A stretch of DNA of 64,000 nt. It comes from Lacticaseibacillus suibinensis. GTDB taxonomy: Bacteria > Bacillota > Bacilli > Lactobacillales > Lactobacillaceae. Position numbers and translations under genes: made by a program. Location of the stretch: NCBI RefSeq assembly GCF_003946175.1, contig NZ_RHOK01000001.1, positions 124,001-188,000 of the forward strand, given 5' to 3'. The notes beneath the pieces were generated by a model, which saw only the letters and a list, made by a program, of their open reading frames with translations, had not been told where the DNA came from and made no database searches. Shown in pieces: positions 1-64,000 of this stretch. How positions within the stretch are numbered: the stretch's first letter is position 1; each line of letters starts with the position of its first letter.

Positions 1-1066
1 TCCGGAAAATTAACGGTAGCAGCGCTGCTGGTAGCAACAAGGTCAAATTCGCCCCACTGGTGTTTGCCAAGTAGCGCAGCCCCAGCATGATTAGCGCCAC
101 TAGCAGCATGCCGCCGCCATATAGCAGCAATTCTTTTGCTTGCTCTGCCCGCGGATGATCCATGAGCAGCGCGAGCACTGCCAGCGCCTGCACAATCAGC
201 AGCACGCCAAAGCCCAGCAAGGCCCAAGGCGCCTTGCGTTTGGTCAGGCCCAGCACGGTGATTTGATGCAGCACGCTTTGATCGATGAGCTGCCCTTGCT
301 GCACGATGACCTGCCCTTGCAAAATCGCAACCGGCTTAACCGCCGCGGCGGCAGCCGCTTGCTTGGCCTTGGTTTTAGTGGTATCCACCAATTCATTGGC
401 GATGAGGGTTTGGTTGACCAAAGTCGTGGCCACTTTGTTTTGGGCTGCGGTTAAGTTAGCCGCCTTGACCGCGCGCCGGGCGGTTTGCTTGCTAGCGGTC
501 AGCTGATCACTCGTCACGCGGCCGGCGAGCTGTGCCGCAACGGCCTTGCTGGCGGCTTCAAAGGCCTGGTGGCGCTGGGCCTGCGTTAACCCATAAGCCT
601 GGGTTAAAAAGGCCGTGCTGAATTGATAGAAATAAGGGTAATCGGCCTTGCTGTATTGGGCGCGGAACGTTTTGGTCAGCTCCGCCGGCGTCGGGACCGC
701 CAGCACAGCATTGGCGTTATCCTTTTGCGCCTTCTTCAGGGCGGTCTGCGCTTTGCTGGTGGCGGTGGTTTCCACCGTTGCTAACGCTTTTTCGAACCGA
801 GTCAGTTGATCGGCTTGCTTGGTGCTGACGCTTTGATCATAACTGTACACCGGCGTGGTGGCATTGGCCGCCGCGACCCGCGCCTTTTTAGTGCTGGCAA
901 GATCTTGCACGGTTTGCGTGGCAATGATGGTTTGCGGCGCGGCAGTGTTGACCTTTACCTGCAGTGGCCGCGGCCACAAAATCCACGCCGCCAACGCAAA
1001 CAGCACTGCGCTAAATATCAGCAGCAGTGCTAAAGCACGATGACTAAATTTTGGCGTTGTTTCCAT
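1..1066 (-). CDS. pgpH: PgpH-type 7TM-HD cyclic-di-AMP phosphodiesterase, N-terminal part (cut by window edge)
   Basis: Open minus-strand frame from an ATG at 1066-1064 to the window edge with no stop, about 355 codons. It starts with a short cytoplasmic stretch, a membrane helix (about residues 12-32, rich in L/A/F) and then a long Ala/Gln/Lys-rich soluble region typical of the extracytoplasmic 7TMR-HDED domain. After residue 270 it turns into hydrophobic helices, the beginning of the 7TM block. The HD hydrolase domain would lie off the left edge. Position directly downstream of phoH is the usual place of the YqfF/PgpH gene in Firmicutes. The family hydrolyses c-di-AMP at the membrane. A GGGGG ribosome site lies at 1073-1077 and overlaps the end of phoH, so the two are probably co-translated. 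The function rests on architecture and synteny because the catalytic domain is not visible. Confidence 0.8.
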   Translation of the reverse strand, partial: METTPKFSHRALALLLIFSAVLFALAAWILWPRPLQVKVNTAAPQTIIATQTVQDLASTKKARVAAANATTPVYSYDQSVSTKQADQLTRFEKALATVETTATSKAQTALKKAQKDNANAVLAVPTPAELTKTFRAQYSKADYPYFYQFSTAFLTQAYGLTQAQRHQAFEAASKAVAAQLAGRVTSDQLTASKQTARRAVKAANLTAAQNKVATTLVNQTLIANELVDTTKTKAKQAAAAAAVKPVAILQGQVIVQQGQLIDQSVLHQITVLGLTKRKAPWALLGFGVLLIVQALAVLALLMDHPRAEQAKELLLYGGGMLLVALIMLGLRYLANTSGANLTLLLPAALLPLIFR

Positions 1067-1079
1067 CGCTGTTCCCCCG

Positions 1080-2051
1080 CTAAGCCTTGGACTGCTCGCT
1101 GGCCTCGCCATACGCTTCAATGATCTTCGCGACCACCGGATGCCGCACAACATCGCTGGCGGCAAAGGTGGCAAAACCAATGTGATCGATATCCTTAAGA
1201 ATCTTCTGGGCCTGAATCAAGCCACTGTGTTGGTTAGGCGGCAAGTCGATTTGGGTGATGTCGCCGTTGACAATCATCTTCGACGAAAACCCGAGCCGCG
1301 TCAGGAACATCTTCATTTGCATCTGGGTGGTGTTTTGGGCCTCATCCAAAATGGCAAAGGCATTGTCTAAGGTCCGCCCCCGCATGTAAGCCAGTGGCGC
1401 AATTTCAATCACGCCGCGGTCCATCAAGCGATTAGTGTGGTCCGTACCGAGCACCGCGTACAAGGCATCATAAATCGGCCGCAAGTAGGGATCGACTTTC
1501 TCCTTCAGATCGCCAGGCAAAAAGCCCAAGTTTTCACCGGCTTCAACCGCCGGCCGGGTAAGGATGATTTTTTCGACCTCACCAGCCTTCATGGCGGCCA
1601 CAGCCATGACCACTGCTAGGTAAGTTTTCCCGGTGCCGGCTGGGCCGATGCCGAAGGTAATATCATTGTGCTTGATCGACTGCACGTACTGACGCTGGCC
1701 AAAATTCTTGACGCGAATCGGCGCCCCTTTGGCATCGCGAATCAGCGTTTCACTGTACATGTCAGCAAAATACTCCAAAGTACCGCGTTTGGCCATGTTG
1801 ATGGCTGACACCACATCTTGAGGCGCCACGGCAATGCCCCGACCCAGCAGTGTCAGCAATTGCGTGATGAGCTGGTAAGCTAAACTCGTGGCCGCTGGCG
1901 TGCCCGACAAGCGCAACTCTTGGCCAAATGGGGCAATGAGCACATCCAGTCCTTCCTCGATCAAGGTCAGGTTCTGATCATTGATGCCAGCAATGGCAAT
2001 CGCCTGATCTGCGCTGGCCAATGTCAGCGTCTTTTCCACAGTTTCTGGCAA
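1080..2051 (-). CDS. phoH: PhoH family ATPase
   Basis: A 323-aa PhoH-like protein of normal length. The P-loop GPAGTGKTY (about residue 137) and a Walker-B region ILDEAQNTT are clear, and a KH-like N-terminal region precedes them. Members are cytoplasmic NTPases of the SF1-helicase-like fold, thought to act in RNA metabolism; the exact substrate is not known. The start is a TTG at 2051, chosen because a GGGGG ribosome site sits 7-8 bases upstream and no in-frame ATG fits better. An extended -10 (TGGTAGAAT, minus strand, about 2080-2088) could drive the phoH-pgpH operon, since a terminator separates it from yqeY. Confidence 0.93.
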   Translation of the reverse strand: MPETVEKTLTLASADQAIAIAGINDQNLTLIEEGLDVLIAPFGQELRLSGTPAATSLAYQLITQLLTLLGRGIAVAPQDVVSAINMAKRGTLEYFADMYSETLIRDAKGAPIRVKNFGQRQYVQSIKHNDITFGIGPAGTGKTYLAVVMAVAAMKAGEVEKIILTRPAVEAGENLGFLPGDLKEKVDPYLRPIYDALYAVLGTDHTNRLMDRGVIEIAPLAYMRGRTLDNAFAILDEAQNTTQMQMKMFLTRLGFSSKMIVNGDITQIDLPPNQHSGLIQAQKILKDIDHIGFATFAASDVVRHPVVAKIIEAYGEASEQSKA

Positions 2052-2124
2052 AAAGCGGCCCCCTTAATGATTTGCTTTTATTCTACCATAAAGCGCATCG
2101 CCTCGCGCCGTAGCGGTGGCAATC

Positions 2125-2152
2125 AAAAACCCGTCCAGGACTGCTGGGCGGG
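2125..2152 (-). terminator. Rho-independent terminator after yqeY
   Basis: On the minus strand CCCGCCCAG pairs with CCTGGACGGG (one mismatch) around a 4-base loop, followed by TTTTT. It lies just downstream of the yqeY stop and separates yqeY from phoH. Confidence 0.75.
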
Positions 2153-2162
2153 CAATGCAACC

Positions 2163-2606
2163 TTAGCCTAACTTTGCTTTGACGATGCGATTAACCATGG
2201 CCCCATCGGCTTGGCCTTTCACTTTTGGCATCAGGGTCTTCATGACCTTACCAAAATCGCTTTTGCCGGTAGCGCCAACTTCGGCAATCGTTTCATCGAC
2301 CAGTTTGGTCACTGCGGCTTCATCGAGTTGCGCTGGCAGATAAGCTTCGACGATTTTGATTTCGGCTTCCAGCGGCGTCACCAAATCCTCGCGGCCGGCT
2401 TTGCTGAATTCTTCCAAGCTCTCTTTACGCTGCTTCAGCTCGGTGGAAAGCACTGCCTTTTCGTCTTCCGGCGTGAGGTCATGGCCCAAGTCAATCTGCT
2501 TGTTTTGCAAGGCGGACTTTAACATCCGCACCGTGCTTAACGTTTGCTTGTCCTTGGCCTTCATTGCCGTTTTCATTTGTTCGTTCAATTGATCCAATAC
2601 TGCCAT
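2163..2606 (-). CDS. yqeY: GatB/YqeY domain protein
   Basis: A 147-aa protein made of the YqeY domain found at the C-terminus of GatB. It is all helical, with the usual features: N-terminal MAVLDQLNEQMK, central ELKQRKESLEEF, and the C-terminal KVMKTLMPKVKGQADG segment. The stand-alone family is cytoplasmic and has tRNA-amidotransferase-like structure; a precise role is not settled. The ATG at 2606 is preferred over the longer frame start at 2645, because AAAGGAAG lies 6-13 bases upstream and the extra residues look like translated terminator sequence. It follows rpsU, as in most Firmicutes. Confidence 0.92.
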   Translation of the reverse strand: MAVLDQLNEQMKTAMKAKDKQTLSTVRMLKSALQNKQIDLGHDLTPEDEKAVLSTELKQRKESLEEFSKAGREDLVTPLEAEIKIVEAYLPAQLDEAAVTKLVDETIAEVGATGKSDFGKVMKTLMPKVKGQADGAMVNRIVKAKLG

Positions 2607-2627
2607 GTTGATCTTCCTTTCTGACGC

Positions 2628-2656
2628 AAAAAACGCGCGCCACAATCGGCGCGCGC
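2628..2656 (-). terminator. Terminator between rpsU and yqeY
   Basis: A perfect 8-bp GC-rich stem (2634-2641 with 2648-2655, 6-base loop) followed on the minus strand by six T. It stands 12 bases after the rpsU stop and could attenuate read-through into yqeY. Confidence 0.8.
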
Positions 2657-2667
2657 TTTGGCGAAAA

Positions 2668-2844
2668 TTAGAACTTCTTGCGCTTGCGTGCAGCTTCAGA
2701 TTTTAACTTCCGCTTAACGCTTGGCTTTTCGTAGAATTCCCGCTTCCGGTATTCGGCTAAAGTACCTGACTTGGATACGGTGCGCTTGAAGCGCCGAAGA
2801 GCATCATCGAGAGATTCGTTTTTCTTAACGACCGTCTTTGCCAT
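2668..2844 (-). CDS. rpsU: 30S ribosomal protein S21
   Basis: A 58-aa protein, [19 protein letters not shown] at the start and a very basic [15 protein letters not shown] tail, which is the S21 family signature at normal length. S21 binds the small ribosomal subunit near the anti-Shine-Dalgarno region and helps initiation. The ribosome site GGAGGGAGGG is unusually strong and lies about 7 bases upstream of the ATG. A near-consensus sigma-A promoter lies 63 bases upstream of the start codon, and a terminator follows the gene, so it is likely highly and partly independently expressed. Confidence 0.97.
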
Positions 2845-2906
2845 ATGATATCCCTCCCTCCGACACTTGTGTAACCATTGATAGATACCATCGCAAGTTC
2901 TTGTCT

Positions 2907-2935
2907 ATTATATCTAAGTTGAAAAATCGCGTCAA
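2907..2935 (-). promoter_or_regulatory. Sigma-A promoter of rpsU
   Basis: On the minus strand TTGACG (2935-2930), 17-base spacer, TATAAT (2912-2907). It has the correct spacing and near-perfect hexamers, upstream of rpsU. Confidence 0.85.
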
Positions 2936-3080
2936 TACAGCATTTATCGAAATTGGCGATATTCTGTGATTTTTATCCCTGAAGGCCTACGCTTTTTCTC
3001 CCCGTCAGCTATGGTAAAATGAAAGCGAACGCAATACAGCGAACAATCCCGCCCCGGGTTCGGGCGAAAGGTGGATGAAC

Positions 3081-3908
3081 ATGGCAGCAACGAATTACTA
3101 TATTATCTCAGATTCAATCGGCGAAACCGGCCTCAAGCTGGCCCAAGCCGCCGCGGCGCAATTTGCCGATCAAAGTGCCCATTATCTGCGCTTTCCGTTT
3201 GTGCATGATCAAACCAAACTGATGAGCACCTTGGATGCGGCGAAAAAAGACGATGGCATCGTGATTGCGACCTTGGTGACACCAGGCATGGCGCATGTCG
3301 CCAAGGAATATGCCCAGCAAATCAAGGTGCCACTGATTGACGTGATGACGCCGATTCTCAAAGCCGTCAGTCAAGGCACCGGTGAAGCCCCTAGCGGCGT
3401 GGCTGGCGCGGTTCATGACCTGGACGAAAAATACTTTGATCGCATCTCGGCGATGGAATTCGCCGTGCTTTATGATGACGGGAAGGATCCCAAAGGCTTC
3501 CTGGAAGCCGACATCGTGCTGTTAGGAGTCTCGCGCACCAGCAAAACCCCACTGTCGCTGTTCCTCGCCAACCGCAATCTTAAAGTGGCAAACCTGCCGC
3601 TGGTGCCAAATGCGCACATTCCGGAAGAAATCTGGAAAGTCGATCCCAAGAAAATCGTTGGCCTCACCACCGATGCTTCAGTGCTGATGGAATTCCGGCG
3701 CCAGCGGATGATTGCTTACGGCCTGGATCCTGACACCGCCTACTCGGCCCGCGGCCAGGTGAACGACGAATTGCAATTTGCCGATGATCTTTACAAGAAG
3801 CTCGGCTGCATGGTGATCAACACCGCCCACCGCTCGATTGAAGAAACGGCGATGCTCATTCTCGAGCACATGGGCCTAGATGAAGTCGACGATGCCGCTA
3901 AGCAGTAA
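3081..3908 (+). CDS. ppsR: PPDK-regulatory-type bifunctional kinase/phosphorylase (DUF299)
   Basis: A 275-aa protein of the DUF299 family (YqfL/PpsR/RP1). The family reversibly phosphorylates and dephosphorylates pyruvate phosphate dikinase or PEP synthase using ADP and phosphate. The P-loop-like GVSRTSKTPLS is at about residue 152, and the N-terminal YYIISDSIGETG motif is intact. The ATG at 3081 has GGTGG 6 bases upstream; the in-frame ATG at 3075 abuts the ribosome site and is less likely. An extended -10 (TGGTAAAAT, around 3012) precedes it. Lactobacilli often carry this gene beside rpsU/phoH even when no PPDK is evident, so its substrate here is uncertain. Confidence 0.88.
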   Translation: MAATNYYIISDSIGETGLKLAQAAAAQFADQSAHYLRFPFVHDQTKLMSTLDAAKKDDGIVIATLVTPGMAHVAKEYAQQIKVPLIDVMTPILKAVSQGTGEAPSGVAGAVHDLDEKYFDRISAMEFAVLYDDGKDPKGFLEADIVLLGVSRTSKTPLSLFLANRNLKVANLPLVPNAHIPEEIWKVDPKKIVGLTTDASVLMEFRRQRMIAYGLDPDTAYSARGQVNDELQFADDLYKKLGCMVINTAHRSIEETAMLILEHMGLDEVDDAAKQ

Positions 3909-3920
3909 ATGGAAATCAAA

Positions 3921-3950
3921 AACTCAGGTCAGTGGTGACCTGAGTTTTTT
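3921..3950 (+). terminator. Bidirectional terminator between ppsR and kdgA
   Basis: A perfect 11-bp stem (3921-3931 with 3936-3946) with a 4-base loop, T-run on the plus side and A-run on the left side, so it can stop both converging genes. Confidence 0.88.
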
Positions 3951-3986
3951 CGTCTTAGTTGGCGGTTTAAGCGCCACCAGAGCGGA

Positions 3987-4631
3987 TCAGCCGCGGATGC
4001 GGTCCAATTCGGCTTTGTAAGCCTTAGCGGTAGCCGTGACCCCAGCATAATCGCCAGTCTTGGCGGCGGCAGTTAAGTTGGAGCCGGCACCAACTAAGGT
4101 GACGCCAGCGGCGAACCATTCGGCCATGTTATCGAGCGCAACTCCGCCAGTGGGCATGATCGACAACTGTGGGAATGGTGCCTTGACGGCTTTGACCATG
4201 GCTGGGTGCATCACGGCGCCTGGGAACAGCTTGACCAAATCACAACCGGCTTCCAAAGCGCGCTGGATTTCCGTTGGCGTCATGCAGCCTGGTGTGTAAG
4301 GGATGTTGTACAGATTGCACATCTTGGCTACTTCCGCGTTGAAGGACGGACTGACAATGAAGGCCGCCCCTGCTGACAACGCCAGCCGCGCCGTCACCGG
4401 ATCGAGCACCGTACCGGCCCCGATAATGACACTGGTGTCATCGTGATACTTTTGGGCCAGTTCTTGAATGACGTTTGCCGCATTCGGCACGGTGAAGGTC
4501 AGCTCAATGGCAGTGACGCCGCCGGCAATCACGGCATCGCTTTGTTTCAACGCGCCTTCCGGGGTATCATCGCGAATCACCGCGACCACGCCTGCTTGCT
4601 TGAGGCGCAATAAGTTCTCAACTTTTTGCAT
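3987..4631 (-). CDS. kdgA: 2-dehydro-3-deoxy-phosphogluconate aldolase
   Basis: A 214-aa class I aldolase of the KDPG/KHG family. The Schiff-base lysine lies in LVKLFPG, the general acid/base glutamate in AIELTF, and the phosphate-binding MPTGGV and GAGSNL motifs are present. It cleaves KDPG to pyruvate and glyceraldehyde-3-phosphate in the cytoplasm. The divergent neighbour is the KDG kinase that makes its substrate, so the pair forms the last two steps of hexuronate or pectin/glycosaminoglycan sugar breakdown. The uptake and isomerase genes are not in this window. The ribosome site is AAAGGAGA, followed by a TACAAT -10 at 4676-4681. Confidence 0.93.
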   Translation of the reverse strand: MQKVENLLRLKQAGVVAVIRDDTPEGALKQSDAVIAGGVTAIELTFTVPNAANVIQELAQKYHDDTSVIIGAGTVLDPVTARLALSAGAAFIVSPSFNAEVAKMCNLYNIPYTPGCMTPTEIQRALEAGCDLVKLFPGAVMHPAMVKAVKAPFPQLSIMPTGGVALDNMAEWFAAGVTLVGAGSNLTAAAKTGDYAGVTATAKAYKAELDRIRG

Positions 4632-4699
4632 GTTGAATAGTCTCCTTTAGTGTTCAATCAGTTCCTAACAAGGACATTGTACGCCTTTTCCGATATTAA

Positions 4700-4713
4700 G
4701 GAAACCGTTTGCC
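4700..4713. promoter_or_regulatory. Candidate KdgR operator between kdgA and kdgK
   Basis: The sequence GGAAACCGTTTGCC has an AAAC-C-GTTT core, an imperfect LacI-family-like dyad. It overlaps the -35 region of a divergent TACAAT promoter for kdgA and lies 12 bases upstream of the extended -10 TGTTACACT (4723-4731) of kdgK. A LacI-type regulator is encoded 1.2 kb away. The assignment is inference from position and symmetry. Confidence 0.4.
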
Positions 4714-4778
4714 TAAAGAATATGTTACACTGATTTTAGACATAAAAGGCTTACATTTACCAGTAAGGAGTGATTGTC

Positions 4779-5798
4779 ATGTCAACGATTTTAACCATGG
4801 GTGAAATGCTATTGCGGCTGAAGCCGGTGGATCATCAGCGCATTCTGCAGGCGAATACTTTCGAGGCCAATTACGGCGGCGCCGAGGCCAATGTCGCGGT
4901 CTCTCTGGCCCAGCTCGGCGATGACGCAGCAGTGCTGACCAAAGTGCCGGCTAATCTGCTCGGGCAAAAAGCGCTCAATACGCTGCGCGAATTTGGTGTG
5001 GAGACGAGTCGCGTGCTGCAAGGTGGACCGCGCCTCGGGATTTACTTTTTTGAAAAAGGGGCGTCGATTCGCAGCACCAACGTGGTTTATGATCGCGCCG
5101 GCAGTGCTTTTGCCTTAGCCGAAGCCAGCGAGTTTGACTGGCCCACCATATTCAACGGCGTCGATTATTTCTATTTCTCCGGCATCACCCCCGCCTTGTC
5201 GCCGGCCTTGGCCGCGGCCTTAGACGAGGCCTTGGCTTATTGCCACGCGCACGCCATCAAGGTCTGCCTAGACGCCAATTACCGCGGCAAGCTTTGGTCG
5301 CCTGAGCAGGCGCAGCCGGTGATTGCCCGGTACATGCCGTTTGTTGATGTTCTGCTGGCCAATGATGAGGATTTCGAAGCCGCCCTGGGTATTAAAGCCT
5401 TCGATGGCGATATGAGCACCGGCATCGATCAGCTGCCGAGCTTCAAAACGGCAATGACGCAGCTAGCGGCCAAGTACCCCAATCTGCACACCATTGCCAG
5501 CGTGGTCCGCAACATTCATTCCGTCGAACAGCATGACTGCACCGCTTTGATGTGGCAAGCCGGTCAATTTTACCAAGGCCCGGTTTATCATATGCACGTG
5601 TTTGAAGGGGTGGCTTCTGGTGATGCCTTTGGCGCCGGGTTGCTCCATGCGCTGAAGCATGGCTTTGATCCGCAGGCCCAAATCGATTATGCCGATACCG
5701 CCAGCGCCTTGAAGCTGACCATCAGCGGTGATTTAAATCTGGTATCTGACGCTGATATTCGCGGCGCCATGGTTAACGCTGGTGGCGTGAACCGCTAA
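4779..5798 (+). CDS. kdgK: 2-dehydro-3-deoxygluconokinase (PfkB family)
   Basis: A 339-aa ribokinase/PfkB-fold sugar kinase. N-terminal MGEMLLRLKP, the substrate loop GGAEANVAVSLAQLG and the C-terminal anion-hole/catalytic motif GVASGDAFGAG are intact. The MLLRL start is typical of KdgK rather than fructokinase. It phosphorylates KDG with ATP, feeding the divergent KdgA aldolase. The start is the ATG at 4779 with AAGGAG 8 bases upstream; the in-frame GTG at 4770 overlaps that site. A strong terminator follows. Confidence 0.9.
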   Translation: MSTILTMGEMLLRLKPVDHQRILQANTFEANYGGAEANVAVSLAQLGDDAAVLTKVPANLLGQKALNTLREFGVETSRVLQGGPRLGIYFFEKGASIRSTNVVYDRAGSAFALAEASEFDWPTIFNGVDYFYFSGITPALSPALAAALDEALAYCHAHAIKVCLDANYRGKLWSPEQAQPVIARYMPFVDVLLANDEDFEAALGIKAFDGDMSTGIDQLPSFKTAMTQLAAKYPNLHTIASVVRNIHSVEQHDCTALMWQAGQFYQGPVYHMHVFEGVASGDAFGAGLLHALKHGFDPQAQIDYADTASALKLTISGDLNLVSDADIRGAMVNAGGVNR

Positions 5799-5812
5799 CT
5801 GAAAGCAAATTG

Positions 5813-5844
5813 AACCCGGCTGCGCAACTTGCAGCCGGGTTTTT
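5813..5844 (+). terminator. Terminator after kdgK
   Basis: A perfect 11-bp stem AACCCGGCTGC / GCAGCCGGGTT with a 7-base loop and a T tract. It lies between converging kdgK and the LacI-type regulator and may act on both. Confidence 0.85.
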
Positions 5845-5847
5845 AGT

Positions 5848-6834
5848 TTAGAGTGAGGCGCGCAGATGGAGTGTGGCCGGAATTTCCGTCCGGGCCACAG
5901 ACACAGCCTCGCCGCTCATCAAGGCCACCAGCCGTTCGGCCACGGCCCGCCCAATTTGCTCAGGGTGCTGATCAAGTACCGATAGCGCCGGATTGGCCAG
6001 TTCGCCCCAGTTCCAATCATCATAGCCACATAAGCCGACTGCCACAGGTACAGCGACAGCATGGGCCTGGAGCCAGCGCAAACTAGCCATCAGCAAGTTC
6101 CCATTCGCAGCAAAAATCGCCGGGTGATGCTCCGCATTTGCAGCCAGCCAAGGCTTGATGCCCGCCACGGTGCTATCTTTGCCCACTTCTAGCAAGCTAA
6201 CGCTGGCCCCTGCGGCCTGGGCCGCGACTTTAAACCCTTCATAGCGTTCAGCTCTGACCGAGGCGTCCTTAACGGGTTGGCTGATCACCAGCAGGCGCCG
6301 GTAGCCTTTTGCCACCACTGCCTCAGCCAAGGCAGCGCTAGCGGTCTGGTCGTTTGACGTCACACAAGGAAAGCTGAGCGGCGTCAACACCCGGTCCACC
6401 AGCACCACCGGCAAGCCAGCGGTGCGGAGGGCCTCATACGCACTGGCCTGCCCCCGCGCCGGTTGCAAGATGATGCCGTCGACATTAGAGGCCACGAGAC
6501 TCGCCAAGGCCTGCGCTTCGGTGGCGGGGTCCTCACCGCCATCAGCAATCAAAATCTGATCACCATGGTCATGGGTGACCGCGGCGATCCCTTTAATGAG
6601 GAAAGTCGAGTAGACATTGGAGACATCCCCCACCACGACGCCAATTTGATGCGAGCGCTTGGAGCGCAAGGCACTGGCGTTATGGTTGGGCACGTATCCC
6701 AGTGCCGCAATCACCGCGGCAATGCGCTGTCGCGTAGCAGGCGACATGCGGTCGAATTGCCCAGTTAGGTAGCGAGAAATCGTGGATTTAGATACCCCAG
6801 CCGCCGCTGCGACCTCATTGATGGTCGTTGTCAT
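5848..6834 (-). CDS. kdgR: LacI/GalR-family regulator, probably KdgR
   Basis: A 328-aa repressor. An N-terminal LacI helix-turn-helix (INEVAAAAGVSKSTISRYL) with hinge is followed by a periplasmic-binding-protein-like sensor domain with the usual QIGVVVGDVSN start. It lies 3 bases after nfo and converges on kdgK, so control of the kdgA/kdgK pair is the natural inference. Its effector is probably KDG or KDPG. The ATG at 6834 has GAGGC upstream inside the nfo 3' end, consistent with an nfo-kdgR transcript. The KdgR name rests on context and general resemblance. Confidence 0.72.
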   Translation of the reverse strand: MTTTINEVAAAAGVSKSTISRYLTGQFDRMSPATRQRIAAVIAALGYVPNHNASALRSKRSHQIGVVVGDVSNVYSTFLIKGIAAVTHDHGDQILIADGGEDPATEAQALASLVASNVDGIILQPARGQASAYEALRTAGLPVVLVDRVLTPLSFPCVTSNDQTASAALAEAVVAKGYRRLLVISQPVKDASVRAERYEGFKVAAQAAGASVSLLEVGKDSTVAGIKPWLAANAEHHPAIFAANGNLLMASLRWLQAHAVAVPVAVGLCGYDDWNWGELANPALSVLDQHPEQIGRAVAERLVALMSGEAVSVARTEIPATLHLRASL

Positions 6835-6836
6835 GA

Positions 6837-7748
6837 TTATGCCTCTTTCTCTGCCAGCGGTGCCGCGCCTAAGGCTACCAAATCAGCCGGCGCAAAGTGA
6901 CCGGTTTTGAGCCAGTTGATTTCTGGGCCATACGGTGGCACCAAATGCTTGCGGTCTGACCCGACATACGGCGTTTCCAAAATCTTGGGAATGCCTTGCA
7001 ATTGCGGGTGATGCGCAATCGCGTTGAGGCAGTCAAACCCTAGCGTGCCAAAGCCAATATTGGTATGGCGGTCCTTGTGCGCGCCTTGCGGATTTTTGGA
7101 ATCATTGAGGTGAATCAGCGCTAGTTTGTTTAAGCCAATCACATGGTCGAAAGTATTGAGCACGCCATCGAAGTCATCCCGCACCGGATAGCCGGCGTCG
7201 CTCATGTGACAAGTATCCATCGTCACCATCACCTTGTCCTGCAGCTCGACCTGGTCAATGATAGCCGCCAATTCTTCAAAGGTGCGGCCGATTTCGGTGC
7301 CTTTACCGGCCATCGTTTCCAAGGCAATGACCACGTGTTGGTCCGGTGTGAGTATTTCGTTCAGTCCTTTAGCGATTTGGTTGATTGCCGCTTCCGGGCC
7401 GGCGCCAACATGCGCCCCGGGGTGAAACGGCATCGCGTAGGCCTGCAGCGCCTCGGCGCGTTGCACTTCCTCCTTCATGAACTGCACTGCAAAGGGATAA
7501 TTCTCCGGCTTGACAGTGTTGCCAAGGTTAACGATGTAAGGCGCATGAATGACCGTGTGACTCAATCCGGCCTCCTCCATCAGTTTTAAACCTTCTGGTA
7601 TCCGCATGTCTGCTACCGCTTTGCGTCTAGTGTTCTGGGGGGCACCGGTATAGAACTGCAAGGTCGTGGCCTTGTAGCTCTGGGCCTCTGCCACTGCCCC
7701 TACCAGCATTTTGGTGCCTTTCATGCTTACATTTGCTCCGATTAACAT
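6837..7748 (-). CDS. nfo: Endonuclease IV (AP endonuclease)
   Basis: A 303-aa TIM-barrel AP endonuclease of the Nfo family. Zinc-binding motifs are visible: [35 protein letters not shown] and DRHTNIGFG. It cuts 5' to abasic sites in base-excision repair. The ATG at 7748 is preceded by GGAGG at an 8-base distance; the longer frame starts at a TTG that lies in the upstream terminator's T tract and is unlikely. The last codons abut the LacI regulator. Confidence 0.95.
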
Positions 7749-7761
7749 GACCCTATCCTCC

Positions 7762-7784
7762 AAAAAAAGCCGGGCTGCCCCGGC
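7762..7784 (-). terminator. Terminator after yitT
   Basis: On the minus strand GCCGGG, 4-base loop, CCCGGC, then seven T, located between the yitT stop and the nfo ribosome site. Confidence 0.85.
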
Positions 7785-7791
7785 GCATTCG

Positions 7792-8712
7792 TTAGTCTGT
7801 CTTTGGTTCGTAGAAATGCCCCATGATTTTCACCGACTCGGTTATCGAGACAAACGCATAAGGATCACTGCGCTTCATTGCATCTTGCAGGTCATAGATT
7901 TCAGCCCGCGAAATGATGGTGAAGAGAATGGTTTTTTCTTCGTGGTGGAACGCCCCTTCGGCATCATGCACAATGGTGATGCCCCGGCGCAAGGTGTTTT
8001 GAATCTCGTTGACCACGGCTTTTTGCTGATCGGTGACAATCATCACCTGAAGGCGCTGCTGCCGCGTGTACATGGAATCCATCACCCGGCCGTTGATGAA
8101 AATCGCCAGCGCCGAGTACAACGCATGTGGCCAGTCATTGACAAAGCCCGCCAGGAACACAATCACGATGTTGACCGCGATGTTCACTGTTCCTATCGTG
8201 GTGCCGGTTTTCTTCCGCCAGACGATACCGATGATATCGAGCCCACCAGTGGAGATGTTATTCCGCAGCGCAAAGCCGGTGCCGAGACCATTGATGACGG
8301 CCCCGAAAATCCCACAAACAATGGGATCGGTCGTGAGCGGCTTCACCACCCCCAGCAAGCGAATCATAATCGTCGAAAAAATAACGGCTAAGAAAGTAAA
8401 CACGGTGAAGCGGTGACCAATTTGCCGCCATGCAATCACAAACAACGGTACGTTCAGCAGGAAAAGCAAGGTCCCAGTCGAGAAAATATCGGTGGTGCCG
8501 AGACGACCAAAAGGTGTGGTCAGCTGAAAATTGAACCATTTACGGATGACTGTGGCCACCAGTTGCGCAGCCCCAGTGACCCCGCTGGCGAAAACGCCAC
8601 CTGGTTCCCAAAACATATTCAAAGCTAAGGCGACACAAATACTGTAGAAGAAGGCTGCGGTGAACCGACTCCAGTTTTGGTGCCGTCTGATCAGCCGATC
8701 AATTTCTTGCAT
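7792..8712 (-). CDS. YitT family membrane protein
   Basis: A 306-aa protein with five or so N-terminal membrane helices (DUF161/YitT, about residues 15-205) and a C-terminal cytoplasmic DUF2179 domain starting near [13 protein letters not shown]. The [19 protein letters not shown] segment is typical of the family. Function and substrate are not known; YitT relatives are proposed transporters. The ATG at 8712 is chosen because AAAGGA is 9 bases upstream and the longer frame would translate a hairpin-rich intergenic region. An extended -10 TGGTATACT lies about 32 bases upstream of the start codon. Confidence 0.88.
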
Positions 8713-8800
8713 AACGTGATCCTTTCCCTGTGTTAGTGCATTAAGTATACCACGCCGCCAAGCCGCGGCGCAGGGAATCCAAGCGTTTGAGATAGAGACC

Positions 8801-8958
8801 GGGCCAGTCAACCTCCGCCGGCAGGGGCTGGAACGTGGTGGCCAGCGCTTTGAGCCTCGCGCTGCGAGTCTCGCAGTCGCGGCTTGTTCTAAGCCGGAAA
8901 GCCCCCGGCTAAGAACAATTTCACCACTGAGCCCCTGCCGGCTCCGGTTGACCGGCCC
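8801..8958. repeat. Large dyad-symmetric intergenic element between msrA and yitT
   Basis: Two 29-base arms (8801-8829 and 8930-8958) are inverted copies with about four differences. Inside them a second dyad pairs 8884-8897 with 8906-8919 (one mismatch), and a short CTGCGAG/CTCGCAG palindrome lies to its left. No reading frame is convincing. The 374-base gap from 8713 to 9086 otherwise holds only the yitT promoter and the msrA terminator. It could be a structured RNA, a MITE-like element or a bacterial intergenic repeat. Confidence 0.7.
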
Positions 8959-9033
8959 TACGGTAGTGGATGACCTCAACTGCCCCACTCTGGGAAATGC
9001 AGCACCCGGCAATGAATAGTCCCTTCCTGAGAG

Positions 9034-9064
9034 GAACACAAAGGAGCCACGCAGACGTGACTCC
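9034..9064 (-). terminator. Terminator after msrA
   Basis: GGAGTCACG and CGTGGCTCC (one mismatch, 4-base loop) followed by TTTGTGTT on the minus strand, 23 bases after the msrA stop. Confidence 0.65.
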
Positions 9065-9086
9065 TCCTATCGCCTAATCTCCTTAA

Positions 9087-9608
9087 TTAATTTACCCAAT
9101 GCTGAGCTTTGAACTGTTCACGGCCGCCTTGTTCTTCCATCGCATAGCGCCAAGGATTCTTGCGGTAGAAATCTTGGTGATAGTCTTCCGCCGGATAAAA
9201 CGGTTGGGCTGGTTCGATTTTGGTGACAATGGGATCGCTGAAGCGACCACTGGCAGCTAACTTTGCCTTGGAGGCTTCCGCAATCGCTTTTTCGGCTTCA
9301 TTTTGGTAGAAAATCACCGGCCGATAGCTGTCACCGCGGTCCTGAAATTGGCCCATCGCATCGGTGGGGTCGGTTTGCTGCCAATAGATTTCAACTAGGT
9401 CAGCATAGCTGATCACAGCCGGGTCGTAAGTGATTTCAACGGCCTCGGTGTGCCCCGTGGTGTGACTGGCCACTTGTTCATAGGTGGGATTAGCGACATG
9501 ACCGCCGGTATAGCCCGAAATGACCTTGATAATGCCAGGCTGCTGGTCAAATGGTTGCACCATGCACCAAAAACAGCCGCCGGCAAAAATTGCTGTTGCT
9601 TCTGCCAT
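9087..9608 (-). CDS. msrA: Peptide methionine sulfoxide reductase A
   Basis: A 173-aa MsrA with the catalytic GGCFWCM motif at residues 10-16, complete C-terminal region and usual length. It reduces methionine-S-sulfoxide in proteins, using thioredoxin. The ATG has GGAGG upstream that overlaps the end of msrB, so msrB-msrA form a translationally linked oxidative repair operon. Confidence 0.96.
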
Positions 9609-9610
9609 GC

Positions 9611-10045
9611 TTACGCCTCCTCAAAGAGCTGGCGATACTGGCCGTAACCGGCCTGCTCTAGCTGCTGGAGTGGCACAAAGCGGAGGGCCGCACCATTGAT
9701 ACAATAGCGCAAACCGCCCCTATCCGTTGGCCCGTCAGTGAAAACATGGCCCAGATGGGAATTAGCCTGCCCGCTGCGAACCTCGGTGCGTTCCATGGCG
9801 AAGCTGGTATCCCGCTTTTCTTTCAGCTTAGCAATGGGCTTGGTGAAAGACGGCCAGCCGCAGCCAGCATCATACTTATCCTGCGAGGAAAACAGCGGCT
9901 CGCCAGAGACAATGTCAACATAGATGCCGGGTTCATAAAAATCATCATACTCACTGGAAAATGGCCGCTCCGTGGCGGCTTCTTGCGTGACGCGATATTG
10001 CTCAGGCGTCAGGCGCTGTTTCAAATCATCTTGTTTGTCAGTCAT
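9611..10045 (-). CDS. msrB: Peptide methionine-R-sulfoxide reductase
   Basis: A 144-aa MsrB. The motifs [17 protein letters not shown] and the catalytic-cysteine segment [11 protein letters not shown] are present. The two zinc CxxC pairs found in many MsrB proteins are not seen, as in other lactobacillar forms. The ATG at 10045 lies 6 bases from GAGGTG; the ATG at 10051 touches that site. A promoter lies just upstream, and msrA follows 2 bases after the stop. Confidence 0.95.
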
Positions 10046-10063
10046 TGTCATCACCTCGCGTTC

Positions 10064-10092
10064 AGTATACCTGCTTTGAATTAAATTGTCAG
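10064..10092 (-). promoter_or_regulatory. Promoter of msrB-msrA
   Basis: On the minus strand CTGACA (10092-10087), 17 bases, TATACT (10069-10064), 19 bases upstream of the msrB start. Confidence 0.75.
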
Positions 10093-10130
10093 CAATTAAA
10101 TAGTTAACGTCTTTTGCGGCTGATGGTAGC

Positions 10131-10157
10131 AAAAAAGAGCAAGCACGAGGCTTGCCC
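10131..10157 (-). terminator. Terminator of the hisS-aspS operon
   Basis: GGGCAAGC, 5-base loop, GCTTGCTC (one mismatch near the base) and six T on the minus strand, 13 bases after the aspS stop. Confidence 0.85.
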
Positions 10158-10169
10158 CTTTTCACTGGC

Positions 10170-11975
10170 TTATTCGGTGAGGTTTTGATCTTCCGCATGG
10201 GCGGCGTCAGGATCCACGTTCGCCCGCACCTCGATTCCGAGGTCACTGAGTTGTTGATCCGCCACCGGCGTTGGCGCGCTGGTCATCGGTTCAGACGCAT
10301 TGGAGTTCTTCGGGAAGGCCATGACGTCGCGAATGTTGTCGCGGCCCAGCAGCAACATCACGAAGCGGTCCAGGCCGAACGCCAAGCCGCCATGCGGTGG
10401 GAAGCCATAGTCCAAGGCATCCAGTAGGAAACCAAAGGACTTTTGTGCCCGCTCTGGCGTGAAGCCCAGCGCTTTCAACATTTTCTCTTGAATCTCGCGG
10501 CTGTGAATACGAATTGAGCCGCCGCCTAATTCATCCCCATTCATGATGATGTCATAAGACTGGGCATGGGCACTGTGCGGATCGGTATCCAGCAAGTGCA
10601 CGTCTTCCTCATTCGGCATGGTGAAGGGATGGTGCGCTGGTACCCAACGCTCAATCCCTTCATCATATTCGAACAATGGCCAGTTAACGACCCAGCAGAA
10701 ATTATACTGGGACTCGTCAACCAGACCGAGATCATGGCCGAAGTGCAGGCGCAGGTAGCCCAGACTTGCGGCCACCACCGCCGGCTGATCAGCGACAAAC
10801 AAAAGCAAGTCGCCGGCACTCGCGTTCAGTGCGTTGGTCAATTCAGCGCCATCACCAAAGAATTTGGCAATGGGACCAGAAATCCCGTCGGCAGTGACTT
10901 TGAGCCAGGCCAAGCCTTTCGCCCCGAAGCGCTTGATGTAGTCTTGCTGTTCGTCGATCTTCTTGCGGGAGTACTTCTCCGCCCCACCAGGCACGACAAT
11001 CGCCCGTACCTGGCCATCATTGGCCACAGCATTGGCAAAGACTTTGAAGTCAGAGTCCTTCACTAGGTCGGAAATATCCTGGATGAACATGTCAAAGCGC
11101 ATGTCAGGCCGATCAGAGCCGTAGCGATCCATGGCCTCTTGCCATTCGATCCGTGGGAAGGGCAGCTTAACGTCGATGCCTTTGACATCCTTCATCACGC
11201 GCGCAATCAGACCCTCAGTGAGATCTTGAATTTCCTGCTGATCAAGAAAACTGGTTTCCATATCGATTTGGGTGAATTCTGGCTGCCGATCGCCGCGTAA
11301 ATCTTCATCTCGGTAGCAACGCGCAATTTGATAATAACGATCGAACCCGGCGCCCATCAGCAGCTGCTTAAACAGTTGCGGGGATTGCGGCAAGGCATAG
11401 AAGCTACCCGGATAAACACGAGACGGCACCAAGTAATCCCGGGCACCTTCTGGCGTGCTGGCAGTCAAGGTTGGCGTTTCAATGTTCAAGAAGCCTTGGT
11501 CATCGAAGTAGTGGTGCACGGATTTCAGCACCTGGCTGCGGGTGATGATGGCTTCCTGCATTTCCGGCCGCCGCAGGTCCAAATAACGATACTTGAGTTT
11601 GGTCTCTTCAGTGGCGTTAACCCCATCGGCAATATCAAAGGGCGGGGTCTTGGCTTGATTCAAAATCTTAGCCGTTTGAATCTCAACTTCGATTTCCCCG
11701 GTTTTCATCTCAGGATTAACAGCTTCCGGCGCCCGCGAGGTCACGGTCCCGGTGGCTTCAATCACGTATTCGCTCCGCATGGTGTTGGCCACGTTCAGCG
11801 CATCCTCCCCGAATTCTTGGGAGAACACCAGCTGCACAATGCCGGCGCGGTCGCGCAAATCAACGAAGATCAAGTTACCTAACGAGCGGCGCTTTTGCAC
11901 CCACCCTTTTAAGGTCACGGTTTGGCCCAAGTTCGCCTTGGTGACCTCGCCTGCATAAAGTGTTCGTTTAGTCAT
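10170..11975 (-). CDS. aspS: Aspartyl-tRNA synthetase
   Basis: A 601-aa bacterial-type AspRS: N-terminal OB anticodon-binding domain (about 1-110, [14 protein letters not shown]), class II catalytic domain with motif 2 ([16 protein letters not shown]), a GAD insertion domain and motif 3 ([15 protein letters not shown]). It charges tRNA-Asp. The ATG overlaps the hisS stop by 8 bases and has GGAGGAAGC upstream, so it is translated from the T-box-controlled hisS-aspS transcript. Confidence 0.97.
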
Positions 11976-13254
11976 GTGCTTCCTCCAATTTTGCCACCTG
12001 GTTCAAAAAGTCAGCTTCCAGCGCGGATTGCGCCATGGCTTCTTGATTACCCGACTGCATATTTTTGACTTGAACGGTGCCATTGGCCAGTTCGCTTTCC
12101 CCAATCGTGAGCACGTATTGGGCATTTGCTTTGTTGGCAGACTTGAACTGGGCCTTGGCTTTGCGATCCAAGAAATCCATATCGACGGCCAGCCCTTGCT
12201 GCCGCAAGGCGTGAGCCAAATGCAGCGCGGCGCCTTTGCCGGCTTCATCAATGGTGACGATGTAGGCTGGCAAGCTGGTCGTGGCGGTTTGCCCTTGCAT
12301 CAACAGCATCGCGCGTTCAACGCCCATCCCGAAGCCAATGCCTGGGGTTTCGGGGCCGCCGAGTTCTTCCACTAAGCCGTTGTAGCGGCCGCCACCTAAA
12401 ATGGTGGTATAACCGCCGCCGAACACAGCGTCATCGCTCATCACTTCAAAAATCGTGTGGTTGTAGTAATCCAAGCCGCGCACCATGTCCGGATCGATTT
12501 CAAAACTGATGCCCAGCGCCTTAAGATCCGCTTGGACTGCTGCGAACCGCTCGGCGGCGGCCGGCGTCAGGTAATCGATCAGCTTAGGCGCATCAGCCAC
12601 AATGGCCTGATCGCCGCGGTCTTTGCTATCCAAAATCCGTAGCGGGTTCTTCTCGAGCCGAACTTTGGAATCTTCAGACAGCTGGTCTTTGAATGGCGTC
12701 AGGTAAGCAATCAACGCCGCATGATAAGCCTGACGCGATTCTGGGTCGCCCAAAGTGTTAATGGCAAACTTCAAGTGCTTAGCGCCTAACGCTTCAAGCA
12801 GGTCCTTCGCCAGCGCAATGACTTCGGCATCCAGCGCCGGACTATCACCGCCAAAGGCTTCAACGCCGATTTGGTGGAATTCGCGCTGCCGGCCACTTTG
12901 CGGCCGTTCATAGCGATACATCGGCCCCATGTAGTAAACCTTGTAGGGCTTAGTGTATTCTGGGCCGTACAATTTGTTCTCAACATAGGCCCGCACCACC
13001 CCAGCCGTGCCTTCTGGGCGAAGCGCCATTTGCCGGCCACCTTTGTCTTCAAAGGTGTACATTTCCTTGGACACAACATCTGAGGTTTCGCCTGAAGATC
13101 GGGCAAAGACATCGTAATTTTCGAATAATGGCGTGCGAATTTCTTGGTAACGATAACGGGTCAAAATATCGCGGGCAGTTTGTTCCACTTTTTGCCAGAG
13201 TTCGCTTTGCCCAGGCAAAATATCCGCGGTGCCTTTTGGTCGTTGATAACTCAT
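11968..13254 (-). CDS. hisS: Histidyl-tRNA synthetase
   Basis: A 428-aa class II HisRS. It starts with [12 protein letters not shown], has motif 2 around [15 protein letters not shown], the histidine-binding [11 protein letters not shown] loop, motif 3 [10 protein letters not shown] and a C-terminal anticodon-binding domain. It charges tRNA-His. The ribosome site AAAAGGAGG precedes the ATG. It is the first gene after a T-box leader and overlaps aspS. Confidence 0.97.
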
Positions 13255-13280
13255 AATTTCCTCCTTTTAACGCCGAACTG

Positions 13281-13472
13281 AATAAAAAAACACCCCTCGT
13301 CAGAGACGAAGGGTGCGGACACGGTACCACCTTGTGTTTAACTTAGCCATAACGGTGGCAACCGGAGCTCGTTCAGCCTCAGAAGTGTCTTTTCGATCGG
13401 TCCCGGCTTTCACCATCTCCGGGTCGCTTCAAGTGGTCTATCCTGCTTCGTCATCGGCGCGTTTATTTAGTC
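13281..13472 (-). promoter_or_regulatory. T-box riboswitch leader of hisS-aspS
   Basis: The minus-strand leader carries the T-box core AAGGTGGTACCGTG (13333-13320), followed by a terminator hairpin (13315-13306 with 13300-13291) and seven T. Stem I lies upstream; its 3' side contains AAAAGACACTTC, where GACAC (13389-13385) can be read as overlapping Asp GAC and His CAC specifier codons. Uncharged tRNA should stabilise the antiterminator and switch on synthetase expression. This fits an operon encoding exactly those two synthetases. Confidence 0.9.
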
Positions 13473-13474
13473 CC

Positions 13475-13503
13475 AGCGTACGTTGTTTATCCGCAGATGT
13501 CAA
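13475..13503 (-). promoter_or_regulatory. Promoter of the hisS-aspS leader
   Basis: On the minus strand TTGACA (13503-13498), 17 bases, TACGCT (13480-13475), just upstream of the T-box. Confidence 0.8.
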
Positions 13504-13593
13504 CGCCCGCCTTGAAAATTCCTTGAAAAAGAACGCAAAGGCAGGCCCTGTTTGGTATAATCAGCCTAGTAAGGAAACCGAGGGGATGACGCT

Positions 13594-14919
13594 TTGCAGT
13601 TCAAACAACTTAAACGCTGGCCGTTGATCGCGGTGTTTGCGGCTTTGATTGGGGTCTCCGCCGCCACCACGACGGTACTGGCCGCCAGCAACACCATCAC
13701 GGTGCGGGCTAACCTATTGAATGTGCGGCTCGGGCCAGGCCTGGCGTACAGTGTGATGGGCCAGGTGCAAAGTGGCACCAAACTGACCGTCATCAAACAG
13801 CAGAATTCATGGGATCAGGTGCGCCTGGCCGGCAATAAAATCGGCTGGGTCGCCTCCTGGCTGGTGGATCAAAACGAAGCTACCACCACCACTGCTAAAC
13901 TGGCCACTGCCAAGCGCACCACCAATGTGCGGCAATATGCCACCACTGACGCCAAGATTTTAGGCACGGTGAATGCCGGCCGCCAGCTCAAGGTCATTTA
14001 CCAAGAAGGGCACTGGACGCAGGTCGCTTACGATAATACCGCAGCGTGGGTCGCAACCAGCAACATCACGCTGAGTGGCAATACCGTCGCGCTCGCCCAA
14101 CCTAAGCAGGTCAGCACCACGGTGAAGCCGCAAACCACCACTGTCGCCGCCGTTAAGGTGACCACCACAGCCAGCGTCAATTTGCGCCAGGCCGGCGGGT
14201 TGAACGCCCCTATTGTCGCCAAATTGGCGAAAGGCACCACCCTCACGGTCCTTGACCAATCTAGTGATTGGTACAAAGTCCAAACCGCCGCTGGTAAAAC
14301 CGGCTATGTTGCTAGTTGGACCGTCACCACCCCTGGGACGAAAGCCACCAAGGCGGCCACCAACCTAAGCGAAGCGACGATTGTCTTAGATCCTGGCCAT
14401 GGCGGCGCTGATAGTGGCGCCCTCTCGACCTCCAACAAGTACGAAAAGACCTACACCCTAGAAATGGCCAAAGCCATCGGGTCTGCTTTGCAAGCGCAAG
14501 GTGCAAACGTCATTTACACGCGCAGCACCGACACCTTCGTTGACCTAGCACCACGGCCCGCGTTGGCGGCCAAGGCCCACGCCGATGCGTTCATCTCCAT
14601 CCACTTTGACTCCAGTGCCAACGCCAATGAGGCTTCCGGGTTCACCACCTACTACTACAATTCGAAAAAAGATCTCGCTTTGGCGAAAGCCCTCAACCAG
14701 GCCTTCAGCAGCAACCTGCCGCTGAGCAATCGCGGCTACCAATACGGCAACTTCGAAGTCATCCGTAACAACAGCCAACCCGCTGTGCTCTGTGAAATGG
14801 GCTACATCAATGATGACAAAGACTTCGCCCAGATCAAATCGCAGAATTACCAGCAGCAAGTCGCCAGCGATGTCGTGCAAGGCTTAACGGCCTACTTCAA
14901 AGCCGGCAACCATCAATAA
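13594..14919 (+). CDS. Secreted N-acetylmuramoyl-L-alanine amidase with three SH3 domains
   Basis: A 441-aa exported cell-wall hydrolase. A signal peptide ends near VLAA (residues 1-31). Three bacterial SH3b repeats follow (about 35-92, 104-160 and 190-245), then an Amidase_3 domain from about 262, with zinc ligands in LDPGHGG, the E in SNKYEKTY, the H in SIHFD and the catalytic E in LCEMGY. It should cleave the amide bond between MurNAc and the stem peptide. The start is TTG at 13594, with GAGGGG 9 bases upstream; the nearby ATG is in another frame. An extended -10 (TGGTATAAT, 13553-13561) precedes it, divergent from the hisS T-box. Confidence 0.9.
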   Translation: MQFKQLKRWPLIAVFAALIGVSAATTTVLAASNTITVRANLLNVRLGPGLAYSVMGQVQSGTKLTVIKQQNSWDQVRLAGNKIGWVASWLVDQNEATTTTAKLATAKRTTNVRQYATTDAKILGTVNAGRQLKVIYQEGHWTQVAYDNTAAWVATSNITLSGNTVALAQPKQVSTTVKPQTTTVAAVKVTTTASVNLRQAGGLNAPIVAKLAKGTTLTVLDQSSDWYKVQTAAGKTGYVASWTVTTPGTKATKAATNLSEATIVLDPGHGGADSGALSTSNKYEKTYTLEMAKAIGSALQAQGANVIYTRSTDTFVDLAPRPALAAKAHADAFISIHFDSSANANEASGFTTYYYNSKKDLALAKALNQAFSSNLPLSNRGYQYGNFEVIRNNSQPAVLCEMGYINDDKDFAQIKSQNYQQQVASDVVQGLTAYFKAGNHQ

Positions 14920-14936
14920 GCACTAGCTGCAAAGCC

Positions 14937-14978
14937 AAACGCCCTGCCAAACCTCTATTCAGGTTTGACAGGGCGTTT
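14937..14978 (+). terminator. Bidirectional terminator after amidase gene
   Basis: An 18-bp stem with one mismatch (14937-14954 with 14961-14978) and a 6-base loop between converging genes. Confidence 0.85.
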
Positions 14979-14981
14979 AGT

Positions 14982-15608
14982 TTAGGCATGAAACAAGGGC
15001 AACAGCTCATTCAGCTGCTCAATCTGCACATCAGCCATGGGCGCATCATTCAGGCAGTCGACATTGAAATAAACCCCTTTGACCCCGGCCCGCTGTCCGG
15101 CAATGACGTCAAGCTTGCGGTCGCCAATCATCGCGGTGCGCTGCGGGTTGAGTTGATGAACTTTCACCAAGTACTTGATGGCCGCCGGATCCGGCTTCCG
15201 TGGGAAAGTCATCGCGGCGGTCACCCCACCGATAAAGGCCTCATCCAGCCCAGCTTGGTGTAACAAAGCCCAAGCGGAGTTGTCGCGGTGGGTCATCAAG
15301 AGATTGTTGCCGCCAGCGGCTTGAATTGCTTTGACCACCGCGGCGGCCTGCGGATAAGGCTGGGCGGTCATCACCGTTTGGGCCTCCAGGGCGTGGTATT
15401 CAGCCAGCAGGGTTTCAGCGGCCACACCCAGTTTTGGCGCCATTTCGCCCACCGTGGCCTTGATAGAGCCTCGCTTAATTTGGGTCAAAAGCGCGCTGGC
15501 GTCACCCGTCGCGCCGTGGTGCTCAAGCGTCGCCACCAAGGCCTTCAGCATTTCCGGATAGGTATCGTATAGGGTCCCATCCAAATCCCAAATCGCGTTC
15601 ACTAACAT
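14982..15608 (-). CDS. HAD-family hydrolase, phosphoglycolate phosphatase-like
   Basis: A 208-aa HAD subfamily IA phosphatase. Motif I is [10 protein letters not shown] (residues 7-16) with two aspartates, motif II THRDN, the lysine in PRKPDP, and motif [11 protein letters not shown] helical cap lies between. The substrate cannot be told from sequence; phosphoglycolate or a sugar phosphate is possible. The start overlaps the dtd stop by 7 bases, indicating an operon with dtd and rel. Confidence 0.85.
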
Positions 15609-16054
15609 GCGCCGGCCTCGGTATCATAAAGCAGCGTGACCGGGCCATCATTGACCAAGCTCACCTGCATGTCCGCGCCAAATTCCCCGTGTTGCACTGG
15701 AATACCAGTCGCGACCATCGCCGCCAAGAAGAACTGGTACACCTGATCAGCCAGCGCCGGCGCCGCGGCGTTGGTGAAGCCAGGCCGGTTGCCATGGCTG
15801 ACATCGGCATACAACGTGAATTGCGATACCACCAGGACACTGCCGCCGACGGCTTTCAGGTCCAGATTCATTTTGCCCGCGGCGTCGCTAAACACCCGCA
15901 GCTTGCTGATCTTCGTCACCAACCTAGTGGCCTCAACTTCAGTATCGTGCGGGCCGACGCCCAGTAAAACCATAAAACCTTGGTCGATGGCGCCGTTGAT
16001 CTGCCCGTCGATGGTGACACTGGCTGAACTGACGCGCTGCACCACTGCTCGCAT
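15602..16054 (-). CDS. dtd: D-aminoacyl-tRNA deacylase
   Basis: A 150-aa DTD: begins [13 protein letters not shown], contains the catalytic [11 protein letters not shown] and the NRPGFTNAA (GP-like) loops. It hydrolyses D-Tyr and similar D-aminoacyl-tRNAs in the cytoplasm. It lies 15 bases after rel with AAAGGAG, the usual rel-dtd operon of Firmicutes. Confidence 0.96.
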
Positions 16055-16069
16055 AACTTGCTCCTTTGC

Positions 16070-18295
16070 TTAACCTTGGGACCGTTTCACTTCGTAAATA
16101 TCAGGAATGTTTTTGATGGCATCCATCATGTGTTCCAGACTCGCCAAATTCGGAATCCCAACGGTGACATGAATGTCGGCCATTTTATCATGGTCGACCC
16201 GGCCGTTGACGTTGGTTAAATTCTTGGTCTGGGCGTTCAAGGTCTGTAGCACATCGTTTAGCAGACCACTGCGGTTATAGCCGTAGATTTCAATATCCGT
16301 ATCAAACAACTGGCTTTGATCATTCAGATTCTGCCAGGACACATCAATCAGCCGCCCCGCCATGGCTGGAGAGGCGTCAATGTTCGGGCAGTCTGCGCGG
16401 TGAATCGTCACCCCGCGGCCTTTGGTGACGTAACCGACAATCGGATCCCCAGGTACCGGGTTGCAGCACTTCGCTAGATGCACCAGCAGATTGTCGACGC
16501 CTTCGATCACGACGCCTTCTTCCGTACGGGACACCGGCTTTTTCTCTTTGGACACCGTGGTGACTTTTTGGTTATTGGCCAAAATCGCGGCTTCCTTAGC
16601 CTTCTTGTCGGCATCCGCCTTCTCGCGCCGCGAGCGGTCCGTGAGCCGGTTGGCGATCACCTTCGAGCCATATTCACCGTAACCAATCGCTGAGAGCAAC
16701 TCGTCTTCAGTGGCGAAGTTCAGGCGCTTGAGCAAGTCCACCATATCAGGTTTGTTGCCCATGTAGTCTTTTGGCGTGTAGCCCATTTCCTGCAGCGTAT
16801 GCTCCAGAGCTTCGCGGCCTTTTTCGCTGTTTTCGCCTTTATCCACCTGCTTGAAATAGCGGCGAATCTTGTTGCGAGAACGGGAGGTGAACACCAGGTT
16901 GACCCAGTCGCGGCTTGGCTTGGAGTTGCTGTTGGTCAGCATCTCAACAATGTCCCCGTTTTTGAGCTGGTAATTCAGTGGCACGATTTTGCCGTTGACC
17001 TTAGCGCCGACACTGTGATTACCCACTTCGGTATGGACCATGTAGGCAAAGTCCAATGGCACTGAGCCTTTCGGCAGCTCGTACACGTCGCCTTGCGGGG
17101 TGAACACGTAGACCCGATCGGTGAAGATGTCGCCTTTGACACTTTCCATGAAGTCCTGGGCATCAGAAGTTTCATCCTGGATTTCCAGAATTTCGCGGAA
17201 CATGTCGATTTGTTTGCCGGCTTTGTCGTATTGCACTTCGGAAGTTTGGCCTTCCTTGTAGGCCCAGTGAGCGGCAACCCCAAATTCAGCGATATGGTGC
17301 ATTTCTTCGGTGCGAATCTGCACTTCCAGCGGCTTGCCCATCGGTCCGATCACCGTGGTGTGCAGGGATTGGTAGCCATTGGCTTTCGGCATGGCAATGT
17401 AATCCTTGAACCGGCCTGGCATCGGCTTCCACTGGGTATGAATCACCCCGAGCACCGCGTAACAGTCCTTGATGTTTTGGGTGATCACGCGCACCGCCAG
17501 CAAGTCATAGAGTTCATCGAATTGCTTGTGCTTATCGCGCATTTTCTTGTAAATCGAGTAGATGTGCTTCGGGCGCCCGTAGATTTCATAGTGCATATTC
17601 AAGTCTGCCAGCGCCTTTTTGATATCGGTGATGGCATTGGCGATGTAAGCCTCGCGCTCGGTGCGCTTGGACTTCATCAACTGGGCGATTCGGTAGTACT
17701 GTTGCGGGTTCAAATAGCGGAGCGATAGATCTTCCAGTTCCCACTTGATGGTGCTGATCCCTAAGCGATCGGCTAACGGCGCATAGATTTCCAGCGTTTC
17801 ATTGGCAATCCGGCGCTGCTTATCCGGCCGCAGATGCATCAAGGTGCGCATGTTATGCAACCGGTCGGCCAATTTGACCAAAATCACGCGCATGTCCTTA
17901 GCCATCGCCAGCAGCATTTTACGGTGGTTTTCCGCCAGTTCGTCTTTGTGGGCAACATAAGTGACCTTGCTTAACTTGGTCAGGCCATCGACAATAACCG
18001 CCGTTTCCTTGCCAAAGACTTCTTGAATGTCGCCGAGGGTGATGTTCGTGTCCTCAACCACATCGTGCAGGTAGCCACTGGCCACGGTGACGGGATCCAT
18101 TTTCAGTTCGGCCAAAATCCCGGCCACTTGAATCGGGTGAATGATATACGGTTCCCCAGATTTACGGCGCTGGTCTTTGTGAACATAAGCCGCAAAATCA
18201 TAGGCTTTTTTGACGAAGGCTTGGTGCTCTTCGTTCATATACTTGGCGCACATCGCCATCACTTGTTCTTGGGTCAATTCTGGTTCTTCAGCCAT
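16070..18295 (-). CDS. relA: Bifunctional (p)ppGpp synthetase/hydrolase Rel
   Basis: A 741-aa long RSH enzyme. In order: HD hydrolase (HPIQVAGILAEL, HDVVEDT; about 45-200), synthetase (GRPKHIYSIYKKM, KANGYQSLHTTV; about 235-375), TGS (VFTPQGDVYELPKG), a helical/CC-containing region (AKCCNPVPGD) and a C-terminal ACT domain. The hydrolase HD motif is intact, so both activities are expected. The ATG at 18295 is chosen since GGGGG lies 8 bases upstream; the frame is open 27 bases further. It is the stringent-response control enzyme. Confidence 0.95.
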   Translation of the reverse strand: MAEEPELTQEQVMAMCAKYMNEEHQAFVKKAYDFAAYVHKDQRRKSGEPYIIHPIQVAGILAELKMDPVTVASGYLHDVVEDTNITLGDIQEVFGKETAVIVDGLTKLSKVTYVAHKDELAENHRKMLLAMAKDMRVILVKLADRLHNMRTLMHLRPDKQRRIANETLEIYAPLADRLGISTIKWELEDLSLRYLNPQQYYRIAQLMKSKRTEREAYIANAITDIKKALADLNMHYEIYGRPKHIYSIYKKMRDKHKQFDELYDLLAVRVITQNIKDCYAVLGVIHTQWKPMPGRFKDYIAMPKANGYQSLHTTVIGPMGKPLEVQIRTEEMHHIAEFGVAAHWAYKEGQTSEVQYDKAGKQIDMFREILEIQDETSDAQDFMESVKGDIFTDRVYVFTPQGDVYELPKGSVPLDFAYMVHTEVGNHSVGAKVNGKIVPLNYQLKNGDIVEMLTNSNSKPSRDWVNLVFTSRSRNKIRRYFKQVDKGENSEKGREALEHTLQEMGYTPKDYMGNKPDMVDLLKRLNFATEDELLSAIGYGEYGSKVIANRLTDRSRREKADADKKAKEAAILANNQKVTTVSKEKKPVSRTEEGVVIEGVDNLLVHLAKCCNPVPGDPIVGYVTKGRGVTIHRADCPNIDASPAMAGRLIDVSWQNLNDQSQLFDTDIEIYGYNRSGLLNDVLQTLNAQTKNLTNVNGRVDHDKMADIHVTVGIPNLASLEHMMDAIKNIPDIYEVKRSQG

Positions 18296-18352
18296 TGCAA
18301 AATCCCCCTTTACACCGCTCACCGGACTAGGTCGGCAGCAAGCGGCGGATAC

Positions 18353-18375
18353 AATAAAAGCACGTCGAAACGTGC
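18353..18375 (-). terminator. Terminator upstream of rel
   Basis: GCACGT, 4-base loop, ACGTGC and TTTTATT on the minus strand. It ends the prmA-rsmE-18408 transcript before rel. Confidence 0.8.
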
Positions 18376-18407
18376 CTTGAGTTCGTGTTTCTACAGCTGG
18401 GCGGTCG

Positions 18408-18731
18408 CTACTCGCGGGTCAAGCTAAGCATGGTTAAGACCCAGTAGATTGGGGCAAACCAGTAGCCATAATCCGCAAAGCGCACCCACACCATCAAAGC
18501 AAACAACAGCGGTAGCCACAAGCTGTGCCACCAGTGCAAGTGATACTTGGCGATGGTACGGCCAATATAGATTGCCAAGGTCACATTAATCAGAATCCAA
18601 AGCAGCGTCACCCGCAGCGCCACATGCACATGGAGCAACGTAAAGCCCCAAGGCAAAATAAGCGTGGTCAAGATACTCAATAAAACTATACGGCCCGATG
18701 CGGACATCAGCCAAGACTTGATTTTGGTCAT
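18408..18731 (-). CDS. Small integral membrane protein of unknown function
   Basis: A 107-aa, strongly hydrophobic protein with about four membrane helices (near residues 12-32, 37-57, 65-85 and 87-103). It is rich in Trp and begins [10 protein letters not shown]. No domain is recognised. It overlaps the rsmE stop by 4 bases (ATGA), so it is translationally coupled to rsmE, but that position does not reveal its role. Confidence 0.75.
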   Translation of the reverse strand: MTKIKSWLMSASGRIVLLSILTTLILPWGFTLLHVHVALRVTLLWILINVTLAIYIGRTIAKYHLHWWHSLWLPLLFALMVWVRFADYGYWFAPIYWVLTMLSLTRE

Positions 18732-19468
18732 TCTGATTCTCCCTGCAATTCAGTAAGTGCCGACACCGCGCTGAGTAAGTACAGCGGTGCCGTTTCGGTT
18801 CGCAAAATCCGCGGGCCGAGGCCGGCTGTGGTAAACCCACTGGCCGTTAACGTCGCAATTTCAGCTGGGCTCAGGCCACCTTCCGGGCCGAATACGCATA
18901 CCAGCGTGCTGGGCCTGGTCTTTAGCGCCTGCACCAAGGCGGCCGCCTCGCCGGCCTTGCCGCTTTCTTCATAAGCGACTAGTTTGGCATCAGCAGTCAA
19001 TTGCGTTATTTCGTTTAATGTTACCACATCTACGGCCGGGACAAAACACCGGTGGCTCTGTTCTGCGGCGCCTTGGGCAATCGCCGCTAGCCGCGCGAGC
19101 TTTTTGGCGACACGCGGCGCTTGCCATTTGGCGGTTGCCCATTGGCTGTTGAAGAAGCTGATGTGCATGGCGCCAAGCTCGGTGGCTTTTTGGACAATCA
19201 GCTCAGCCTTGTCGCCTTTGGGAATGCCGCACAGCAGATGGACCGCCACCAGTAATTCCACCGGCCGCGTAATGGGCTGGTCGACTCGCACCGTGAGCGG
19301 GTCGACGTCCAAAATCGTGGCGACAAAGGCTTGATGGTTTCGGCTGACCACCTCGATTTGCGCGCCTTCCTGTAGTCGCAGCACCTGGATGGCATGCTTT
19401 CGCACACTGGCTGGCAGAGTGGCAGTGCTGCCTTGGGTCAGCGGTTGGTCGGTAAAGAAGCGGTTCAT
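18728..19468 (-). CDS. rsmE: 16S rRNA m3U1498 methyltransferase
   Basis: A 246-aa SPOUT methyltransferase of the RsmE family. An N-terminal PUA-like domain ([20 protein letters not shown]) is followed by the trefoil-knot region with [12 protein letters not shown] and [14 protein letters not shown], the SAM-binding signature. It N3-methylates U1498 in 16S rRNA. The start overlaps the prmA stop, and prmA-rsmE is the usual pair. Confidence 0.95.
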
Positions 19469-20418
19469 GCGTCCTCCTCCTCAACGTGCCCGGCCACAAT
19501 GGCGACCCAATCGCCTTCTTGCCATTCACTGCGCACCTTGAAGCCGTTGGCCGTTAAGGTGGCCTTGATGGCCGCGGCCTTTTCGCGGTAAATGCCTGAC
19601 AGTAGGAACCGGCCATGCGGCTTTAAGCGGCTGACCACTTGCGGAATCAACGGCGTCAGCACATTGGCCAGAATATTGGCCACCACCAAGTCGACGGGCT
19701 GCTCAATCCCAGTCAGCAAGTCGTTGGCAATCACGTCAATTTGATCATCAGGATTGAGTGCCAAGTTGGCCTCGGCATTGGCTACAGCGACGTCATCAAC
19801 ATCGGTGGCCAGCACATGCGCAACCCCTAGGCGCCGCGCTGCTAACGCTAAGATACCTGAGCCGGTGCCGACATCAATCATGGTTTCACCGCCGCGAATG
19901 ACTGCCTCCAGTAGCCGCAGCATCAGCGCGGTGGTGGGATGGCTGCCGGTACCAAAGGCCATGTCCGGATCCAACTTAATCACCTGCTCGCCTGCTTGCT
20001 GCGGGGTGTAATCGAGCCACGCCGGCACAATGGTCAGATAGCGGGTGATCCGTAGGGGGTGGTAATACTTTTTCCAAGCGTTGGCCCAGTCCGCCTGAGC
20101 AATGTTGACCACACTAATCTTGCCACTGCCTTTGGCAAGCCCGAAACTCGGTAGTTGCTCCACTTGAGCCTGCAGCCGGGTCATCAGCTCACTAGGATGC
20201 AAACTGCTGGCAAAATACCCCTTCACCGCCGCGCCGGTAGCGCGATGCGGCACGCTGTCCGGGCCAAACCAGACGCCGGTTTTGCTCTGACTGCCGTGCT
20301 GAAAGTCAGCAGCATCTTCAATTTGAATCCCTGCTGCTCCGGCCTCAATTAAGAAGTTAGACACAGCTTCTACCGCCTCACTGCTTGTTTCGACTGCGAG
20401 TTCAAACCAGTCGTCCAT
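19465..20418 (-). CDS. prmA: Ribosomal protein L11 methyltransferase
   Basis: A 317-aa PrmA: N-terminal substrate-binding ferredoxin-like domain, linker, then a Rossmann SAM domain with [11 protein letters not shown] and the catalytic-loop region VVANILANV. It trimethylates L11. The ATG at 20418 (MDDWFEL) has GGAGGC 4-10 bases upstream, so the longer frame starting at 20430 is rejected. It lies 12 bases downstream of the DUF3013 gene. Confidence 0.95.
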
Positions 20419-20430
20419 AGGCGCCTCCAA

Positions 20431-20925
20431 TCAGTACTTGGGATACGGCAAGAACACATGCTGGTTCGCTGCCGGCTGAGCGGCAACGGCAGCCTGAAAC
20501 TTGGCCTGGTCGAATTGCAACTCAAAGGTTTCGTCCTCAGAGGTACCATCAACAAAGTCCATCAAATCAGACTGGCCATCGTCTAGAAGGGTTTGCAGAT
20601 ACTCGAACAACCCATCAACTGTGGCTTGGGCAATGCCTTGCTTGCCTTGGAAACCAATCACCGCCAGATAGTTGTCTTGGTAATCTTCGCCCTTCAGGCG
20701 GGTAGCATCGTACAGCAAAATCGCATCAGAGTAATCAATTTCGCCTTCATCGATGGTTTCGCCGTCTTGGTCCTCTACTTCAAAACCGGCCGCAGCATCC
20801 ACGGTCATGGTTAACTCCACTTCAAAAACGCGTGCTTCTTTGTCCCAGTTCAAATCCAAATCGCCATCAAAATCCAAGGCATCCATTTTGTCGCCAACAT
20901 AATCGAGCATGTTTTGGGTGGTCAT
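20431..20925 (-). CDS. DUF3013 family protein
   Basis: A 164-aa acidic cytoplasmic protein resembling DUF3013 of lactic acid bacteria: begins MTTQNMLDYVGDKM and has a beta-rich, Asp/Glu-rich middle. Function unknown. The start is the ATG at 20925 with GGAGGAAAC upstream. It heads the prmA-rsmE operon, a frequent arrangement in Lactobacillales, but nothing shows a link to methylation. Confidence 0.75.
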   Translation of the reverse strand: MTTQNMLDYVGDKMDALDFDGDLDLNWDKEARVFEVELTMTVDAAAGFEVEDQDGETIDEGEIDYSDAILLYDATRLKGEDYQDNYLAVIGFQGKQGIAQATVDGLFEYLQTLLDDGQSDLMDFVDGTSEDETFELQFDQAKFQAAVAAQPAANQHVFLPYPKY

Positions 20926-21087
20926 GTGTGTTTCCTCCATTTTTCGTTGCGACGCAGTGCGCGCCACCGATTTTCGCCATCAAGGTCTGATTGCGAGCTT
21001 TATGCTTACTATAAACTACAAGTGGTAGAAGGAAAAGTGGCATCGGCGATTACGGCGCGTATAATGGACGATAAGGAGTGAAAGACA

Positions 21088-21327
21088 TTGGAAGAAAAAA
21101 CGATTCGCGCCTTGGTCGCTAACGCCGCTGATCAAGTCGTGGCAGCGCAGTTCACTGAACCGCAGATTGAAGCGCGGGCGGCGGCATGGCAAAAAGCAGC
21201 GCCCGACGCCGACTTGGCGCAAACCACCACTTACCTGCTCAACGAAAACCGCGCCTTCATTGAAGCGGTTTTAACCACTGTGATTTCAGATCTCATTGCA
21301 AAGGAGCCCCCTCATGACATTCGGTAA
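21088..21327 (+). CDS. Small hypothetical protein
   Basis: A 79-aa, helical, acidic protein starting at a TTG (21088) with AAGGAGTG 8 bases upstream and a TATAAT -10 at about 21060. No family is recognised. Its end overlaps the start of the next gene by 14 bases, so the two are co-translated. Confidence 0.65.
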   Translation: MEEKTIRALVANAADQVVAAQFTEPQIEARAAAWQKAAPDADLAQTTTYLLNENRAFIEAVLTTVISDLIAKEPPHDIR

Positions 21328-21763
21328 ACACGCCCATTTCAAGGCTGATAAGCACAACGCCTACTTTGAACTCGATTCCGCCCATGATTTAATCAAAGTC
21401 CACCGCCCGCATTTTGGCCACAAAATCATCCCTTCAACCATTATCCGCGGCTATCGCCTGACCATGGATGACCACGTGATTGTCGCTTCTGACGGTAGCA
21501 AGCCCGCCTTGATCGATAATAACCTGCTGTCAGACGCTCATATCATGGGCGTGTTGACGCCTGGCACCGAGGAAATTTATCACCTTAACTTGGAGCTGGA
21601 AACCACTCAAGGCCCAATTGTCATCAAGTACATCAACACCCGCGTTCAAATCGGCACGCTGGTGTATAGCGTGGCTCTGCTGGATGCCAACAAGGCCCTG
21701 CAAGAACTCGATCAGCTGCCTGCCACCAAGCGCGCGGCAGATTTAACCGGCAGCGCGGAATAA
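21314..21763 (+). CDS. Hypothetical protein, PH-like beta-rich
   Basis: A 149-aa soluble protein starting at 21314 behind AAAGGAG, inside the end of the previous gene. It is beta-rich in the middle (YFELDSAHDLIKVHR, IRGYRLTMDDHVIV), somewhat like small PH-fold proteins, with an alpha-helical C-terminus. No function is assigned. A perfect terminator follows. Confidence 0.65.
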   Translation: MTFGKHAHFKADKHNAYFELDSAHDLIKVHRPHFGHKIIPSTIIRGYRLTMDDHVIVASDGSKPALIDNNLLSDAHIMGVLTPGTEEIYHLNLELETTQGPIVIKYINTRVQIGTLVYSVALLDANKALQELDQLPATKRAADLTGSAE

Positions 21764-21778
21764 CATGGTAAAACGCAA

Positions 21779-21809
21779 AAGACGACCTCATTTTCGAGGT
21801 CGTCTTTTT
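21779..21809 (+). terminator. Terminator
   Basis: A perfect 11-bp stem AAGACGACCTC / GAGGTCGTCTT with a 6-base loop and T tract. Confidence 0.88.
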
Positions 21810-21821
21810 GTCAGCTTCAAC

Positions 21822-21977
21822 TTAACGCTTGAACACCCGCGCCACCTTAGCCAAATCATCATCGGATAAAGCGCGCAAGGCCCACAAAATGCCGTATTTC
21901 ACACCTAGCGCGATCACTAAAAACCCTAACCCCAGAGCAATCAAATAGTAAATTAACCCAAAAGCCGTACCCATCAT
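21822..21977 (-). CDS. Small single-pass membrane protein
   Basis: A 51-aa protein, too short for routine ORF lists. It has GAGGAG about 9 bases before an ATGATG start, one hydrophobic helix (LIYYLIALGLGFLVIALGV) and a short charged C-terminus ending DDLAKVARVFKR. No family is recognised. It lies between two converging or hypothetical genes and probably shares the transcript of the 22011 gene. Confidence 0.6.
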   Translation of the reverse strand: MMGTAFGLIYYLIALGLGFLVIALGVKYGILWALRALSDDDLAKVARVFKR

Positions 21978-22010
21978 GATTTTTTTCTCCTCGCTTCAAC
22001 TGGTGTGAGC

Positions 22011-22379
22011 TTAGTCTTGTTCCTGCTGAATGAGTGCCAATTGTTTCAGCCCGGCCTCGACGGCTTGCCGCGAGTAATTGGCATCGTCTAGCGCTTCGTC
22101 GCTCAGCGCATTCAAGTGCTCAAAATACCAAGCTCCCAGCGCCATGAAATCTTTTTCCGCCATGGCATAGCGCTGACTGAAGAAAAATCTGGTCGCTTCA
22201 GGCAATTGTTTAGCCGTCAAAAACTGCTCCAAGCGCTCCTGCCCGGGTAAAAGCCGCGCATCAGTTTGCGGAAAAACGATTTCGCTCCCCGGGTTACCAC
22301 CGGCTTTGCCAATCATATAGCCCAGCCCTTGGGCGAAGGACTTAATCTGCCGCAGCAACACATCATTTTCTTCTTGCAT
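22011..22379 (-). CDS. Hypothetical protein, DUF6483-like
   Basis: A 122-aa soluble helical protein. It starts MQEENDVLLRQIKSFAQGLG, a pattern I associate with the lactobacillar DUF6483 family. There are no catalytic motifs. GGAGGC stands upstream of the ATG. Function unknown, and the family assignment is from memory of its N-terminus. Confidence 0.6.
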   Translation of the reverse strand: MQEENDVLLRQIKSFAQGLGYMIGKAGGNPGSEIVFPQTDARLLPGQERLEQFLTAKQLPEATRFFFSQRYAMAEKDFMALGAWYFEHLNALSDEALDDANYSRQAVEAGLKQLALIQQEQD

Positions 22380-22531
22380 GAGCTTGTGCCTCCATCCTGA
22401 AATACCTGCCAGTCGTGTAGTGACGAGTCGTTTGCTTGTAGTATAGGCGGATTGAGGCCCTGCCGCAATTCTTTTCCATCCCGGCTAGTGCCGCCCAATC
22501 GGCACGATTAGGCGGTCGTTGAAATGACCCG

Positions 22532-22558
22532 AAAAAAACCGAGCACATCGGCTCGGTT
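22532..22558 (-). terminator. Terminator after YxeA-like gene
   Basis: ACCGAGC, 6-base loop, GCTCGGT, then seven T on the minus strand, directly after the 22568 stop. Confidence 0.85.
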
Positions 22559-22567
22559 AGATGACGC

Positions 22568-22954
22568 CTATTTAAGTTTCGCCTGGACGGCACTGGGAAT
22601 GTTGGCGAGAGTAATTGGATTTGGTCCTTTAACCACGCGCTTTTGGGAGATTTCAGCAGTCACATAAGACCCTGGGGCGAGCGGTGTCGGGTTGGCGGAT
22701 TCGCCACTAGAATAGCTCAGGTGCCGCGTGGTCCTATCCTTCAACACGAAGTCGAATTCATAGTGGTAATAGTAATACTGCTTACCATTAACTTTGTAAT
22801 TCTTACCATCGCTAGTTTTGGAGTTCTTTTTCACCGCCTCACCCACCTGCGCATACGCAGTTTGGGTTTGGTAGGTTTCGTGCCAATAGTTGTAGCCGAA
22901 CCAACCGCCAGCAATGACGATCAGCAAAGCGACAATCGCTAAAATCTTCTTCAT
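22568..22954 (-). CDS. YxeA-like (DUF1093) exported protein
   Basis: A 128-aa protein with an N-terminal membrane anchor or signal (IVALLIVIAGGWFGYNYW) and an extracytoplasmic domain rich in Tyr and beta strands. The YYYYHYEFDFVLKD segment and the C-terminal KGPNPITLANIP resemble the YxeA/DUF1093 family. Function unknown. It is the last gene of a three-gene set and overlaps the previous stop by 4 bases. Confidence 0.7.
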   Translation of the reverse strand: MKKILAIVALLIVIAGGWFGYNYWHETYQTQTAYAQVGEAVKKNSKTSDGKNYKVNGKQYYYYHYEFDFVLKDRTTRHLSYSSGESANPTPLAPGSYVTAEISQKRVVKGPNPITLANIPSAVQAKLK

Positions 22955-23130
22955 TTTTTGTCCTCCCCAGGATGTTTTGACTGGTCAGAATGCGGCCGCT
23001 TAAACGCCGCCTGCAGCTTGGCGAATTTGCTCGGGTCTTTTTCCCGCGCCAGCTTCACCATTTTGGCAAAATCATAGGCTTGTGGTTCGTCATTGCCGCT
23101 TGGCTGCTTGGATTTGTGAAACCAGCTCAT
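22951..23130 (-). CDS. Small hydrophilic protein
   Basis: A 59-aa, Lys-rich protein, MSWFHKSKQPSGN to HPGEDKK, behind GGAGGGACAGCG. It overlaps both neighbours by 4 bases (ATGA type), a strong sign it is real. No family is recognised. Confidence 0.6.
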   Translation of the reverse strand: MSWFHKSKQPSGNDEPQAYDFAKMVKLAREKDPSKFAKLQAAFKRPHSDQSKHPGEDKK

Positions 23131-23510
23131 CGCTGTCCCTCCATTTCGGATTCCTGCATTGGCCGATGATAGCTGATCAGCAGCCAAACTGCCACTAGTT
23201 GCACGATGGCAATGAACAGGCTGTAATTTGGAATCAGCGGATAAGCCACAAAGGCCCACACGCAGATAAGATGAGCAATCATCAGTCGCGGCCGGCGCAT
23301 CGCTTTAAGGTAGGCCAACCCATGCAGCACCACCCCGATGATACTCAGCCACCACCAGTGCGGCTCCCACTGCATCATCTGTTCCCCGACGGCCGGGAAA
23401 CTAAAGCCACTGCGGAAACTCAAGAGGCTGGCATAAGCGAGCACACCGAGTGTGAATAGTGCGTACAAGAAACTGTATAATCCGATCATCTTCACTAAAG
23501 ATGTTTTCAA
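23127..23510 (-). CDS. Integral membrane protein, unknown function
   Basis: A 127-aa protein with about four membrane helices and Trp-rich loops (EPHWWWLSIIGVV). The start is uncertain: TTG at 23510 with AAGGAA upstream, or ATG at 23489 (MIGLYSF) with a weaker site. First gene of the overlapping set 23510-22568; no domain is recognised. Confidence 0.65.
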   Translation of the reverse strand: MKTSLVKMIGLYSFLYALFTLGVLAYASLLSFRSGFSFPAVGEQMMQWEPHWWWLSIIGVVLHGLAYLKAMRRPRLMIAHLICVWAFVAYPLIPNYSLFIAIVQLVAVWLLISYHRPMQESEMEGQR

Positions 23511-23586
23511 GGCCTGTCATTCCTTCTAGTCAGAATAGTATCAGTATACCTAGTCCCCAGGCAAAAAGAAAAGCGTGGAAACAGAT

Positions 23587-23614
23587 TTGCAAAAATCTCA
23601 ACATTTGCTATACT
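23587..23614 (+). promoter_or_regulatory. Promoter of tRNA-Ser
   Basis: TTGCAA, 16 bases, TATACT, ending 30 bases before the tRNA. Confidence 0.7.
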
Positions 23615-23644
23615 GAAAAGCGTTCTAAAAACCATTAACCACAT

Positions 23645-23731
23645 GGAGAGTTGGCAGAGTGGTAATGCAACGGACTCGAAATCCGTCGAACCGGCTAATA
23701 CCGGCGCACGAGTTCGAATCTCGTACTCTCC
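23645..23731 (+). tRNA. tRNA-Ser (anticodon CGA)
   Basis: An 87-base class II tRNA: 7-bp acceptor GGAGAGT/ACTCTCC, anticodon stem ACGGA/TCCGT with loop CTCGAAA (anticodon CGA, Ser UCG codons), a long variable arm (CCGG/CCGG) and T arm ACGAG-TTCGAAT-CTCGT. CCA is not encoded, and the base after C72 is T. The 3' part is the attachment site of the adjacent element and is repeated at 38233-38292. Confidence 0.95.
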
Positions 23732-23733
23732 TG
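23674..23733. repeat. attL of the element (tRNA-Ser 3' end)
   Basis: 60 bases from the anticodon arm to just past the acceptor stem, matching 38233-38292 with three differences. The tRNA gene stays whole at this end. Confidence 0.88.
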
Positions 23734-23757
23734 AATAAACGTTGATATATCAGCGTC

Positions 23758-23786
23758 CCGCAGCCTTTCGGGGTTGCGGTTTTTTG
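23758..23786 (+). terminator. Terminator downstream of tRNA-Ser (element-borne)
   Basis: CCGCAGCC / GGTTGCGG (one G-U), 6-base loop and six T, 26 bases after the tRNA. A similar hairpin stands after attR. Confidence 0.8.
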
Positions 23787-23824
23787 TTGCTTTCAAACAC
23801 ATGTTTGGGTCGAAATAGGCCTTC

Positions 23825-23845
23825 CAGTACCAGTGCAGTACCAGT
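23825..23845. promoter_or_regulatory. Candidate integrase arm-binding repeats, left end
   Basis: CAGTACCAGT occurs twice, starting at 23825 and 23836 (11 bases apart), about 90 bases inside attL. Related copies are found inside attR. This spacing suits adjacent arm sites of a tyrosine recombinase. Confidence 0.5.
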
Positions 23846-23913
23846 TCGAAAAATCAGACCGCCGTTTTTGGCGGCAAACGTGTCCGGAATTTCATGTGAT
23901 CAGACCTTTCTTT

Positions 23914-25032
23914 TTAGAAGAATTTGTCGAGGGCATCGGCGGTTTCGCGTTGCTTGTTGGGGAAAAGATGCCCGTAAGTGTCAATCGTTGTGACGATGCT
24001 CGCATGCCCCAGTCGTTCCTTGATGATCGTGTACTCTGTTTCTTGGTCGATCAACAAGGCGACGTGTGAGTGCCTGAAATCGTGAATGCGAATCTGCTTC
24101 ATCGTGGGATCACGCTTGCAGATACGTTTGTAGCGCATGCGGATCGTATGCTTATTGCGGCGTATCAGCGTTGCTTGGAACATTGGCGTATCTTCGCTCC
24201 AGTCGAGGGCTAAGTCGTGCTTAAAGAGTTCCTGTTGCTGTTCACGCCATTGCAGAAGCAAGGCGATCATGCCTTGGTTGAGACTAATACGGCGATTACT
24301 AGCCTTAGACTTCGGCGGGGTAATGACATCCACGCCGCCGCGCCGGAACACAGACTTGCTGACAGTAAGTTCCTTGCGTTTGAAATCGAGATCCGACCAG
24401 TCCAGCGCGCATAGTTCGCCAACCCGCAGGCCGGAGAAGAACAGCAGTGAGAACAACACGTACCAGTCGAATTCCTCTGGCAGATGAATCAGCGTGGTAA
24501 ACGCGTGAAATTCATCTGGCGTGTAGAAGTCCATTTTCTTGCGTTCGATTTTGAGCTTCTTCACGCCAATACAAGGATTTTCGACGATCACTTTCTCCTC
24601 AACGGCGACATCGAGAATCAGCTTTAACTCAATCAAGGTCTTGTTGTTGGTGTTATTGCTCAAATCACGTTCCTCGGTGAGCCATTCTTGAAAGTCGCGG
24701 ATGTGCTCGCTGGTCAGGCGCTTAATATCGGCATTGACGAAGAACGTCTGGATATAGCGCTTGTACACGGCACGTTGGGACTGCAAGTAGGACGGCTTGA
24801 TATGGATCTTCACGCGGTTCACGTACCGCTCAAACAATTCATCCAAGGTGACGGTTTCTTGATTGAACAGCCGGTCGACGCTAGTACGCATCATCTCCTT
24901 TTCAACTTCGCGGGCAGCTGCCATTGAATGAATGCCTTGTTTCTTCTTGCGGCGTCGCTTGCCGGTGACGGGATCAGTGCCAAAGGAGACACTGACAACA
25001 TAGGTACCATTAGGTGCTTGGGTAATACTCAT
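23914..25032 (-). CDS. int: Tyrosine site-specific integrase
   Basis: A 372-aa phage/ICE-type integrase. N-terminal AP2-like arm-binding domain (about 1-50, TYVVSVSFGTDPVTGKRRRKK), SAM-like core-binding domain (60-160) and C-terminal catalytic domain with R in SGLRVGEL, HDFRH, LGHAS and the nucleophile in YGHLF. It integrates and excises the element at tRNA-Ser. The ATG at 25032 has GGAGGT upstream; the longer frame to 25134 overlaps the relaxase gene and is not needed. It reads toward attL, the common layout. A weak hairpin at about 23862-23878 may end it. Confidence 0.93.
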   Translation of the reverse strand: MSITQAPNGTYVVSVSFGTDPVTGKRRRKKKQGIHSMAAAREVEKEMMRTSVDRLFNQETVTLDELFERYVNRVKIHIKPSYLQSQRAVYKRYIQTFFVNADIKRLTSEHIRDFQEWLTEERDLSNNTNNKTLIELKLILDVAVEEKVIVENPCIGVKKLKIERKKMDFYTPDEFHAFTTLIHLPEEFDWYVLFSLLFFSGLRVGELCALDWSDLDFKRKELTVSKSVFRRGGVDVITPPKSKASNRRISLNQGMIALLLQWREQQQELFKHDLALDWSEDTPMFQATLIRRNKHTIRMRYKRICKRDPTMKQIRIHDFRHSHVALLIDQETEYTIIKERLGHASIVTTIDTYGHLFPNKQRETADALDKFF

Positions 25033-25130
25033 TTCATACCTCCAAATAATCGAAGGCACGCTTGCTTTGGTCGTTGACCATGATATACTTGGCTTGTCTA
25101 GGGCAAAGTATCGGGTGCGTGCAATCACGT

Positions 25131-26357
25131 TCATTCGTTGCTTTGTTTTTTTTCGTCTTCATGTTGCGCTTGTTCAAATACTTCCTTGAGTAACGTCTTC
25201 TGTTGCGGCGATAATTCAGCCTCGTTAATCATATCCGCGATCATGTCAGTACCATTGAGTGAATCGACTTGCTGAACCATTTTCAGACTGGGCGCGACTT
25301 GCTTGGTCAGCCAGTTCAGCACGCTGTCCATCGTGATTGGTTCAGGCCGCATTGCTAGTTTCAAGCGATTACGGTTATCGCCGATAAACGTTTGCCAGTC
25401 TGGATCTAGTGGACAATCGGCCAATTTCTTTGAGCCTTGTGGTGTTACGATCCGCAAGTAATGGTTAATAATCCCGAAGACAACCGTTTCGGCGTCTTGG
25501 CAGGCCAGCAGTTCCTTCATAGCCTTTTGAGCACGCTGGTCGCGAAGGCGGACTTCAAACCGGTTGAGAATTGGAGAATCTTCTGGGTAGTCGATTTTGT
25601 TTTTGAAATATTGTTCGATGTCCTTCTGATAGCCAATCATTTGCACCAAACTTTGTGGTGAACCGAATTGAACGGTTTTCCCGACACGGCCTTTCTTAAT
25701 GGTTTCGATTGCGCCTTTACTCTTGAACAAGCTCACTAGTTCTTCTTTTTCGACTTTTTGAATCAGGTGGGGAATGTCGATAATCCCGACGGTATCATTG
25801 ATGGCGAAGTCAACCCGTTTGTAGATCCCAGTTAGGTCATCGCAGGCCTGAAAAAAGTCGAACCAAGTCAGCCCATCTCGGACAAGCACTGCTTCTAGTT
25901 GACGGCAACCAGAGCCGTGCATCTCAATCATTGTTCCCAGATAGGCATTCGGGCCACCTACGCGGGTACTCATGATTGAAATATCGCCACGCTGAATCGT
26001 GTAGTCGAACCCATAAAAGGCCTTTTCAGTTAAGGAGAAGAAATCCCTGTTCATTGGAAAAAGCTTCTTGAACACATACTCGGCGTCTTGTGTATTGAAC
26101 CGCACCCGCACGTAATCGACTAAGATAAACATCGAATCACGATTGGTCAGGCCAAGAAGCGCGTGGCCCAGGCGCCGTTGCATTTCTTCGGTTAACGCAG
26201 CGCGTCCATTTAACAGCCGATTGACATAGGAGCGCGTCATACCTAGTTGTGCCGCAAGTTGTGCTTGACTAATACCGGCATCAGTCATCCGTTGGCGAAA
26301 TTCCGCCAACCAGCCGTGTCCAGTATGATCACGGCCATTCATCATTGTCTTATCCAT
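25131..26357 (-). CDS. mobT: MobT-like relaxase / Rep_trans replication initiation protein
   Basis: A 408-aa protein. An N-terminal XRE helix-turn-helix (about 18-65, ISQAQLAAQLGMTRSYVNRLL) is followed by a replication-initiation-factor (Rep_trans) domain (about 75-320, with YGFDYTIQRG and KRVDFAINDTVG). This architecture is that of Tn916 Orf20 and ICEBs1 NicK-type MobT relaxases, which nick oriT for rolling-circle transfer and replication. The active tyrosine could not be fixed by eye. GAGGTG lies 6 bases before the ATG at 26357. Upstream lies an oriT-like sequence. The alternative is a replication protein only. Confidence 0.8.
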   Translation of the reverse strand: MDKTMMNGRDHTGHGWLAEFRQRMTDAGISQAQLAAQLGMTRSYVNRLLNGRAALTEEMQRRLGHALLGLTNRDSMFILVDYVRVRFNTQDAEYVFKKLFPMNRDFFSLTEKAFYGFDYTIQRGDISIMSTRVGGPNAYLGTMIEMHGSGCRQLEAVLVRDGLTWFDFFQACDDLTGIYKRVDFAINDTVGIIDIPHLIQKVEKEELVSLFKSKGAIETIKKGRVGKTVQFGSPQSLVQMIGYQKDIEQYFKNKIDYPEDSPILNRFEVRLRDQRAQKAMKELLACQDAETVVFGIINHYLRIVTPQGSKKLADCPLDPDWQTFIGDNRNRLKLAMRPEPITMDSVLNWLTKQVAPSLKMVQQVDSLNGTDMIADMINEAELSPQQKTLLKEVFEQAQHEDEKKQSNE

Positions 26358-26459
26358 TGCTCACCTCGTGTGCTCTGATTTCGCCGTCTGCGAACAGCGG
26401 ATTGCCGTGCATAGTGGCGAATCACTTGTGTTTTCTGCCTCGTTTCGGATTGTTCTTGT

Positions 26460-26520
26460 CATTTTGTGCCCCCCTGTTAGAATACGGGAGCTTGGGCGGC
26501 CGGCTAACGCCGACCGCCGC
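26460..26520. other. Candidate oriT of the element
   Basis: GCCCCCCTGTTAG (26468-26480) followed by ATACGGGAG and GC-rich dyads, just upstream of the relaxase gene. Six C followed by TGTTAG recalls, as far as I remember, the ICEBs1/Tn916-type oriT inverted repeats used by MobT relaxases. This rests on memory and position. Confidence 0.5.
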
Positions 26521-26528
26521 CGCTCGCG

Positions 26529-26771
26529 CTAGCGGCTTTCGCGCTGCACGCCGCGCGCGGCGGCGTGGTGTTGCGTGACCATTGCCAGATCTTCAAATGG
26601 ATTGAAGCCTAACAGACTGACGATGGCGTGGAGTGGGACTTGGCCGCACTTGCGGTTTGCATAGAAGCAATGACCGTCTGCAACCAGGTTCAGCTTGCAC
26701 TGATGGATAATCTGTCCGGCTTTGTAACCGGAAAATCCTAACTGCATGAGCATCTTCTTATCGACTAACAT
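26529..26771 (-). CDS. DUF3173 family protein
   Basis: An 80-aa protein starting MLVDKKMLMQLGFSGYKAG; this 'G-F-S-x-x-K-A' start with a C-terminal LLGFNPFE is typical of DUF3173, small proteins encoded beside integrases and MobT relaxases in Gram-positive elements, possibly excisionase-like DNA binders. AGAGGTG stands upstream. The last 10-15 residues run into the GC-rich oriT region. Confidence 0.75.
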   Translation of the reverse strand: MLVDKKMLMQLGFSGYKAGQIIHQCKLNLVADGHCFYANRKCGQVPLHAIVSLLGFNPFEDLAMVTQHHAAARGVQRESR

Positions 26772-26849
26772 ATAGTCACCTCTTTTGGTTTGAATTTAAC
26801 ATGTATGGGTTTACAATCTGCTATGGCTGAATCATACCATCCTCCAAGA

Positions 26850-26875
26850 AACTTATCAACCTTTTTAGATAAGTT
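26850..26875. promoter_or_regulatory. Inverted repeat between DUF3173 and the XRE regulator
   Basis: Perfect 8-bp inverted repeat AACTTATC / GATAAGTT with 10 bases between. In the divergent control region, with TTGACA at 26902-26907 and a weak TAAGCT -10 at 26925-26930 for the regulator. It could be the repressor's operator. Confidence 0.45.
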
Positions 26876-26963
26876 ACAAACAGGTTTCGTTTAATTATTC
26901 CTTGACACTTTCAATGGGTTTCATTAAGCTTCAAGTAAGGCTACAAAAAGGAGAAATCAACTC

Positions 26964-27482
26964 ATGTTCGGAAAAAGTGAAGAAGGTATCGACAAGAAGC
27001 TCGCTAGAAATATTAAGCGTATTCGTATGGAACGCGGCATGACGCAAAAAGACCTTGCTGATGCAATGGGTAGCATTGAGCAAAGCGTGTCTAAGTTTGA
27101 GCGGGCAATTTCGGCACCGTCTGCTAAAGCGATTATGCAGCTGTGTGAGGCGTTGCAAGTGACGCCTAACGACTTGTATCTCAACGATGCCGACTGGCGC
27201 AGCTGGCAGTCAGAGAAGCTTGAACACCAAGACCATTCCGTTAACGGTTTGGTCGATCACGTCGAAATGGTTCAAAAGATGTTTGCGGAGGCAGAACTGG
27301 CCCGCAAAGCCGGAGATGAGAAGCTGGAGCGTGCTACTCTAGATCAAATCATTCAGATGTACATGTGGACTAACGACCATTTCCGTGACGTCGCGCACTT
27401 GCTTGATCGGCGCTATGTGACCGAGTACCTCGACAATATGGAAAAGGAAACTCGTGACGCAATGATCAACAACGCGAATTAG
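26964..27482 (+). CDS. XRE-family regulator of the element
   Basis: A 172-aa protein with a Cro/CI helix-turn-helix at about 12-67 (NIKRIRMERGMTQKDLADAM) and a helical C-terminus rich in charged residues (91-172) of unknown role, perhaps for multimerisation. AAAGGAG precedes the ATG. It is divergent from the DUF3173-mobT-int block and is the first gene of the cargo side, so it probably represses mobility genes or the cargo promoter. Confidence 0.82.
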   Translation: MFGKSEEGIDKKLARNIKRIRMERGMTQKDLADAMGSIEQSVSKFERAISAPSAKAIMQLCEALQVTPNDLYLNDADWRSWQSEKLEHQDHSVNGLVDHVEMVQKMFAEAELARKAGDEKLERATLDQIIQMYMWTNDHFRDVAHLLDRRYVTEYLDNMEKETRDAMINNAN

Positions 27483-27548
27483 ACCCTGTTTGATAAGCCG
27501 GACCACTTTACGCTTTAGCGTTCAATTAACGAAACGGAGGAGTTTCAT

Positions 27549-28202
27549 ATGACTGCAAAAGCAAGCAAACTAGACAAGTTTATTAAAGCCGCTGACAAAC
27601 TAGTTGAGTCCAGAGGTGTTTCTAAGCTCACCAAAACAATCGATAAGACACTGGATATTGCAGGAAATGCCATTGGAGCTGCAGCTGACGTGACCAATCA
27701 CCAACTGGATGAACATAACAAGCGACACCAGACCGATGTAAAATTGCCAGACATAATTGGTCTTAGTATTGATCAAGCAAAGGAATTGTTTGCTACGCTG
27801 GAACTCAAATATGCTCTTCTCGCTTCGGAGCCTGATGCAAGTTTTGAAACGGCTAAAGCTGATACCATCGTCAACACCGTTCCCAAGGCTCACACGGTTT
27901 TGTCTGCAGGCAGTTTCGTTAAGATCTACTACTTAGATGCGGAGGTTATTGAAGCGAGCCGGTTAATTGTCTCGGAGAAAGAAACCCGTAAACGTGCTCG
28001 AAAAGAAGCGGTCAAGGCTCTCGCCTCGAAGATTGGGCACGGCACTGCTATGAGTGCTCGCAATGTTTTAAAAGCCACGACAAAAGTGACTAAGAAATCC
28101 ACTAGGCAGAGTAGCACCCAAAAAAATTGCAAAGAGATTAAAGCTACGATTATTGATGTTCCCTCCACCGCTGATGAAAGTATGAACGATGACAGTAAGT
28201 AG
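27549..28202 (+). CDS. Cytosolic PASTA-domain protein (cargo copy)
   Basis: A 217-aa protein without a signal peptide or membrane helix. N-terminal helical segment (SKLDKFIKAADKLVES to about residue 55), a PASTA-like domain (about 66-140: KLPDIIGLSIDQAKELF... NTVPKAHTVLSAGSFVKIYY), then a basic helical tail (KETRKRARKEAVKALASKIGHGT) with Lys/Thr-rich end. PASTA domains usually sit outside the cell on PrkC/PBP2x, so a cytosolic one is odd. It has a paralogue at 38588-39232. GGAGGAG precedes the ATG. The TIR gene follows 66 bases later. Function unknown; a role with TIR is inference. Confidence 0.7.
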   Translation: MTAKASKLDKFIKAADKLVESRGVSKLTKTIDKTLDIAGNAIGAAADVTNHQLDEHNKRHQTDVKLPDIIGLSIDQAKELFATLELKYALLASEPDASFETAKADTIVNTVPKAHTVLSAGSFVKIYYLDAEVIEASRLIVSEKETRKRARKEAVKALASKIGHGTAMSARNVLKATTKVTKKSTRQSSTQKNCKEIKATIIDVPSTADESMNDDSK

Positions 28203-28268
28203 ACGATATAATTAGGCTTGACACGGTAGTCGATTGGCCCAGGCTCATGCTGATAAGGGGATGGATTA

Positions 28269-29138
28269 ATGAGCGTTTCATCAATTACAAGTTCGCTAAA
28301 CACATTAAGGCGCGAACTAAACCGAATTCAGGATAAACAAACTGATGCAGCGAACAAATACGCAAAACAAGATGACATCATATCTAGGTCAAATGATCGG
28401 CTAAGCAGAACGACCAGTGCAAGCCGCATCTCCTCCTACAATCGTGACATTGATAGAGCCCAAGCCGAAAAAGCAAAATTATCCAAAGTTCAAGCCAGTC
28501 TCAGTAAGGATTTCGGTAAGAAGCAAAGACAGATAGCAGACAAAGAAAAAGACCTTAGGAAAGCCACAGCTGATGAGCAGCAAAAACAGCTTAGGTCGAT
28601 GCAGAAAGACTACTCATCACAGATTGTTACCATGAAGCGAGAACAATCTGAATTATTGAAGTCACAATTTCTCTCCGATGATGCCAGTGGTACCCGTGAT
28701 TCTAAAGAGTACGATGTTTTTATTTCTTATGCTCACGAAGACCAAGAATATGCGGAGAAGCTGACCAGTGCCATTCAGGCAATGGATTTATCCGTTTGGA
28801 TTGATGAACAGAGTATGGGTTGGGGCGCGAGTCAAATTCAGTCTATGGACGACGGCATTCGCAACTCCAAGTTCTCAATAGTTCTCCTTTCCCCCGACTA
28901 TTTCGACAAATATTGGACAACTCATGAGTATCATTCAATGTTGATTAAAGCAAAGAATCAGCATGATCTCATATTGCCAATCTATCACAATGTCACGGCT
29001 GACCAGGTTAAAGACTATAATCTCGAATTAGCGGATCGGCATGCTTTGAACACAAGTATCTCCACTGTAGAAGAAATTGCTCATAAACTGCATGAGCTGA
29101 TTGCCTCTACTTCTTCTACCGACAGTGAGAATTCATAA
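28269..29138 (+). CDS. TIR-domain protein with long N-terminal coiled coil
   Basis: A 289-aa soluble protein. Residues 1-135 are Gln/Lys/Ser-rich coiled coil; 147-270 form a TIR domain (EYDVFISYAHEDQEYAEKL, SIVLLSPDYFDKYW, then E220 in the position of the NADase glutamate). Bacterial TIR proteins of this kind often deplete NAD+ or make cyclic ADP-ribose signals on phage infection. No ThsA-type partner is adjacent, so it is not canonical Thoeris. AAGGGGATGG is upstream. It stands between the PASTA-like gene and the type ISP enzyme. Confidence 0.83.
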   Translation: MSVSSITSSLNTLRRELNRIQDKQTDAANKYAKQDDIISRSNDRLSRTTSASRISSYNRDIDRAQAEKAKLSKVQASLSKDFGKKQRQIADKEKDLRKATADEQQKQLRSMQKDYSSQIVTMKREQSELLKSQFLSDDASGTRDSKEYDVFISYAHEDQEYAEKLTSAIQAMDLSVWIDEQSMGWGASQIQSMDDGIRNSKFSIVLLSPDYFDKYWTTHEYHSMLIKAKNQHDLILPIYHNVTADQVKDYNLELADRHALNTSISTVEEIAHKLHELIASTSSTDSENS

Positions 29139-29157
29139 ACACAAGGGAGTTAAAATA

Positions 29158-32100
29158 ATGAGCAAAACAGACCACATTAGTGTCAATTCCAGTTTCGACC
29201 GCTTAATTGAGCAAATTGACGCTTCTGCGAACGGTGTGCAGCGAGATCGTGGCACGATGTTTGAGGAAGTCGTTAAGTCTTATCTGTTAAATGAACCCGC
29301 CTACAAGAATCTATACGATAACGTGTGGATGCTACGCGAGGTTCCAGCTGAATATCAGATCCCAAGGAATGATCTTGGGGTCGATTTAGTGTGCCGTCAT
29401 CGTGGTACGGGTAAGCTGACGGCGGTACAGGCCAAGTATTACCGTGGCAAAGTCGGCAAAGACACTATCAACAGTTACGTTGCCGAACTGAACAAAAATT
29501 ACTATGCAGACGGTCTGCTAGTAGCCACCACCGACGACTGGAACAAGAACGCAGAAGCGGCGTTGCTCGACGGGACAAAAGAGATTAACCGTATCGGCCT
29601 TTCTGATCTTCGGCATTCTGGGTTTGATTGGTCTCAGTTTAACTTCGGCGATTCAGGAAAGGCCATCCAAGCCAGTCACAAACAGCCAAGAGCATATCAA
29701 AAGATCGCCATCGAAAAGACGGTCGCCTACTTCGACACGCACGAGCGCGGTAAATTGATTATGGCGCCCGGCACTGGTAAAACCTTTACGAGTCTCAAAA
29801 TTGCTGAGGCGCTCGCTAAGCATGAACGCAAGGACAATTACTTTGTGCTGTACCTAGTGCCAAGTATCCAGTTACTATCACAAACACTATTTAGCTGGAA
29901 TAGTGACGTCACGCCTGAGACGGACTTGGTTTCGTTTGCCGTAACCTCGGATCGTAACGCTTCGAAAAAGCGTACATATAGCAACAGCGATGACAGCGAT
30001 ATGAACGTTCAAGATATTGGCTTCCCAGCATCAACCAGCGCTGAGAAGCTAATGGCAAACTATCATGCCTTACAAACAGATGCTGGTAGTCGTATCACGG
30101 TGATCTTCAGCACCTACCAGTCCATTGATGTCATTCAACTTGCACAGCAACAAGGCTATCCAGAATTTGATTTAATTATTGCTGATGAAGCCCACCGAAC
30201 GACTGGATCACATGCAGCTAATGAAGAAGCTGGCATGTTTACCAAGGTGCATAGTAATAACATCATTAAGGCGCACCATCGCCTCTACCAGACCGCAACG
30301 CCCAAAATCTATTCGCAAGACACCAAGAAAAAAGGCGAAGACGAAAACATTGTGATTGCCTCAATGGACGACCAGGATATTTACGGTGACGAGATTTACC
30401 GGCTCGGTTTTGGGGATGCAGTTGCTAAAGGAATCCTGACAGACTATAAGGTTGAGGTTTTAGCGGTTGATGAATCTGTAATTCAGCGCGATTTACAAAG
30501 TAGTATTTCTACCGAAAACGGTCTGGGTATTGATGACATTGGCAAGATCATCGGTGTTTGGAATGCCATGATGAAGCGTGAGAGTTTCTCAGATAAAGTG
30601 AACGGTGCGCCGATGCAACGCGCAATTGCTTTTGCGTCCGTGATCGATAATCAGCGCGGACAAGGCGCTGGCAAGGTCGGTTCTAAGCAAATCGCTCAGG
30701 AATTCAATCACGTTGTCAACGAATATCTCGGCGATGATAACCCTAACAGCTTCCATGTGGATGTAAAGCACGTTGATGGCAGCATGAATGCCCTTCAAAA
30801 GAAGGATGCAATCGACTGGCTTGCTGCCGACCTACCTGATGATGAAGCACGTGTTCTGTCCAACGTGAAGTTCCTCACTGAAGGTATCGATGTTCCGAAT
30901 CTCGATGCCATTATTTTCTTTGCACCAAAGCAGTCTCAAATTGACATCGTTCAAGCAGTTGGTCGAATCATGCGCAAGTACAAGGATAAAGACTATGGCT
31001 ACATTATCCTACCTGTGGTCGTCCCTGCTGGGCAGGATCCAGACACGGTGCTGGATGATAACAAAACTTACCAAGCGGTTTGGCAGGTATTGAACGCCCT
31101 CCGTTCCATTGACGAACGGTTCGAGGCATCCGTCAACAAGCTGGACCTTAACAATAAAAAGCCACGTAACTTGAATGTGATTGGCGTTGGTGGCGCTCCC
31201 GATGGTGAACTTGGTAATTCTGGTAGCAAATCTGATCCAGTGAACACAGAACAAACCGAGTTGGAACTGAACTGGCATGAGATTCAAAATGCCATTTACG
31301 GTCGAATTGTCAAAAAAGTGGGCGATCGCCGCTACTTGGAAGACTGGACGGCCGACGTTCAGCAACTAGCAGAGCGTCATATTCGCTGGATTCAAAACTT
31401 GATTGCCGATAAGCAGTCCCCATTCGCCAAGTCCTTTAAGAAATACGTCAGAAGTTTGCAGCACAATATCAATAGCGATATCGACGACCAGCAAGCCATC
31501 GAGATGTTGGCACAGCACATTATCACGAAGCCAATCTTTGAAGCTCTCTTTGATCAGTACAGTTTCGTTAACGACAATCCCGTTTCTCGCGCAATGGAAG
31601 ACATGATTCAGCAAATGCTGGAGGCTGGCTTTGATCAGGAGCAAGCTGCACTTGAGCCGTTTTATGAATCAGTCCGTTTGCGTGCTACTGGGATTGATAA
31701 CGCAGCGGCCAAGCAGCAATTCATCGTCACATTATATGATAAATTTTTTAGCACTGGTTTTAGCGCGACTGCCGAAAAATTAGGCATCGTCTTCACGCCT
31801 GTTGAAATCGTGGACTTTATTGTGAAGTCGGTCGATGAAGTGCTCAAGAAACATTTTGGACGTGGACTTGCGGCTGAAGGTGTGCACGTGCTTGATCCGT
31901 TTACCGGTACTGGGACGTTCATCACGCGGACGCTCGAATACTTAAATCAAGAACTGGAACGTGGTGAGATTACCCTTGCCGACATCACTCGCAAATACAC
32001 ACAAGAGTTGCATGCTAACGAGATTGTTCTGTTAAGTTATTACATTGCCGCAATCAACATTGAATCCGTATTTGACGAGATTAATGGACCAGAAGATTAT

Positions 32101-33921
32101 ATTCCATTTGACGGAATTGTGTTGGCCGATACCTTCGAATCTACAGAGAATCTTGATGTGTTGGATGAAGATATGTTCACTGGTAATAACAAACGTTTGA
32201 AGAAGCAACAAGAAGTGCCGATTACGGCGATTATATCAAACCCGCCGTATTCCGCCGGTCAAAAGAACCAAAACGATAACAATCAAAATATTCACTACGC
32301 AAAGTTGGAGACACACATTCGGGAAACCTATGTAAGAACCAGTAAGGCCAGCCTGAGTAAGGGAATGTATGATAGCTATATTAAGGCATTCCGCTGGGCA
32401 AGCGACCGCTTAGGTGAACAAGGGGTAATTGGGTTCGTTACTAATGCGGGCTACCTAGATTCAAATTCTGCGGATGGTATGCGTAAGTCCCTTTATGGCG
32501 AGTTCAACTACCTCTATATTTTCAACTTACGTGGGAACCAGAGAACATCTGGTGAGCGATCGCGTAAGGAAGGTGGCAAGATATTTGGTTCTGGGAGTCG
32601 TGCACCGATTGCAGTAAGTATCCTTGTTAAGGATGGCTCAGATAAGCATGAGCTGTTCTACCACGATATTGGTGACTACTTATCTCGCCAGCAGAAACTA
32701 GACATCATCTCTCAGGCTGGGAGTATTAGTAGGATTGAATGGAATACTGTCAATCCAGATGAGAATAATGATTGGCTTAATCAAAGAGACCCAAATTATC
32801 AACAGTACATGCCTTTGGCTTCAAAAGAACATGATGGTATTTTTGGGATTAATGCGATGGGAGTTCTAACCAGTAGAGATGCATGGATATATGGCTATAA
32901 CGATGTAAGAGTGAGCGCAAACGTCCGTTTATTTATTGACCATTACAATCAAGAACGCGAGCGATTAGAAAAGGTGGAACCAGACAGTAGGAAAAACATG
33001 GTAAACACAGATGCCGCATACGTGAAATGGTCTTTTCGTTTACAGGAATCACTTCGAAAGAATAAAAGTATAGACTTTTTCCCCCAGAAAATGCGTCTAA
33101 GTTTATACAGGCCATTCACTAAAAAGTGGTTGTATTATGATGATGCTTTGGTTGAAAGAACACGTAGTTATTATCAAAAATTTGGTGATAGCAACAAGGT
33201 AATCTTTACAACTGGTCGAGGGTCTGATAAAGATTTCTCAGCGATAGCTACAGATGAAATCCCTTGCAATGACCTTCAAGCAAAAGGACAAGGCTTTATG
33301 CGTTACGACAACGAAGTCCAAGACGATGCCCTATTCCAAACTGGTCGTGACAATGTGTCTGAGACCTTTGCCAGGAAGTTGGGACTTTCCACTGATGATA
33401 CCTATTCTTACGTATACGGCGTGCTGAACTCACCAGAATACCAAAGTCGGTATGCCAACGATTTGAAGAAAGATTTGGCGCGAATTCCAGTTCTCAAGAA
33501 TATTGAACAGTATGTGGCTGTTGGTAAGCAACTGATGGACTTACATATCAACTATGAAGATGCACCAATCTATGATGGTTGTGAAGTGGTATTCAAGTCT
33601 AAGGAACCTAGTTATACCGTTAAGAAGATTCGGTTCAAGTCTCGAGATGACCATTCTGAAATCAAATTCAACTCCGATATCAATATCAAGAATATTCCTG
33701 AACGCGCCTATGATTATGTAGTTAATGGGCGATCTGCCCTCGAATGGATTATGGATCAATATCAAGTGAAGACCGATAAGGCCTCCCAGATAACTGATGA
33801 CCCCAACGATTACAGCGATGACCCGAAGTACATTTTCAATTTACTGCTAAGAATCATCACGGTCTCATTGAAGACATTAGATTTGATTGCTCAACTACCA
33901 GAGTTTGAGCTTGCAGAATGA
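29158..33921 (+). CDS. Type ISP restriction-modification enzyme (single polypeptide, LlaGI/LlaBIII-like)
   Basis: A 1587-aa protein joining restriction and methylation. Mrr-like nuclease (GVD around 76, QAK 91-93), SF2 translocase with Walker A APGTGKT (203-209) and ADEAH (343-346), a helical coupler, then a gamma N6-adenine methyltransferase with LDPFTGTGTF (about 912) and NPPY (about 1028), and a C-terminal target-recognition region. Lactococcal LlaGI and LlaBIII have the same order and length. It would methylate one strand of an asymmetric site and cut after translocation. The ATG at 29158 follows AAGGGAG; the frame's earlier ATG lies in the TIR gene. No separate methylase is needed. Confidence 0.9.
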   Translation: MSKTDHISVNSSFDRLIEQIDASANGVQRDRGTMFEEVVKSYLLNEPAYKNLYDNVWMLREVPAEYQIPRNDLGVDLVCRHRGTGKLTAVQAKYYRGKVGKDTINSYVAELNKNYYADGLLVATTDDWNKNAEAALLDGTKEINRIGLSDLRHSGFDWSQFNFGDSGKAIQASHKQPRAYQKIAIEKTVAYFDTHERGKLIMAPGTGKTFTSLKIAEALAKHERKDNYFVLYLVPSIQLLSQTLFSWNSDVTPETDLVSFAVTSDRNASKKRTYSNSDDSDMNVQDIGFPASTSAEKLMANYHALQTDAGSRITVIFSTYQSIDVIQLAQQQGYPEFDLIIADEAHRTTGSHAANEEAGMFTKVHSNNIIKAHHRLYQTATPKIYSQDTKKKGEDENIVIASMDDQDIYGDEIYRLGFGDAVAKGILTDYKVEVLAVDESVIQRDLQSSISTENGLGIDDIGKIIGVWNAMMKRESFSDKVNGAPMQRAIAFASVIDNQRGQGAGKVGSKQIAQEFNHVVNEYLGDDNPNSFHVDVKHVDGSMNALQKKDAIDWLAADLPDDEARVLSNVKFLTEGIDVPNLDAIIFFAPKQSQIDIVQAVGRIMRKYKDKDYGYIILPVVVPAGQDPDTVLDDNKTYQAVWQVLNALRSIDERFEASVNKLDLNNKKPRNLNVIGVGGAPDGELGNSGSKSDPVNTEQTELELNWHEIQNAIYGRIVKKVGDRRYLEDWTADVQQLAERHIRWIQNLIADKQSPFAKSFKKYVRSLQHNINSDIDDQQAIEMLAQHIITKPIFEALFDQYSFVNDNPVSRAMEDMIQQMLEAGFDQEQAALEPFYESVRLRATGIDNAAAKQQFIVTLYDKFFSTGFSATAEKLGIVFTPVEIVDFIVKSVDEVLKKHFGRGLAAEGVHVLDPFTGTGTFITRTLEYLNQELERGEITLADITRKYTQELHANEIVLLSYYIAAINIESVFDEINGPEDYIPFDGIVLADTFESTENLDVLDEDMFTGNNKRLKKQQEVPITAIISNPPYSAGQKNQNDNNQNIHYAKLETHIRETYVRTSKASLSKGMYDSYIKAFRWASDRLGEQGVIGFVTNAGYLDSNSADGMRKSLYGEFNYLYIFNLRGNQRTSGERSRKEGGKIFGSGSRAPIAVSILVKDGSDKHELFYHDIGDYLSRQQKLDIISQAGSISRIEWNTVNPDENNDWLNQRDPNYQQYMPLASKEHDGIFGINAMGVLTSRDAWIYGYNDVRVSANVRLFIDHYNQERERLEKVEPDSRKNMVNTDAAYVKWSFRLQESLRKNKSIDFFPQKMRLSLYRPFTKKWLYYDDALVERTRSYYQKFGDSNKVIFTTGRGSDKDFSAIATDEIPCNDLQAKGQGFMRYDNEVQDDALFQTGRDNVSETFARKLGLSTDDTYSYVYGVLNSPEYQSRYANDLKKDLARIPVLKNIEQYVAVGKQLMDLHINYEDAPIYDGCEVVFKSKEPSYTVKKIRFKSRDDHSEIKFNSDINIKNIPERAYDYVVNGRSALEWIMDQYQVKTDKASQITDDPNDYSDDPKYIFNLLLRIITVSLKTLDLIAQLPEFELAE

Positions 33922-33989
33922 TTTCACTTACATGTTCAGCACAATCGTGATAGTCTCTCATGAATTATGAAAATATGGAAGAAAAAGAC

Positions 33990-36095
33990 ATGAAACTAAC
34001 AAAGCTGATAATAGATGGCTTTCGCTCCTATGGAGAATCGACAACCATCGATTTTGATAATATTACAACACTGATTGGTAGTAACGGGGCCGGAAAGACC
34101 ACTGCTTTGATTGCATTAAACAAAATGTTCTCAGTTAATGCCAACGATCGCATTATTTCCCCCACGGACTTCTTTGTTGCAACTCAAGACAATGGCGAGT
34201 TACAGTCATCGACGAAGTTGACCTGCGAAGCAGTGTTTGAATTTGAGCAAGAGGATGACTCTGCAAGCCAAAAACACGCGGATGCCCTGTTACTGAAACA
34301 TTTGTGTGTTAAAGGACCTGGCGAGGCATTGATTTTGCGTATTCAGTTGGTTGCCACACTCGAGGATGATGGGACCGCTGATGGAGCAATCGATTCACAT
34401 ATTTATTACGTGCCGACTCTGGGAGTCTGCAAGGATGAAGACTTGGTATTAGCTTCAAGACGTGAGTTGCAGCATATCCGGCTGATTTATGTACCTGCAG
34501 TGCGAAATCCCGATACGCAGCTCGGAACTACATCCAAAAGCTTGCTAGCAAACTTAGTTCGTCACATTAATTGGGGCAACGAGACTAAGCAGTTAGTTGA
34601 CGCGCAATTAGATTCGCTCAATGATACGATTCTCAATTCTAAGGGAGTCAAACTCATTGGAGACAGCCTTTCTGCGGACTGGAATATGTTCCATGAAAAT
34701 GACCGATTTGCAGACGTGCGGCTCAATATTGAATCGACGAGTTTAGGCGATCTTGCAAAAAGGATGCGACCTGTATTTCAATCGTCAATCAGCCATCGCA
34801 CTTTTCAACCCGAAGAAATGGGTGATGGTACTCGGTCACTATTTTATATTTCCAATGTCGCAAGTGTCTTAGAAGTTGAGCGGAAGTTATTAGAGGCGGA
34901 AGAACAGTTTTCAAAGGATGAAACTACAGGTGAGGAACATGCCCGATTGATCGATCATCAACCACCGGTACTCACTATTTTAGCGATTGAAGAACCTGAA
35001 AATCACATTTCACCGCATCTGTTAGGTAAACTTGTTAATCAACTAAAAGCGATGGCAGATTATCCAAATGCCCAAGTTGTATTGACTTCACACTCTCCCG
35101 CCATAGTAAAGCGGGTAACCCCAGAATGTATTAGATACGTATGGATGAATAAAGACACAGATGTCAGTTCTGTGCAATCGCTAGAAATTCCGAATCAAGA
35201 AGACGAACTTGAAGCATATCGTTACGTTAAAATGGCGGTAGAGTTGTATCCAGAACTCTATTTTGCCCAGCTCGTCATCTTAGGTGAAGGAGCAAGCGAA
35301 GAAATTCTTCTCCCAAAGTTCTTGGAACTTAGTGGAAAGCCTCTGGATGAATCGGGAATTTCCTTTGTTCCGCTTGCAGGAAGATTTGTTCATTACATTT
35401 GGCATCTATTGACCCAGCTTCAAATACCTTACATTTCGTTGCTTGATCTGGATCGTGAACGTTCGGGTGGCGGATGGGGCCGGGTCAGCTATGTACTTAA
35501 AGAGTTAAGACAAAATAGTATAGATGTCAACGCGTATCCTGACGGAATCACAGACCTTTCAGAGGCAAGTCTGCAGCAACTTTCTGAAAGAAAAACCGAG
35601 GACAGCGTATCTGCCAATCAGTTAGATCAGTACTTGAAATATTTGCAGAAGTACAATGTGTTTTTCTCAGCGCCGTTGGATATTGACTTCGTAATGTTGT
35701 CTTCTTATAAGAACAATTACCTAGGCCTTGTTCAAGGAAAACAAGGTCCTACACTGAAGGTAGATGGTAAACGCTGGTTGATAAGTGAATACCCGAAACA
35801 GGATGAGAACGATTCGTCATATGCCTTACGCGTAGAAAAAGCTCGTAAAGATGCTTTGAAGAAAGATAATTCAAAACTGGGTCCTAGCTCAGGAAATTCG
35901 TATTCATTTCAAGATCGGGAATTAATGATTTGGTACGTATACTTCTTCCTTGGCCGTGGGAAGACAACCACTCATATACAAGCATTAACTCAAATGAATG
36001 ATGATGCACTGAAAGCCGGCATGCCTTCTCTATTTAGTGAAATCGCCGCGAAGGCCTCGCAATTATTGGGAAAGGAGCCCGTCAGTCATGATTAG
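33990..36095 (+). CDS. gajA: OLD-family ATP-dependent nuclease, Gabija GajA-like
   Basis: A 701-aa ABC-type ATPase joined to a TOPRIM nuclease. Walker A GSNGAGKTT (about 30), long insertion, Walker B LAIEEPENHISP and LTSHSP, then TOPRIM with VILGEGASEE (about 430) and LLDLDRE (about 485). With a UvrD-like helicase immediately downstream it matches Gabija (GajA-GajB), in which GajA cuts phage DNA when nucleotides fall. It is longer than the roughly 580-aa Bacillus GajA. ATG 33990 has GGAAG upstream; ATG 33960 is possible. Other class 2 OLD pairs are an alternative. Confidence 0.78.
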   Translation: MKLTKLIIDGFRSYGESTTIDFDNITTLIGSNGAGKTTALIALNKMFSVNANDRIISPTDFFVATQDNGELQSSTKLTCEAVFEFEQEDDSASQKHADALLLKHLCVKGPGEALILRIQLVATLEDDGTADGAIDSHIYYVPTLGVCKDEDLVLASRRELQHIRLIYVPAVRNPDTQLGTTSKSLLANLVRHINWGNETKQLVDAQLDSLNDTILNSKGVKLIGDSLSADWNMFHENDRFADVRLNIESTSLGDLAKRMRPVFQSSISHRTFQPEEMGDGTRSLFYISNVASVLEVERKLLEAEEQFSKDETTGEEHARLIDHQPPVLTILAIEEPENHISPHLLGKLVNQLKAMADYPNAQVVLTSHSPAIVKRVTPECIRYVWMNKDTDVSSVQSLEIPNQEDELEAYRYVKMAVELYPELYFAQLVILGEGASEEILLPKFLELSGKPLDESGISFVPLAGRFVHYIWHLLTQLQIPYISLLDLDRERSGGGWGRVSYVLKELRQNSIDVNAYPDGITDLSEASLQQLSERKTEDSVSANQLDQYLKYLQKYNVFFSAPLDIDFVMLSSYKNNYLGLVQGKQGPTLKVDGKRWLISEYPKQDENDSSYALRVEKARKDALKKDNSKLGPSSGNSYSFQDRELMIWYVYFFLGRGKTTTHIQALTQMNDDALKAGMPSLFSEIAAKASQLLGKEPVSHD

Positions 36096-37935
36096 TAGTT
36101 CTGGTTGGGAACCTTCTGAGGGAATCATTCTAGAGCGCGAAGCGGAAAATGCAATCAAATCCACGAGAAATCAGCTTGTTGTTGCTGGCCCCGGTACTGG
36201 GAAAACGGAAATGTTGGCGCAGAAAGCCGATTACTTGTTTCAAACTGGCATTTGTGCAGATCCGTTTAAAATTCTAGCTATTAGTTTCAAGAAGGATTCG
36301 GCAACGAACTTAAAAAAACGAGTTGATAAGCGATCTCCCCAATTTTCAAAATACCGTTTTGACTCAATGACATTTGATGGTTTTGCCAAACAAATTCTGG
36401 ATCAATTTAGAATGGGATTGCCTGAAGACCTCAGACCGAATGCCGACTATTTGGTAGAGAATACCCAACTTCTAGATCGAATGTCACGCGATAGTTTTAC
36501 GAACAGAACGCCTAGTAAGAAGGAAATCACATCCTCTTGGAAAAATATCCAGATTCAACAAAATCAGCTTCTTGAATGTGATCGCTATCTCCAGAATGAA
36601 ATGTTGACCGGGACCGAAGATTTGCCAGCTTGCTTGCCATACCACGCTATTATGCGACTTGCCCAAATGATACTAAGGCTAAATCCGGCAGTTCAACAAG
36701 CAGTTCGTAACGCCTATCCATTTGTTTTTATCGATGAATTCCAAGATACTACAACGTCTCAACTGGTGTTGGTACGACAACTTTTTGAAAATTCCGGATC
36801 TGCAATCACTGCGGTTGGAGATGACAAGCAACGTATAATGATCTGGGCGGGAGCAAGAAAGACGGCATTCGAAGACTTCTGTAGTATATTTGCCGCAGAA
36901 ACACGTGAGCTATCAATTAATCATCGGTCTGCCCCTGCAATCGTCGGCTTGCAGAGGCAAATGTACGCTTCCCTGAATGCAAATTCGTCAACGGCAATTA
37001 CCGAGCCCTCTTGGAACCCCGACGACGGAGACATAGAACTACTGGAGTCCGATAATGAAAAAGAGGAAGCTGAGCTACTCGCACGAAGAGTGAAGCTGTT
37101 GATTGATGATGGAATTTCCCCTAATAAGATTGCTGTTTTGTTGAAGCAAAAAGTCTCAAATTATGCACCTTTACTGATTTCCAGTTTTGCCAGCGAAGGG
37201 ATTAAAACTCGCGAGGAGGCCGAGTACCAAGAACTACTGAATGAATCATTGGTACAGCTTGTCATCCAAACAATAAATATTAATCTGGGAAAGAACACTC
37301 TAGCTGAATGGGAAAGCTACATGTCTTCACTTATTGTTTCGCGTGGTATCGAGAATGAAGGAGCCGCATATGTGAAAGCAGAACGGGAGCTGAATAATTT
37401 TCTAAAATCGACCACGACACTCCTGCAGAAGCCGGCAAACATGCAACTGGTGATGAAAATAATTGATCAAGTAACACATTTTTGGACATATGATTACCTT
37501 GTCGGCACTGATGAGACGTATTCAAACCAAGAGCGCTTTAGTCAACTTCGAGAGACACTCGCGACACGTCTACTCGAAGAATACGAAACCACCAATAATT
37601 GGATCGAGGTGATTGATAATTTTGAAGGGAAGCATTCTGTTCCAATCATGACGATCCATAAAAGCAAGGGATTGCAATTCGAGGCTGTGTTTATTGTGGC
37701 ACTAGACGACAATGCATTTTGGTCCATGACAAAGGATGCCGACGAGACTAGAAGAACATTCTTCGTTGCTATTTCCCGTGCCAAGCGCTATTTAGGTTTC
37801 ACCTTTTCGCATCATCGGCATCATGGCGACATTATGACACACAACGATATACAGGAGTTCTATGATCTGATTTCTCCGACTGCAATTCGTGTGAATCTAG
37901 CTAATGTGGAGAGTGAGTTAAAATCGACCGATTGA
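36088..37935 (+). CDS. gajB: UvrD/Rep-like SF1 helicase, Gabija GajB-like
   Basis: A 615-aa SF1A helicase. Walker A GPGTGKT (about 34), motif II FIDEFQDTT (about 216), motif III AVGDDKQRI, motif V TIHKSKGLQF and motif VI FFVAISRAKR are all intact. The ATG at 36088 lies inside the GajA stop region (8-base overlap) with AAAGGAG 9 bases upstream, showing translational coupling. In Gabija the helicase senses DNA ends or ssDNA and activates GajA. It is about 120 residues longer than the best-known GajB. Confidence 0.78.
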   Translation: MISSSGWEPSEGIILEREAENAIKSTRNQLVVAGPGTGKTEMLAQKADYLFQTGICADPFKILAISFKKDSATNLKKRVDKRSPQFSKYRFDSMTFDGFAKQILDQFRMGLPEDLRPNADYLVENTQLLDRMSRDSFTNRTPSKKEITSSWKNIQIQQNQLLECDRYLQNEMLTGTEDLPACLPYHAIMRLAQMILRLNPAVQQAVRNAYPFVFIDEFQDTTTSQLVLVRQLFENSGSAITAVGDDKQRIMIWAGARKTAFEDFCSIFAAETRELSINHRSAPAIVGLQRQMYASLNANSSTAITEPSWNPDDGDIELLESDNEKEEAELLARRVKLLIDDGISPNKIAVLLKQKVSNYAPLLISSFASEGIKTREEAEYQELLNESLVQLVIQTININLGKNTLAEWESYMSSLIVSRGIENEGAAYVKAERELNNFLKSTTTLLQKPANMQLVMKIIDQVTHFWTYDYLVGTDETYSNQERFSQLRETLATRLLEEYETTNNWIEVIDNFEGKHSVPIMTIHKSKGLQFEAVFIVALDDNAFWSMTKDADETRRTFFVAISRAKRYLGFTFSHHRHHGDIMTHNDIQEFYDLISPTAIRVNLANVESELKSTD

Positions 37936-38079
37936 GTCGTCAGATAGGTTGACTGATATTGTTTCCCTGAGTCGGTGTACTCGGCACAAACAGGAGTTGG
38001 TGTGCCATGCTTCCTACAACAATCGCGACCGCTACAAAGACAATTTCCGTTCCGCAGTTACGCATCGTTGCCTGGCACG

Positions 38080-38106
38080 AAAAAAGGCCGCCAACCAATG
38101 ACGGCC
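38080..38106 (-). terminator. Minus-strand terminator near attR
   Basis: GGCCGTC, 7-base loop, GGCGGCC (one G-U) and six T on the minus strand. No real gene is read toward it, so it may guard the cargo from transcription entering across attR. The 37936-38232 stretch has no supported gene. Confidence 0.65.
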
Positions 38107-38121
38107 AACCAAGTATATTCG

Positions 38122-38141
38122 CGTACCAATTCAGTACCACT
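38122..38141. promoter_or_regulatory. Candidate integrase arm-binding repeats, right end
   Basis: CGTACCAATT and CAGTACCACT in tandem (10 bases apart), about 90 bases inside attR, matching the CAGTACCAGT pair near attL. Confidence 0.5.
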
Positions 38142-38232
38142 TCATCCAAATTCAGCCGATTTCAACCGTTTCTAATGCATGAAGAATGCCGTTAAATCAA
38201 CGATTTGACTTCAGTCAAACCGCCAGGATACA

Positions 38233-38292
38233 ACTCGAAATCCGTCGAACCGGCTTACACCGGCGCACGAGTTCAAATCTCGTACTCTCCTG
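38233..38292. repeat. attR of the element (tRNA-Ser fragment)
   Basis: Direct repeat of 23674-23733 with three differences (two in the variable arm, one in the T loop). It lacks the 5' half of the tRNA, so it is not a gene. Confidence 0.88.
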
Positions 38293-38305
38293 CAGTAACA
38301 TCCGT

Positions 38306-38335
38306 GCCGCGGCCTGCAAAGGTCGCGGCTTTTTT
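38306..38335 (+). terminator. Terminator next to attR, probably the original tRNA-Ser terminator
   Basis: A 9-bp stem GCCGCGGCC / GGTCGCGGC with 6-base loop and six T, 14 bases beyond attR. Before insertion it would have followed tRNA-Ser. The remainder of 38336-38515 shows no gene. Confidence 0.8.
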
Positions 38336-38521
38336 GTGGTGAAGGATTGCATGAGCCAACAATTCATCAGTTACCGCGATATCACGTCACCAGATTGAGC
38401 GACTGCGGCTGGTCATCTTATGCCCCTGATCAAGCCAAGTCACACTCGCACCGACTTTCAGTGTTGTGTCCCCAGGGATATGGGAACCGAAGCCACAAGG
38501 AACGATAAATAATGAATGTTG

Positions 38522-38550
38522 TTGTTCAGTCTAGCAAAATATTCTAAAAT
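38522..38550 (+). promoter_or_regulatory. Promoter of the chromosomal PASTA-like gene
   Basis: TTGTTC, 17 bases, TAAAAT, 38 bases upstream of the start codon. Confidence 0.65.
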
Positions 38551-38587
38551 GGATATATTCCATTCTATTTCATTGGGGGAAAACACG

Positions 38588-39232
38588 ATGGCTGCAAAAT
38601 TGACCAAATTAGACAAATTCATCAAAGGTGCCGACAAGCTGATGGATTCCAAAGGCGTTTCCAAGTTGGCCGGCACGCTTGATAAAACCCTAAACATCGC
38701 AGGGGATGCAGTGCAGGCTGCTGCCGAAGTGACAAACCACCAATTGGATGAGCACAATAAACGCCATCTTCACGACGTCAAAATTCCCGATCTCCTTGGC
38801 TTGACCTTAACGCAAAGCCAAGAAGCCTTATCACCCTTTGATCTCACCTTTGCACCAGTGGTCGCAACGCCAGATGCGAAGCTCGCTCGAGCCAGGGTTG
38901 ATACGGTTATTGCGACTCTCCCCAAACCAAACGCTGTTGTCGCGCCAGGCAGTTTCGTCAAGTTATATTATGTTGACGCCGCCACCCTCGAGGCCAGCAC
39001 GGTGTTGGCTGAAGAAGCTGTCCGGCGTGTGAAAGAGCGCAAAGAAGCGGCAAAAGGCTTTGTTGCGAAAGTGGCACATGGCACCGCGGCGGGCACCAGC
39101 CACGCAGTGAAAGCGGCGACCGCAGGCGTCACCAAAAAGCTAGGCCATCACGACCGGCCGAAAAATATACGCAAAGAAATTGACGCAACAATAATTGAGG
39201 CCCAAGCGCCTTCAGATGAGTCAAAAGAATAG
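38588..39232 (+). CDS. Cytosolic PASTA-domain protein (copy outside the element)
   Basis: A 214-aa paralogue of the 27549 protein. The first 55 residues are almost the same (KLDKFIKGADKLMDSKGVSKL, VTNHQLDEHNKRH), the PASTA-like domain is clearly related, and the tail again has KEA...HGTA. The start is ATG 38588 with GGGGGA upstream; the frame's earlier ATG falls in the promoter. Its base use is more GC-rich than the cargo copy, like the chromosome. It lies 295 bases beyond attR, has its own promoter and terminator and no TIR partner. Function unknown. Confidence 0.75.
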   Translation: MAAKLTKLDKFIKGADKLMDSKGVSKLAGTLDKTLNIAGDAVQAAAEVTNHQLDEHNKRHLHDVKIPDLLGLTLTQSQEALSPFDLTFAPVVATPDAKLARARVDTVIATLPKPNAVVAPGSFVKLYYVDAATLEASTVLAEEAVRRVKERKEAAKGFVAKVAHGTAAGTSHAVKAATAGVTKKLGHHDRPKNIRKEIDATIIEAQAPSDESKE

Positions 39233-39240
39233 TCACCCTG

Positions 39241-39279
39241 CCATCATTTCCGTTTAAATGTCGAAATGATGGTTTTCTT
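39241..39279 (+). terminator. Terminator after PASTA-like gene
   Basis: A perfect 10-bp stem (39241-39250 with 39263-39272), 12-base loop, TTTTCTTTT. The AT-rich stretch from here to 39588 shows no gene. Confidence 0.8.
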
Positions 39280-39588
39280 TTGGCCTCTATTGGCTCTCCA
39301 ACATTGATCTCGAATCAATAATACAATTCAGATTGATAAAATCTTGTGGGGCAATGAACAAGGCTAGAAATAGTTCGCTCCCAACACTAATTTCACGAGT
39401 TGGCAATGACCCCGAAGATGCAATTTAAGGAATTGGTCTAGCCCCTATCAATAACCCATATAAAAATAGATATGGCCCCTTATCTTGCCTGAATCCATAA
39501 CAGACGCCACTTTCCATCGATTAAATAACACACATATCATTAATGAATATCATAACATCCATTCTTTAAATATAGGTAGAATATTATG

Positions 39589-39617
39589 TTGATAATTAGA
39601 TTTTCGAGTGGTATGCT
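39589..39617 (+). promoter_or_regulatory. Promoter of the 39657 gene
   Basis: TTGATA, 17 bases, TATGCT, 40 bases before the start codon. Confidence 0.7.
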
Positions 39618-39656
39618 TTCAGGGTAAGTTAGTCAATGAGCAAGGGGGCATCTACC

Positions 39657-40067
39657 ATGTTAACTACCGAATACATTCAGTGCGTCAATCAGGAACTCGA
39701 ACGTTTGCTTGTTTTTGAAACCGTATTCAAAGAATACGCGCACACATGTCGGAACATCGAGAAAGGCAACTGCCTGGCCAGCGAAAGCTTCTCCAATATT
39801 CGTCTCTACTTCTCCAAAAATATTATCCGCTTTGATCGCTTCGTGCAGCAGTGCGCGAGGGTCACCGCGCCGTCTGGGTATGAACGATTCAATAACACCC
39901 TCATCGACGGCCTCAAAGGCATCCGCAAAGCCGTCTTGGCGATTCTGGGGGCCATTGAGCCCGATCATGTGGATCACGAGCAATTCGAAGATGGCTTAGA
40001 GGCCCAAAAAGCGGCCCGAGCCGAAATCGATCATGCTTTCGAAGAAATTAATGTGCCTGCATTCTAA
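39657..40067 (+). CDS. Hypothetical helical protein
   Basis: A 136-aa soluble protein, predicted mostly helical, with three Cys in the first half and an acidic C-terminus. No family is recognised. ATG 39657 has AAGGGGG 9 bases upstream; an in-frame ATG at 39636 has a weak site. It has its own promoter, and a hairpin (40079-40116) with short T tract follows. Confidence 0.6.
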   Translation: MLTTEYIQCVNQELERLLVFETVFKEYAHTCRNIEKGNCLASESFSNIRLYFSKNIIRFDRFVQQCARVTAPSGYERFNNTLIDGLKGIRKAVLAILGAIEPDHVDHEQFEDGLEAQKAARAEIDHAFEEINVPAF

Positions 40068-40128
40068 CGTAATCAAATAGCCGCCTGTCCTCGCAGTATT
40101 GCGAAGGCAGGCGGCTTTGCTATGTCTT

Positions 40129-40440
40129 TTACTTATTGGCTTCTTCTGGCAGCAAAATCGTCTGATTTTCGCCGTCATCATAGGCCATGATGGTTTTGGG
40201 AAAGCTATCGTCGTAATCGAATGGCAAATCCACCGCAATTTGGGTATCATGCCCTTTTTCGGAAAAGGCCATGGTTAACTTGCCCTTGGTATTGAGCAAG
40301 TCGAATTGGAGCAAATGCCCCAGCGGCACGACGCCGGCCAAATCTTGGTCGATGATCATCCAGACGCTGTCAATAATTTCCCCTGGCAGTTTCGAGATCA
40401 CGCCGTAAGTCGCAAAACGGCTTTCGTTGGTTGAAAACAT
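40129..40440 (-). CDS. DUF960 family protein
   Basis: A 103-aa protein resembling DUF960 of Gram-positive cocci and lactobacilli (FATYGVISKLPGEIIDSVWMIIDQ). Function unknown. GGAGGGATAGC precedes the ATG, and the gene starts 1 base after the ebsC-like stop, so both share a transcript with apt-recJ or follow it. Confidence 0.72.
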   Translation of the reverse strand: MFSTNESRFATYGVISKLPGEIIDSVWMIIDQDLAGVVPLGHLLQFDLLNTKGKLTMAFSEKGHDTQIAVDLPFDYDDSFPKTIMAYDDGENQTILLPEEANK

Positions 40441-40441
40441 G

Positions 40442-40954
40442 CTATCCCTCCTGTTCTTCCAGACTGGTGATGGCGGCGAACTTGGCGTTAACTGCCTTGG
40501 CTAGCGCTTTCGGCGCCAGCCCGACCGAGCGACCGATTTTACCTGCCGACACGATGATTTCCGGTTCCTTCAGCGCTTCTTCGCCGATAAAAATCGGATA
40601 CTTGTGGCGGGCATGGATGCCGATTGGCGTATTCGCGCCGTGCTCATAACCAGTGGTTTGTTCCAGATCTTTTAGCGGTATCATGCCGACTTTTTTGTTG
40701 CCGGACACCGCACTGAGCTTTTTGTAGTCAATGTGGCGATCCAGCGGCACGACGCCAATAAGCGGACCGGTTTTGTTACCAGTCAATGCCAAGGTCTTGT
40801 AGATGCGATGCTCTGGCACGGCTAAATGATCGACCGTCAGCTGCGCCACATCCCCTGCCTCATGGGTCGGAAACTCATAGGGCGTGTAGGCAATGTTTTG
40901 CTTGTCGAGCATCTTCTCGACTAAAGTTTTATCTTCTTTTTTCTTTTTACTCAT
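40442..40954 (-). CDS. YbaK/EbsC-type aminoacyl-tRNA deacylase
   Basis: A 170-aa YbaK-fold protein: IYKTLALTGNKTG, GVVPLDRHIDYKKL, GYEHGANTPIG and the C-terminal IIVSAGKIGRSVGLAP match Cys-tRNA(Pro)/Cys-tRNA(Cys) deacylases. It is an editing enzyme in the cytoplasm, sometimes named EbsC in Gram-positives. Substrate choice is not shown by sequence. It follows apt at a distance of about 47 bases. Confidence 0.88.
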   Translation of the reverse strand: MSKKKKEDKTLVEKMLDKQNIAYTPYEFPTHEAGDVAQLTVDHLAVPEHRIYKTLALTGNKTGPLIGVVPLDRHIDYKKLSAVSGNKKVGMIPLKDLEQTTGYEHGANTPIGIHARHKYPIFIGEEALKEPEIIVSAGKIGRSVGLAPKALAKAVNAKFAAITSLEEQEG

Positions 40955-41001
40955 CGCTTGGCTCCGTTTTCAAGAGTCAACTTCTGCAAGCAGCGCCGCG
41001 A

Positions 41002-41529
41002 TTAAGCGCCTTTGTAGGAGGTCAACGTCAGCATATCATAGTCCTTGATCTTATCGCGACCATGCAAGTCTTCCAGTTCGACGATAAAGGCCGTGCCGAC
41101 CACGATGCCGCCGAGCTTTTCCACGAGCTCAATGGTCGCCGAAATCGTGCCCCCAGTGGCAAGCAAATCATCCACCACCAGCACCCGCTGGCCCGGCTTG
41201 ACCGCGTCTTTGTGCAGGTACAAGGTTTCTGAACCGTACTCCAAGTCATAGCTGGCACTCACGGTTTCGCGAGGCAGCTTGCCTTTTTTCCGGGCTGGGG
41301 CAAAACCGACCCCAAGCTTATAGGCGACTGGGCAGCCGACGATGAAACCGCGGGCTTCCGGGCCAACCACCATTTCAACGCGCTTATCCTTCGCATAGGC
41401 CACCAGTTCATCGGTCGCTGCCGCGTAGGCCTTGCCATCCGCCATCAGCGGTGAAATATCGCGGAAAATGATGCCGGGTTCAGGAAAATCTGGCACATTT
41501 GCAATGTAGTCTTTATAGTTGATCGTCAT
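41002..41529 (-). CDS. apt: Adenine phosphoribosyltransferase
   Basis: A 175-aa PRTase: [19 protein letters not shown], the PRPP loop [13 protein letters not shown]. It makes AMP from adenine and PRPP. ATG 41529 has GAGGAA upstream. It lies 11 bases after recJ, the usual recJ-apt order of Firmicutes. Confidence 0.96.
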
Positions 41530-41540
41530 GGCTCTATTCC

Positions 41541-43808
41541 TCATTTCTTGCCAAGCAGCCGCGCTTCAAGCGCACTGCGGCTGTCACTTTGCAGCTCATG
41601 GGCCAGCGTCAAAAACGCCGCCTGCTGCTGATAGATATGCGCCTGGGTCAACGGTTTTTTGACCGGATTAGGCGTCACGTCGATTTGCGCACCATCTATT
41701 TTAACAAATCCGAGTTCAAAAAACACCTGTACCGCTAAGATTGCTTGCTGCGTCGTCACATGCACGGCTTGCGCTAGCGCTGGCAAGTGATGCTTATCAA
41801 AGCCGGCGTGCGCGCTCAGGTAATGAAGCACCCGGCCGCATTCTTCACGATTGGGTAGCGCCACCAAACTGGCCGCCGGCGCGGTAAAAATCACCCGGAC
41901 CGGCAGGGTCAGTTTCGCCAGCAGAGCCGTTAAATGCGCCTCATCTGGCGGCAGGTCCACCAGCACCGCATTGGCGGTGGCAGCGGCCACGCTTTCAGCG
42001 AGCACCACTGGCCCGCCAAACATGTACTGCTGGGTCATGCGCTGCTTGAGGCGGCCATCAAAGAAGATATAAGTGAAAGCCCCGCGGAATTGTTCTGCGC
42101 TCGGCTGCGGCAGCCGCAGGTCAATGATAGCCGGCGTCTGCAGTTGCCAATCGCACAGCCGCAGTTGCAAGCTGGTGCGATTTTGCCAGGTGTTGGCATC
42201 CATGCGCACGGCGAGTTTCACCTGACTGGCACTTTCCAGTGCCGCCGCCTGGTCGCCAAACCCGAAGCCCACGACATTCGTGCCATCAGCGGCAAAGCGC
42301 AGATGATCATTGGTCTTACCCATTTGCCGGACGGAGTTGATCGTTTGCGGCAGCAGGCTAAAGGTGGGTTCTTCATTGCCCGGCCCAAAAGGCGCGAGCT
42401 GACGCATCAGCTGATAATTGGCCAGCGTCAAATCCTCCGGTTCCAGCCGGGCGTTAATCGTAAGTGTTGGCTTGGCAATTGGACCCAAGTTTGCTGCCGC
42501 CGTTTCCATGGCGGCATGCAAGGCAGGAATGTTCGCCACGGGCATCGTGAGCCCTGCGGCCATGGCGTGGCCGCCAAAATGGGTCATTTGGTCGCGCGCT
42601 GCATCTAGGGCCTTGAAGAGGTTATACGCGGCAATCGACCGCCCAGAACCTTTGGCACTTTGGCCGTCTTTACCGATGTTCAACACCAAGGTCGGTTTGC
42701 CGGTGGCTTCGACAATCCGACTGGCCACAATCCCAAGGACCCCTTCATGCCAGCCTTGATGCGCGATAATCAGCGTCTTAGCCGCCTGATTGGCCGGGCT
42801 TTGCGCCATGGTCAGGGCCTCATCGGCAATTTTAGCCACCAGGGCCTGACGCTGCGCGTTAAGGTCGTTAACATTGGCCGCCAGCTTGTCGGCTTCGTCT
42901 TCGTCGAAGGTGGTCAGCAGCGTGACCCCGGGATTGGCATCCTCTAGCCGGCCCAAGGCATTCAGCCGGGGACCGATACCAAACCCGATGCTAGTTTCAT
43001 CCACTGTCGCCGGGTCGATTTGAGCCGCTTTGAGCAAGGCATTCAGCCCCACGCGCTGCTGGGTGTGAATCGACTGCAACCCCATTTGCACAATCAACCG
43101 ATTTTCGTCGGTCAGACTCACAATATCGGCTACTGTCCCCAGCGCGGCCAAATCGATACTATCGGTGGCGGGTTCACCCAGTAGCGCACTAGCGACCTTG
43201 AAGGCCACCCCTGCACCGGATAAGTCGCCAAAGGGATAATGACCTTCAGGATGGCGTGGGTGCACCACGGCCACTGCGTGCGGCAATTGCTTAGGTAACT
43301 CATGGTGATCTGTGACCACCACATCCATCCCTTGCGCCATCGCCGCATCGATCACCGCGGCGCCGCTGACGCCGTTATCGACGGTAATCACCAGCTGGGT
43401 GCCATTTTTGCGCAGGTAGTCATACACCGCCTGGTTGGGTCCATAACCATCAGCGAAGCGGTCAGGAATGAAGGCCTCGGGTTCGGCGCCCAGCGCCTCC
43501 AAGGTTTCCTTCATGATCGACGTGGAGGTCAAACCATCAACGTCATAGTCACCATAAATGGTGATTTTTTCCTGATTGGTAATAGCCTCCTGAATCCGCG
43601 CCACGGCTTTATCCATATCATGCAGCTCAAACGGATCATGCAACCGGCTTAAATCAGGCTGGCAAAAAGCATCGAATGCCGCCTGGTCAGTAATCCCGCG
43701 CTGAATGAGGAGCCGGGCCAAAAACGGCGGTACCGATAACGTGCTCGCCACGGTTTGAATCTCGTTTGTAGCGGGCTGCGCCGCTTCTTGCCACTGGTAA
43801 TGTGCCAT
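41541..43808 (-). CDS. recJ: Single-stranded-DNA-specific exonuclease RecJ
   Basis: A 755-aa RecJ. DHH phosphoesterase core with [12 protein letters not shown] and [15 protein letters not shown]1 region ([25 protein letters not shown]), OB domain, and the long C-terminal extension common in Lactobacillales. It degrades 5' ssDNA in recombination and repair. ATG 43808 gives 6 bases to GGAAG; the ATG at 43811 is too close. Confidence 0.95.
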
Positions 43809-43966
43809 CATCGTCTTCCTTTCTAACCGCAATAGTATATCAGACTTTGACGAGCGATGGCGGGCGACATTTTGGAAACGGAAGATGAAAGCGTGGTATA
43901 ATAGCTTTGTTGTCAGAATCTCAGCCCAACTTCGATCAGCGACTGAAACGAAATGGAGAGAATAAT

Positions 43967-44332
43967 ATGGCAGAAGAAACAGTTAAAAAGGCAGTTAAAG
44001 TGGTTGTCGACATCCCTGATGCGGACCTTCAAATCGCTGAAAAAGCGATGAATGATCAGAGTTTTGTCACCCCGAAGGAACTGCCTCAGCTCACCAACAT
44101 CGATTACGCCCGCTCGCTTGCCGCGGCATTGACCAAAGCGCGGGAAGGCAAAGCCGAGGAAGGCTACATCTACAGTGAAGAATTCGACTTTGCTGGCGGT
44201 GAAATCGAGAACGTGGTCTGGAATATGGACACCATCAAGACCCGCGACGATGCTAAGCGTGCTTTAGCTAAGCATATGGGCTTGACCATGCCGACAGAAA
44301 CCCTGTCCGCAGCCGACAAGGAAACTTTCTAA
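43967..44332 (+). CDS. Hypothetical acidic protein
   Basis: A 121-aa cytoplasmic protein: a Lys/Val-rich start (MAEETVKKAVKVVVDIPDA), then helical acidic sequence with GEIENVVWNMDTIKTRDDAK. Unrecognised. ATGGAGAG precedes ATG 43967. An extended -10 (TGGTATAAT, about 43894-43902) lies upstream, divergent from recJ. Confidence 0.6.
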   Translation: MAEETVKKAVKVVVDIPDADLQIAEKAMNDQSFVTPKELPQLTNIDYARSLAAALTKAREGKAEEGYIYSEEFDFAGGEIENVVWNMDTIKTRDDAKRALAKHMGLTMPTETLSAADKETF

Positions 44333-44344
44333 TTCTACCTTTGA

Positions 44345-44376
44345 ACGTCTGCCGCCCTGGCAGGCGTCTTTTTTTG
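44345..44376 (+). terminator. Terminator after the 43967 gene
   Basis: ACGTCTGCC / GGCAGGCGT (one G-U), 5-base loop and a T run. Confidence 0.85.
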
Positions 44377-44378
44377 CG

Positions 44379-44415
44379 CAAAAACAGGTCAATCTGGATG
44401 CCAGATTGGCCTGTT
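44379..44415 (-). terminator. Terminator of the PTS-esterase operon
   Basis: A 15-bp stem (44383-44397 with 44401-44415, one G-U) with a 3-base loop and TTTT on the minus strand, 9 bases beyond the esterase stop. Confidence 0.8.
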
Positions 44416-44423
44416 TCATTTGT

Positions 44424-45893
44424 CTAGAATGCAATTAAAAATGGACTCAGCGGCAGCTTTGCTTCATTGAAAATCGCTGGGGCTGGCGCGTTGCGATAGG
44501 CGTAGCGCACCGCTTTCGCCTCTGGTGCCTTAAACTTCAAGGTAGTGCCATTAAGCTGAAAATCAACAGGCTGCCAAGTGCCATCGATTAAAGCCTCAAT
44601 GCCGTCGCCCTGTTTTGCACTCAAGCTCGTCGCCGGCGCGACCTTCAGGCTGATCTGATCAGCCGCGCGGTCAACTGCCACGACGGATGGCGTGCCGTCA
44701 CCGCTCAACAAGGCTTGGCCGAGGCGCTCGCCGCTGGCCTGTTTGTGCACCGGATGAATGTTGTGATGTTCGCCAGTGTCAACCAGCGAAACTAACGTGC
44801 AATCATTCAAGGCTTGCGTCGTTTGCCACTGCGCCTGGCGAATTTCGGCCCAGGCATGATGCGGTTCATCCTGATACTGAGGAAGCTGAATCACGAAGAC
44901 CGGTAGCCCTGGATTACCTAAATCTCGCCGCCACTCGGTAATTAGCCGCGGCAGCAAACGGTCGTAGAGCGGCGCATGATCGGCGTCATTTTCGCCTTGA
45001 TACCACACCATCGCTTTGACCGTGTACGGCGCGGTCTTTTGAACCATCGTGTGGTACAAACCATTCGGACGCAAGTAGCTCTTAGGCTGCATTGGCGGCG
45101 GCCATGGCGTATGGCCAACGTGCATCTTCACGGCTTCCAAGCTCAGTTCGGGATGCGCTTCAATGTAGGCAGCCTTCTTCTGGTTGTATGCCGTCACAGT
45201 AGCCTCATACTTGGCCTCAGCGGCGTCAAAATCGGCTTGGCTGCGCCCGGTCACTGCAACCTCATAAGGTTTAAGATACGCGTCTGCCAGTTTCGCATCG
45301 GCTTTCAAGTTGGCTTCAGAAATCCAACTTGAAGCACTGGTGCCACCTTTGTAGCATTGCAACATGCCGATGGGTCGGTCTGGGTGGTTAGCAGCAACCT
45401 GGGCCAACGCGTAGTATGCCACCGCCGACACCTGACCCAAGTTCTCAGCAGTCAGTTTTTGCCACCGGGGATCAGGTTCATCCGCCCAACCGAACCGGCG
45501 CTTCGTCTCGTACTCCACTTGCGGCGTGTAATAAAATGACAGGTTGGTCGCGGTGAAGTTGGCCCGAGCGGCCTCAAAATCGGCATCGTCGGCCATTTTG
45601 TATTCGATGTTGGATTGTCCAGCCACCAAGTACACATCACCGGTTTGCACGTGGCGCGTGACCGACGCACTGGCCGCCGCCACGGTCAGAGTCAGTGTCT
45701 GATTGTAGGCTTGGGCCGGAAACTGAACCGTCCATTTTTCATTGGTAGGCGTGATAGTTTGCCGAACGGACTGCCCCAAAGCCACCTTTACGCGCAAGCC
45801 AGGGGTGCCCCAGCCAAAAATCGTCACTGGCTGCTCGCCTTGAATGATGGCGCCCTCTGAAAACAGTGGCGCTAAGGTCAACTGATCAGCCAT
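44424..45893 (-). CDS. Sialate O-acetylesterase-like carbohydrate esterase (SASA/DUF303)
   Basis: A 489-aa cytoplasmic protein, no signal peptide. N-terminal beta-sandwich, then SGNH-type esterase with block I VAGQSNIEY, MVWYQGENDAD and a C-terminal HNIHPVHKQASGERL (catalytic His). It should remove acetyl groups from a sugar brought in by the adjacent PTS, for example an acetylated oligosaccharide; sialate itself is not implied. It overlaps the EIIA gene by 8 bases and ends the operon. Confidence 0.83.
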   Translation of the reverse strand: MADQLTLAPLFSEGAIIQGEQPVTIFGWGTPGLRVKVALGQSVRQTITPTNEKWTVQFPAQAYNQTLTLTVAAASASVTRHVQTGDVYLVAGQSNIEYKMADDADFEAARANFTATNLSFYYTPQVEYETKRRFGWADEPDPRWQKLTAENLGQVSAVAYYALAQVAANHPDRPIGMLQCYKGGTSASSWISEANLKADAKLADAYLKPYEVAVTGRSQADFDAAEAKYEATVTAYNQKKAAYIEAHPELSLEAVKMHVGHTPWPPPMQPKSYLRPNGLYHTMVQKTAPYTVKAMVWYQGENDADHAPLYDRLLPRLITEWRRDLGNPGLPVFVIQLPQYQDEPHHAWAEIRQAQWQTTQALNDCTLVSLVDTGEHHNIHPVHKQASGERLGQALLSGDGTPSVVAVDRAADQISLKVAPATSLSAKQGDGIEALIDGTWQPVDFQLNGTTLKFKAPEAKAVRYAYRNAPAPAIFNEAKLPLSPFLIAF

Positions 45894-46221
45894 TCACCTT
45901 CGCCTCCAAGGCGTGGAGTCGTTTGGCCTGACCCAAGTACTGCGTCGCCACGGTCATCATGATGTCAGCAGCGATGAAATGGTCTTGGGAATGAATCAGC
46001 AGAATTGATTTTTCCACAACTTCGCCATTCATTTCGGCTGACATCCATTCGGTTTGCACATTGTGAGCCTGATGGAGGTCCTTTTTGGCCTTCTCAAGCA
46101 TCTCATCCGCTTCGTCGAACTTCGCATCGTCAGCCAGGTGCATCGCCTGCACAGCCTCAGAGCGAGCATTGCCGGCGACCGCAATCAAATTCATTGCCCG
46201 CTGGAGTTGTTTCTCATCCAT
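45886..46221 (-). CDS. PTS lactose/cellobiose-family EIIA
   Basis: A 111-aa three-helix EIIA of the lactose/cellobiose (Lac) family. The phospho-accepting histidine lies in LIHSQDHFIAADIM. It passes phosphate from HPr to EIIB. The start overlaps the EIIC stop by 1 base (TAATG). Confidence 0.92.
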   Translation of the reverse strand: MDEKQLQRAMNLIAVAGNARSEAVQAMHLADDAKFDEADEMLEKAKKDLHQAHNVQTEWMSAEMNGEVVEKSILLIHSQDHFIAADIMMTVATQYLGQAKRLHALEAKVNG

Positions 46222-47603
46222 TAAGCTTCACCTGCCGCTTCTTTGGCGGCTTCACGTTGCTGGGTGATGCGATTAGACATCTTGACGAATGGAATCCAGA
46301 TCAACGTGGCAACTGCCAAGTTAATGATTTGCACAATCGCGCCATTGATTGAGCCTGAGAACAGCAAGCCGGACAGAATCGGCGGCACAGTCCAAGGCAC
46401 ATTGTTGGTAATCACGCCAATGAACCCGATCTTGGTGAAGAACACCGCAATGTAGAAGCACAGTGGCTGCACGATGATAAATGGAATCGCGTACAGTGGG
46501 TTCAAAACAATTGGCAGGCCGAAAGTAATCGGTTCTGAAATATTGAAAATCGCTGGCATCAACGCAATCTTAGAAATCTTCTTTTCGGAAATCTGCCGCG
46601 ATGCAATGATGATGGCAAGGACTGGCGCCAAAGCAAAGGTGCCGGCAGCAATCGTGGAGAAGTTCATGAACATGGTGGAGTACAAGTGATGCGCTTGGCC
46701 CAGCATGTTTTCGGTATCATTAATGTTCCAGGTCAAACCAAAGATTGGGCCCCAAATTGATGTTGGGTGAATCCCAAACCACTGCAGCAGTGACCAAGTA
46801 AACTGAGAAACAAAGGCGAAAGCGGCGGTCCCAGAAACGGCCAGCGCTGGCTTTTGCAGCAAGGACAACAGGAGATCTGGAATGGACTTATCTGCCAAAG
46901 CATTGGCCAAGCCGGTCGCGCAGACGAAGAACAACATGGTAATCAAGCCTGGAATTAAGGATTCGAAGCTCCGAGCAACGGCCGGTGGAACGGATTCAGG
47001 CATTTTGATGGTGATGTTGCGTTTCAAGATCTCGTTGTAAATCACGACCGCAACCCCGGAAATGACCAGAGCGGCGAAGACGCCTTGGGTGCCCAGATAT
47101 GTGGAATTAATGGCATTGGTGACGTTAACCGTCTCTTTACCGTTAACAAAATTGAACTGCCACGGTAAGCAAATAAAGAAAGCACCCATTGCGTACAAAA
47201 CAGAAATCATATGTTCCTTGTTCTTGGGATAGTATTTGCGCGACAAAATGTAGGCAAACACCATGACCAGCAGCAAGGACAACAGGTTCAAGGACCCGTT
47301 AGCAATCAACCCAATCAAACCTTGAGTGGATTGCAGGCCGGAGAACAAACCCGACTTCGACCAAGCGCCCCAAGAGCCAGCAATCATCTTACCTAATTGC
47401 AGCCCTTGTTTACCGAAAATCAACCCATTCAACGGGTCAACGAAAACTGAAGAAATCATCGTCGCAAACCCGGCAATCATTGTTGTTGAGGCCACGAGAA
47501 TAAAGGAATCCCGCAAGGTCAGTAGCAATTTGTTTGCGGCAATTTTCCCGGCGGCCTTCGTAAAGCCCGCCTGGAACTTATTCCATGCCCCACTATTTGC
47601 CAT
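46221..47603 (-). CDS. PTS cellobiose-family EIIC permease
   Basis: A 460-aa integral membrane protein with about ten helices, typical of the CelB/LicC cellobiose/lichenan EIIC family (LLTLRDSFILVASTTMIAGF at the start). It transports a beta-glucoside-like or other disaccharide; the actual sugar is unknown. Overlaps EIIB by 11 bases. Confidence 0.92.
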   Translation of the reverse strand: MANSGAWNKFQAGFTKAAGKIAANKLLLTLRDSFILVASTTMIAGFATMISSVFVDPLNGLIFGKQGLQLGKMIAGSWGAWSKSGLFSGLQSTQGLIGLIANGSLNLLSLLLVMVFAYILSRKYYPKNKEHMISVLYAMGAFFICLPWQFNFVNGKETVNVTNAINSTYLGTQGVFAALVISGVAVVIYNEILKRNITIKMPESVPPAVARSFESLIPGLITMLFFVCATGLANALADKSIPDLLLSLLQKPALAVSGTAAFAFVSQFTWSLLQWFGIHPTSIWGPIFGLTWNINDTENMLGQAHHLYSTMFMNFSTIAAGTFALAPVLAIIIASRQISEKKISKIALMPAIFNISEPITFGLPIVLNPLYAIPFIIVQPLCFYIAVFFTKIGFIGVITNNVPWTVPPILSGLLFSGSINGAIVQIINLAVATLIWIPFVKMSNRITQQREAAKEAAGEA

Positions 47604-47910
47604 CTGTTGTCACCCCTTCTTTATCCAGCTTATCCACAATGGTCTGGCCATTCATCTGACCAAACTCAGCCATCGACAGCGCAATGACTTTGGTATTGGG
47701 ATGCTGTTCAACCACCTGATCATAAGCCCAGCTGATTTGCGGTGCGATCAAGATCACATCTAGCTCATCCCCGAGTTCATCGATCATGGAAAAATCCGAA
47801 GCACTGACCTCAACATCACGGCCAGCCGCATCGTAAACCTTTTGCATCTTCGAGCCAACAAGACTCGTTGACATCCCGCCTGAACAAAACAGGCCAATCT
47901 TTAATGTCAT
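47593..47910 (-). CDS. PTS lactose/cellobiose-family EIIB
   Basis: A 105-aa EIIB. The phospho-cysteine is in GLFCSGGMSTS (residue 9). It starts at ATG 47910 behind GGAGG; the longer frame to 48102 runs through the promoter and is rejected. First gene of the EIIB-EIIC-EIIA-esterase operon. Confidence 0.92.
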   Translation of the reverse strand: MTLKIGLFCSGGMSTSLVGSKMQKVYDAAGRDVEVSASDFSMIDELGDELDVILIAPQISWAYDQVVEQHPNTKVIALSMAEFGQMNGQTIVDKLDKEGVTTDGK

Positions 47911-47955
47911 AACAAATCCTCCCTGTAATCGGTAATGGAACCCTTTACAAAGAAT

Positions 47956-47984
47956 AATATAGGTCGCGAAGCGCTTACAGTCAA
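47956..47984 (-). promoter_or_regulatory. Promoter of the PTS operon with cre-like site
   Basis: TTGACT (47984-47979), 17 bases, TATATT (47961-47956). The spacer contains TGTAAGCGCTTCGC (47979-47966), which matches the catabolite-responsive element at 11 of 14 positions, so CcpA repression is likely. Confidence 0.75.
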
Positions 47985-47997
47985 TACCCTTTTTAGA

Positions 47998-48007
47998 TGT
48001 TATAACA
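47998..48007. promoter_or_regulatory. Candidate operator of the UTRA regulator
   Basis: Perfect palindrome TGTTATAACA, 13 bases upstream of the -35. The regulator gene lies next to it. Assignment is by symmetry and position. Confidence 0.5.
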
Positions 48008-48025
48008 AATAATGGTAAAAAAAGA

Positions 48026-48712
48026 TTAAGCGAGCGTTTGCTCGAGCTGATACCTAGCGGTGACGATGTCGATGTGGGCGTATTCAAACATCCGGCCTTC
48101 ACTGAGATATGTCTGTTGTTTGACGCGCAAAAGCGGGGTTTCGGCCGCCACGTTCAACTGCTCTGCCTCTGCCTGACTGGCCTCAATCACCGTGTATTGG
48201 CGCTTTGCTGATTCAGGACTCAAATCCAAATCGTTGCTGATGAAGTCATAGAGCGAATCTTTGATGACATCGAGGCGCATCCCTTGAATCAACTTAATGG
48301 GCATCCAAATATGGTTAAACGCCACCGGCTGGCCGGCCTGCGAAAAGCGGCGCTTGATCTCATAGACAAAATCGTAATCGTTCACATTAAGGAGCGGCTT
48401 CAAAAAGCTGGGCGCCTTAACCACTGCGAAATCCACGGCTTCGATGGTGACCGTATCAAGTGGAATCAAATCAAGTGGCAACGGGCCCTCGTCCGGCAAC
48501 TCATTGTTTTTAACAAAAGTCCCCGCCCCTTGAATCTTATAAATCAGTCCATCTGTCTGCAGTTCATCGAGCGCCCGCCGAATGGTGATGCGGCTGGCGT
48601 TATAGGCTTTACCCAGGACCGTTTCCTGAGGTAGTTGGTCGCCCACTTCGTAATCGTGATCCATGATTTTCTGGCGCAAGGCGTCAGCAATCAGTTCATA
48701 CTTTGTTTTCAT
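48026..48712 (-). CDS. GntR-family (HutC/UTRA) transcription regulator
   Basis: A 228-aa regulator: N-terminal GntR winged helix (LPQETVLGKAYNASRITIRRAL) and a C-terminal UTRA effector domain (about 85-225, with RRFSQAGQPVAFNHIWMP). It probably senses the phosphorylated PTS sugar and represses or activates the operon just downstream. The ribosome site is weak (AGGAAAGG about 11 bases away). Confidence 0.88.
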   Translation of the reverse strand: MKTKYELIADALRQKIMDHDYEVGDQLPQETVLGKAYNASRITIRRALDELQTDGLIYKIQGAGTFVKNNELPDEGPLPLDLIPLDTVTIEAVDFAVVKAPSFLKPLLNVNDYDFVYEIKRRFSQAGQPVAFNHIWMPIKLIQGMRLDVIKDSLYDFISNDLDLSPESAKRQYTVIEASQAEAEQLNVAAETPLLRVKQQTYLSEGRMFEYAHIDIVTARYQLEQTLA

Positions 48713-49019
48713 GACCGGTTCGGCCTTTCCTGTATTGTTTTCTTCTTGTGTGATGTTAAATAACCTTCATTTACTGTTTGGCAGACCTTGCTCAGTCCGC
48801 TTCAACGCCAACGTCGGCTTATTGAAAGCCCTATCGGCGGTACATACCAGATTATAGGCTAGCGGCTGACGAGTGACAACATCAGGAACTGCCGATGCTC
48901 ACCTTGGCGCAACACTCCGAGTGCGTTCATGGCACTTCGCTTATGGTTAATGATTGCTGGGGCCACCTTGTGAATTTTCGCCAGGATGCTATCATGTCAC
49001 TATAGAAAAGAGGGATATC
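48713..49019. other. Intergenic region, no supported gene
   Basis: About 300 bases between the regulator and the 37-aa gene. Apart from a promoter at 48968-48995 (TTGTGA, 16 bases, TATCAT) on the plus strand and a small hairpin near 48910-48927, nothing is recognised. Confidence 0.6.
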
Positions 49020-49133
49020 ATGGCCAAATATACCGTAGAACTCAGTGAAGCGGACTATCAAATGATTAAAGACTGCCATTCCAAGAACCCTTCTATCATG
49101 AAGGCAATGGAAGAAGCCAAGGAAAGCAAGTAA
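49020..49133 (+). CDS. 37-aa small protein
   Basis: MAKYTVELSEADYQMIKDC to ESK, preceded by AGAGGGATATC and a good promoter (48968-48995), followed by a terminator. It is charged and helical with one Cys; no family is recognised. The full expression unit around so short a frame argues that it is real. Confidence 0.65.
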   Translation: MAKYTVELSEADYQMIKDCHSKNPSIMKAMEEAKESK

Positions 49134-49151
49134 CGCCAGCGCGCTTTCACC

Positions 49152-49195
49152 AGCAGGTCCGATTTCCCCACTTAGGGCAACCGGGCCTGCTTTTG
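49152..49195 (+). terminator. Terminator after the 37-aa gene
   Basis: AGCAGGTCCG / CGGGCCTGCT (one G-U), 20-base loop, TTTT. Confidence 0.65.
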
Positions 49196-49292
49196 ATTTG
49201 CCAGCTCGATAAAACACTTTTCACTTTTAGGAATTTATAGTATTATTACAGCGTTAACATTATACAAAAATATATTTCCCGCAAAAAATAAT

Positions 49293-49403
49293 GGCCGGCC
49301 GGTCACACTTAGAATAGCTAAACCTTGGAGTTGCATATTCGCAACACCCAAGGAGTAACGTCAAGTTGCGTTTAGCGTCTCTCTTGTGACTGGTTGGCCT
49401 TTT
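49293..49403 (+). promoter_or_regulatory. Structured leader upstream of the LPXTG protein gene
   Basis: Three nested pairings: outer 49293-49307 with 49385-49399 (15 bp with G-U pairs), middle GCTAAAC 49317-49323 with GTTTAGC 49370-49376, inner hairpin CCTTGGAGTTGC 49323-49334 with GCAACACCCAAGG 49341-49353. A T4 tract follows the outer stem. It may be an attenuator-like or regulatory RNA. It matches no riboswitch I can name. Confidence 0.6.
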
Positions 49404-49510
49404 CTGCGCTCAAAAATCACAAGGAGTTAATCGCTGTCCTCATCGTGATCTAACCGCTTTGTGTTTAACCGATGCCTGTCATTACCATTTTTCTAACTAT
49501 GGAGGTAATC

Positions 49511-51835
49511 ATGAAAAAACACCCGCTCATTACCACCGCAGCTGCCGCTGCCTTGTTGACCTTCTCTGCTCAAACTACGGTAACCCACGCCACGACGAGC
49601 GAGGAGCCTACAGTCACCCCTGCCACTGAAACGGCCGACCAACCGGCGAAGGCCACCGACAAACAAGCCACTGAGGCGATGGCCACCGATAAACCCACCT
49701 CTCAAACCGAATATGACGAAAACGTCGCCGCTGGAGTGGCAGATGTCACCGCCGCCGAAGCTGCTGCCGAGCCGGCAGTTGATGCCGCCAGCGCCGCCCA
49801 GAACGCGGAAAACGACGCCGAGACAACTAAAGCCAACGCTGATCAAGCGGTGACTGACACCAACGCAGATCTAAGCCAGGCCCAGACTGACAAGACCCAA
49901 GCCGATAACGATGCCCAAAACGCGCAAGAGCAGCTCAATCAACTGCCGCCAGCCGCTGATGACGCTGCAGTCACCGCGGCCCAGCAAGCTGTTTCTGATG
50001 CGCAGACTGATCAAGCCAAAGCGCAACGTGTTGTTGACGACGCGCAAACCACTGCGAACGAGGCTGAACAAACAGTTTCTGCAGCCGAGGCTGAGGTTAA
50101 GAACGCCCAGGCAGCCGCTGATAACGTCACTTCTGAGGATGCTGGTGTTCAAAGCGCGCAGAAAGCGGTCGACGACGATGCCACTGAAATCTCTGACCTG
50201 ACTGCGAAAGAAGCAACCGACCAACAGACAGTCGCTTCCGCTTCCACAGCGAAAGATAAAGCTGATGATAATGTAACTGCTGCTGAAACTGCCCTCTCGA
50301 ATGCTGAAAAAGGCAGTCAAACGGTCACTGACACAGTTTCCTACAGTCAAAAAGACTGGCCTGATTCCACCCTACCTAGTGGTGTGGTCACCGAGACCAT
50401 CACCGAGGAAAGTAACTACACCCCCGATTGGGATGCGATTGGAAATTACTTTGTCGAGTACCTAAATGAGTTGCGCGAGAATAATGGGCTTGCCGCCGTT
50501 GGGCTAAACAGCGAAACAACTGCTTACGCAAAGACACGCGTTGCAGCCCAGCCCAAAGACTGGTTGAGTCACGACGGCGCGGATAGCATGCGATCAGAAA
50601 ATTTGGACATGTCGCTCATCAGATGGGGAGAAGGCCCGAAGTCCGACAAAGAATATGCCTATGCGGTCCTCATGGAGTGGTTTGACGAGCAGTACAACGT
50701 GTATGATAAGAACTCTGGTGCTGATCACTACGGTCACCGCTTCAACCTAGTTGATCCACTTCTTGTATCAATCGGCTTCTGGGGCGACGATAACGCCGTT
50801 GCTATGGATGGCGATTCAAAACCGGTCGAGGACTTTCCGAGTTATCATGATTCCATCGTGGCATATGGCGAGTACCTAGACCTGATGGAGGACACCGCCT
50901 ACCTTCAGTCCCTCAAGGGCATTCAGCTTCGCACGTTCGTCTATACCAAGACCGCCCCTGCTGATGCCTCCAAAGTGAATGCGGCTAAAGCTGCTTTAGC
51001 CAAAGACCAGGACGCAGCCAAAACTGCAGCAACCAATCTAGCCAACGCGAAAGCCACACTAGCGGAAACGCAATCCGCGCTCGCTGCTGCTCAAGCTAAG
51101 ACCGCCGACCTCACCGCCGCACTGTCCGCAGCCAAATCCTCTGCCGCGGCATCACTTGCCGACAAACGAGCGGAAGCCGACGCAGCGCGTGCAGCCGCTG
51201 AGGCCAAACTGACTGAAGCCCAAGGTACACAGACCTCCGCGCAAAACGCTCTCGACACCGCAAAGGCCGACCTGGCGACCGAGACCGATAAGTTAACAGA
51301 AGCGCAAAAGACGCTTGAAACCCTCGATGCCAATGCCACCAAACGCACAGAGCTTGCCGGTCAGATTGCGGACGCCCAGGCCAAGGCTGAGGCAGCCCAA
51401 AAGACGATTGACCAGCTCACTGCTTCACTGCATGACCTAGAAGCTGCTGCTGCCGGCGCCGAAACGGCCTTGACCACTGCCAAGACCGCACTCGCCAAGG
51501 CAAATGCCGAACTGGCCGTGGCTGAAGTACCCGTCAACGACGCCAAGGCCCTGCTCAAACGGATCAAGGCCAACAAATACGTGGCCCCGATTGTGAAAAA
51601 GCCTGTTACTGCGACGCCTAAAAAGAGCGGCCAAAAATTAATCGTCAAGCTGACTGCTGATAGCAGCAAATCTGGCAAGGTAACCGCGATTACGAACGCC
51701 GCCGTGACAACCGCCACTGGAACCGCCACCCTCCCGCAAACCGGCGACGAAGCTAACAGCATGCTGGTCGGCCTCGGTGTGGCCATGCTTGCCCTGCTCG
51801 GATTCGGTGTTGCCGGCGATCGGCGCCGCAACTAA
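49511..51835 (+). CDS. LPXTG cell-wall-anchored surface protein with CAP domain
   Basis: A 774-aa protein. Signal peptide 1-28, Ala/Asp/Gln-rich coiled coil 60-270 (SEC10/PgrA surface-exclusion-like), CAP/SCP domain about 295-480 (FVEYLNELRENNGL, WLSHDGADSM), a second Ala-rich coiled coil 490-700, and a sortase signal LPQTGDE, hydrophobic helix and RRRN tail. GGAGGT precedes ATG 49511. Such proteins act in adhesion, aggregation or conjugation exclusion; the exact role is unknown. The two coiled coils could hold the CAP domain away from the wall. High GC at third positions matches the chromosome. Confidence 0.88.
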   Translation: MKKHPLITTAAAAALLTFSAQTTVTHATTSEEPTVTPATETADQPAKATDKQATEAMATDKPTSQTEYDENVAAGVADVTAAEAAAEPAVDAASAAQNAENDAETTKANADQAVTDTNADLSQAQTDKTQADNDAQNAQEQLNQLPPAADDAAVTAAQQAVSDAQTDQAKAQRVVDDAQTTANEAEQTVSAAEAEVKNAQAAADNVTSEDAGVQSAQKAVDDDATEISDLTAKEATDQQTVASASTAKDKADDNVTAAETALSNAEKGSQTVTDTVSYSQKDWPDSTLPSGVVTETITEESNYTPDWDAIGNYFVEYLNELRENNGLAAVGLNSETTAYAKTRVAAQPKDWLSHDGADSMRSENLDMSLIRWGEGPKSDKEYAYAVLMEWFDEQYNVYDKNSGADHYGHRFNLVDPLLVSIGFWGDDNAVAMDGDSKPVEDFPSYHDSIVAYGEYLDLMEDTAYLQSLKGIQLRTFVYTKTAPADASKVNAAKAALAKDQDAAKTAATNLANAKATLAETQSALAAAQAKTADLTAALSAAKSSAAASLADKRAEADAARAAAEAKLTEAQGTQTSAQNALDTAKADLATETDKLTEAQKTLETLDANATKRTELAGQIADAQAKAEAAQKTIDQLTASLHDLEAAAAGAETALTTAKTALAKANAELAVAEVPVNDAKALLKRIKANKYVAPIVKKPVTATPKKSGQKLIVKLTADSSKSGKVTAITNAAVTTATGTATLPQTGDEANSMLVGLGVAMLALLGFGVAGDRRRN

Positions 51836-51926
51836 TTCTAGTTTGCAGTTTATGCCAGATAAACAGGTTTACCATAGCCATTAACAGAGGCCATCAGCAC
51901 TAGCAACTTGAGGCCACGGGAAACTA

Positions 51927-51975
51927 AACACCCCGTACCCAGCGCCTACAATCAGGCGACTAGGTACGGGGTGTT
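51927..51975 (-). terminator. Strong hairpin, probable minus-strand terminator or small-RNA end
   Basis: AACACCCCGTACC / GGTACGGGGTGTT, 13 bp perfect, with an inner CGCCT/AGGCG. The 3' side on the minus strand is TAGTTT, a weak tract. On the plus strand it could end the surface-protein mRNA. Confidence 0.55.
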
Positions 51976-52208
51976 CGCGTTATAGCGAGCGAACATCGTT
52001 ACTTACCTTTGGTGTCCTCGCTGTTCATATTCAAAATACTCATAAACGCTTCTTATCTCACCCCGTTTTTGATTCTGATTATGTGTGTTTCTTTCTATTA
52101 TATACATTGTTTAAATTGCCGCTATCAGCACCGAAATGTTGATGTTCATTTAATTTGATTGATGTACATTTATATCCACGCCAATTCGCGTTGGCAAATC
52201 GTAGGCAA

Positions 52209-52478
52209 GCATTAAAAAATAGCCCCACCCGCCGAAGCGAGTGAGGTTATTAACGCCGTTTTAGCAACGTTTATACGTCATTTTCACAGTTTTACATCTT
52301 CTTGCCATTTTTGTAAAACAAAAAGCTTCACTCCCGAAGGAGTTAGGCAAAAATTACGTGCGCCGGTGCATGTAAAGACTTTGCCTTTTAGCAAACGTTT
52401 TGTCAACTTTCAGAACAAAAAAAGCCCCACCCCCGAAGGAGCGAGGCTAATTCCAAAGGGGTCGAAATCGACCCCTTT
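52209..52478 (-). terminator. Cluster of tandem terminator hairpins at the prophage end
   Basis: Four successive minus-strand hairpins: 52454-52478 (GGGGTCG/CGACCCC), 52418-52450 (CCTTCGGG-type loop, seven T), about 52318-52349 (same loop, T5) and about 52214-52248 (GCTTCGGC loop, T6). The last three are related in sequence. They end the late prophage transcript. Confidence 0.75.
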
Positions 52479-52483
52479 AAATA

Positions 52484-53371
52484 TCAGAAAGGAAGTGTGC
52501 CTGCATTGGCGCAGCGCTGCATGTACATGACAAGCAGTGACTGTGCGCTAATCTTCCCATCGACTGGCGTGCCAGCTTTGCGCTGCATCGCCTTGATGGT
52601 GTCCGGGCCGAGAATGCCGTCCGCCTTGACGCCCAGTGCGCGCTGGATCGCCGCGATGAGCAGACTGCCCACCGGTTTGCCGACAAACTCCCAGCCACCA
52701 GTCAAGCCGGCGTTGTGCCAGTTGTACTGACTGGACACGATGCCATCCACGGTGGTGCCATACAGGCGCTGGAGTGCCCGGGTGAGCTGTGGCCCCCAGT
52801 AGCCGTCAACGGTCAGCTTTGCGGCCGATGCGCTGATTGCGCCAGCACTTTCAACCACGCTCGAAGCTGATGCAGATGAACCAGCATAACGGGGCCGCGC
52901 ATAGCCACGGATCACACCGTTACCCACGCTGATTTGACGGCGCGCTACGGTCCCCGGAATGCTCTTGTTGCCCTCGATAGTGGTGATTGTGCGGCCTGAT
53001 ACGCTCTCGACGAAGCCGATGTGGTCAGCGAAGCCGTCGTTTGGCTGGCTGGTGTCGTCCCAGTTGTAGACGATGATGTCGCCAGGCTTCGGTGTGATGG
53101 TACCGTCCTCGATCCAGATACCAAGCTTGGAGAACAAGGCTACATGACGCTGTACTCCGCACTCGGTGTTAGTGAGCGCCGTAGCGCCCAGCTTAATCAT
53201 AACGAAGCTGACGAAGGTGTCACACCAGTTATCGGTGTAGCGTACTTTGTATCCCAGTGCCAGCGGCTTGTGCGCGTTGTACGTGTCCACAATGTTATGA
53301 TGGCCAGCCGAGCCAACTCTAATGCCGAGATACTTGCGGGCCTCAGTCAGAACCTGATTTGCTGATGTCAT
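52484..53371 (-). CDS. Phage endolysin, CHAP domain with C-terminal cell-wall binding
   Basis: A 295-aa lysin. An N-terminal CHAP amidase/endopeptidase (Cys in NWCDTFVSFV about residue 49; His in FADHIGFVE) is followed by a Ser-rich linker (165-185) and a C-terminal domain with repeated DGYWGPQLTRALQ / DGILGPDTIKAMQ peptidoglycan-binding-like motifs. It degrades the host wall after holin action. It has no signal peptide and overlaps the holin stop by 1 base. Confidence 0.92.
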   Translation of the reverse strand: MTSANQVLTEARKYLGIRVGSAGHHNIVDTYNAHKPLALGYKVRYTDNWCDTFVSFVMIKLGATALTNTECGVQRHVALFSKLGIWIEDGTITPKPGDIIVYNWDDTSQPNDGFADHIGFVESVSGRTITTIEGNKSIPGTVARRQISVGNGVIRGYARPRYAGSSASASSVVESAGAISASAAKLTVDGYWGPQLTRALQRLYGTTVDGIVSSQYNWHNAGLTGGWEFVGKPVGSLLIAAIQRALGVKADGILGPDTIKAMQRKAGTPVDGKISAQSLLVMYMQRCANAGTLPF

Positions 53372-53640
53372 TACTTTGCCTCCGTTTTCTTGGCGAGATC
53401 ATACAGGCCTGATGCCGATAGACCAGACAGCAAACCCGCCATCAGATACGGGCCAATCTGGTCTACGTGGCCAAAGGTCAGCGCCCACAGGCCGGCTAAC
53501 ACGATGCCGATAAGCAGGCTCACCAGCGTATTCTTCTTCGCGTCTAGCCCCGTTGCCGTCTTGATTGCCTGTACAAGGGCCGCCGTGATGGGCGCCAGCA
53601 CGACCGCGATAACGGTTAGTTGCAACAATTCATTTTCCAT
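53371..53640 (-). CDS. Phage holin
   Basis: An 89-aa protein with two to three membrane helices and a charged C-terminal KKTEAK. It stands directly before the endolysin. It starts MENELLQLTV at 53640, within the end of the previous small gene; the upstream frame to 53739 lies over that gene. It should form the lysis pore. Confidence 0.82.
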   Translation of the reverse strand: MENELLQLTVIAVVLAPITAALVQAIKTATGLDAKKNTLVSLLIGIVLAGLWALTFGHVDQIGPYLMAGLLSGLSASGLYDLAKKTEAK

Positions 53641-53785
53641 TTTTAGATACCTCTTTCTTTTTGCGTTGAGCTGCGCTTGGCTTCTTGCGCCAGTGGTAAG
53701 TGATGTATGCCACCGCAATTGGAGCCACCGCTTTGACAAAGTCCGTCACGTCTTTGATTAGTTGATGCCAGTCAGTCCACGTCAT
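53630..53785 (-). CDS. Small phage protein, lysis cassette
   Basis: A 51-aa protein with one amphipathic or membrane helix (FVKAVAPIAVAYITYHW) and a very basic tail (RKKKEVSKNGK). ATG 53785 has GGAGTG upstream; it overlaps the membrane protein before it by 14 bases and the holin after it by 11. It may be a holin partner or antiholin; this is inference. Confidence 0.65.
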   Translation of the reverse strand: MTWTDWHQLIKDVTDFVKAVAPIAVAYITYHWRKKPSAAQRKKKEVSKNGK

Positions 53786-54164
53786 CCGCGTCACTCCTGA
53801 CTGCGAGGGTGATGATCAGTGCGAGTATTGCCGCATCCTGCACCCATGGCATGAAACCACCGTTGTGCGTGACGTGCAGAAACTGATAGACGGCCAATGT
53901 GCCCATTAAAAAAGCCGCCAGCGCGAGCGTAGCGGCATCCCATTCTTCGTGGTGTGATTTGCTCACCACCCATAACAACATCACAATGCCAACAACTACG
54001 AAAGCATAGTCGAAACCATGATCGTTCGCGATGTCCCGCACGTATGGCGGCCAGACGAACGGCTGTGGCACCAGAGCCATATTGACACCGATACCAATCA
54101 AGGCAAGCGCGATGATATCGTGTAGCGGGTGCTCTTTTAACCCCGTCCAAATTCGTGCTAACAT
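53772..54164 (-). CDS. Phage membrane protein of the lysis region
   Basis: A 130-aa protein with about four membrane helices and an acidic C-terminus (RSDADDVD). AGGTGAGG upstream. Position between XkdX and holin suggests a lysis or superinfection role, but no family is recognised. Confidence 0.7.
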   Translation of the reverse strand: MLARIWTGLKEHPLHDIIALALIGIGVNMALVPQPFVWPPYVRDIANDHGFDYAFVVVGIVMLLWVVSKSHHEEWDAATLALAAFLMGTLAVYQFLHVTHNGGFMPWVQDAAILALIITLAVRSDADDVD

Positions 54165-54204
54165 TTTTCCTCACCTCTTTTCCGATTAGATTAATAATCC
54201 GACG

Positions 54205-54324
54205 CTATGCCTGTGTCAGTGCGTCAGCCTCGGCTTGAGTGATGTAGCCCACGGACACGAAGAGCGGCAAGTCGGCCGCCGTGTATAGTCCCATCGCGTA
54301 GTACGTCTTGATTGCATCAGCCAT
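54205..54324 (-). CDS. XkdX family phage protein
   Basis: A 39-aa protein, YYAMGLYTAADLPLFVSVG then YITQAEADAL, the XkdX pattern. Such proteins lie after tail-fibre genes in Gram-positive phages; role unknown. AGGGGGC precedes the ATG. Confidence 0.82.
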   Translation of the reverse strand: MADAIKTYYAMGLYTAADLPLFVSVGYITQAEADALTQA

Positions 54325-54325
54325 G

Positions 54326-54685
54326 TTATTCTGCCCCCTTAGTGGTTTCAGCCGCCGTGATAGTTGCTAACTGCTTCATGATAGCGGCGTTAGCGGCCGC
54401 GTTCTGCGCCGTCTGCTTGAGCAGGGTGGCGTTGATTTGGTCTTGTGCGCTTGGCTGCGGCGCCACCGGTTCTGGTTCAGCCGGTGCCACATAGTCAGCA
54501 TCGACCGTCACCGTGCCGCCAGCCAGTTTGCTGTGGCCAATCACGATTTTGGCCGATTCTTCGTCTGCTAGGTCGTAGATGGTGAAGCCGTCCGCTGTGG
54601 TATCGCCAGCCTTACGCTGGGTTGGGTTTGCCCAGCCGTGGGCGATGATCTCGCCGGACTGGTCAATCTTGAGCTTAATAAGCAT
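54326..54685 (-). CDS. Phage tail-region protein (DUF2977-like)
   Basis: A 119-aa protein: a beta-rich N-terminus (MLIKLKIDQSGEIIAHG) and an Ala/Gln-rich helical end after a Pro/Ala/Glu hinge. It resembles short DUF2977 phage proteins. AGGAGG upstream. Probably a minor baseplate or fibre protein. Confidence 0.6.
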   Translation of the reverse strand: MLIKLKIDQSGEIIAHGWANPTQRKAGDTTADGFTIYDLADEESAKIVIGHSKLAGGTVTVDADYVAPAEPEPVAPQPSAQDQINATLLKQTAQNAAANAAIMKQLATITAAETTKGAE

Positions 54686-54700
54686 GTGTGTACCTCCTGT

Positions 54701-55132
54701 TTATTCAGGCATGTCGTCGTTAGTGGCATAAGCGCCGCCGATTGTTAGGTAGCCACCAGAGTCGATTGCTGCTGGTGTGTGCAGTCCCTGGCTGTCGATT
54801 GTCGCGATGCCCAGAGATGTCTGGACATAGGCTTTACCGTCTTCCGGTTTGAAGCCATCGTTAATCTGGCCAATCACTTCTTTGGCCGCAAAGGACCTCG
54901 CCACGGAGAAAAGACCGTTGATCGTGACGAGTGAGCCGTGCCGCGAGAAGTTGACAAACCCGTTGTTGAAGATTGAGCCGTTGGTGACCCCTTTGGACCA
55001 CAGCAGTTTGCTTGTGGCTGCCAGACTGTTGGTCGCGTTGACTGCTGCGGCGACCGAGTCGAAGTTAGCGCCAATCGCGGTGCCACCGTTTGCCATGCCG
55101 TTTTCAATTTTGATTAGTTCTAAATCTGCCAT
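54701..55132 (-). CDS. Phage tail fibre or receptor-binding-type protein
   Basis: A 143-aa protein, beta-rich with a Gly-rich end (GGYLTIGGAYAT). It contains no enzyme motif. Its short size and place suggest a head domain of the baseplate or fibre. AAAGGATG precedes the ATG. Confidence 0.55.
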   Translation of the reverse strand: MADLELIKIENGMANGGTAIGANFDSVAAAVNATNSLAATSKLLWSKGVTNGSIFNNGFVNFSRHGSLVTINGLFSVARSFAAKEVIGQINDGFKPEDGKAYVQTSLGIATIDSQGLHTPAAIDSGGYLTIGGAYATNDDMPE

Positions 55133-55149
55133 CTATATCATCCTTTCCG

Positions 55150-55956
55150 CTACGCGTCAGCGACGAAGCGTAGTGTCTTGTACCCGGCGGTCAACGTCCA
55201 GCTGCTGCCATTAGCCATTGCTTTCAGTGTGCCAGTTGCCACCACATCCTTGTACGTGACGGGCAGCGCTACTTGAGCGGTGTTGTTGTCAGTCCACGTG
55301 ACATCGATTGCTGACACGTCCTGCGGCTCACTGCCGCCCAGTCCATACGGGCCGGTGCCTAGGCCGTCTGGCTCAGTGCCCAGCGCATACTCATAGTATG
55401 AGACGCTGATTGGCACCTGACGGCCAAGGTTAACAGGAATCGTTGCGGTAGTACTCGTGTTGGCCACGTATGGTGCGATGGCGGCCTCAATAGCGCGGAT
55501 ATGCTCACCCACGGTGTCGTAGTCCTTACTGTAGATGTCACTGTGCCTGGCATCGAATACCTCAGGGCCGTAGCCTTCGCCAGTCTTCGCAGCCTTGTCG
55601 GTCATGTCCTTCAGCGTGGCTGTGACATTGGCCTCGGTTGTGGTTTGGCGTTGCTCGACATCGCTAGTCCGCTTTTCGGTATCATCCTGTCGCTTTTGTA
55701 CTGTCTTGAAATCAGCAGCAAGCGCATTGAATTTGACACTAATCCAGTCAACGAAAAGGCCAAGCGCTTCACGTACATCCACGCCCCATTGTTTGGTGCG
55801 TATCCAGCCGCTTAGCGTATTGGCCTTAGGGTCCTCATCGCCTGTGTCAATGTCCTTTTTGATCTCATTTTGATTCGGAATGTGGGTCGGATCACGGTAT
55901 TGGCTAAGTCCGTCCTCACCATCCGGAGTTGTATCGAAAAAATCTTTGTCTGCCAT
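55150..55956 (-). CDS. Phage baseplate upper / receptor-binding protein
   Basis: A 268-aa protein. N-terminal acidic part, central coiled coil (KTVQKRQDDTEKRTSDVEQ; about 85-120) and a C-terminal beta domain (about 160-268), which is the build of BppU/RBP-type trimers. It likely binds the host surface. GAGGTGAG upstream; it follows Tal by 9 bases. Confidence 0.7.
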   Translation of the reverse strand: MADKDFFDTTPDGEDGLSQYRDPTHIPNQNEIKKDIDTGDEDPKANTLSGWIRTKQWGVDVREALGLFVDWISVKFNALAADFKTVQKRQDDTEKRTSDVEQRQTTTEANVTATLKDMTDKAAKTGEGYGPEVFDARHSDIYSKDYDTVGEHIRAIEAAIAPYVANTSTTATIPVNLGRQVPISVSYYEYALGTEPDGLGTGPYGLGGSEPQDVSAIDVTWTDNNTAQVALPVTYKDVVATGTLKAMANGSSWTLTAGYKTLRFVADA

Positions 55957-55965
55957 TTACTCACC

Positions 55966-57900
55966 TCATTTCGATAAAAACGCTGACTTGAACTTTGCAC
56001 TTGGCTCGGTACTCATATCTACGTTTCCAGTGATGCCAGCGATTGTTCCTTTGCTGGTGTATTGCCATAGGTCTTGCCCCAGTGGTGGCCGATGGCTTAC
56101 CTGGACCGTACCATCATCAGTACCGTATGCCGGTACCCATAGGGCGCCTGCACGAGCTGTGTTCAAGTTCCAATCAGCCTGGGTATATTGACCAACATAG
56201 ATCACAATGCGACTATCTGGGACGCCTAGCTTATTTAACTGGTCCATGTATGCGGCGACACCGCTTCGCATGTCACTCATCGTCTCAGCCTCAACATCGA
56301 TTGCGTAGAAGCGTGGTTGTCTGCCCTTGATGGCAGTTTGCTGCGTTCGGTTGAAGAAGTCGGTTGCCTCAGTGGCTGCATCTGCAGTCGAGACCGCCCT
56401 GAAGAAGGCATACACCGCATAGTTGATGCCCAGGTTGTTAATATCTGTCAAATAGGTGACATGTTTAGGATCTTCAAAGCTAGAACCGTCCTGCACTCTG
56501 ACAATAGCTAGGGCCAACTTAGCCTTCTGAACAGCGACCCAATCAATATCCTTCTGGTAGTAGCTCACATCGATAATGGAACCCTCGTAATAACCTGAGT
56601 TGCCCTCAAGCTCATTAATTCTCCTGACCAGGTCATCAATTTGGGACTGCTGCTCTGGCAATTTGTCCTTGATTGCGTTCAAGGTGGACAACTGCGATTT
56701 CATATCCGCTAGTGATTGACTGGTCAGGGCGCGCTGCTCTTTGACAAAGGTCATGGCGGCCTGGTAATCCAGCTGAAACTGCGAAAGAGTTTGATTTTGG
56801 GTCCCAATTTGAAGCGTCATTGTATGCGGCCGAACTACGTTGAGCTTCTGGTCGGTGACTTGAAGCCTTTCGGTCGCATTCAAATAGGGGTCGATAATTG
56901 GATAGGTGTTGCCGAGTTTAAACGATTGATAAGCCGGGTCTAGGGCGGAGATGTCCATTACGGACACCGTCCAGGACAACAAGCCAATACGCTGCTGGTT
57001 TAAGTACTCTTGGCCCTTGGCCTTCAGGATTAAAGGCTGATTCACGTCCTGCCACTCCACAGGCTTTTGAATGATGCCGAAGCGGTCGACTAATGCCTTG
57101 TCCTCAAGATATCGAACTCCACCGTTGACCCCTTCAATCGTTGTCTTGGGCTGAGCTGCATCGGCTGATGTGTCGACAGACGCTGTCGACTGCTCAATAA
57201 CTGAGCCAATTGGCACTAACCGAGTAATTAACTCGGTGACATCAAAGTCGCGTTTGGCCGATTTGAGATTTTTACCAAGCATGATTGGTGTATCAACGTC
57301 CTCACCATACTGCGCTAGATACTCAATGACCAATTGGCCAGAAGCTTCTCGATGCCAGACCACGTACCCGCCAAGACGGTCAACCAGCTTATCTTTGATG
57401 GTGTCAAAGGTGTCAGCCGCATCGTCGGTATAGCGATAGACGTTATCTGTGGAATTCGCCACTGTGACGCGGCCAACCTTAAACTGCTTGTATGGCTCAA
57501 CCTGACTGTTATGGTAGTTGATCAACGTCGTAAAGAATTGAGCGATGCTGGTGTTTTGTACCTTTCGATATGTCTGTGAGCTATCGTGCAAAAACGCCAA
57601 GCAGTCTTCACATTCGATGGTCTGAGTGTGGGTACTACTGAACTCACCGGAAACCTTAGCGACGCGGCCGTCAAATACCGTCTCACCGGAAACGGTATCG
57701 AAAACCTTGACCAGTGAGGTAATAGGCACAATTTGACGATAAAGCGTGTTCTGCAATGGCACCTTGAACTCAGCAGTGCTAACTGCGTTGAATGGCAAAT
57801 CAATATCTCCGGAAATTACTTTATTACCAAACGGGCGGGGTTCATGGAGAACCTCACCCGTTTTATCTGCCTCTCCTTTGTAGACTACGACTCGATACAT
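55966..57900 (-). CDS. Phage tail-associated protein (Tal) with C-terminal GH25 lysozyme domain
   Basis: A 644-aa protein. N-terminal gp27/prophage endopeptidase-tail domain (about 1-385, with GDIDLPFNAVSTAEFKVPL), a helical linker (390-430), then a GH25 muramidase domain (438-640) with IDVSYYQ, AIDVEAE and LWQYT motifs. It should form the tail tip and open peptidoglycan during DNA entry. The fusion of GH25 in place of the more common Tal hydrolases is notable. ATG overlaps the Dit stop. Confidence 0.86.
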   Translation of the reverse strand: MYRVVVYKGEADKTGEVLHEPRPFGNKVISGDIDLPFNAVSTAEFKVPLQNTLYRQIVPITSLVKVFDTVSGETVFDGRVAKVSGEFSSTHTQTIECEDCLAFLHDSSQTYRKVQNTSIAQFFTTLINYHNSQVEPYKQFKVGRVTVANSTDNVYRYTDDAADTFDTIKDKLVDRLGGYVVWHREASGQLVIEYLAQYGEDVDTPIMLGKNLKSAKRDFDVTELITRLVPIGSVIEQSTASVDTSADAAQPKTTIEGVNGGVRYLEDKALVDRFGIIQKPVEWQDVNQPLILKAKGQEYLNQQRIGLLSWTVSVMDISALDPAYQSFKLGNTYPIIDPYLNATERLQVTDQKLNVVRPHTMTLQIGTQNQTLSQFQLDYQAAMTFVKEQRALTSQSLADMKSQLSTLNAIKDKLPEQQSQIDDLVRRINELEGNSGYYEGSIIDVSYYQKDIDWVAVQKAKLALAIVRVQDGSSFEDPKHVTYLTDINNLGINYAVYAFFRAVSTADAATEATDFFNRTQQTAIKGRQPRFYAIDVEAETMSDMRSGVAAYMDQLNKLGVPDSRIVIYVGQYTQADWNLNTARAGALWVPAYGTDDGTVQVSHRPPLGQDLWQYTSKGTIAGITGNVDMSTEPSAKFKSAFLSK

Positions 57901-58628
57901 TACAACATCACCTCCGTCTTGAGGACAAAGCGAACCGTGGCCGATCCTGTGATGGTCAACTCGTTCATACCTCGTGCCAAGCTAAAGAGATAATCAGTTT
58001 CTTTGTTAGGCGTAAAGATAAACTTCTGAGCGTCCGAGTTGGTAATAGTGATATTTCCGCTAGTAATGATCTGTGGCACAATCTGGGTCTCACCGATATT
58101 CATCAGTTTGACTTTCAAACTGTCGTTGACCTGAAAAGTGAATGGCTGCAGGAAATCATTGAAGAAATCAAACGTGTCCCAATTATCTGGTGGATAACGA
58201 CTATCGGTGTTGTCCTTGATGGCGTACGGGTGCAACGTGAAGACAGCGACGATTGTTAGCGAACGAGCCTGCGAGTTATCTGTCACCCTCACGGAAGCAC
58301 ATTTGCCAACCCAGTAAACACCAGCGTCATGCGTATCATAGAGCTTTGTTTCAAAGCCAGACATAAGCTGCTGCTTGGCCTTGTCTTCTAGCGCCTTTCG
58401 GGCCGGATAGTCCATATTCCCAGCCCAAAAAGTAAAGGTGTGGGTACGCATGTCATAGAATCGTTCTCCTGTGATGTTCGAAAAATCCAAAACACCATCC
58501 ATATAATCTAGACTCTCAGTAATCACTTTTTCAGTCGGGGTAGGTGCATCCCGGTCGGTGAGATAAAGACCGATGCTCTTGCTATTGAAGGCGCCCACTT
58601 CGATGTACTCGTTAATTTCCACTGCCAA
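57900..58628 (-). CDS. Phage distal tail protein (Dit)
   Basis: A 242-aa protein from a TTG at 58628 with AAGGGCGG upstream (a GTG at 58622 is also possible). N-terminal beta belt (INEYIEVGAFNSKSIGLYLTDRDAPTP) and C-terminal galectin-like strand region fit Siphoviral Dit. It overlaps the tape-measure stop by 17 bases. It links tail tube and Tal. Confidence 0.82.
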   Translation of the reverse strand: MAVEINEYIEVGAFNSKSIGLYLTDRDAPTPTEKVITESLDYMDGVLDFSNITGERFYDMRTHTFTFWAGNMDYPARKALEDKAKQQLMSGFETKLYDTHDAGVYWVGKCASVRVTDNSQARSLTIVAVFTLHPYAIKDNTDSRYPPDNWDTFDFFNDFLQPFTFQVNDSLKVKLMNIGETQIVPQIITSGNITITNSDAQKFIFTPNKETDYLFSLARGMNELTITGSATVRFVLKTEVML

Positions 58629-61600
58629 AGCTATACCGCCCTTTCTTTCCTGTGAGTTGGCCAAGTGACTGGTCATATCCAGCGGTGGTGGCCCCAATCA
58701 AGGTGCCATCATCGAGCACAATTTGTTTCCCGCCTTTTAGTTCACTGAGCATGGCATTTAGTACATTGAGCACGCTATTACTTGTGCCAATTTCGACACT
58801 CGCGGAACCCGAAAACATATTCATGGCACCAGACGCATTGACGCTCTGACGAACGCCATTCATCATGGCCACCGCAGAGCGGCGGGCCTCGACGGAGTAC
58901 TGATCAATCCCTGCAGCGACACCGAGGGGCAGCCATTTCCCGACTTGGTACTTAAACACGCGGGAAGGCGAATGACTGTCTGCGGCTTTGTTTGCAGCCG
59001 TCTTGGCATCTTTGATAACCTGAGCTGCTGCGTTGGAGACGACTTTCGACTTCGAGGTAATACCTGCAGCTAGGCCGCTACCAACGTAGCCGCCAGCATC
59101 ATAGAAGGAGCTGTATTGGTTGTGAGCCCCCTTCGCCCCGCTTTTGCCGAGTGATGATCCCGCGCTATGAGCAGCATCCTTCTTTTCCTTGAGGCCCTTG
59201 TTAAAACTATCGCCGCCTTTTTTACCAGACCCCTTCAACTTGTCTTTGCCAGTGTCGGCGCCCTTAGTCGACTGGTCAGCGATATATTTACCAGCATCTT
59301 CCACTTTGCCAGCCTTCATAGCGGCAATGAACTGATTGCGACCCTTCTCACCACCCTTGAACATACTGTTCGGTAGTGATCCTAGGCTACCAATCATCTT
59401 GTCATTGACCATCTTGCCAGCGGTTGCATAGTCACCCATTGAAATTGCGTGTACCAGTCCTGCGGCACCATCAACGCCCGCGCTCTTCATATACTGTGCC
59501 ATCACTAGCAGACGGTTTTGGATAGTGCCCGCATGCTGATTGACAAAGCCCAGCATTGTAGTCAGTTGAGCATTCGTTGAAATGTTCATCTGAGTGAGGG
59601 TTTGACTGAAGGTCTGCTTGGTTAGCTGACCACTCTGTTGATAGGCCTGCAGCTTTTGCATGTTGTTATTGAAGATTTCTTGCAACTGCTGCGTGTTAGC
59701 CGTCTTGAGGTCTGCAATCTGCTTTGCGTAATATTGCTGCTCGGTGGCGGTCTTAGCTGCACGCTGCTGAGCTTCCAACTGCGTGATTTGAGCGTTGTTC
59801 GCGGTCACCGCCTGCTGACGAATTTGGTTCTGCTGATTGAGAATTGTGACCATTTGCTGGGTATCCTGCGTGGTCCAATTCTTCTTGTTCTGCATCTCCA
59901 AGGTAAAGGCCTGAAGTTGCATGTCTGACTGCTTGAGCAGTGCCTGCCTGATGGCATCGTTTTGAGCCTCCAGAGCCGTGCGCTGTTCCTTAGTCAGGGC
60001 CTCACCTTCAGCAGTCTTGCCTGTTGTCAGCATCTGCGTGTTCTGGCTCATGATGTCTTGCATCTGCTGGTTGCCTTTGGTCTGGTCTTGCAGCATTAAT
60101 TGCGCTGCTTGATTTTGCAACTGTCGACGCCGTTCACCACTAGCCTTATCTGCTGCCTCGAGCTTAGCATGTGCTTGCTTTTGAATTTCCACTTGGTTGG
60201 CAGAGTACCCAGACATGATGCCCTTCGCCGCCGTGGCATAGGCTTCCATCTTTGTGCCGGCGAAGGCCTGAAGCGCGGCCTCAGAAACCTTGTCGAAGCT
60301 CTTTTCGACTGACTTATTGCTTGATGTAATTTGCGCCGAGTAGCCTTTCCAGTTCTTAGCCAGCTTGGCCGACTTGGCGTTCACCTCATCAGTCTTCTTA
60401 CCAAGCTCCGAGAAGCTAGTCACTACGGCACCGGTTGCGGAGTTGCTAGTAAAGTTACTCCAATTTTCCTTGATGTCATTGATGCCATCGCCGACCCCGC
60501 TAAGAGCGGCCTTAGCGTCCTTGGCAGCTCCCTTAAAGTCGCCACCAAAGAACTTACCAATCGCGCTGCCGCCCTTAGAAATCAGGGTAATCAAGGACTT
60601 AATCACGATAATGACATCGGCAACGCCCATGACAATATAGCGGATTGCATCTACGACGCCGCCGATTGCGACTGTTACAGCAGCTAGTGTGACCACGAAA
60701 GCCCCGCCAAGTACCTTGGTAACGACGTCAATTGCCGGCTTCAAGTCGTTAAAGGCACCATAAAGCGGTTTGAACATGTCCTTTAATGAGCTGAGCGACT
60801 TACCAATCCCTGAGAATACCGACTTGGTGAACCCCTGAATATTCATGAAGTTCTTTTTCCAAGCCACGACTAGGCCGACGACTGCAGCAACAACCGCCGC
60901 GATCGCGAGGCCAACTGGTCCAAGCAACGTCGTGATAGAGCCAAGGGCAGCCCCAACGCCGGACGCCATAGAACTAAAGACGCCGGACAATGAGGCAATC
61001 GGGTGTGTCACTGCAGAAGTAAGGACACCTGGAATGGCCTTGAAGGCGCTGATTGTTTTGGCGCCAAATGAGCCTATACTACGTTGAACCATTCCTAGAC
61101 TGCTGACTGCGTTCCTACTTTCGGGAATAAACGCCATGATAGATGTGCGCCACGAACCCATCAGGTCGGAATGTAGCCCACCAGCACTTTGCAAGGCACT
61201 GGCGGCGGACTTGATTGAACCAAATTTGGTCACAAGCTGACTAGCAACAGTACCAAAGGTCTTGATGCTGCCGCTTGCCTTGGTCCATGCCGAAGTTAGG
61301 ACTGGGGCAACCGCATTGTTTGCCTTCTTGATTAGCTCAATAGCGGTGCCCGCTTTTTTGAGACCCCCAGTTACAATGGAAAGCACCGGGCCGACTGTTT
61401 TGAGACCCCCAGTTACAATGGAAAGCACCGGGCCGACTGTTTTGAAGGCCAACCAAGCCTTCAGTAGCTTGGGTAACTGCGTGATCAGGTAGGCAACCTT
61501 ATCTGAATTATCACGAATGAAGTTAGATACATTGGTGACAACGCCGACAACGTTCTGCATTGCCCCTCTGAAGTTATCAATTGGGGCTGTATTGCCCGCA

Positions 61601-62619
61601 GTCGCATAGAGGTCATTGTATGAAACTTTGATGGCCTCAATTGCCTCTTTAACAGGCGGAGCCATCTCGCTGAACGCGGTCTTGAGAATTTCAAGGTAGG
61701 GCCGAATTTTGCCAACCGAGTTACTGATATACCCAGCAATCGCCTTAAATGTGTTGGCAATCAGATTGCCCAAGTCACTGATGTGCTGCGCAATCGAACC
61801 GCCAGTGAGTTCTTGAGAAGCGTTGTTGAGTGACTCAATAACGACTTCCATACCTTTTTTGGTACGGTTGCCCAGGTTGACGAAGGCAGTACCAATACCA
61901 CCGGTAGCAGTTTTAGCCATCTCGGCAAAGCCACCGGCACCAGCATTGAGCTGAATGAACCGGTCATTAAGCTGCGCCATCGTAATGTCGCCCTTCTTGA
62001 TTTTGTCATAAAGCTCTTGGGTGTTACCTGAGACAATGCCAAATGACTTGGCCACTTTACCCAGTGCATAAGGCATGGTTTCCTGCAAAGAACGCCAGGA
62101 CATCATATCGACCTTACCGGATGACAGCATCTGTACATATTGGGTCAGCCCCCGAGAGGCATCACCAGCGGCGGCCCCACTGGCCAAAAACGCATTGTTC
62201 AAGGCCAACGATGAGTCCGTTGCCTTGGCGATGTTGTTCTTAACAACAGGGAAGAACCGTTGTGTGGTTGAGACCATATCGTCCAGCGCCGTAGGTAAGC
62301 CATCGATGCCATCACTGAGCTTGTTGACGGCTGCGGTGCTGTCCTTGGTTGCCACGCCCATGTTCTTCATAATCTTCGGAAAATTATTCAGAGTATCAAA
62401 CCGCGATACCGCACCGCCGATTGAAGACTTTAGCAAATCAACGCTTGCCGAAACCGCCTTGAAGACGCCAGCACCCTTCAAAATACTACCGAAACCAGCT
62501 GATATCTTTTTTGGGGTCTGCGAGAGGTCTGTCATATCGCCTTTTAGCCGTCTAACAAAACTGGACAGGCCCGCGTCTTTGACACCGAATCTAGCGTCAA
62601 CGCTCATGCTTTCAGACAT
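58612..62619 (-). CDS. Phage tape measure protein
   Basis: A 1335-aa protein: an N-terminal tape-measure domain (RFDTLNNFPKIMKNMGVATKDSTAAVNKL), a central hydrophobic stretch with several membrane-like helices (540-680), and a long Gln/Ala-rich coiled coil (770-1040). It sets tail length and may help DNA injection. GGAGGGT precedes the ATG. A perfect 42-base tandem duplication lies near codon 400. Confidence 0.92.
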   Translation of the reverse strand: MSESMSVDARFGVKDAGLSSFVRRLKGDMTDLSQTPKKISAGFGSILKGAGVFKAVSASVDLLKSSIGGAVSRFDTLNNFPKIMKNMGVATKDSTAAVNKLSDGIDGLPTALDDMVSTTQRFFPVVKNNIAKATDSSLALNNAFLASGAAAGDASRGLTQYVQMLSSGKVDMMSWRSLQETMPYALGKVAKSFGIVSGNTQELYDKIKKGDITMAQLNDRFIQLNAGAGGFAEMAKTATGGIGTAFVNLGNRTKKGMEVVIESLNNASQELTGGSIAQHISDLGNLIANTFKAIAGYISNSVGKIRPYLEILKTAFSEMAPPVKEAIEAIKVSYNDLYATAGNTAPIDNFRGAMQNVVGVVTNVSNFIRDNSDKVAYLITQLPKLLKAWLAFKTVGPVLSIVTGGLKTVGPVLSIVTGGLKKAGTAIELIKKANNAVAPVLTSAWTKASGSIKTFGTVASQLVTKFGSIKSAASALQSAGGLHSDLMGSWRTSIMAFIPESRNAVSSLGMVQRSIGSFGAKTISAFKAIPGVLTSAVTHPIASLSGVFSSMASGVGAALGSITTLLGPVGLAIAAVVAAVVGLVVAWKKNFMNIQGFTKSVFSGIGKSLSSLKDMFKPLYGAFNDLKPAIDVVTKVLGGAFVVTLAAVTVAIGGVVDAIRYIVMGVADVIIVIKSLITLISKGGSAIGKFFGGDFKGAAKDAKAALSGVGDGINDIKENWSNFTSNSATGAVVTSFSELGKKTDEVNAKSAKLAKNWKGYSAQITSSNKSVEKSFDKVSEAALQAFAGTKMEAYATAAKGIMSGYSANQVEIQKQAHAKLEAADKASGERRRQLQNQAAQLMLQDQTKGNQQMQDIMSQNTQMLTTGKTAEGEALTKEQRTALEAQNDAIRQALLKQSDMQLQAFTLEMQNKKNWTTQDTQQMVTILNQQNQIRQQAVTANNAQITQLEAQQRAAKTATEQQYYAKQIADLKTANTQQLQEIFNNNMQKLQAYQQSGQLTKQTFSQTLTQMNISTNAQLTTMLGFVNQHAGTIQNRLLVMAQYMKSAGVDGAAGLVHAISMGDYATAGKMVNDKMIGSLGSLPNSMFKGGEKGRNQFIAAMKAGKVEDAGKYIADQSTKGADTGKDKLKGSGKKGGDSFNKGLKEKKDAAHSAGSSLGKSGAKGAHNQYSSFYDAGGYVGSGLAAGITSKSKVVSNAAAQVIKDAKTAANKAADSHSPSRVFKYQVGKWLPLGVAAGIDQYSVEARRSAVAMMNGVRQSVNASGAMNMFSGSASVEIGTSNSVLNVLNAMLSELKGGKQIVLDDGTLIGATTAGYDQSLGQLTGKKGRYSFGSGN
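61356..61439. repeat. Perfect 42-bp tandem duplication inside tape measure gene
   Basis: Two identical 42-base units, 61356-61397 and 61398-61439, coding TVGPVLSIVTGGLK twice. Being exact and in frame, it is recent. Confidence 0.95.
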
Positions 62620-62621
62620 AT

Positions 62622-62951
62622 TTACCCTCCTTTCTCAATTTGTTGTATGGCTTCCCGTCGAGCACGTTCAGCACGCCTGGATAGCTCAAGGTACTGGTTG
62701 ACTTCGGCTTCCGCCTCGCCGGTAATTTGCCTGCGCTCTTTGTCCAGATCGATAATGCGATTTAAAGAGTCAATAACCCAATGGCCATCTTTGTCATAGG
62801 CATTCGCCTGACGCGCGACAAAGGGCGTTTCAAAGGCAATCTGCTTTTGGTCGTTTTGCCTCAACAAATGAGCCTTGACCCGCTGGCCATACTCTTCAAG
62901 TGTCATGTTTTCGATCTCGGCCTTGGAGAGTGCAGGGTAGTATTCCCACAT
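62622..62951 (-). CDS. Tail assembly chaperone, downstream (T) part
   Basis: A 109-aa frame beginning MWEYYPALSKAEIEN. The same frame is open upstream through FRLEDLYTTM, in the -1 frame of the G gene, as expected for the G-T fusion made by frameshift. Probably not translated alone. It binds the tape measure protein during tail assembly. Confidence 0.82.
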   Translation of the reverse strand: MWEYYPALSKAEIENMTLEEYGQRVKAHLLRQNDQKQIAFETPFVARQANAYDKDGHWVIDSLNRIIDLDKERRQITGEAEAEVNQYLELSRRAERARREAIQQIEKGG

Positions 62952-62968
62952 AGTGGTGTAGAGGTCTT

Positions 62969-63337
62969 CTAATCGGAAACTTCCACTTCGTCCAGCTTGC
63001 TCAGGTGTTGCTTGAGTGCTGGAACGATTTTTGCTGCCATAACTTTGGTAAGTGGAGAAGTCTCGAAAAAAGTCTCCACCTTATCGAAAAGCTCGGGTGT
63101 GTTATCTTCGGCCAAGGCTGCTTCGATTTCTTCTGGCTTCACGTTGTCCTTCTTCAGCAGAATTTTGAGCGTGTTTAGCAAAGTGAATGGGTCACCAGTA
63201 AGTAGTCCCGACAGAATGTCGGTCATCTTATCAAGATTGTTTTCCAAATTATTGGGAATCAAACCAAGGCCCTTCAGACTACCGATGGTTAGTGCCAATT
63301 CATATTCTTCACCGTTCAATGTGATTGTTGTGCTCAT
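62969..63337 (-). CDS. Tail assembly chaperone G
   Basis: A 122-aa protein (MSTTITLNGEEYELALTIGSLKGL to VEVSD). ATG 63337 has GGAGGAA upstream. Position between major tail protein and tape measure is typical of gpG. A slippery AAAAA run near its end can give the G-T fusion. Confidence 0.83.
   Translation of the reverse strand: MSTTITLNGEEYELALTIGSLKGLGLIPNNLENNLDKMTDILSGLLTGDPFTLLNTLKILLKKDNVKPEEIEAALAEDNTPELFDKVETFFETSPLTKVMAAKIVPALKQHLSKLDEVEVSD
63027..63034 (-). other. Probable -1 frameshift site in tail chaperone gene
   Basis: GCAAAAATC on the minus strand. Reading GCA AAA ATC, the lysine tRNA can slip from AAA to AAA one base back. The -1 frame is then open through the 62951 frame to 62622. 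Confidence 0.6.
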
Positions 63338-63406
63338 TGCTTTTTCCTCCAATGGTTAATCGTCTCAGCTCGGCTTTCGCCTACTCGTCTCTGTTACTTG
63401 TCTAGG

Positions 63407-63493
63407 CTATTTGCCGGAAGCGGGAGTGGTGTCGGATTCACTCCCTGCAGGAGCTTCATTCTCTTCACCACCCGTTTCCGGCACTACTTTGGG
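63407..63493 (-). other. -1 frameshift site and C-terminal extension of the major tail protein
   Basis: C CCA AAG (63493-63487) just before the TAG is a canonical X XXY YYZ heptamer. After slipping, about 26 more residues follow (VVPETGGEENEAPAGSES...) to TAG at 63407. The extension is Glu/Pro/Ser-rich like the normal tail. Confidence 0.72.
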
Positions 63494-64000
63494 GCCGCCG
63501 TACCGTCTTCCTTGGGCGCGTTGCTGTCTGGAGCCTTGTAGTCAGGCAGCGGGGCCTCTTCCTCAGCACCAGGAGTGGTGTCACGGAAGAAGTTGTTGAC
63601 AGTCGCAGCATCGATCTTGGAGACCGTCGCATTTCCCTTAACCAGCTGGCCGTTAATGGTCAAAGTGGTTTTGATGGTGGCATTGCTACCGACTTCAGCT
63701 GGTGTTTCCCAGTCCGATAGGTACCCGGAACCATACTGTGAGGCGTACTTGCCGGTAGGCTTCTCATCCGTTCCTAATACGGGCTTTGTGAAGTCAATCT
63801 CCCATACCTCCACTTCAAGCTGATTCTTGACAGCGTAATGCAGCATATCATTTGTCAACGTATCACTGGCCAACGCCTCAATATCGATTGAGGTCTCCAG
63901 TTCACCCGCAGATGCCGCAGAGCCGTCTTTTGTGGCGGTAGTATCTGTTTTACTCGACTCCTTGATGGTGTGGGTGGTCTGCAGAGCCAGCCGTGTTGCA
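63484..64000 (-). CDS. Phage major tail protein, C-terminal part (cut by window edge)
   Basis: An open minus-strand frame from the right edge to TAG at 63484, at least 172 codons. It includes SIDIEALASDTLTNDMLHYAVKNQLEVEVWEIDF and a beta-rich middle, with a Pro/Ala/Asp-rich tail. Position before the chaperones and tape measure shows the tail-tube protein. A canonical slippery sequence precedes the stop and gives an extended product ending at 63407. Confidence 0.82.
   Translation of the reverse strand, partial: ATRLALQTTHTIKESSKTDTTATKDGSAASAGELETSIDIEALASDTLTNDMLHYAVKNQLEVEVWEIDFTKPVLGTDEKPTGKYASQYGSGYLSDWETPAEVGSNATIKTTLTINGQLVKGNATVSKIDAATVNNFFRDTTPGAEEEAPLPDYKAPDSNAPKEDGTAAPK

What the first reader, a model, noticed from the sequence alone, without database searches (positions are those of the whole stretch)
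23674..38292. A mobilizable element in tRNA-Ser that carries stacked anti-phage systems
Exact limits are visible (60-bp att repeats), with integrase, MobT-like relaxase, DUF3173 and repressor on one side and PASTA-like, TIR, type ISP R-M and an OLD/UvrD pair on the other. No conjugation genes are seen. Such a compact defence-carrying IME would spread immunity through helper ICEs.
Basis: partly seen in the sequence, partly recalled or inferred. Interest (0 to 1): 0.78.

Follow-up and report, generated by a model that had tools for sequence, protein, structure and literature searches.

The report
Mobilizable island carrying antiviral defence genes
A Lacticaseibacillus chromosome carries a 14.6-kb hitch-hiking DNA island, inserted in a serine tRNA gene, that holds phage-defence genes; related islands sit at the same gene in ten related species, with other cargo where it could be read, and the same genome has a conjugative element that could carry it.

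Summary
Confirmed and extended. The att repeats, tRNA-Ser, tyrosine integrase, MOBT-type relaxase, DUF3173 protein and repressor are real and their frames open. No conjugation channel gene was found inside. Backbones 91-98% identical were compared in nine other species, and a partial copy lies in a tenth, all in tRNA-Ser; where readable, cargo differs inside one slot between the repressor gene and a conserved right end. Two congeners show syntenic empty sites; the nearest relative has prophage genes beside the same flank. Two species share 9 kb at 99.93%. New here: a three-hairpin oriT-like region with the MOBT nic motif, 79% identical to that of an ICESt3/Tn916-type ICE cluster in the same genome, with covarying pairs in 25 sequences. 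That ICE is the helper candidate. Against: the relaxase is below NCBI's MobT cut-off, and no relaxase-binding repeat was found in the IME although the ICE has one. Excision, transfer and immunity are inferred. Verdict: new member of a known kind (MobT IMEs), with a clean modular defence slot.

The parts
23645..23732 (+). tRNA-Ser(CGA), integration target; its 3' part (23674-23732) is the attL copy
   Evidence: ARAGORN; repeat
23674..23740 (+). left att repeat
23827..23843 (+). putative integrase arm site, GTACCA-N5-GTACCA
   Evidence: 2 places in the window, none in 100 shuffles; this left copy is perfect in 11 of 11 family elements examined and in 0 of 2 unrelated elements at the same tRNA
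23914..25134 (-). tyrosine integrase (406 aa)
   Evidence: PF00589 66.9 bits
25131..26357 (-). MOBT-type relaxase (Rep_trans, N-terminal HTH); Y-x-K-x-x-E at residue 243, Asp motifs at 80 and 180, RFEVRL at 266
   Evidence: PF02486 157 bits, PF18106, HTH_3; NF041493 MobT 333 bits, cut-off 600; motifs
26465..26568 (-). putative oriT: two hairpins, then a GC-rich hairpin with CTAACAGGGGGG (26469-26480); by the CT'AA rule the nick would fall between 26479 and 26478
   Evidence: rule from passages of PMC9371924
26529..26771 (-). DUF3173 protein (80 aa), possibly an excisionase or other accessory factor (inferred)
   Evidence: PF11372 58.9 bits
26964..27482 (+). Cro/CI-type repressor; the left edge of the cargo slot lies at the 3' end of this gene
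   Evidence: PF01381; alignment
27549..28202 (+). small PASTA-domain protein, cargo of unknown role
   Evidence: PF03793 32.7 bits
28269..29138 (+). TIR-domain protein, PADLOC candidate PDC-S66, likely NADase effector (inferred)
   Evidence: PDC-S66 272 bits over 1-278; AbTIR NAD+ hydrolase 8g83, E 4e-34; WxxxE at 216
29158..33921 (+). type ISP restriction-modification enzyme (Mrr nuclease, helicase-like ATPase, coupler, methyltransferase, specificity domain)
   Evidence: LlaBIII over 11-1587 and LlaGI over 174-1587; motifs
33960..36095 (+). GajA (OLD-like ATPase with TOPRIM domain)
   Evidence: PADLOC GajA 726 bits; PF20469; motifs
36037..37935 (+). GajB (UvrD-like helicase)
   Evidence: PADLOC GajB 663 bits
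38080..38232 (.). conserved right end of the element; right edge of the cargo slot
   Evidence: alignment of 9 elements
38123..38139 (+). second putative arm site, same repeat and spacing; one mismatch in the eight other elements aligned
38233..38299 (+). right att repeat (displaced native tRNA 3' part, inferred)

Best explanation
A 14.56-kb integrative and mobilizable element of the MobT class in a Lacticaseibacillus chromosome. Shown by sequence: integrase, att core and paired arm repeats; a MOBT-type relaxase; an oriT-like region with the MOBT nic motif; a cargo slot holding TIR, type ISP R-M and Gabija genes. Inferred: on derepression the integrase, with DUF3173 as accessory, excises a circle; the relaxase nicks at CT'AA, may also replicate the circle by rolling circle, and hands the strand to the coupling protein and T4SS of an ICESt3/Tn916-type ICE such as the one on contig C11 of the same genome; in the recipient the strand re-circularises and integrates in tRNA-Ser, where the element supplies the tRNA 3' part, bringing its defence genes. 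Cargo is exchanged between conserved ends, probably by homologous recombination between related or tandem copies.
For: att, tRNA and genes. MobT at 94% or more in 12 places in 11 of 397 genomes, own genome included, one place partial; of the 11 other elements 10 start in a full tRNA-Ser and one in 62 nt of it. Backbone DNA 91.2-97.7% identical in 10 elements of nine species, while the right chromosomal flank is 71-81% in three congeners and 94% in the nearest. 9,049 bp are 99.93% identical between L. baoqingensis and L. daqingensis. Syntenic empty sites in G198 and G399. Slot edges conserved with unrelated DNA between them. Nic motif 123 nt upstream of mobT, and 141 nt upstream of the aligned part of the co-resident ICE's mobT; the two 104-nt regions are 79% identical though the relaxases are 35% identical; 8 of 32 pairs have two-sided changes, not reached in 500 shuffles. 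ICE cluster with TcpC, lysozyme/NlpC, AAA_10 (VirB4-like), MobT and FtsK-like proteins. Active-site motifs present.
Against: The relaxase scores below NCBI's MobT equivalog cut-off (333 of 600 bits). No inverted repeat like the ICESt3 relaxase-binding site was found downstream of the IME nic, while the ICE has a perfect 12-bp one. The nic motif alone is weak evidence: 18 of 100 shuffles of the window hold a match at one mismatch. The intergenic stretch 26358-26528 does not fold unusually (z -1.1, 25 of 200 shuffles as good); the 104-nt region gives z -2.2 (6 of 200). The nic hairpin is the weakest helix, 73% of cells paired, and the window's own stem has a C-to-T change that leaves a T-G pair. 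The ICE's ends and integrase were not determined. There is no read evidence of excision and no defence assay.
Confidence: 0.86

Rival explanations
1. The element is mobilised chiefly by the helper ICE's own relaxase acting on the look-alike oriT; the IME relaxase serves mainly for rolling-circle maintenance.
For: IME and ICE oriT regions are 79% identical with compensating changes; relaxase-less IMEs are said to carry an oriT similar to that of the helper (introduction passage of PMC7563843).
Against: The IME relaxase keeps the MOBT motifs and lies beside its own nic motif; the ICE's 12-bp repeat, which resembles the relaxase-binding site, has no counterpart found in the IME; the IME_oriT studied in PMC7563843 used its own relaxase (abstract passage).
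Confidence: 0.15
2. A decaying genomic island: it arrived as an IME but is now fixed and is kept only for its defence genes.
For: The att copies differ at 6 of 67 positions; no excision data; a second PASTA gene beside attR shows further change at the site.
Against: All backbone frames are open; 99.93% identity of another family member between two species shows recent movement in the family; the closest backbone in another species is 97.7% identical.
Confidence: 0.2
3. A phage satellite or prophage remnant that moves by transduction.
For: Tyrosine integrase and CI-like repressor; the relaxase also matches a PHROG of replication initiators weakly (phrog_453, 54 bits); prophage genes lie beside the same flank in the nearest relative.
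Against: No structural or packaging family among hits of the element's proteins; no megablast match in 50,697 phage records; MOBT-type relaxase with an ICE-like oriT region.
Confidence: 0.03

Closest known systems
Streptococcal IMEs of class IME_1 (Rel_PF02486/MobT, tyrosine integrase; PMC5357655, passages seen)
   Same: Tyrosine integrase plus a single MobT-type relaxase, no T4SS, no coupling protein (21 of 45 there also lack TcpA).
   Different: Host genus, tRNA-Ser target and defence cargo; the words DUF3173 and restriction do not occur in that paper's main text.
IME_oriT elements mobilised by ICESt3 (PMC7563843, abstract and passages seen)
   Same: Rep_trans-type relaxase; use MobT ICEs as helpers.
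   Different: Those integrate in the ICE oriT; this one integrates in tRNA-Ser and carries its own ICE-like oriT region.
ICESt3/Tn916/ICEBs1 superfamily: MOBT relaxase and oriT (PMC9371924 and PMC6499999, passages seen)
   Same: CT'AA in the loop of a GC-rich hairpin; N-terminal HTH plus PF02486; Y-x-K-x-x-E motif.
   Different: No distal binding repeat found in the IME; two further hairpins upstream of nic, which the passages seen do not mention.
Gabija (GajA-GajB), type ISP R-M (LlaGI, LlaBIII), PADLOC candidate PDC-S66
   Same: Family matches over most of each protein and motifs present.
   Different: Best full-length plasmid homologues are 52% (GajA, Latilactobacillus sakei), 59% (ISP, Limosilactobacillus reuteri) and 28-34% (TIR, four records) identical.

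Membership tests
Integrative and mobilizable element (IME) | own integrase and att sites | tested here: met
Integrative and mobilizable element (IME) | own relaxase and/or oriT | tested here: met
   relaxase; oriT-like region: (function inferred)
Integrative and mobilizable element (IME) | no mating-pair (T4SS) genes | tested here: met
   none among the nine proteins scanned
Integrative and mobilizable element (IME) | excision and transfer with a helper | not testable with these tools
   a helper candidate is present in the genome
ICE | VirB4-type ATPase and T4SS inside the element | tested here: not met
MOBT relaxase | PF02486 domain with N-terminal HTH | tested here: met
MOBT relaxase | active-site motifs: two Asp motifs, Y-x-K-x-x-E, acidic residue of motif IV | tested here: met
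   motif search; alignment with the ICE relaxase; residue list from passages of PMC6499999; RelSt3 itself was not aligned
MOBT relaxase | NCBI MobT equivalog cut-off (NF041493, 600 bits) | tested here: not met
   333 bits; so it is called MOBT-type, not that equivalog
MOBT oriT | CT'AA in the loop of a GC-rich hairpin | tested here: met
   rule
MOBT oriT | distal inverted repeat bound by the relaxase HTH, as in ICESt3 | tested here: not met
   none in the IME with arms of 9 or more and few mismatches; a 12-bp perfect repeat in the ICE, reached by 0 of 60 shuffles
Gabija | adjacent GajA (ATPase-TOPRIM) and GajB (UvrD-like) genes | tested here: met
Type ISP restriction-modification | single chain with Mrr nuclease, helicase, coupler, methyltransferase and ISP specificity domain | tested here: met
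Thoeris (considered for the TIR gene) | ThsA partner beside the TIR gene | tested here: not met
   no ThsA among the listed PADLOC hits of the element's proteins, (lists of GajA and GajB capped at 25)

The most novel reading that the evidence does not exclude
The family is a dedicated defence shuttle: a fixed mobility backbone whose single cargo slot trades whole defence cassettes between species, and whose oriT is held by selection as a three-hairpin look-alike of the resident ICE's oriT, so that ICE proteins process it; by occupying the tRNA-Ser site that a prophage appears to use in the nearest relative, it competes with phages for attachment as well as by immunity.
Probability: 0.25. Interest if true: 0.7.

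Novelty: new member of a known kind. Interest (0 to 1): 0.5.

Why it matters
It gives a comparative picture of how small defence-carrying elements spread among lactic acid bacteria: exact ends, empty sites, one cargo slot with at least three different contents, a recent inter-species transfer in the family, and a helper candidate in the same cell whose oriT region it resembles. That makes the question 'do ICEs carry defence islands between species, and through which relaxase?' directly testable in food-grade bacteria.

Tried and rejected
ICE: rejected, no T4SS gene found inside. Phage satellite: judged unlikely, no structural or packaging family and no megablast match in phage records. Known plasmid: no megablast match in 72,556 plasmid records. 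Thoeris: no ThsA seen. PASTA and TIR as a two-gene system: not supported. The TIR gene was found in 3 of 397 family genomes, own included, the other two at 30% identity or less; PASTA relatives in 39 of 397. The five closest PASTA homologues outside this genome show no TIR gene in their 2.1-3.6-kb loci, and three lie beside a GuaA-like frame, recognised by eye. PASTA gene inside as a recent copy of the one outside: not supported, 50% identity, against 45-56% to five genomes of another genus. A relaxase-binding repeat in the IME: searched, none found. GajA against solved structures at E 1e-5 or better gave only retron PtuA-type ATPases, so its name rests on PADLOC and the gene pair.

Limits: the 397 genomes are a sample of the family, one per species, so variation within species was not seen. 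Of the long MmeI-like frames in family elements only the one in L078 was scanned against families; the four others are named from their similar first 70 residues. Of the two 282-aa cargo proteins only that of L082 was scanned. IS30-like transposases in L079 and L080 are named by eye. The covariation structure was derived partly from the window sequence, which by itself lifts it above the slid controls, and the sequences are related, so '0 of 500 shuffles' is not a probability. The 25 rows come from 30 fetched loci, not from every match: 22 distinct rows with CTAACAGGGG, two of the three loci with the TAATAGG variant (L145 was left out), and the window.
Full report
The observation. The window belongs to a Lacticaseibacillus genome of 2.56 Mb (G000; the genus is inferred from the names of congeners). 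A 67-nt direct repeat at 23674-23740 and 38233-38299 (91%) is the only direct-repeat family reported there, and its first 59 nt are the 3' part of tRNA-Ser(CGA) 23645-23732. Between the copies lie an integrase, a Rep_trans/MobT-like relaxase, a DUF3173 protein, a repressor, a PASTA protein, a TIR protein, a type ISP restriction-modification enzyme and an OLD-like/UvrD-like pair. PADLOC names the pair Gabija (GajA 726 bits, GajB 663 bits) and the TIR protein candidate PDC-S66 (272 bits, residues 1-278 of 289). No conjugation gene was found among the nine proteins scanned. Expected active-site motifs of the relaxase, GajA, GajB, the ISP enzyme and the TIR protein are present by motif search (the motifs are recalled except those of the relaxase). 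The best match of the TIR domain to a solved structure is the NAD+ hydrolase AbTIR; the ISP enzyme matches LlaBIII over residues 11-1587 and LlaGI over 174-1587.

The element as a family. The relaxase was searched in 397 genomes of the bacterial family: 87 had some match, and 12 matches in 11 genomes, the own included, were at 94% identity or more, one of them partial. Named records are L. songhuajiangensis, hegangensis, daqingensis (two copies), yichunensis, baoqingensis, parakribbianus, sharpeae, kribbianus, Agrilactobacillus yilanensis and a MAG labelled Lactobacillus sp. (partial). Of these 11 elements, 10 begin in a full tRNA-Ser and one (the second copy of L. daqingensis) in 62 nt of it. 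The backbone of 10 elements in nine species is 91.2-97.7% identical in DNA to the window's, whereas the right chromosomal flank of the window is 71-81% identical in the three congeners G198, G399 and G179 and 94% in the nearest, G325; of these four only G179 carries the element. A stretch of 9,049 bp is 99.93% identical between L. baoqingensis and L. daqingensis. Element and chromosome thus have different histories, which means horizontal spread.

The cargo slot. Nine aligned elements agree up to the last codons of the repressor gene and again from window position 38080 to the right att, with largely unrelated DNA between. Of 11 elements whose cargo could be read (one cut by its contig end), six including the window hold an intact recognisable defence enzyme: a long MmeI-like type IIG frame in five (scanned in one, L078), with DolA/DolB besides in A. 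yilanensis, and TIR, ISP and Gabija in the window. Three hold a truncated MmeI-like frame with transposase-like or other genes, and two a 282-aa protein, which had no PADLOC hit in the one scanned. L. baoqingensis has three att copies in a row, the segment between the second and third lacking this integrase, like a cis-mobilizable remnant.

Occupied and empty sites. At the tRNA-Ser of 24 congeners, 8 have this element's integrase at 98% or more, 2 have another integrase-like frame nearby, and 14 have none within about 1.5 kb. Of these 14, G198 and G399 show both window flanks around one uninterrupted tRNA (left flank about 65% identical over 434 and 915 nt), with about 410-515 bp between tRNA and the conserved right flank. 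G303 has a second att copy. In G325, the nearest relative, phage-type replication and regulation genes and an integrase lie beside the right flank, on another contig than the tRNA. In L. hegangensis the right att has the same 3' tRNA sequence as the empty site of G399, while the left tRNA has the element's version: the element replaces the tRNA 3' part and displaces the native one.

Integration sites of the recombinase. GTACCA-N5-GTACCA occurs exactly twice in the 64-kb window, once near each end of the element and in the same orientation (none in 100 shuffles). The left copy is perfect in 11 of 11 family elements; the right one is perfect only in the window, the eight others aligned having GTGCCA in the first half. 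These are likely arm-type sites.

Origin of transfer and helper. Passages of PMC9371924 state that MOBT ICEs are nicked at CT'AA in the loop of a GC-rich hairpin. CTAACAGGGGGG lies once in the window (26469-26480, minus strand), 123 nt upstream of mobT. By itself this is weak: 0.22 matches are expected at one mismatch and 18 of 100 shuffles have one. Contig C11 of the same genome has a TcpC protein, a lysozyme-like/NlpC protein, an AAA_10 (VirB4-like) ATPase, a MobT relaxase and an FtsK-like protein in one cluster, with the same motif 141 nt upstream of the aligned part of its mobT. The two 104-nt regions are identical in 83 of 105 columns, 79%, although the relaxases are 35% identical. A search with the ICE region found a match in 52 of 397 genomes. 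In 25 aligned sequences (see Tried and rejected for the choice of rows) a three-hairpin structure of 32 pairs has 92.8% of cells paired and 8 pairs with changes on both sides, more than any of 500 shuffles; slid versions have at most 46% paired. The outer pair of the second hairpin is A-T in 12, G-C in 12 and T-A in 1. The nic hairpin is the weakest, with 73% of cells paired. Against full equivalence: the ICE has a perfect 12-bp inverted repeat with a 10-nt spacer 84 nt past the start of the motif (0 of 60 shuffles as good), like the ICESt3 relaxase-binding repeat, and the IME has none that my search could find. So the nicking region is shared and the binding region is not, which favours use of the IME's own relaxase with the ICE's coupling protein and channel.

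Cargo origin. The TIR gene was found in 3 of 397 family genomes, the two others only weakly. The best full-length plasmid homologues are distant: GajA 52%, ISP 59%, TIR 34% (eight records hold some ISP match at 60-80%). The whole element has no megablast match in the plasmid or phage collections.

What is known. MobT IMEs without a coupling protein are described in streptococci (PMC5357655, passages). Mobilisation of an IME with a Rep_trans-type relaxase by ICESt3 is reported (PMC7563843, abstract and passages). Orphan methylases on IMEs are reported in S. suis (PMC12479173, passages). Gabija of lactic acid bacteria is said to lie frequently beside restriction-modification genes (PMC13304284, figure-legend passage). 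The listings of the searches showed me no paper on this tRNA-Ser family in Lacticaseibacillus; they list only the best 10-20 papers each of an open-access library. Hence: a new member of a known kind, with a helper candidate and an oriT resemblance that make its mobilisation directly testable.

Noticed in passing
38516-39232: A second PASTA-domain gene, 50% identical to the one in the element, lies just right of attR. About 1 kb holding it has no counterpart at the same place in the nearest relative (L151) or at the empty sites L092 and L093; it may be left from an earlier insertion.
   Followed up: partly
L105-L107: Three of the closest PASTA homologues in another genus lie beside a GuaA-like frame (by eye); guaA is an integration site of IMEs in S. 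suis (passage of PMC12479173), so this PASTA family may be mobile-element cargo.
   Followed up: partly
L099:457-10337: Probably a second integrative element of the same genome, beside a GuaA-like frame: integrase, Rep_trans protein without HTH hit, MmeI-like type IIG enzyme and DolA/DolB genes. Its ends were not sought.
   Followed up: partly
L097:16118-18820: A 900-aa protein with weak similarity to Ppl (83 bits) and to other defence models is encoded between the relaxase and the FtsK-like gene of the helper ICE.
   Followed up: no
26529-26568: The 3' end of the DUF3173 frame overlaps the first hairpin of the putative oriT.
   Followed up: no
L085:2450-17046: L. baoqingensis has three att copies in a row plus a short inverted copy to the left; the segment between the second and third has no copy of this integrase.
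   Followed up: partly
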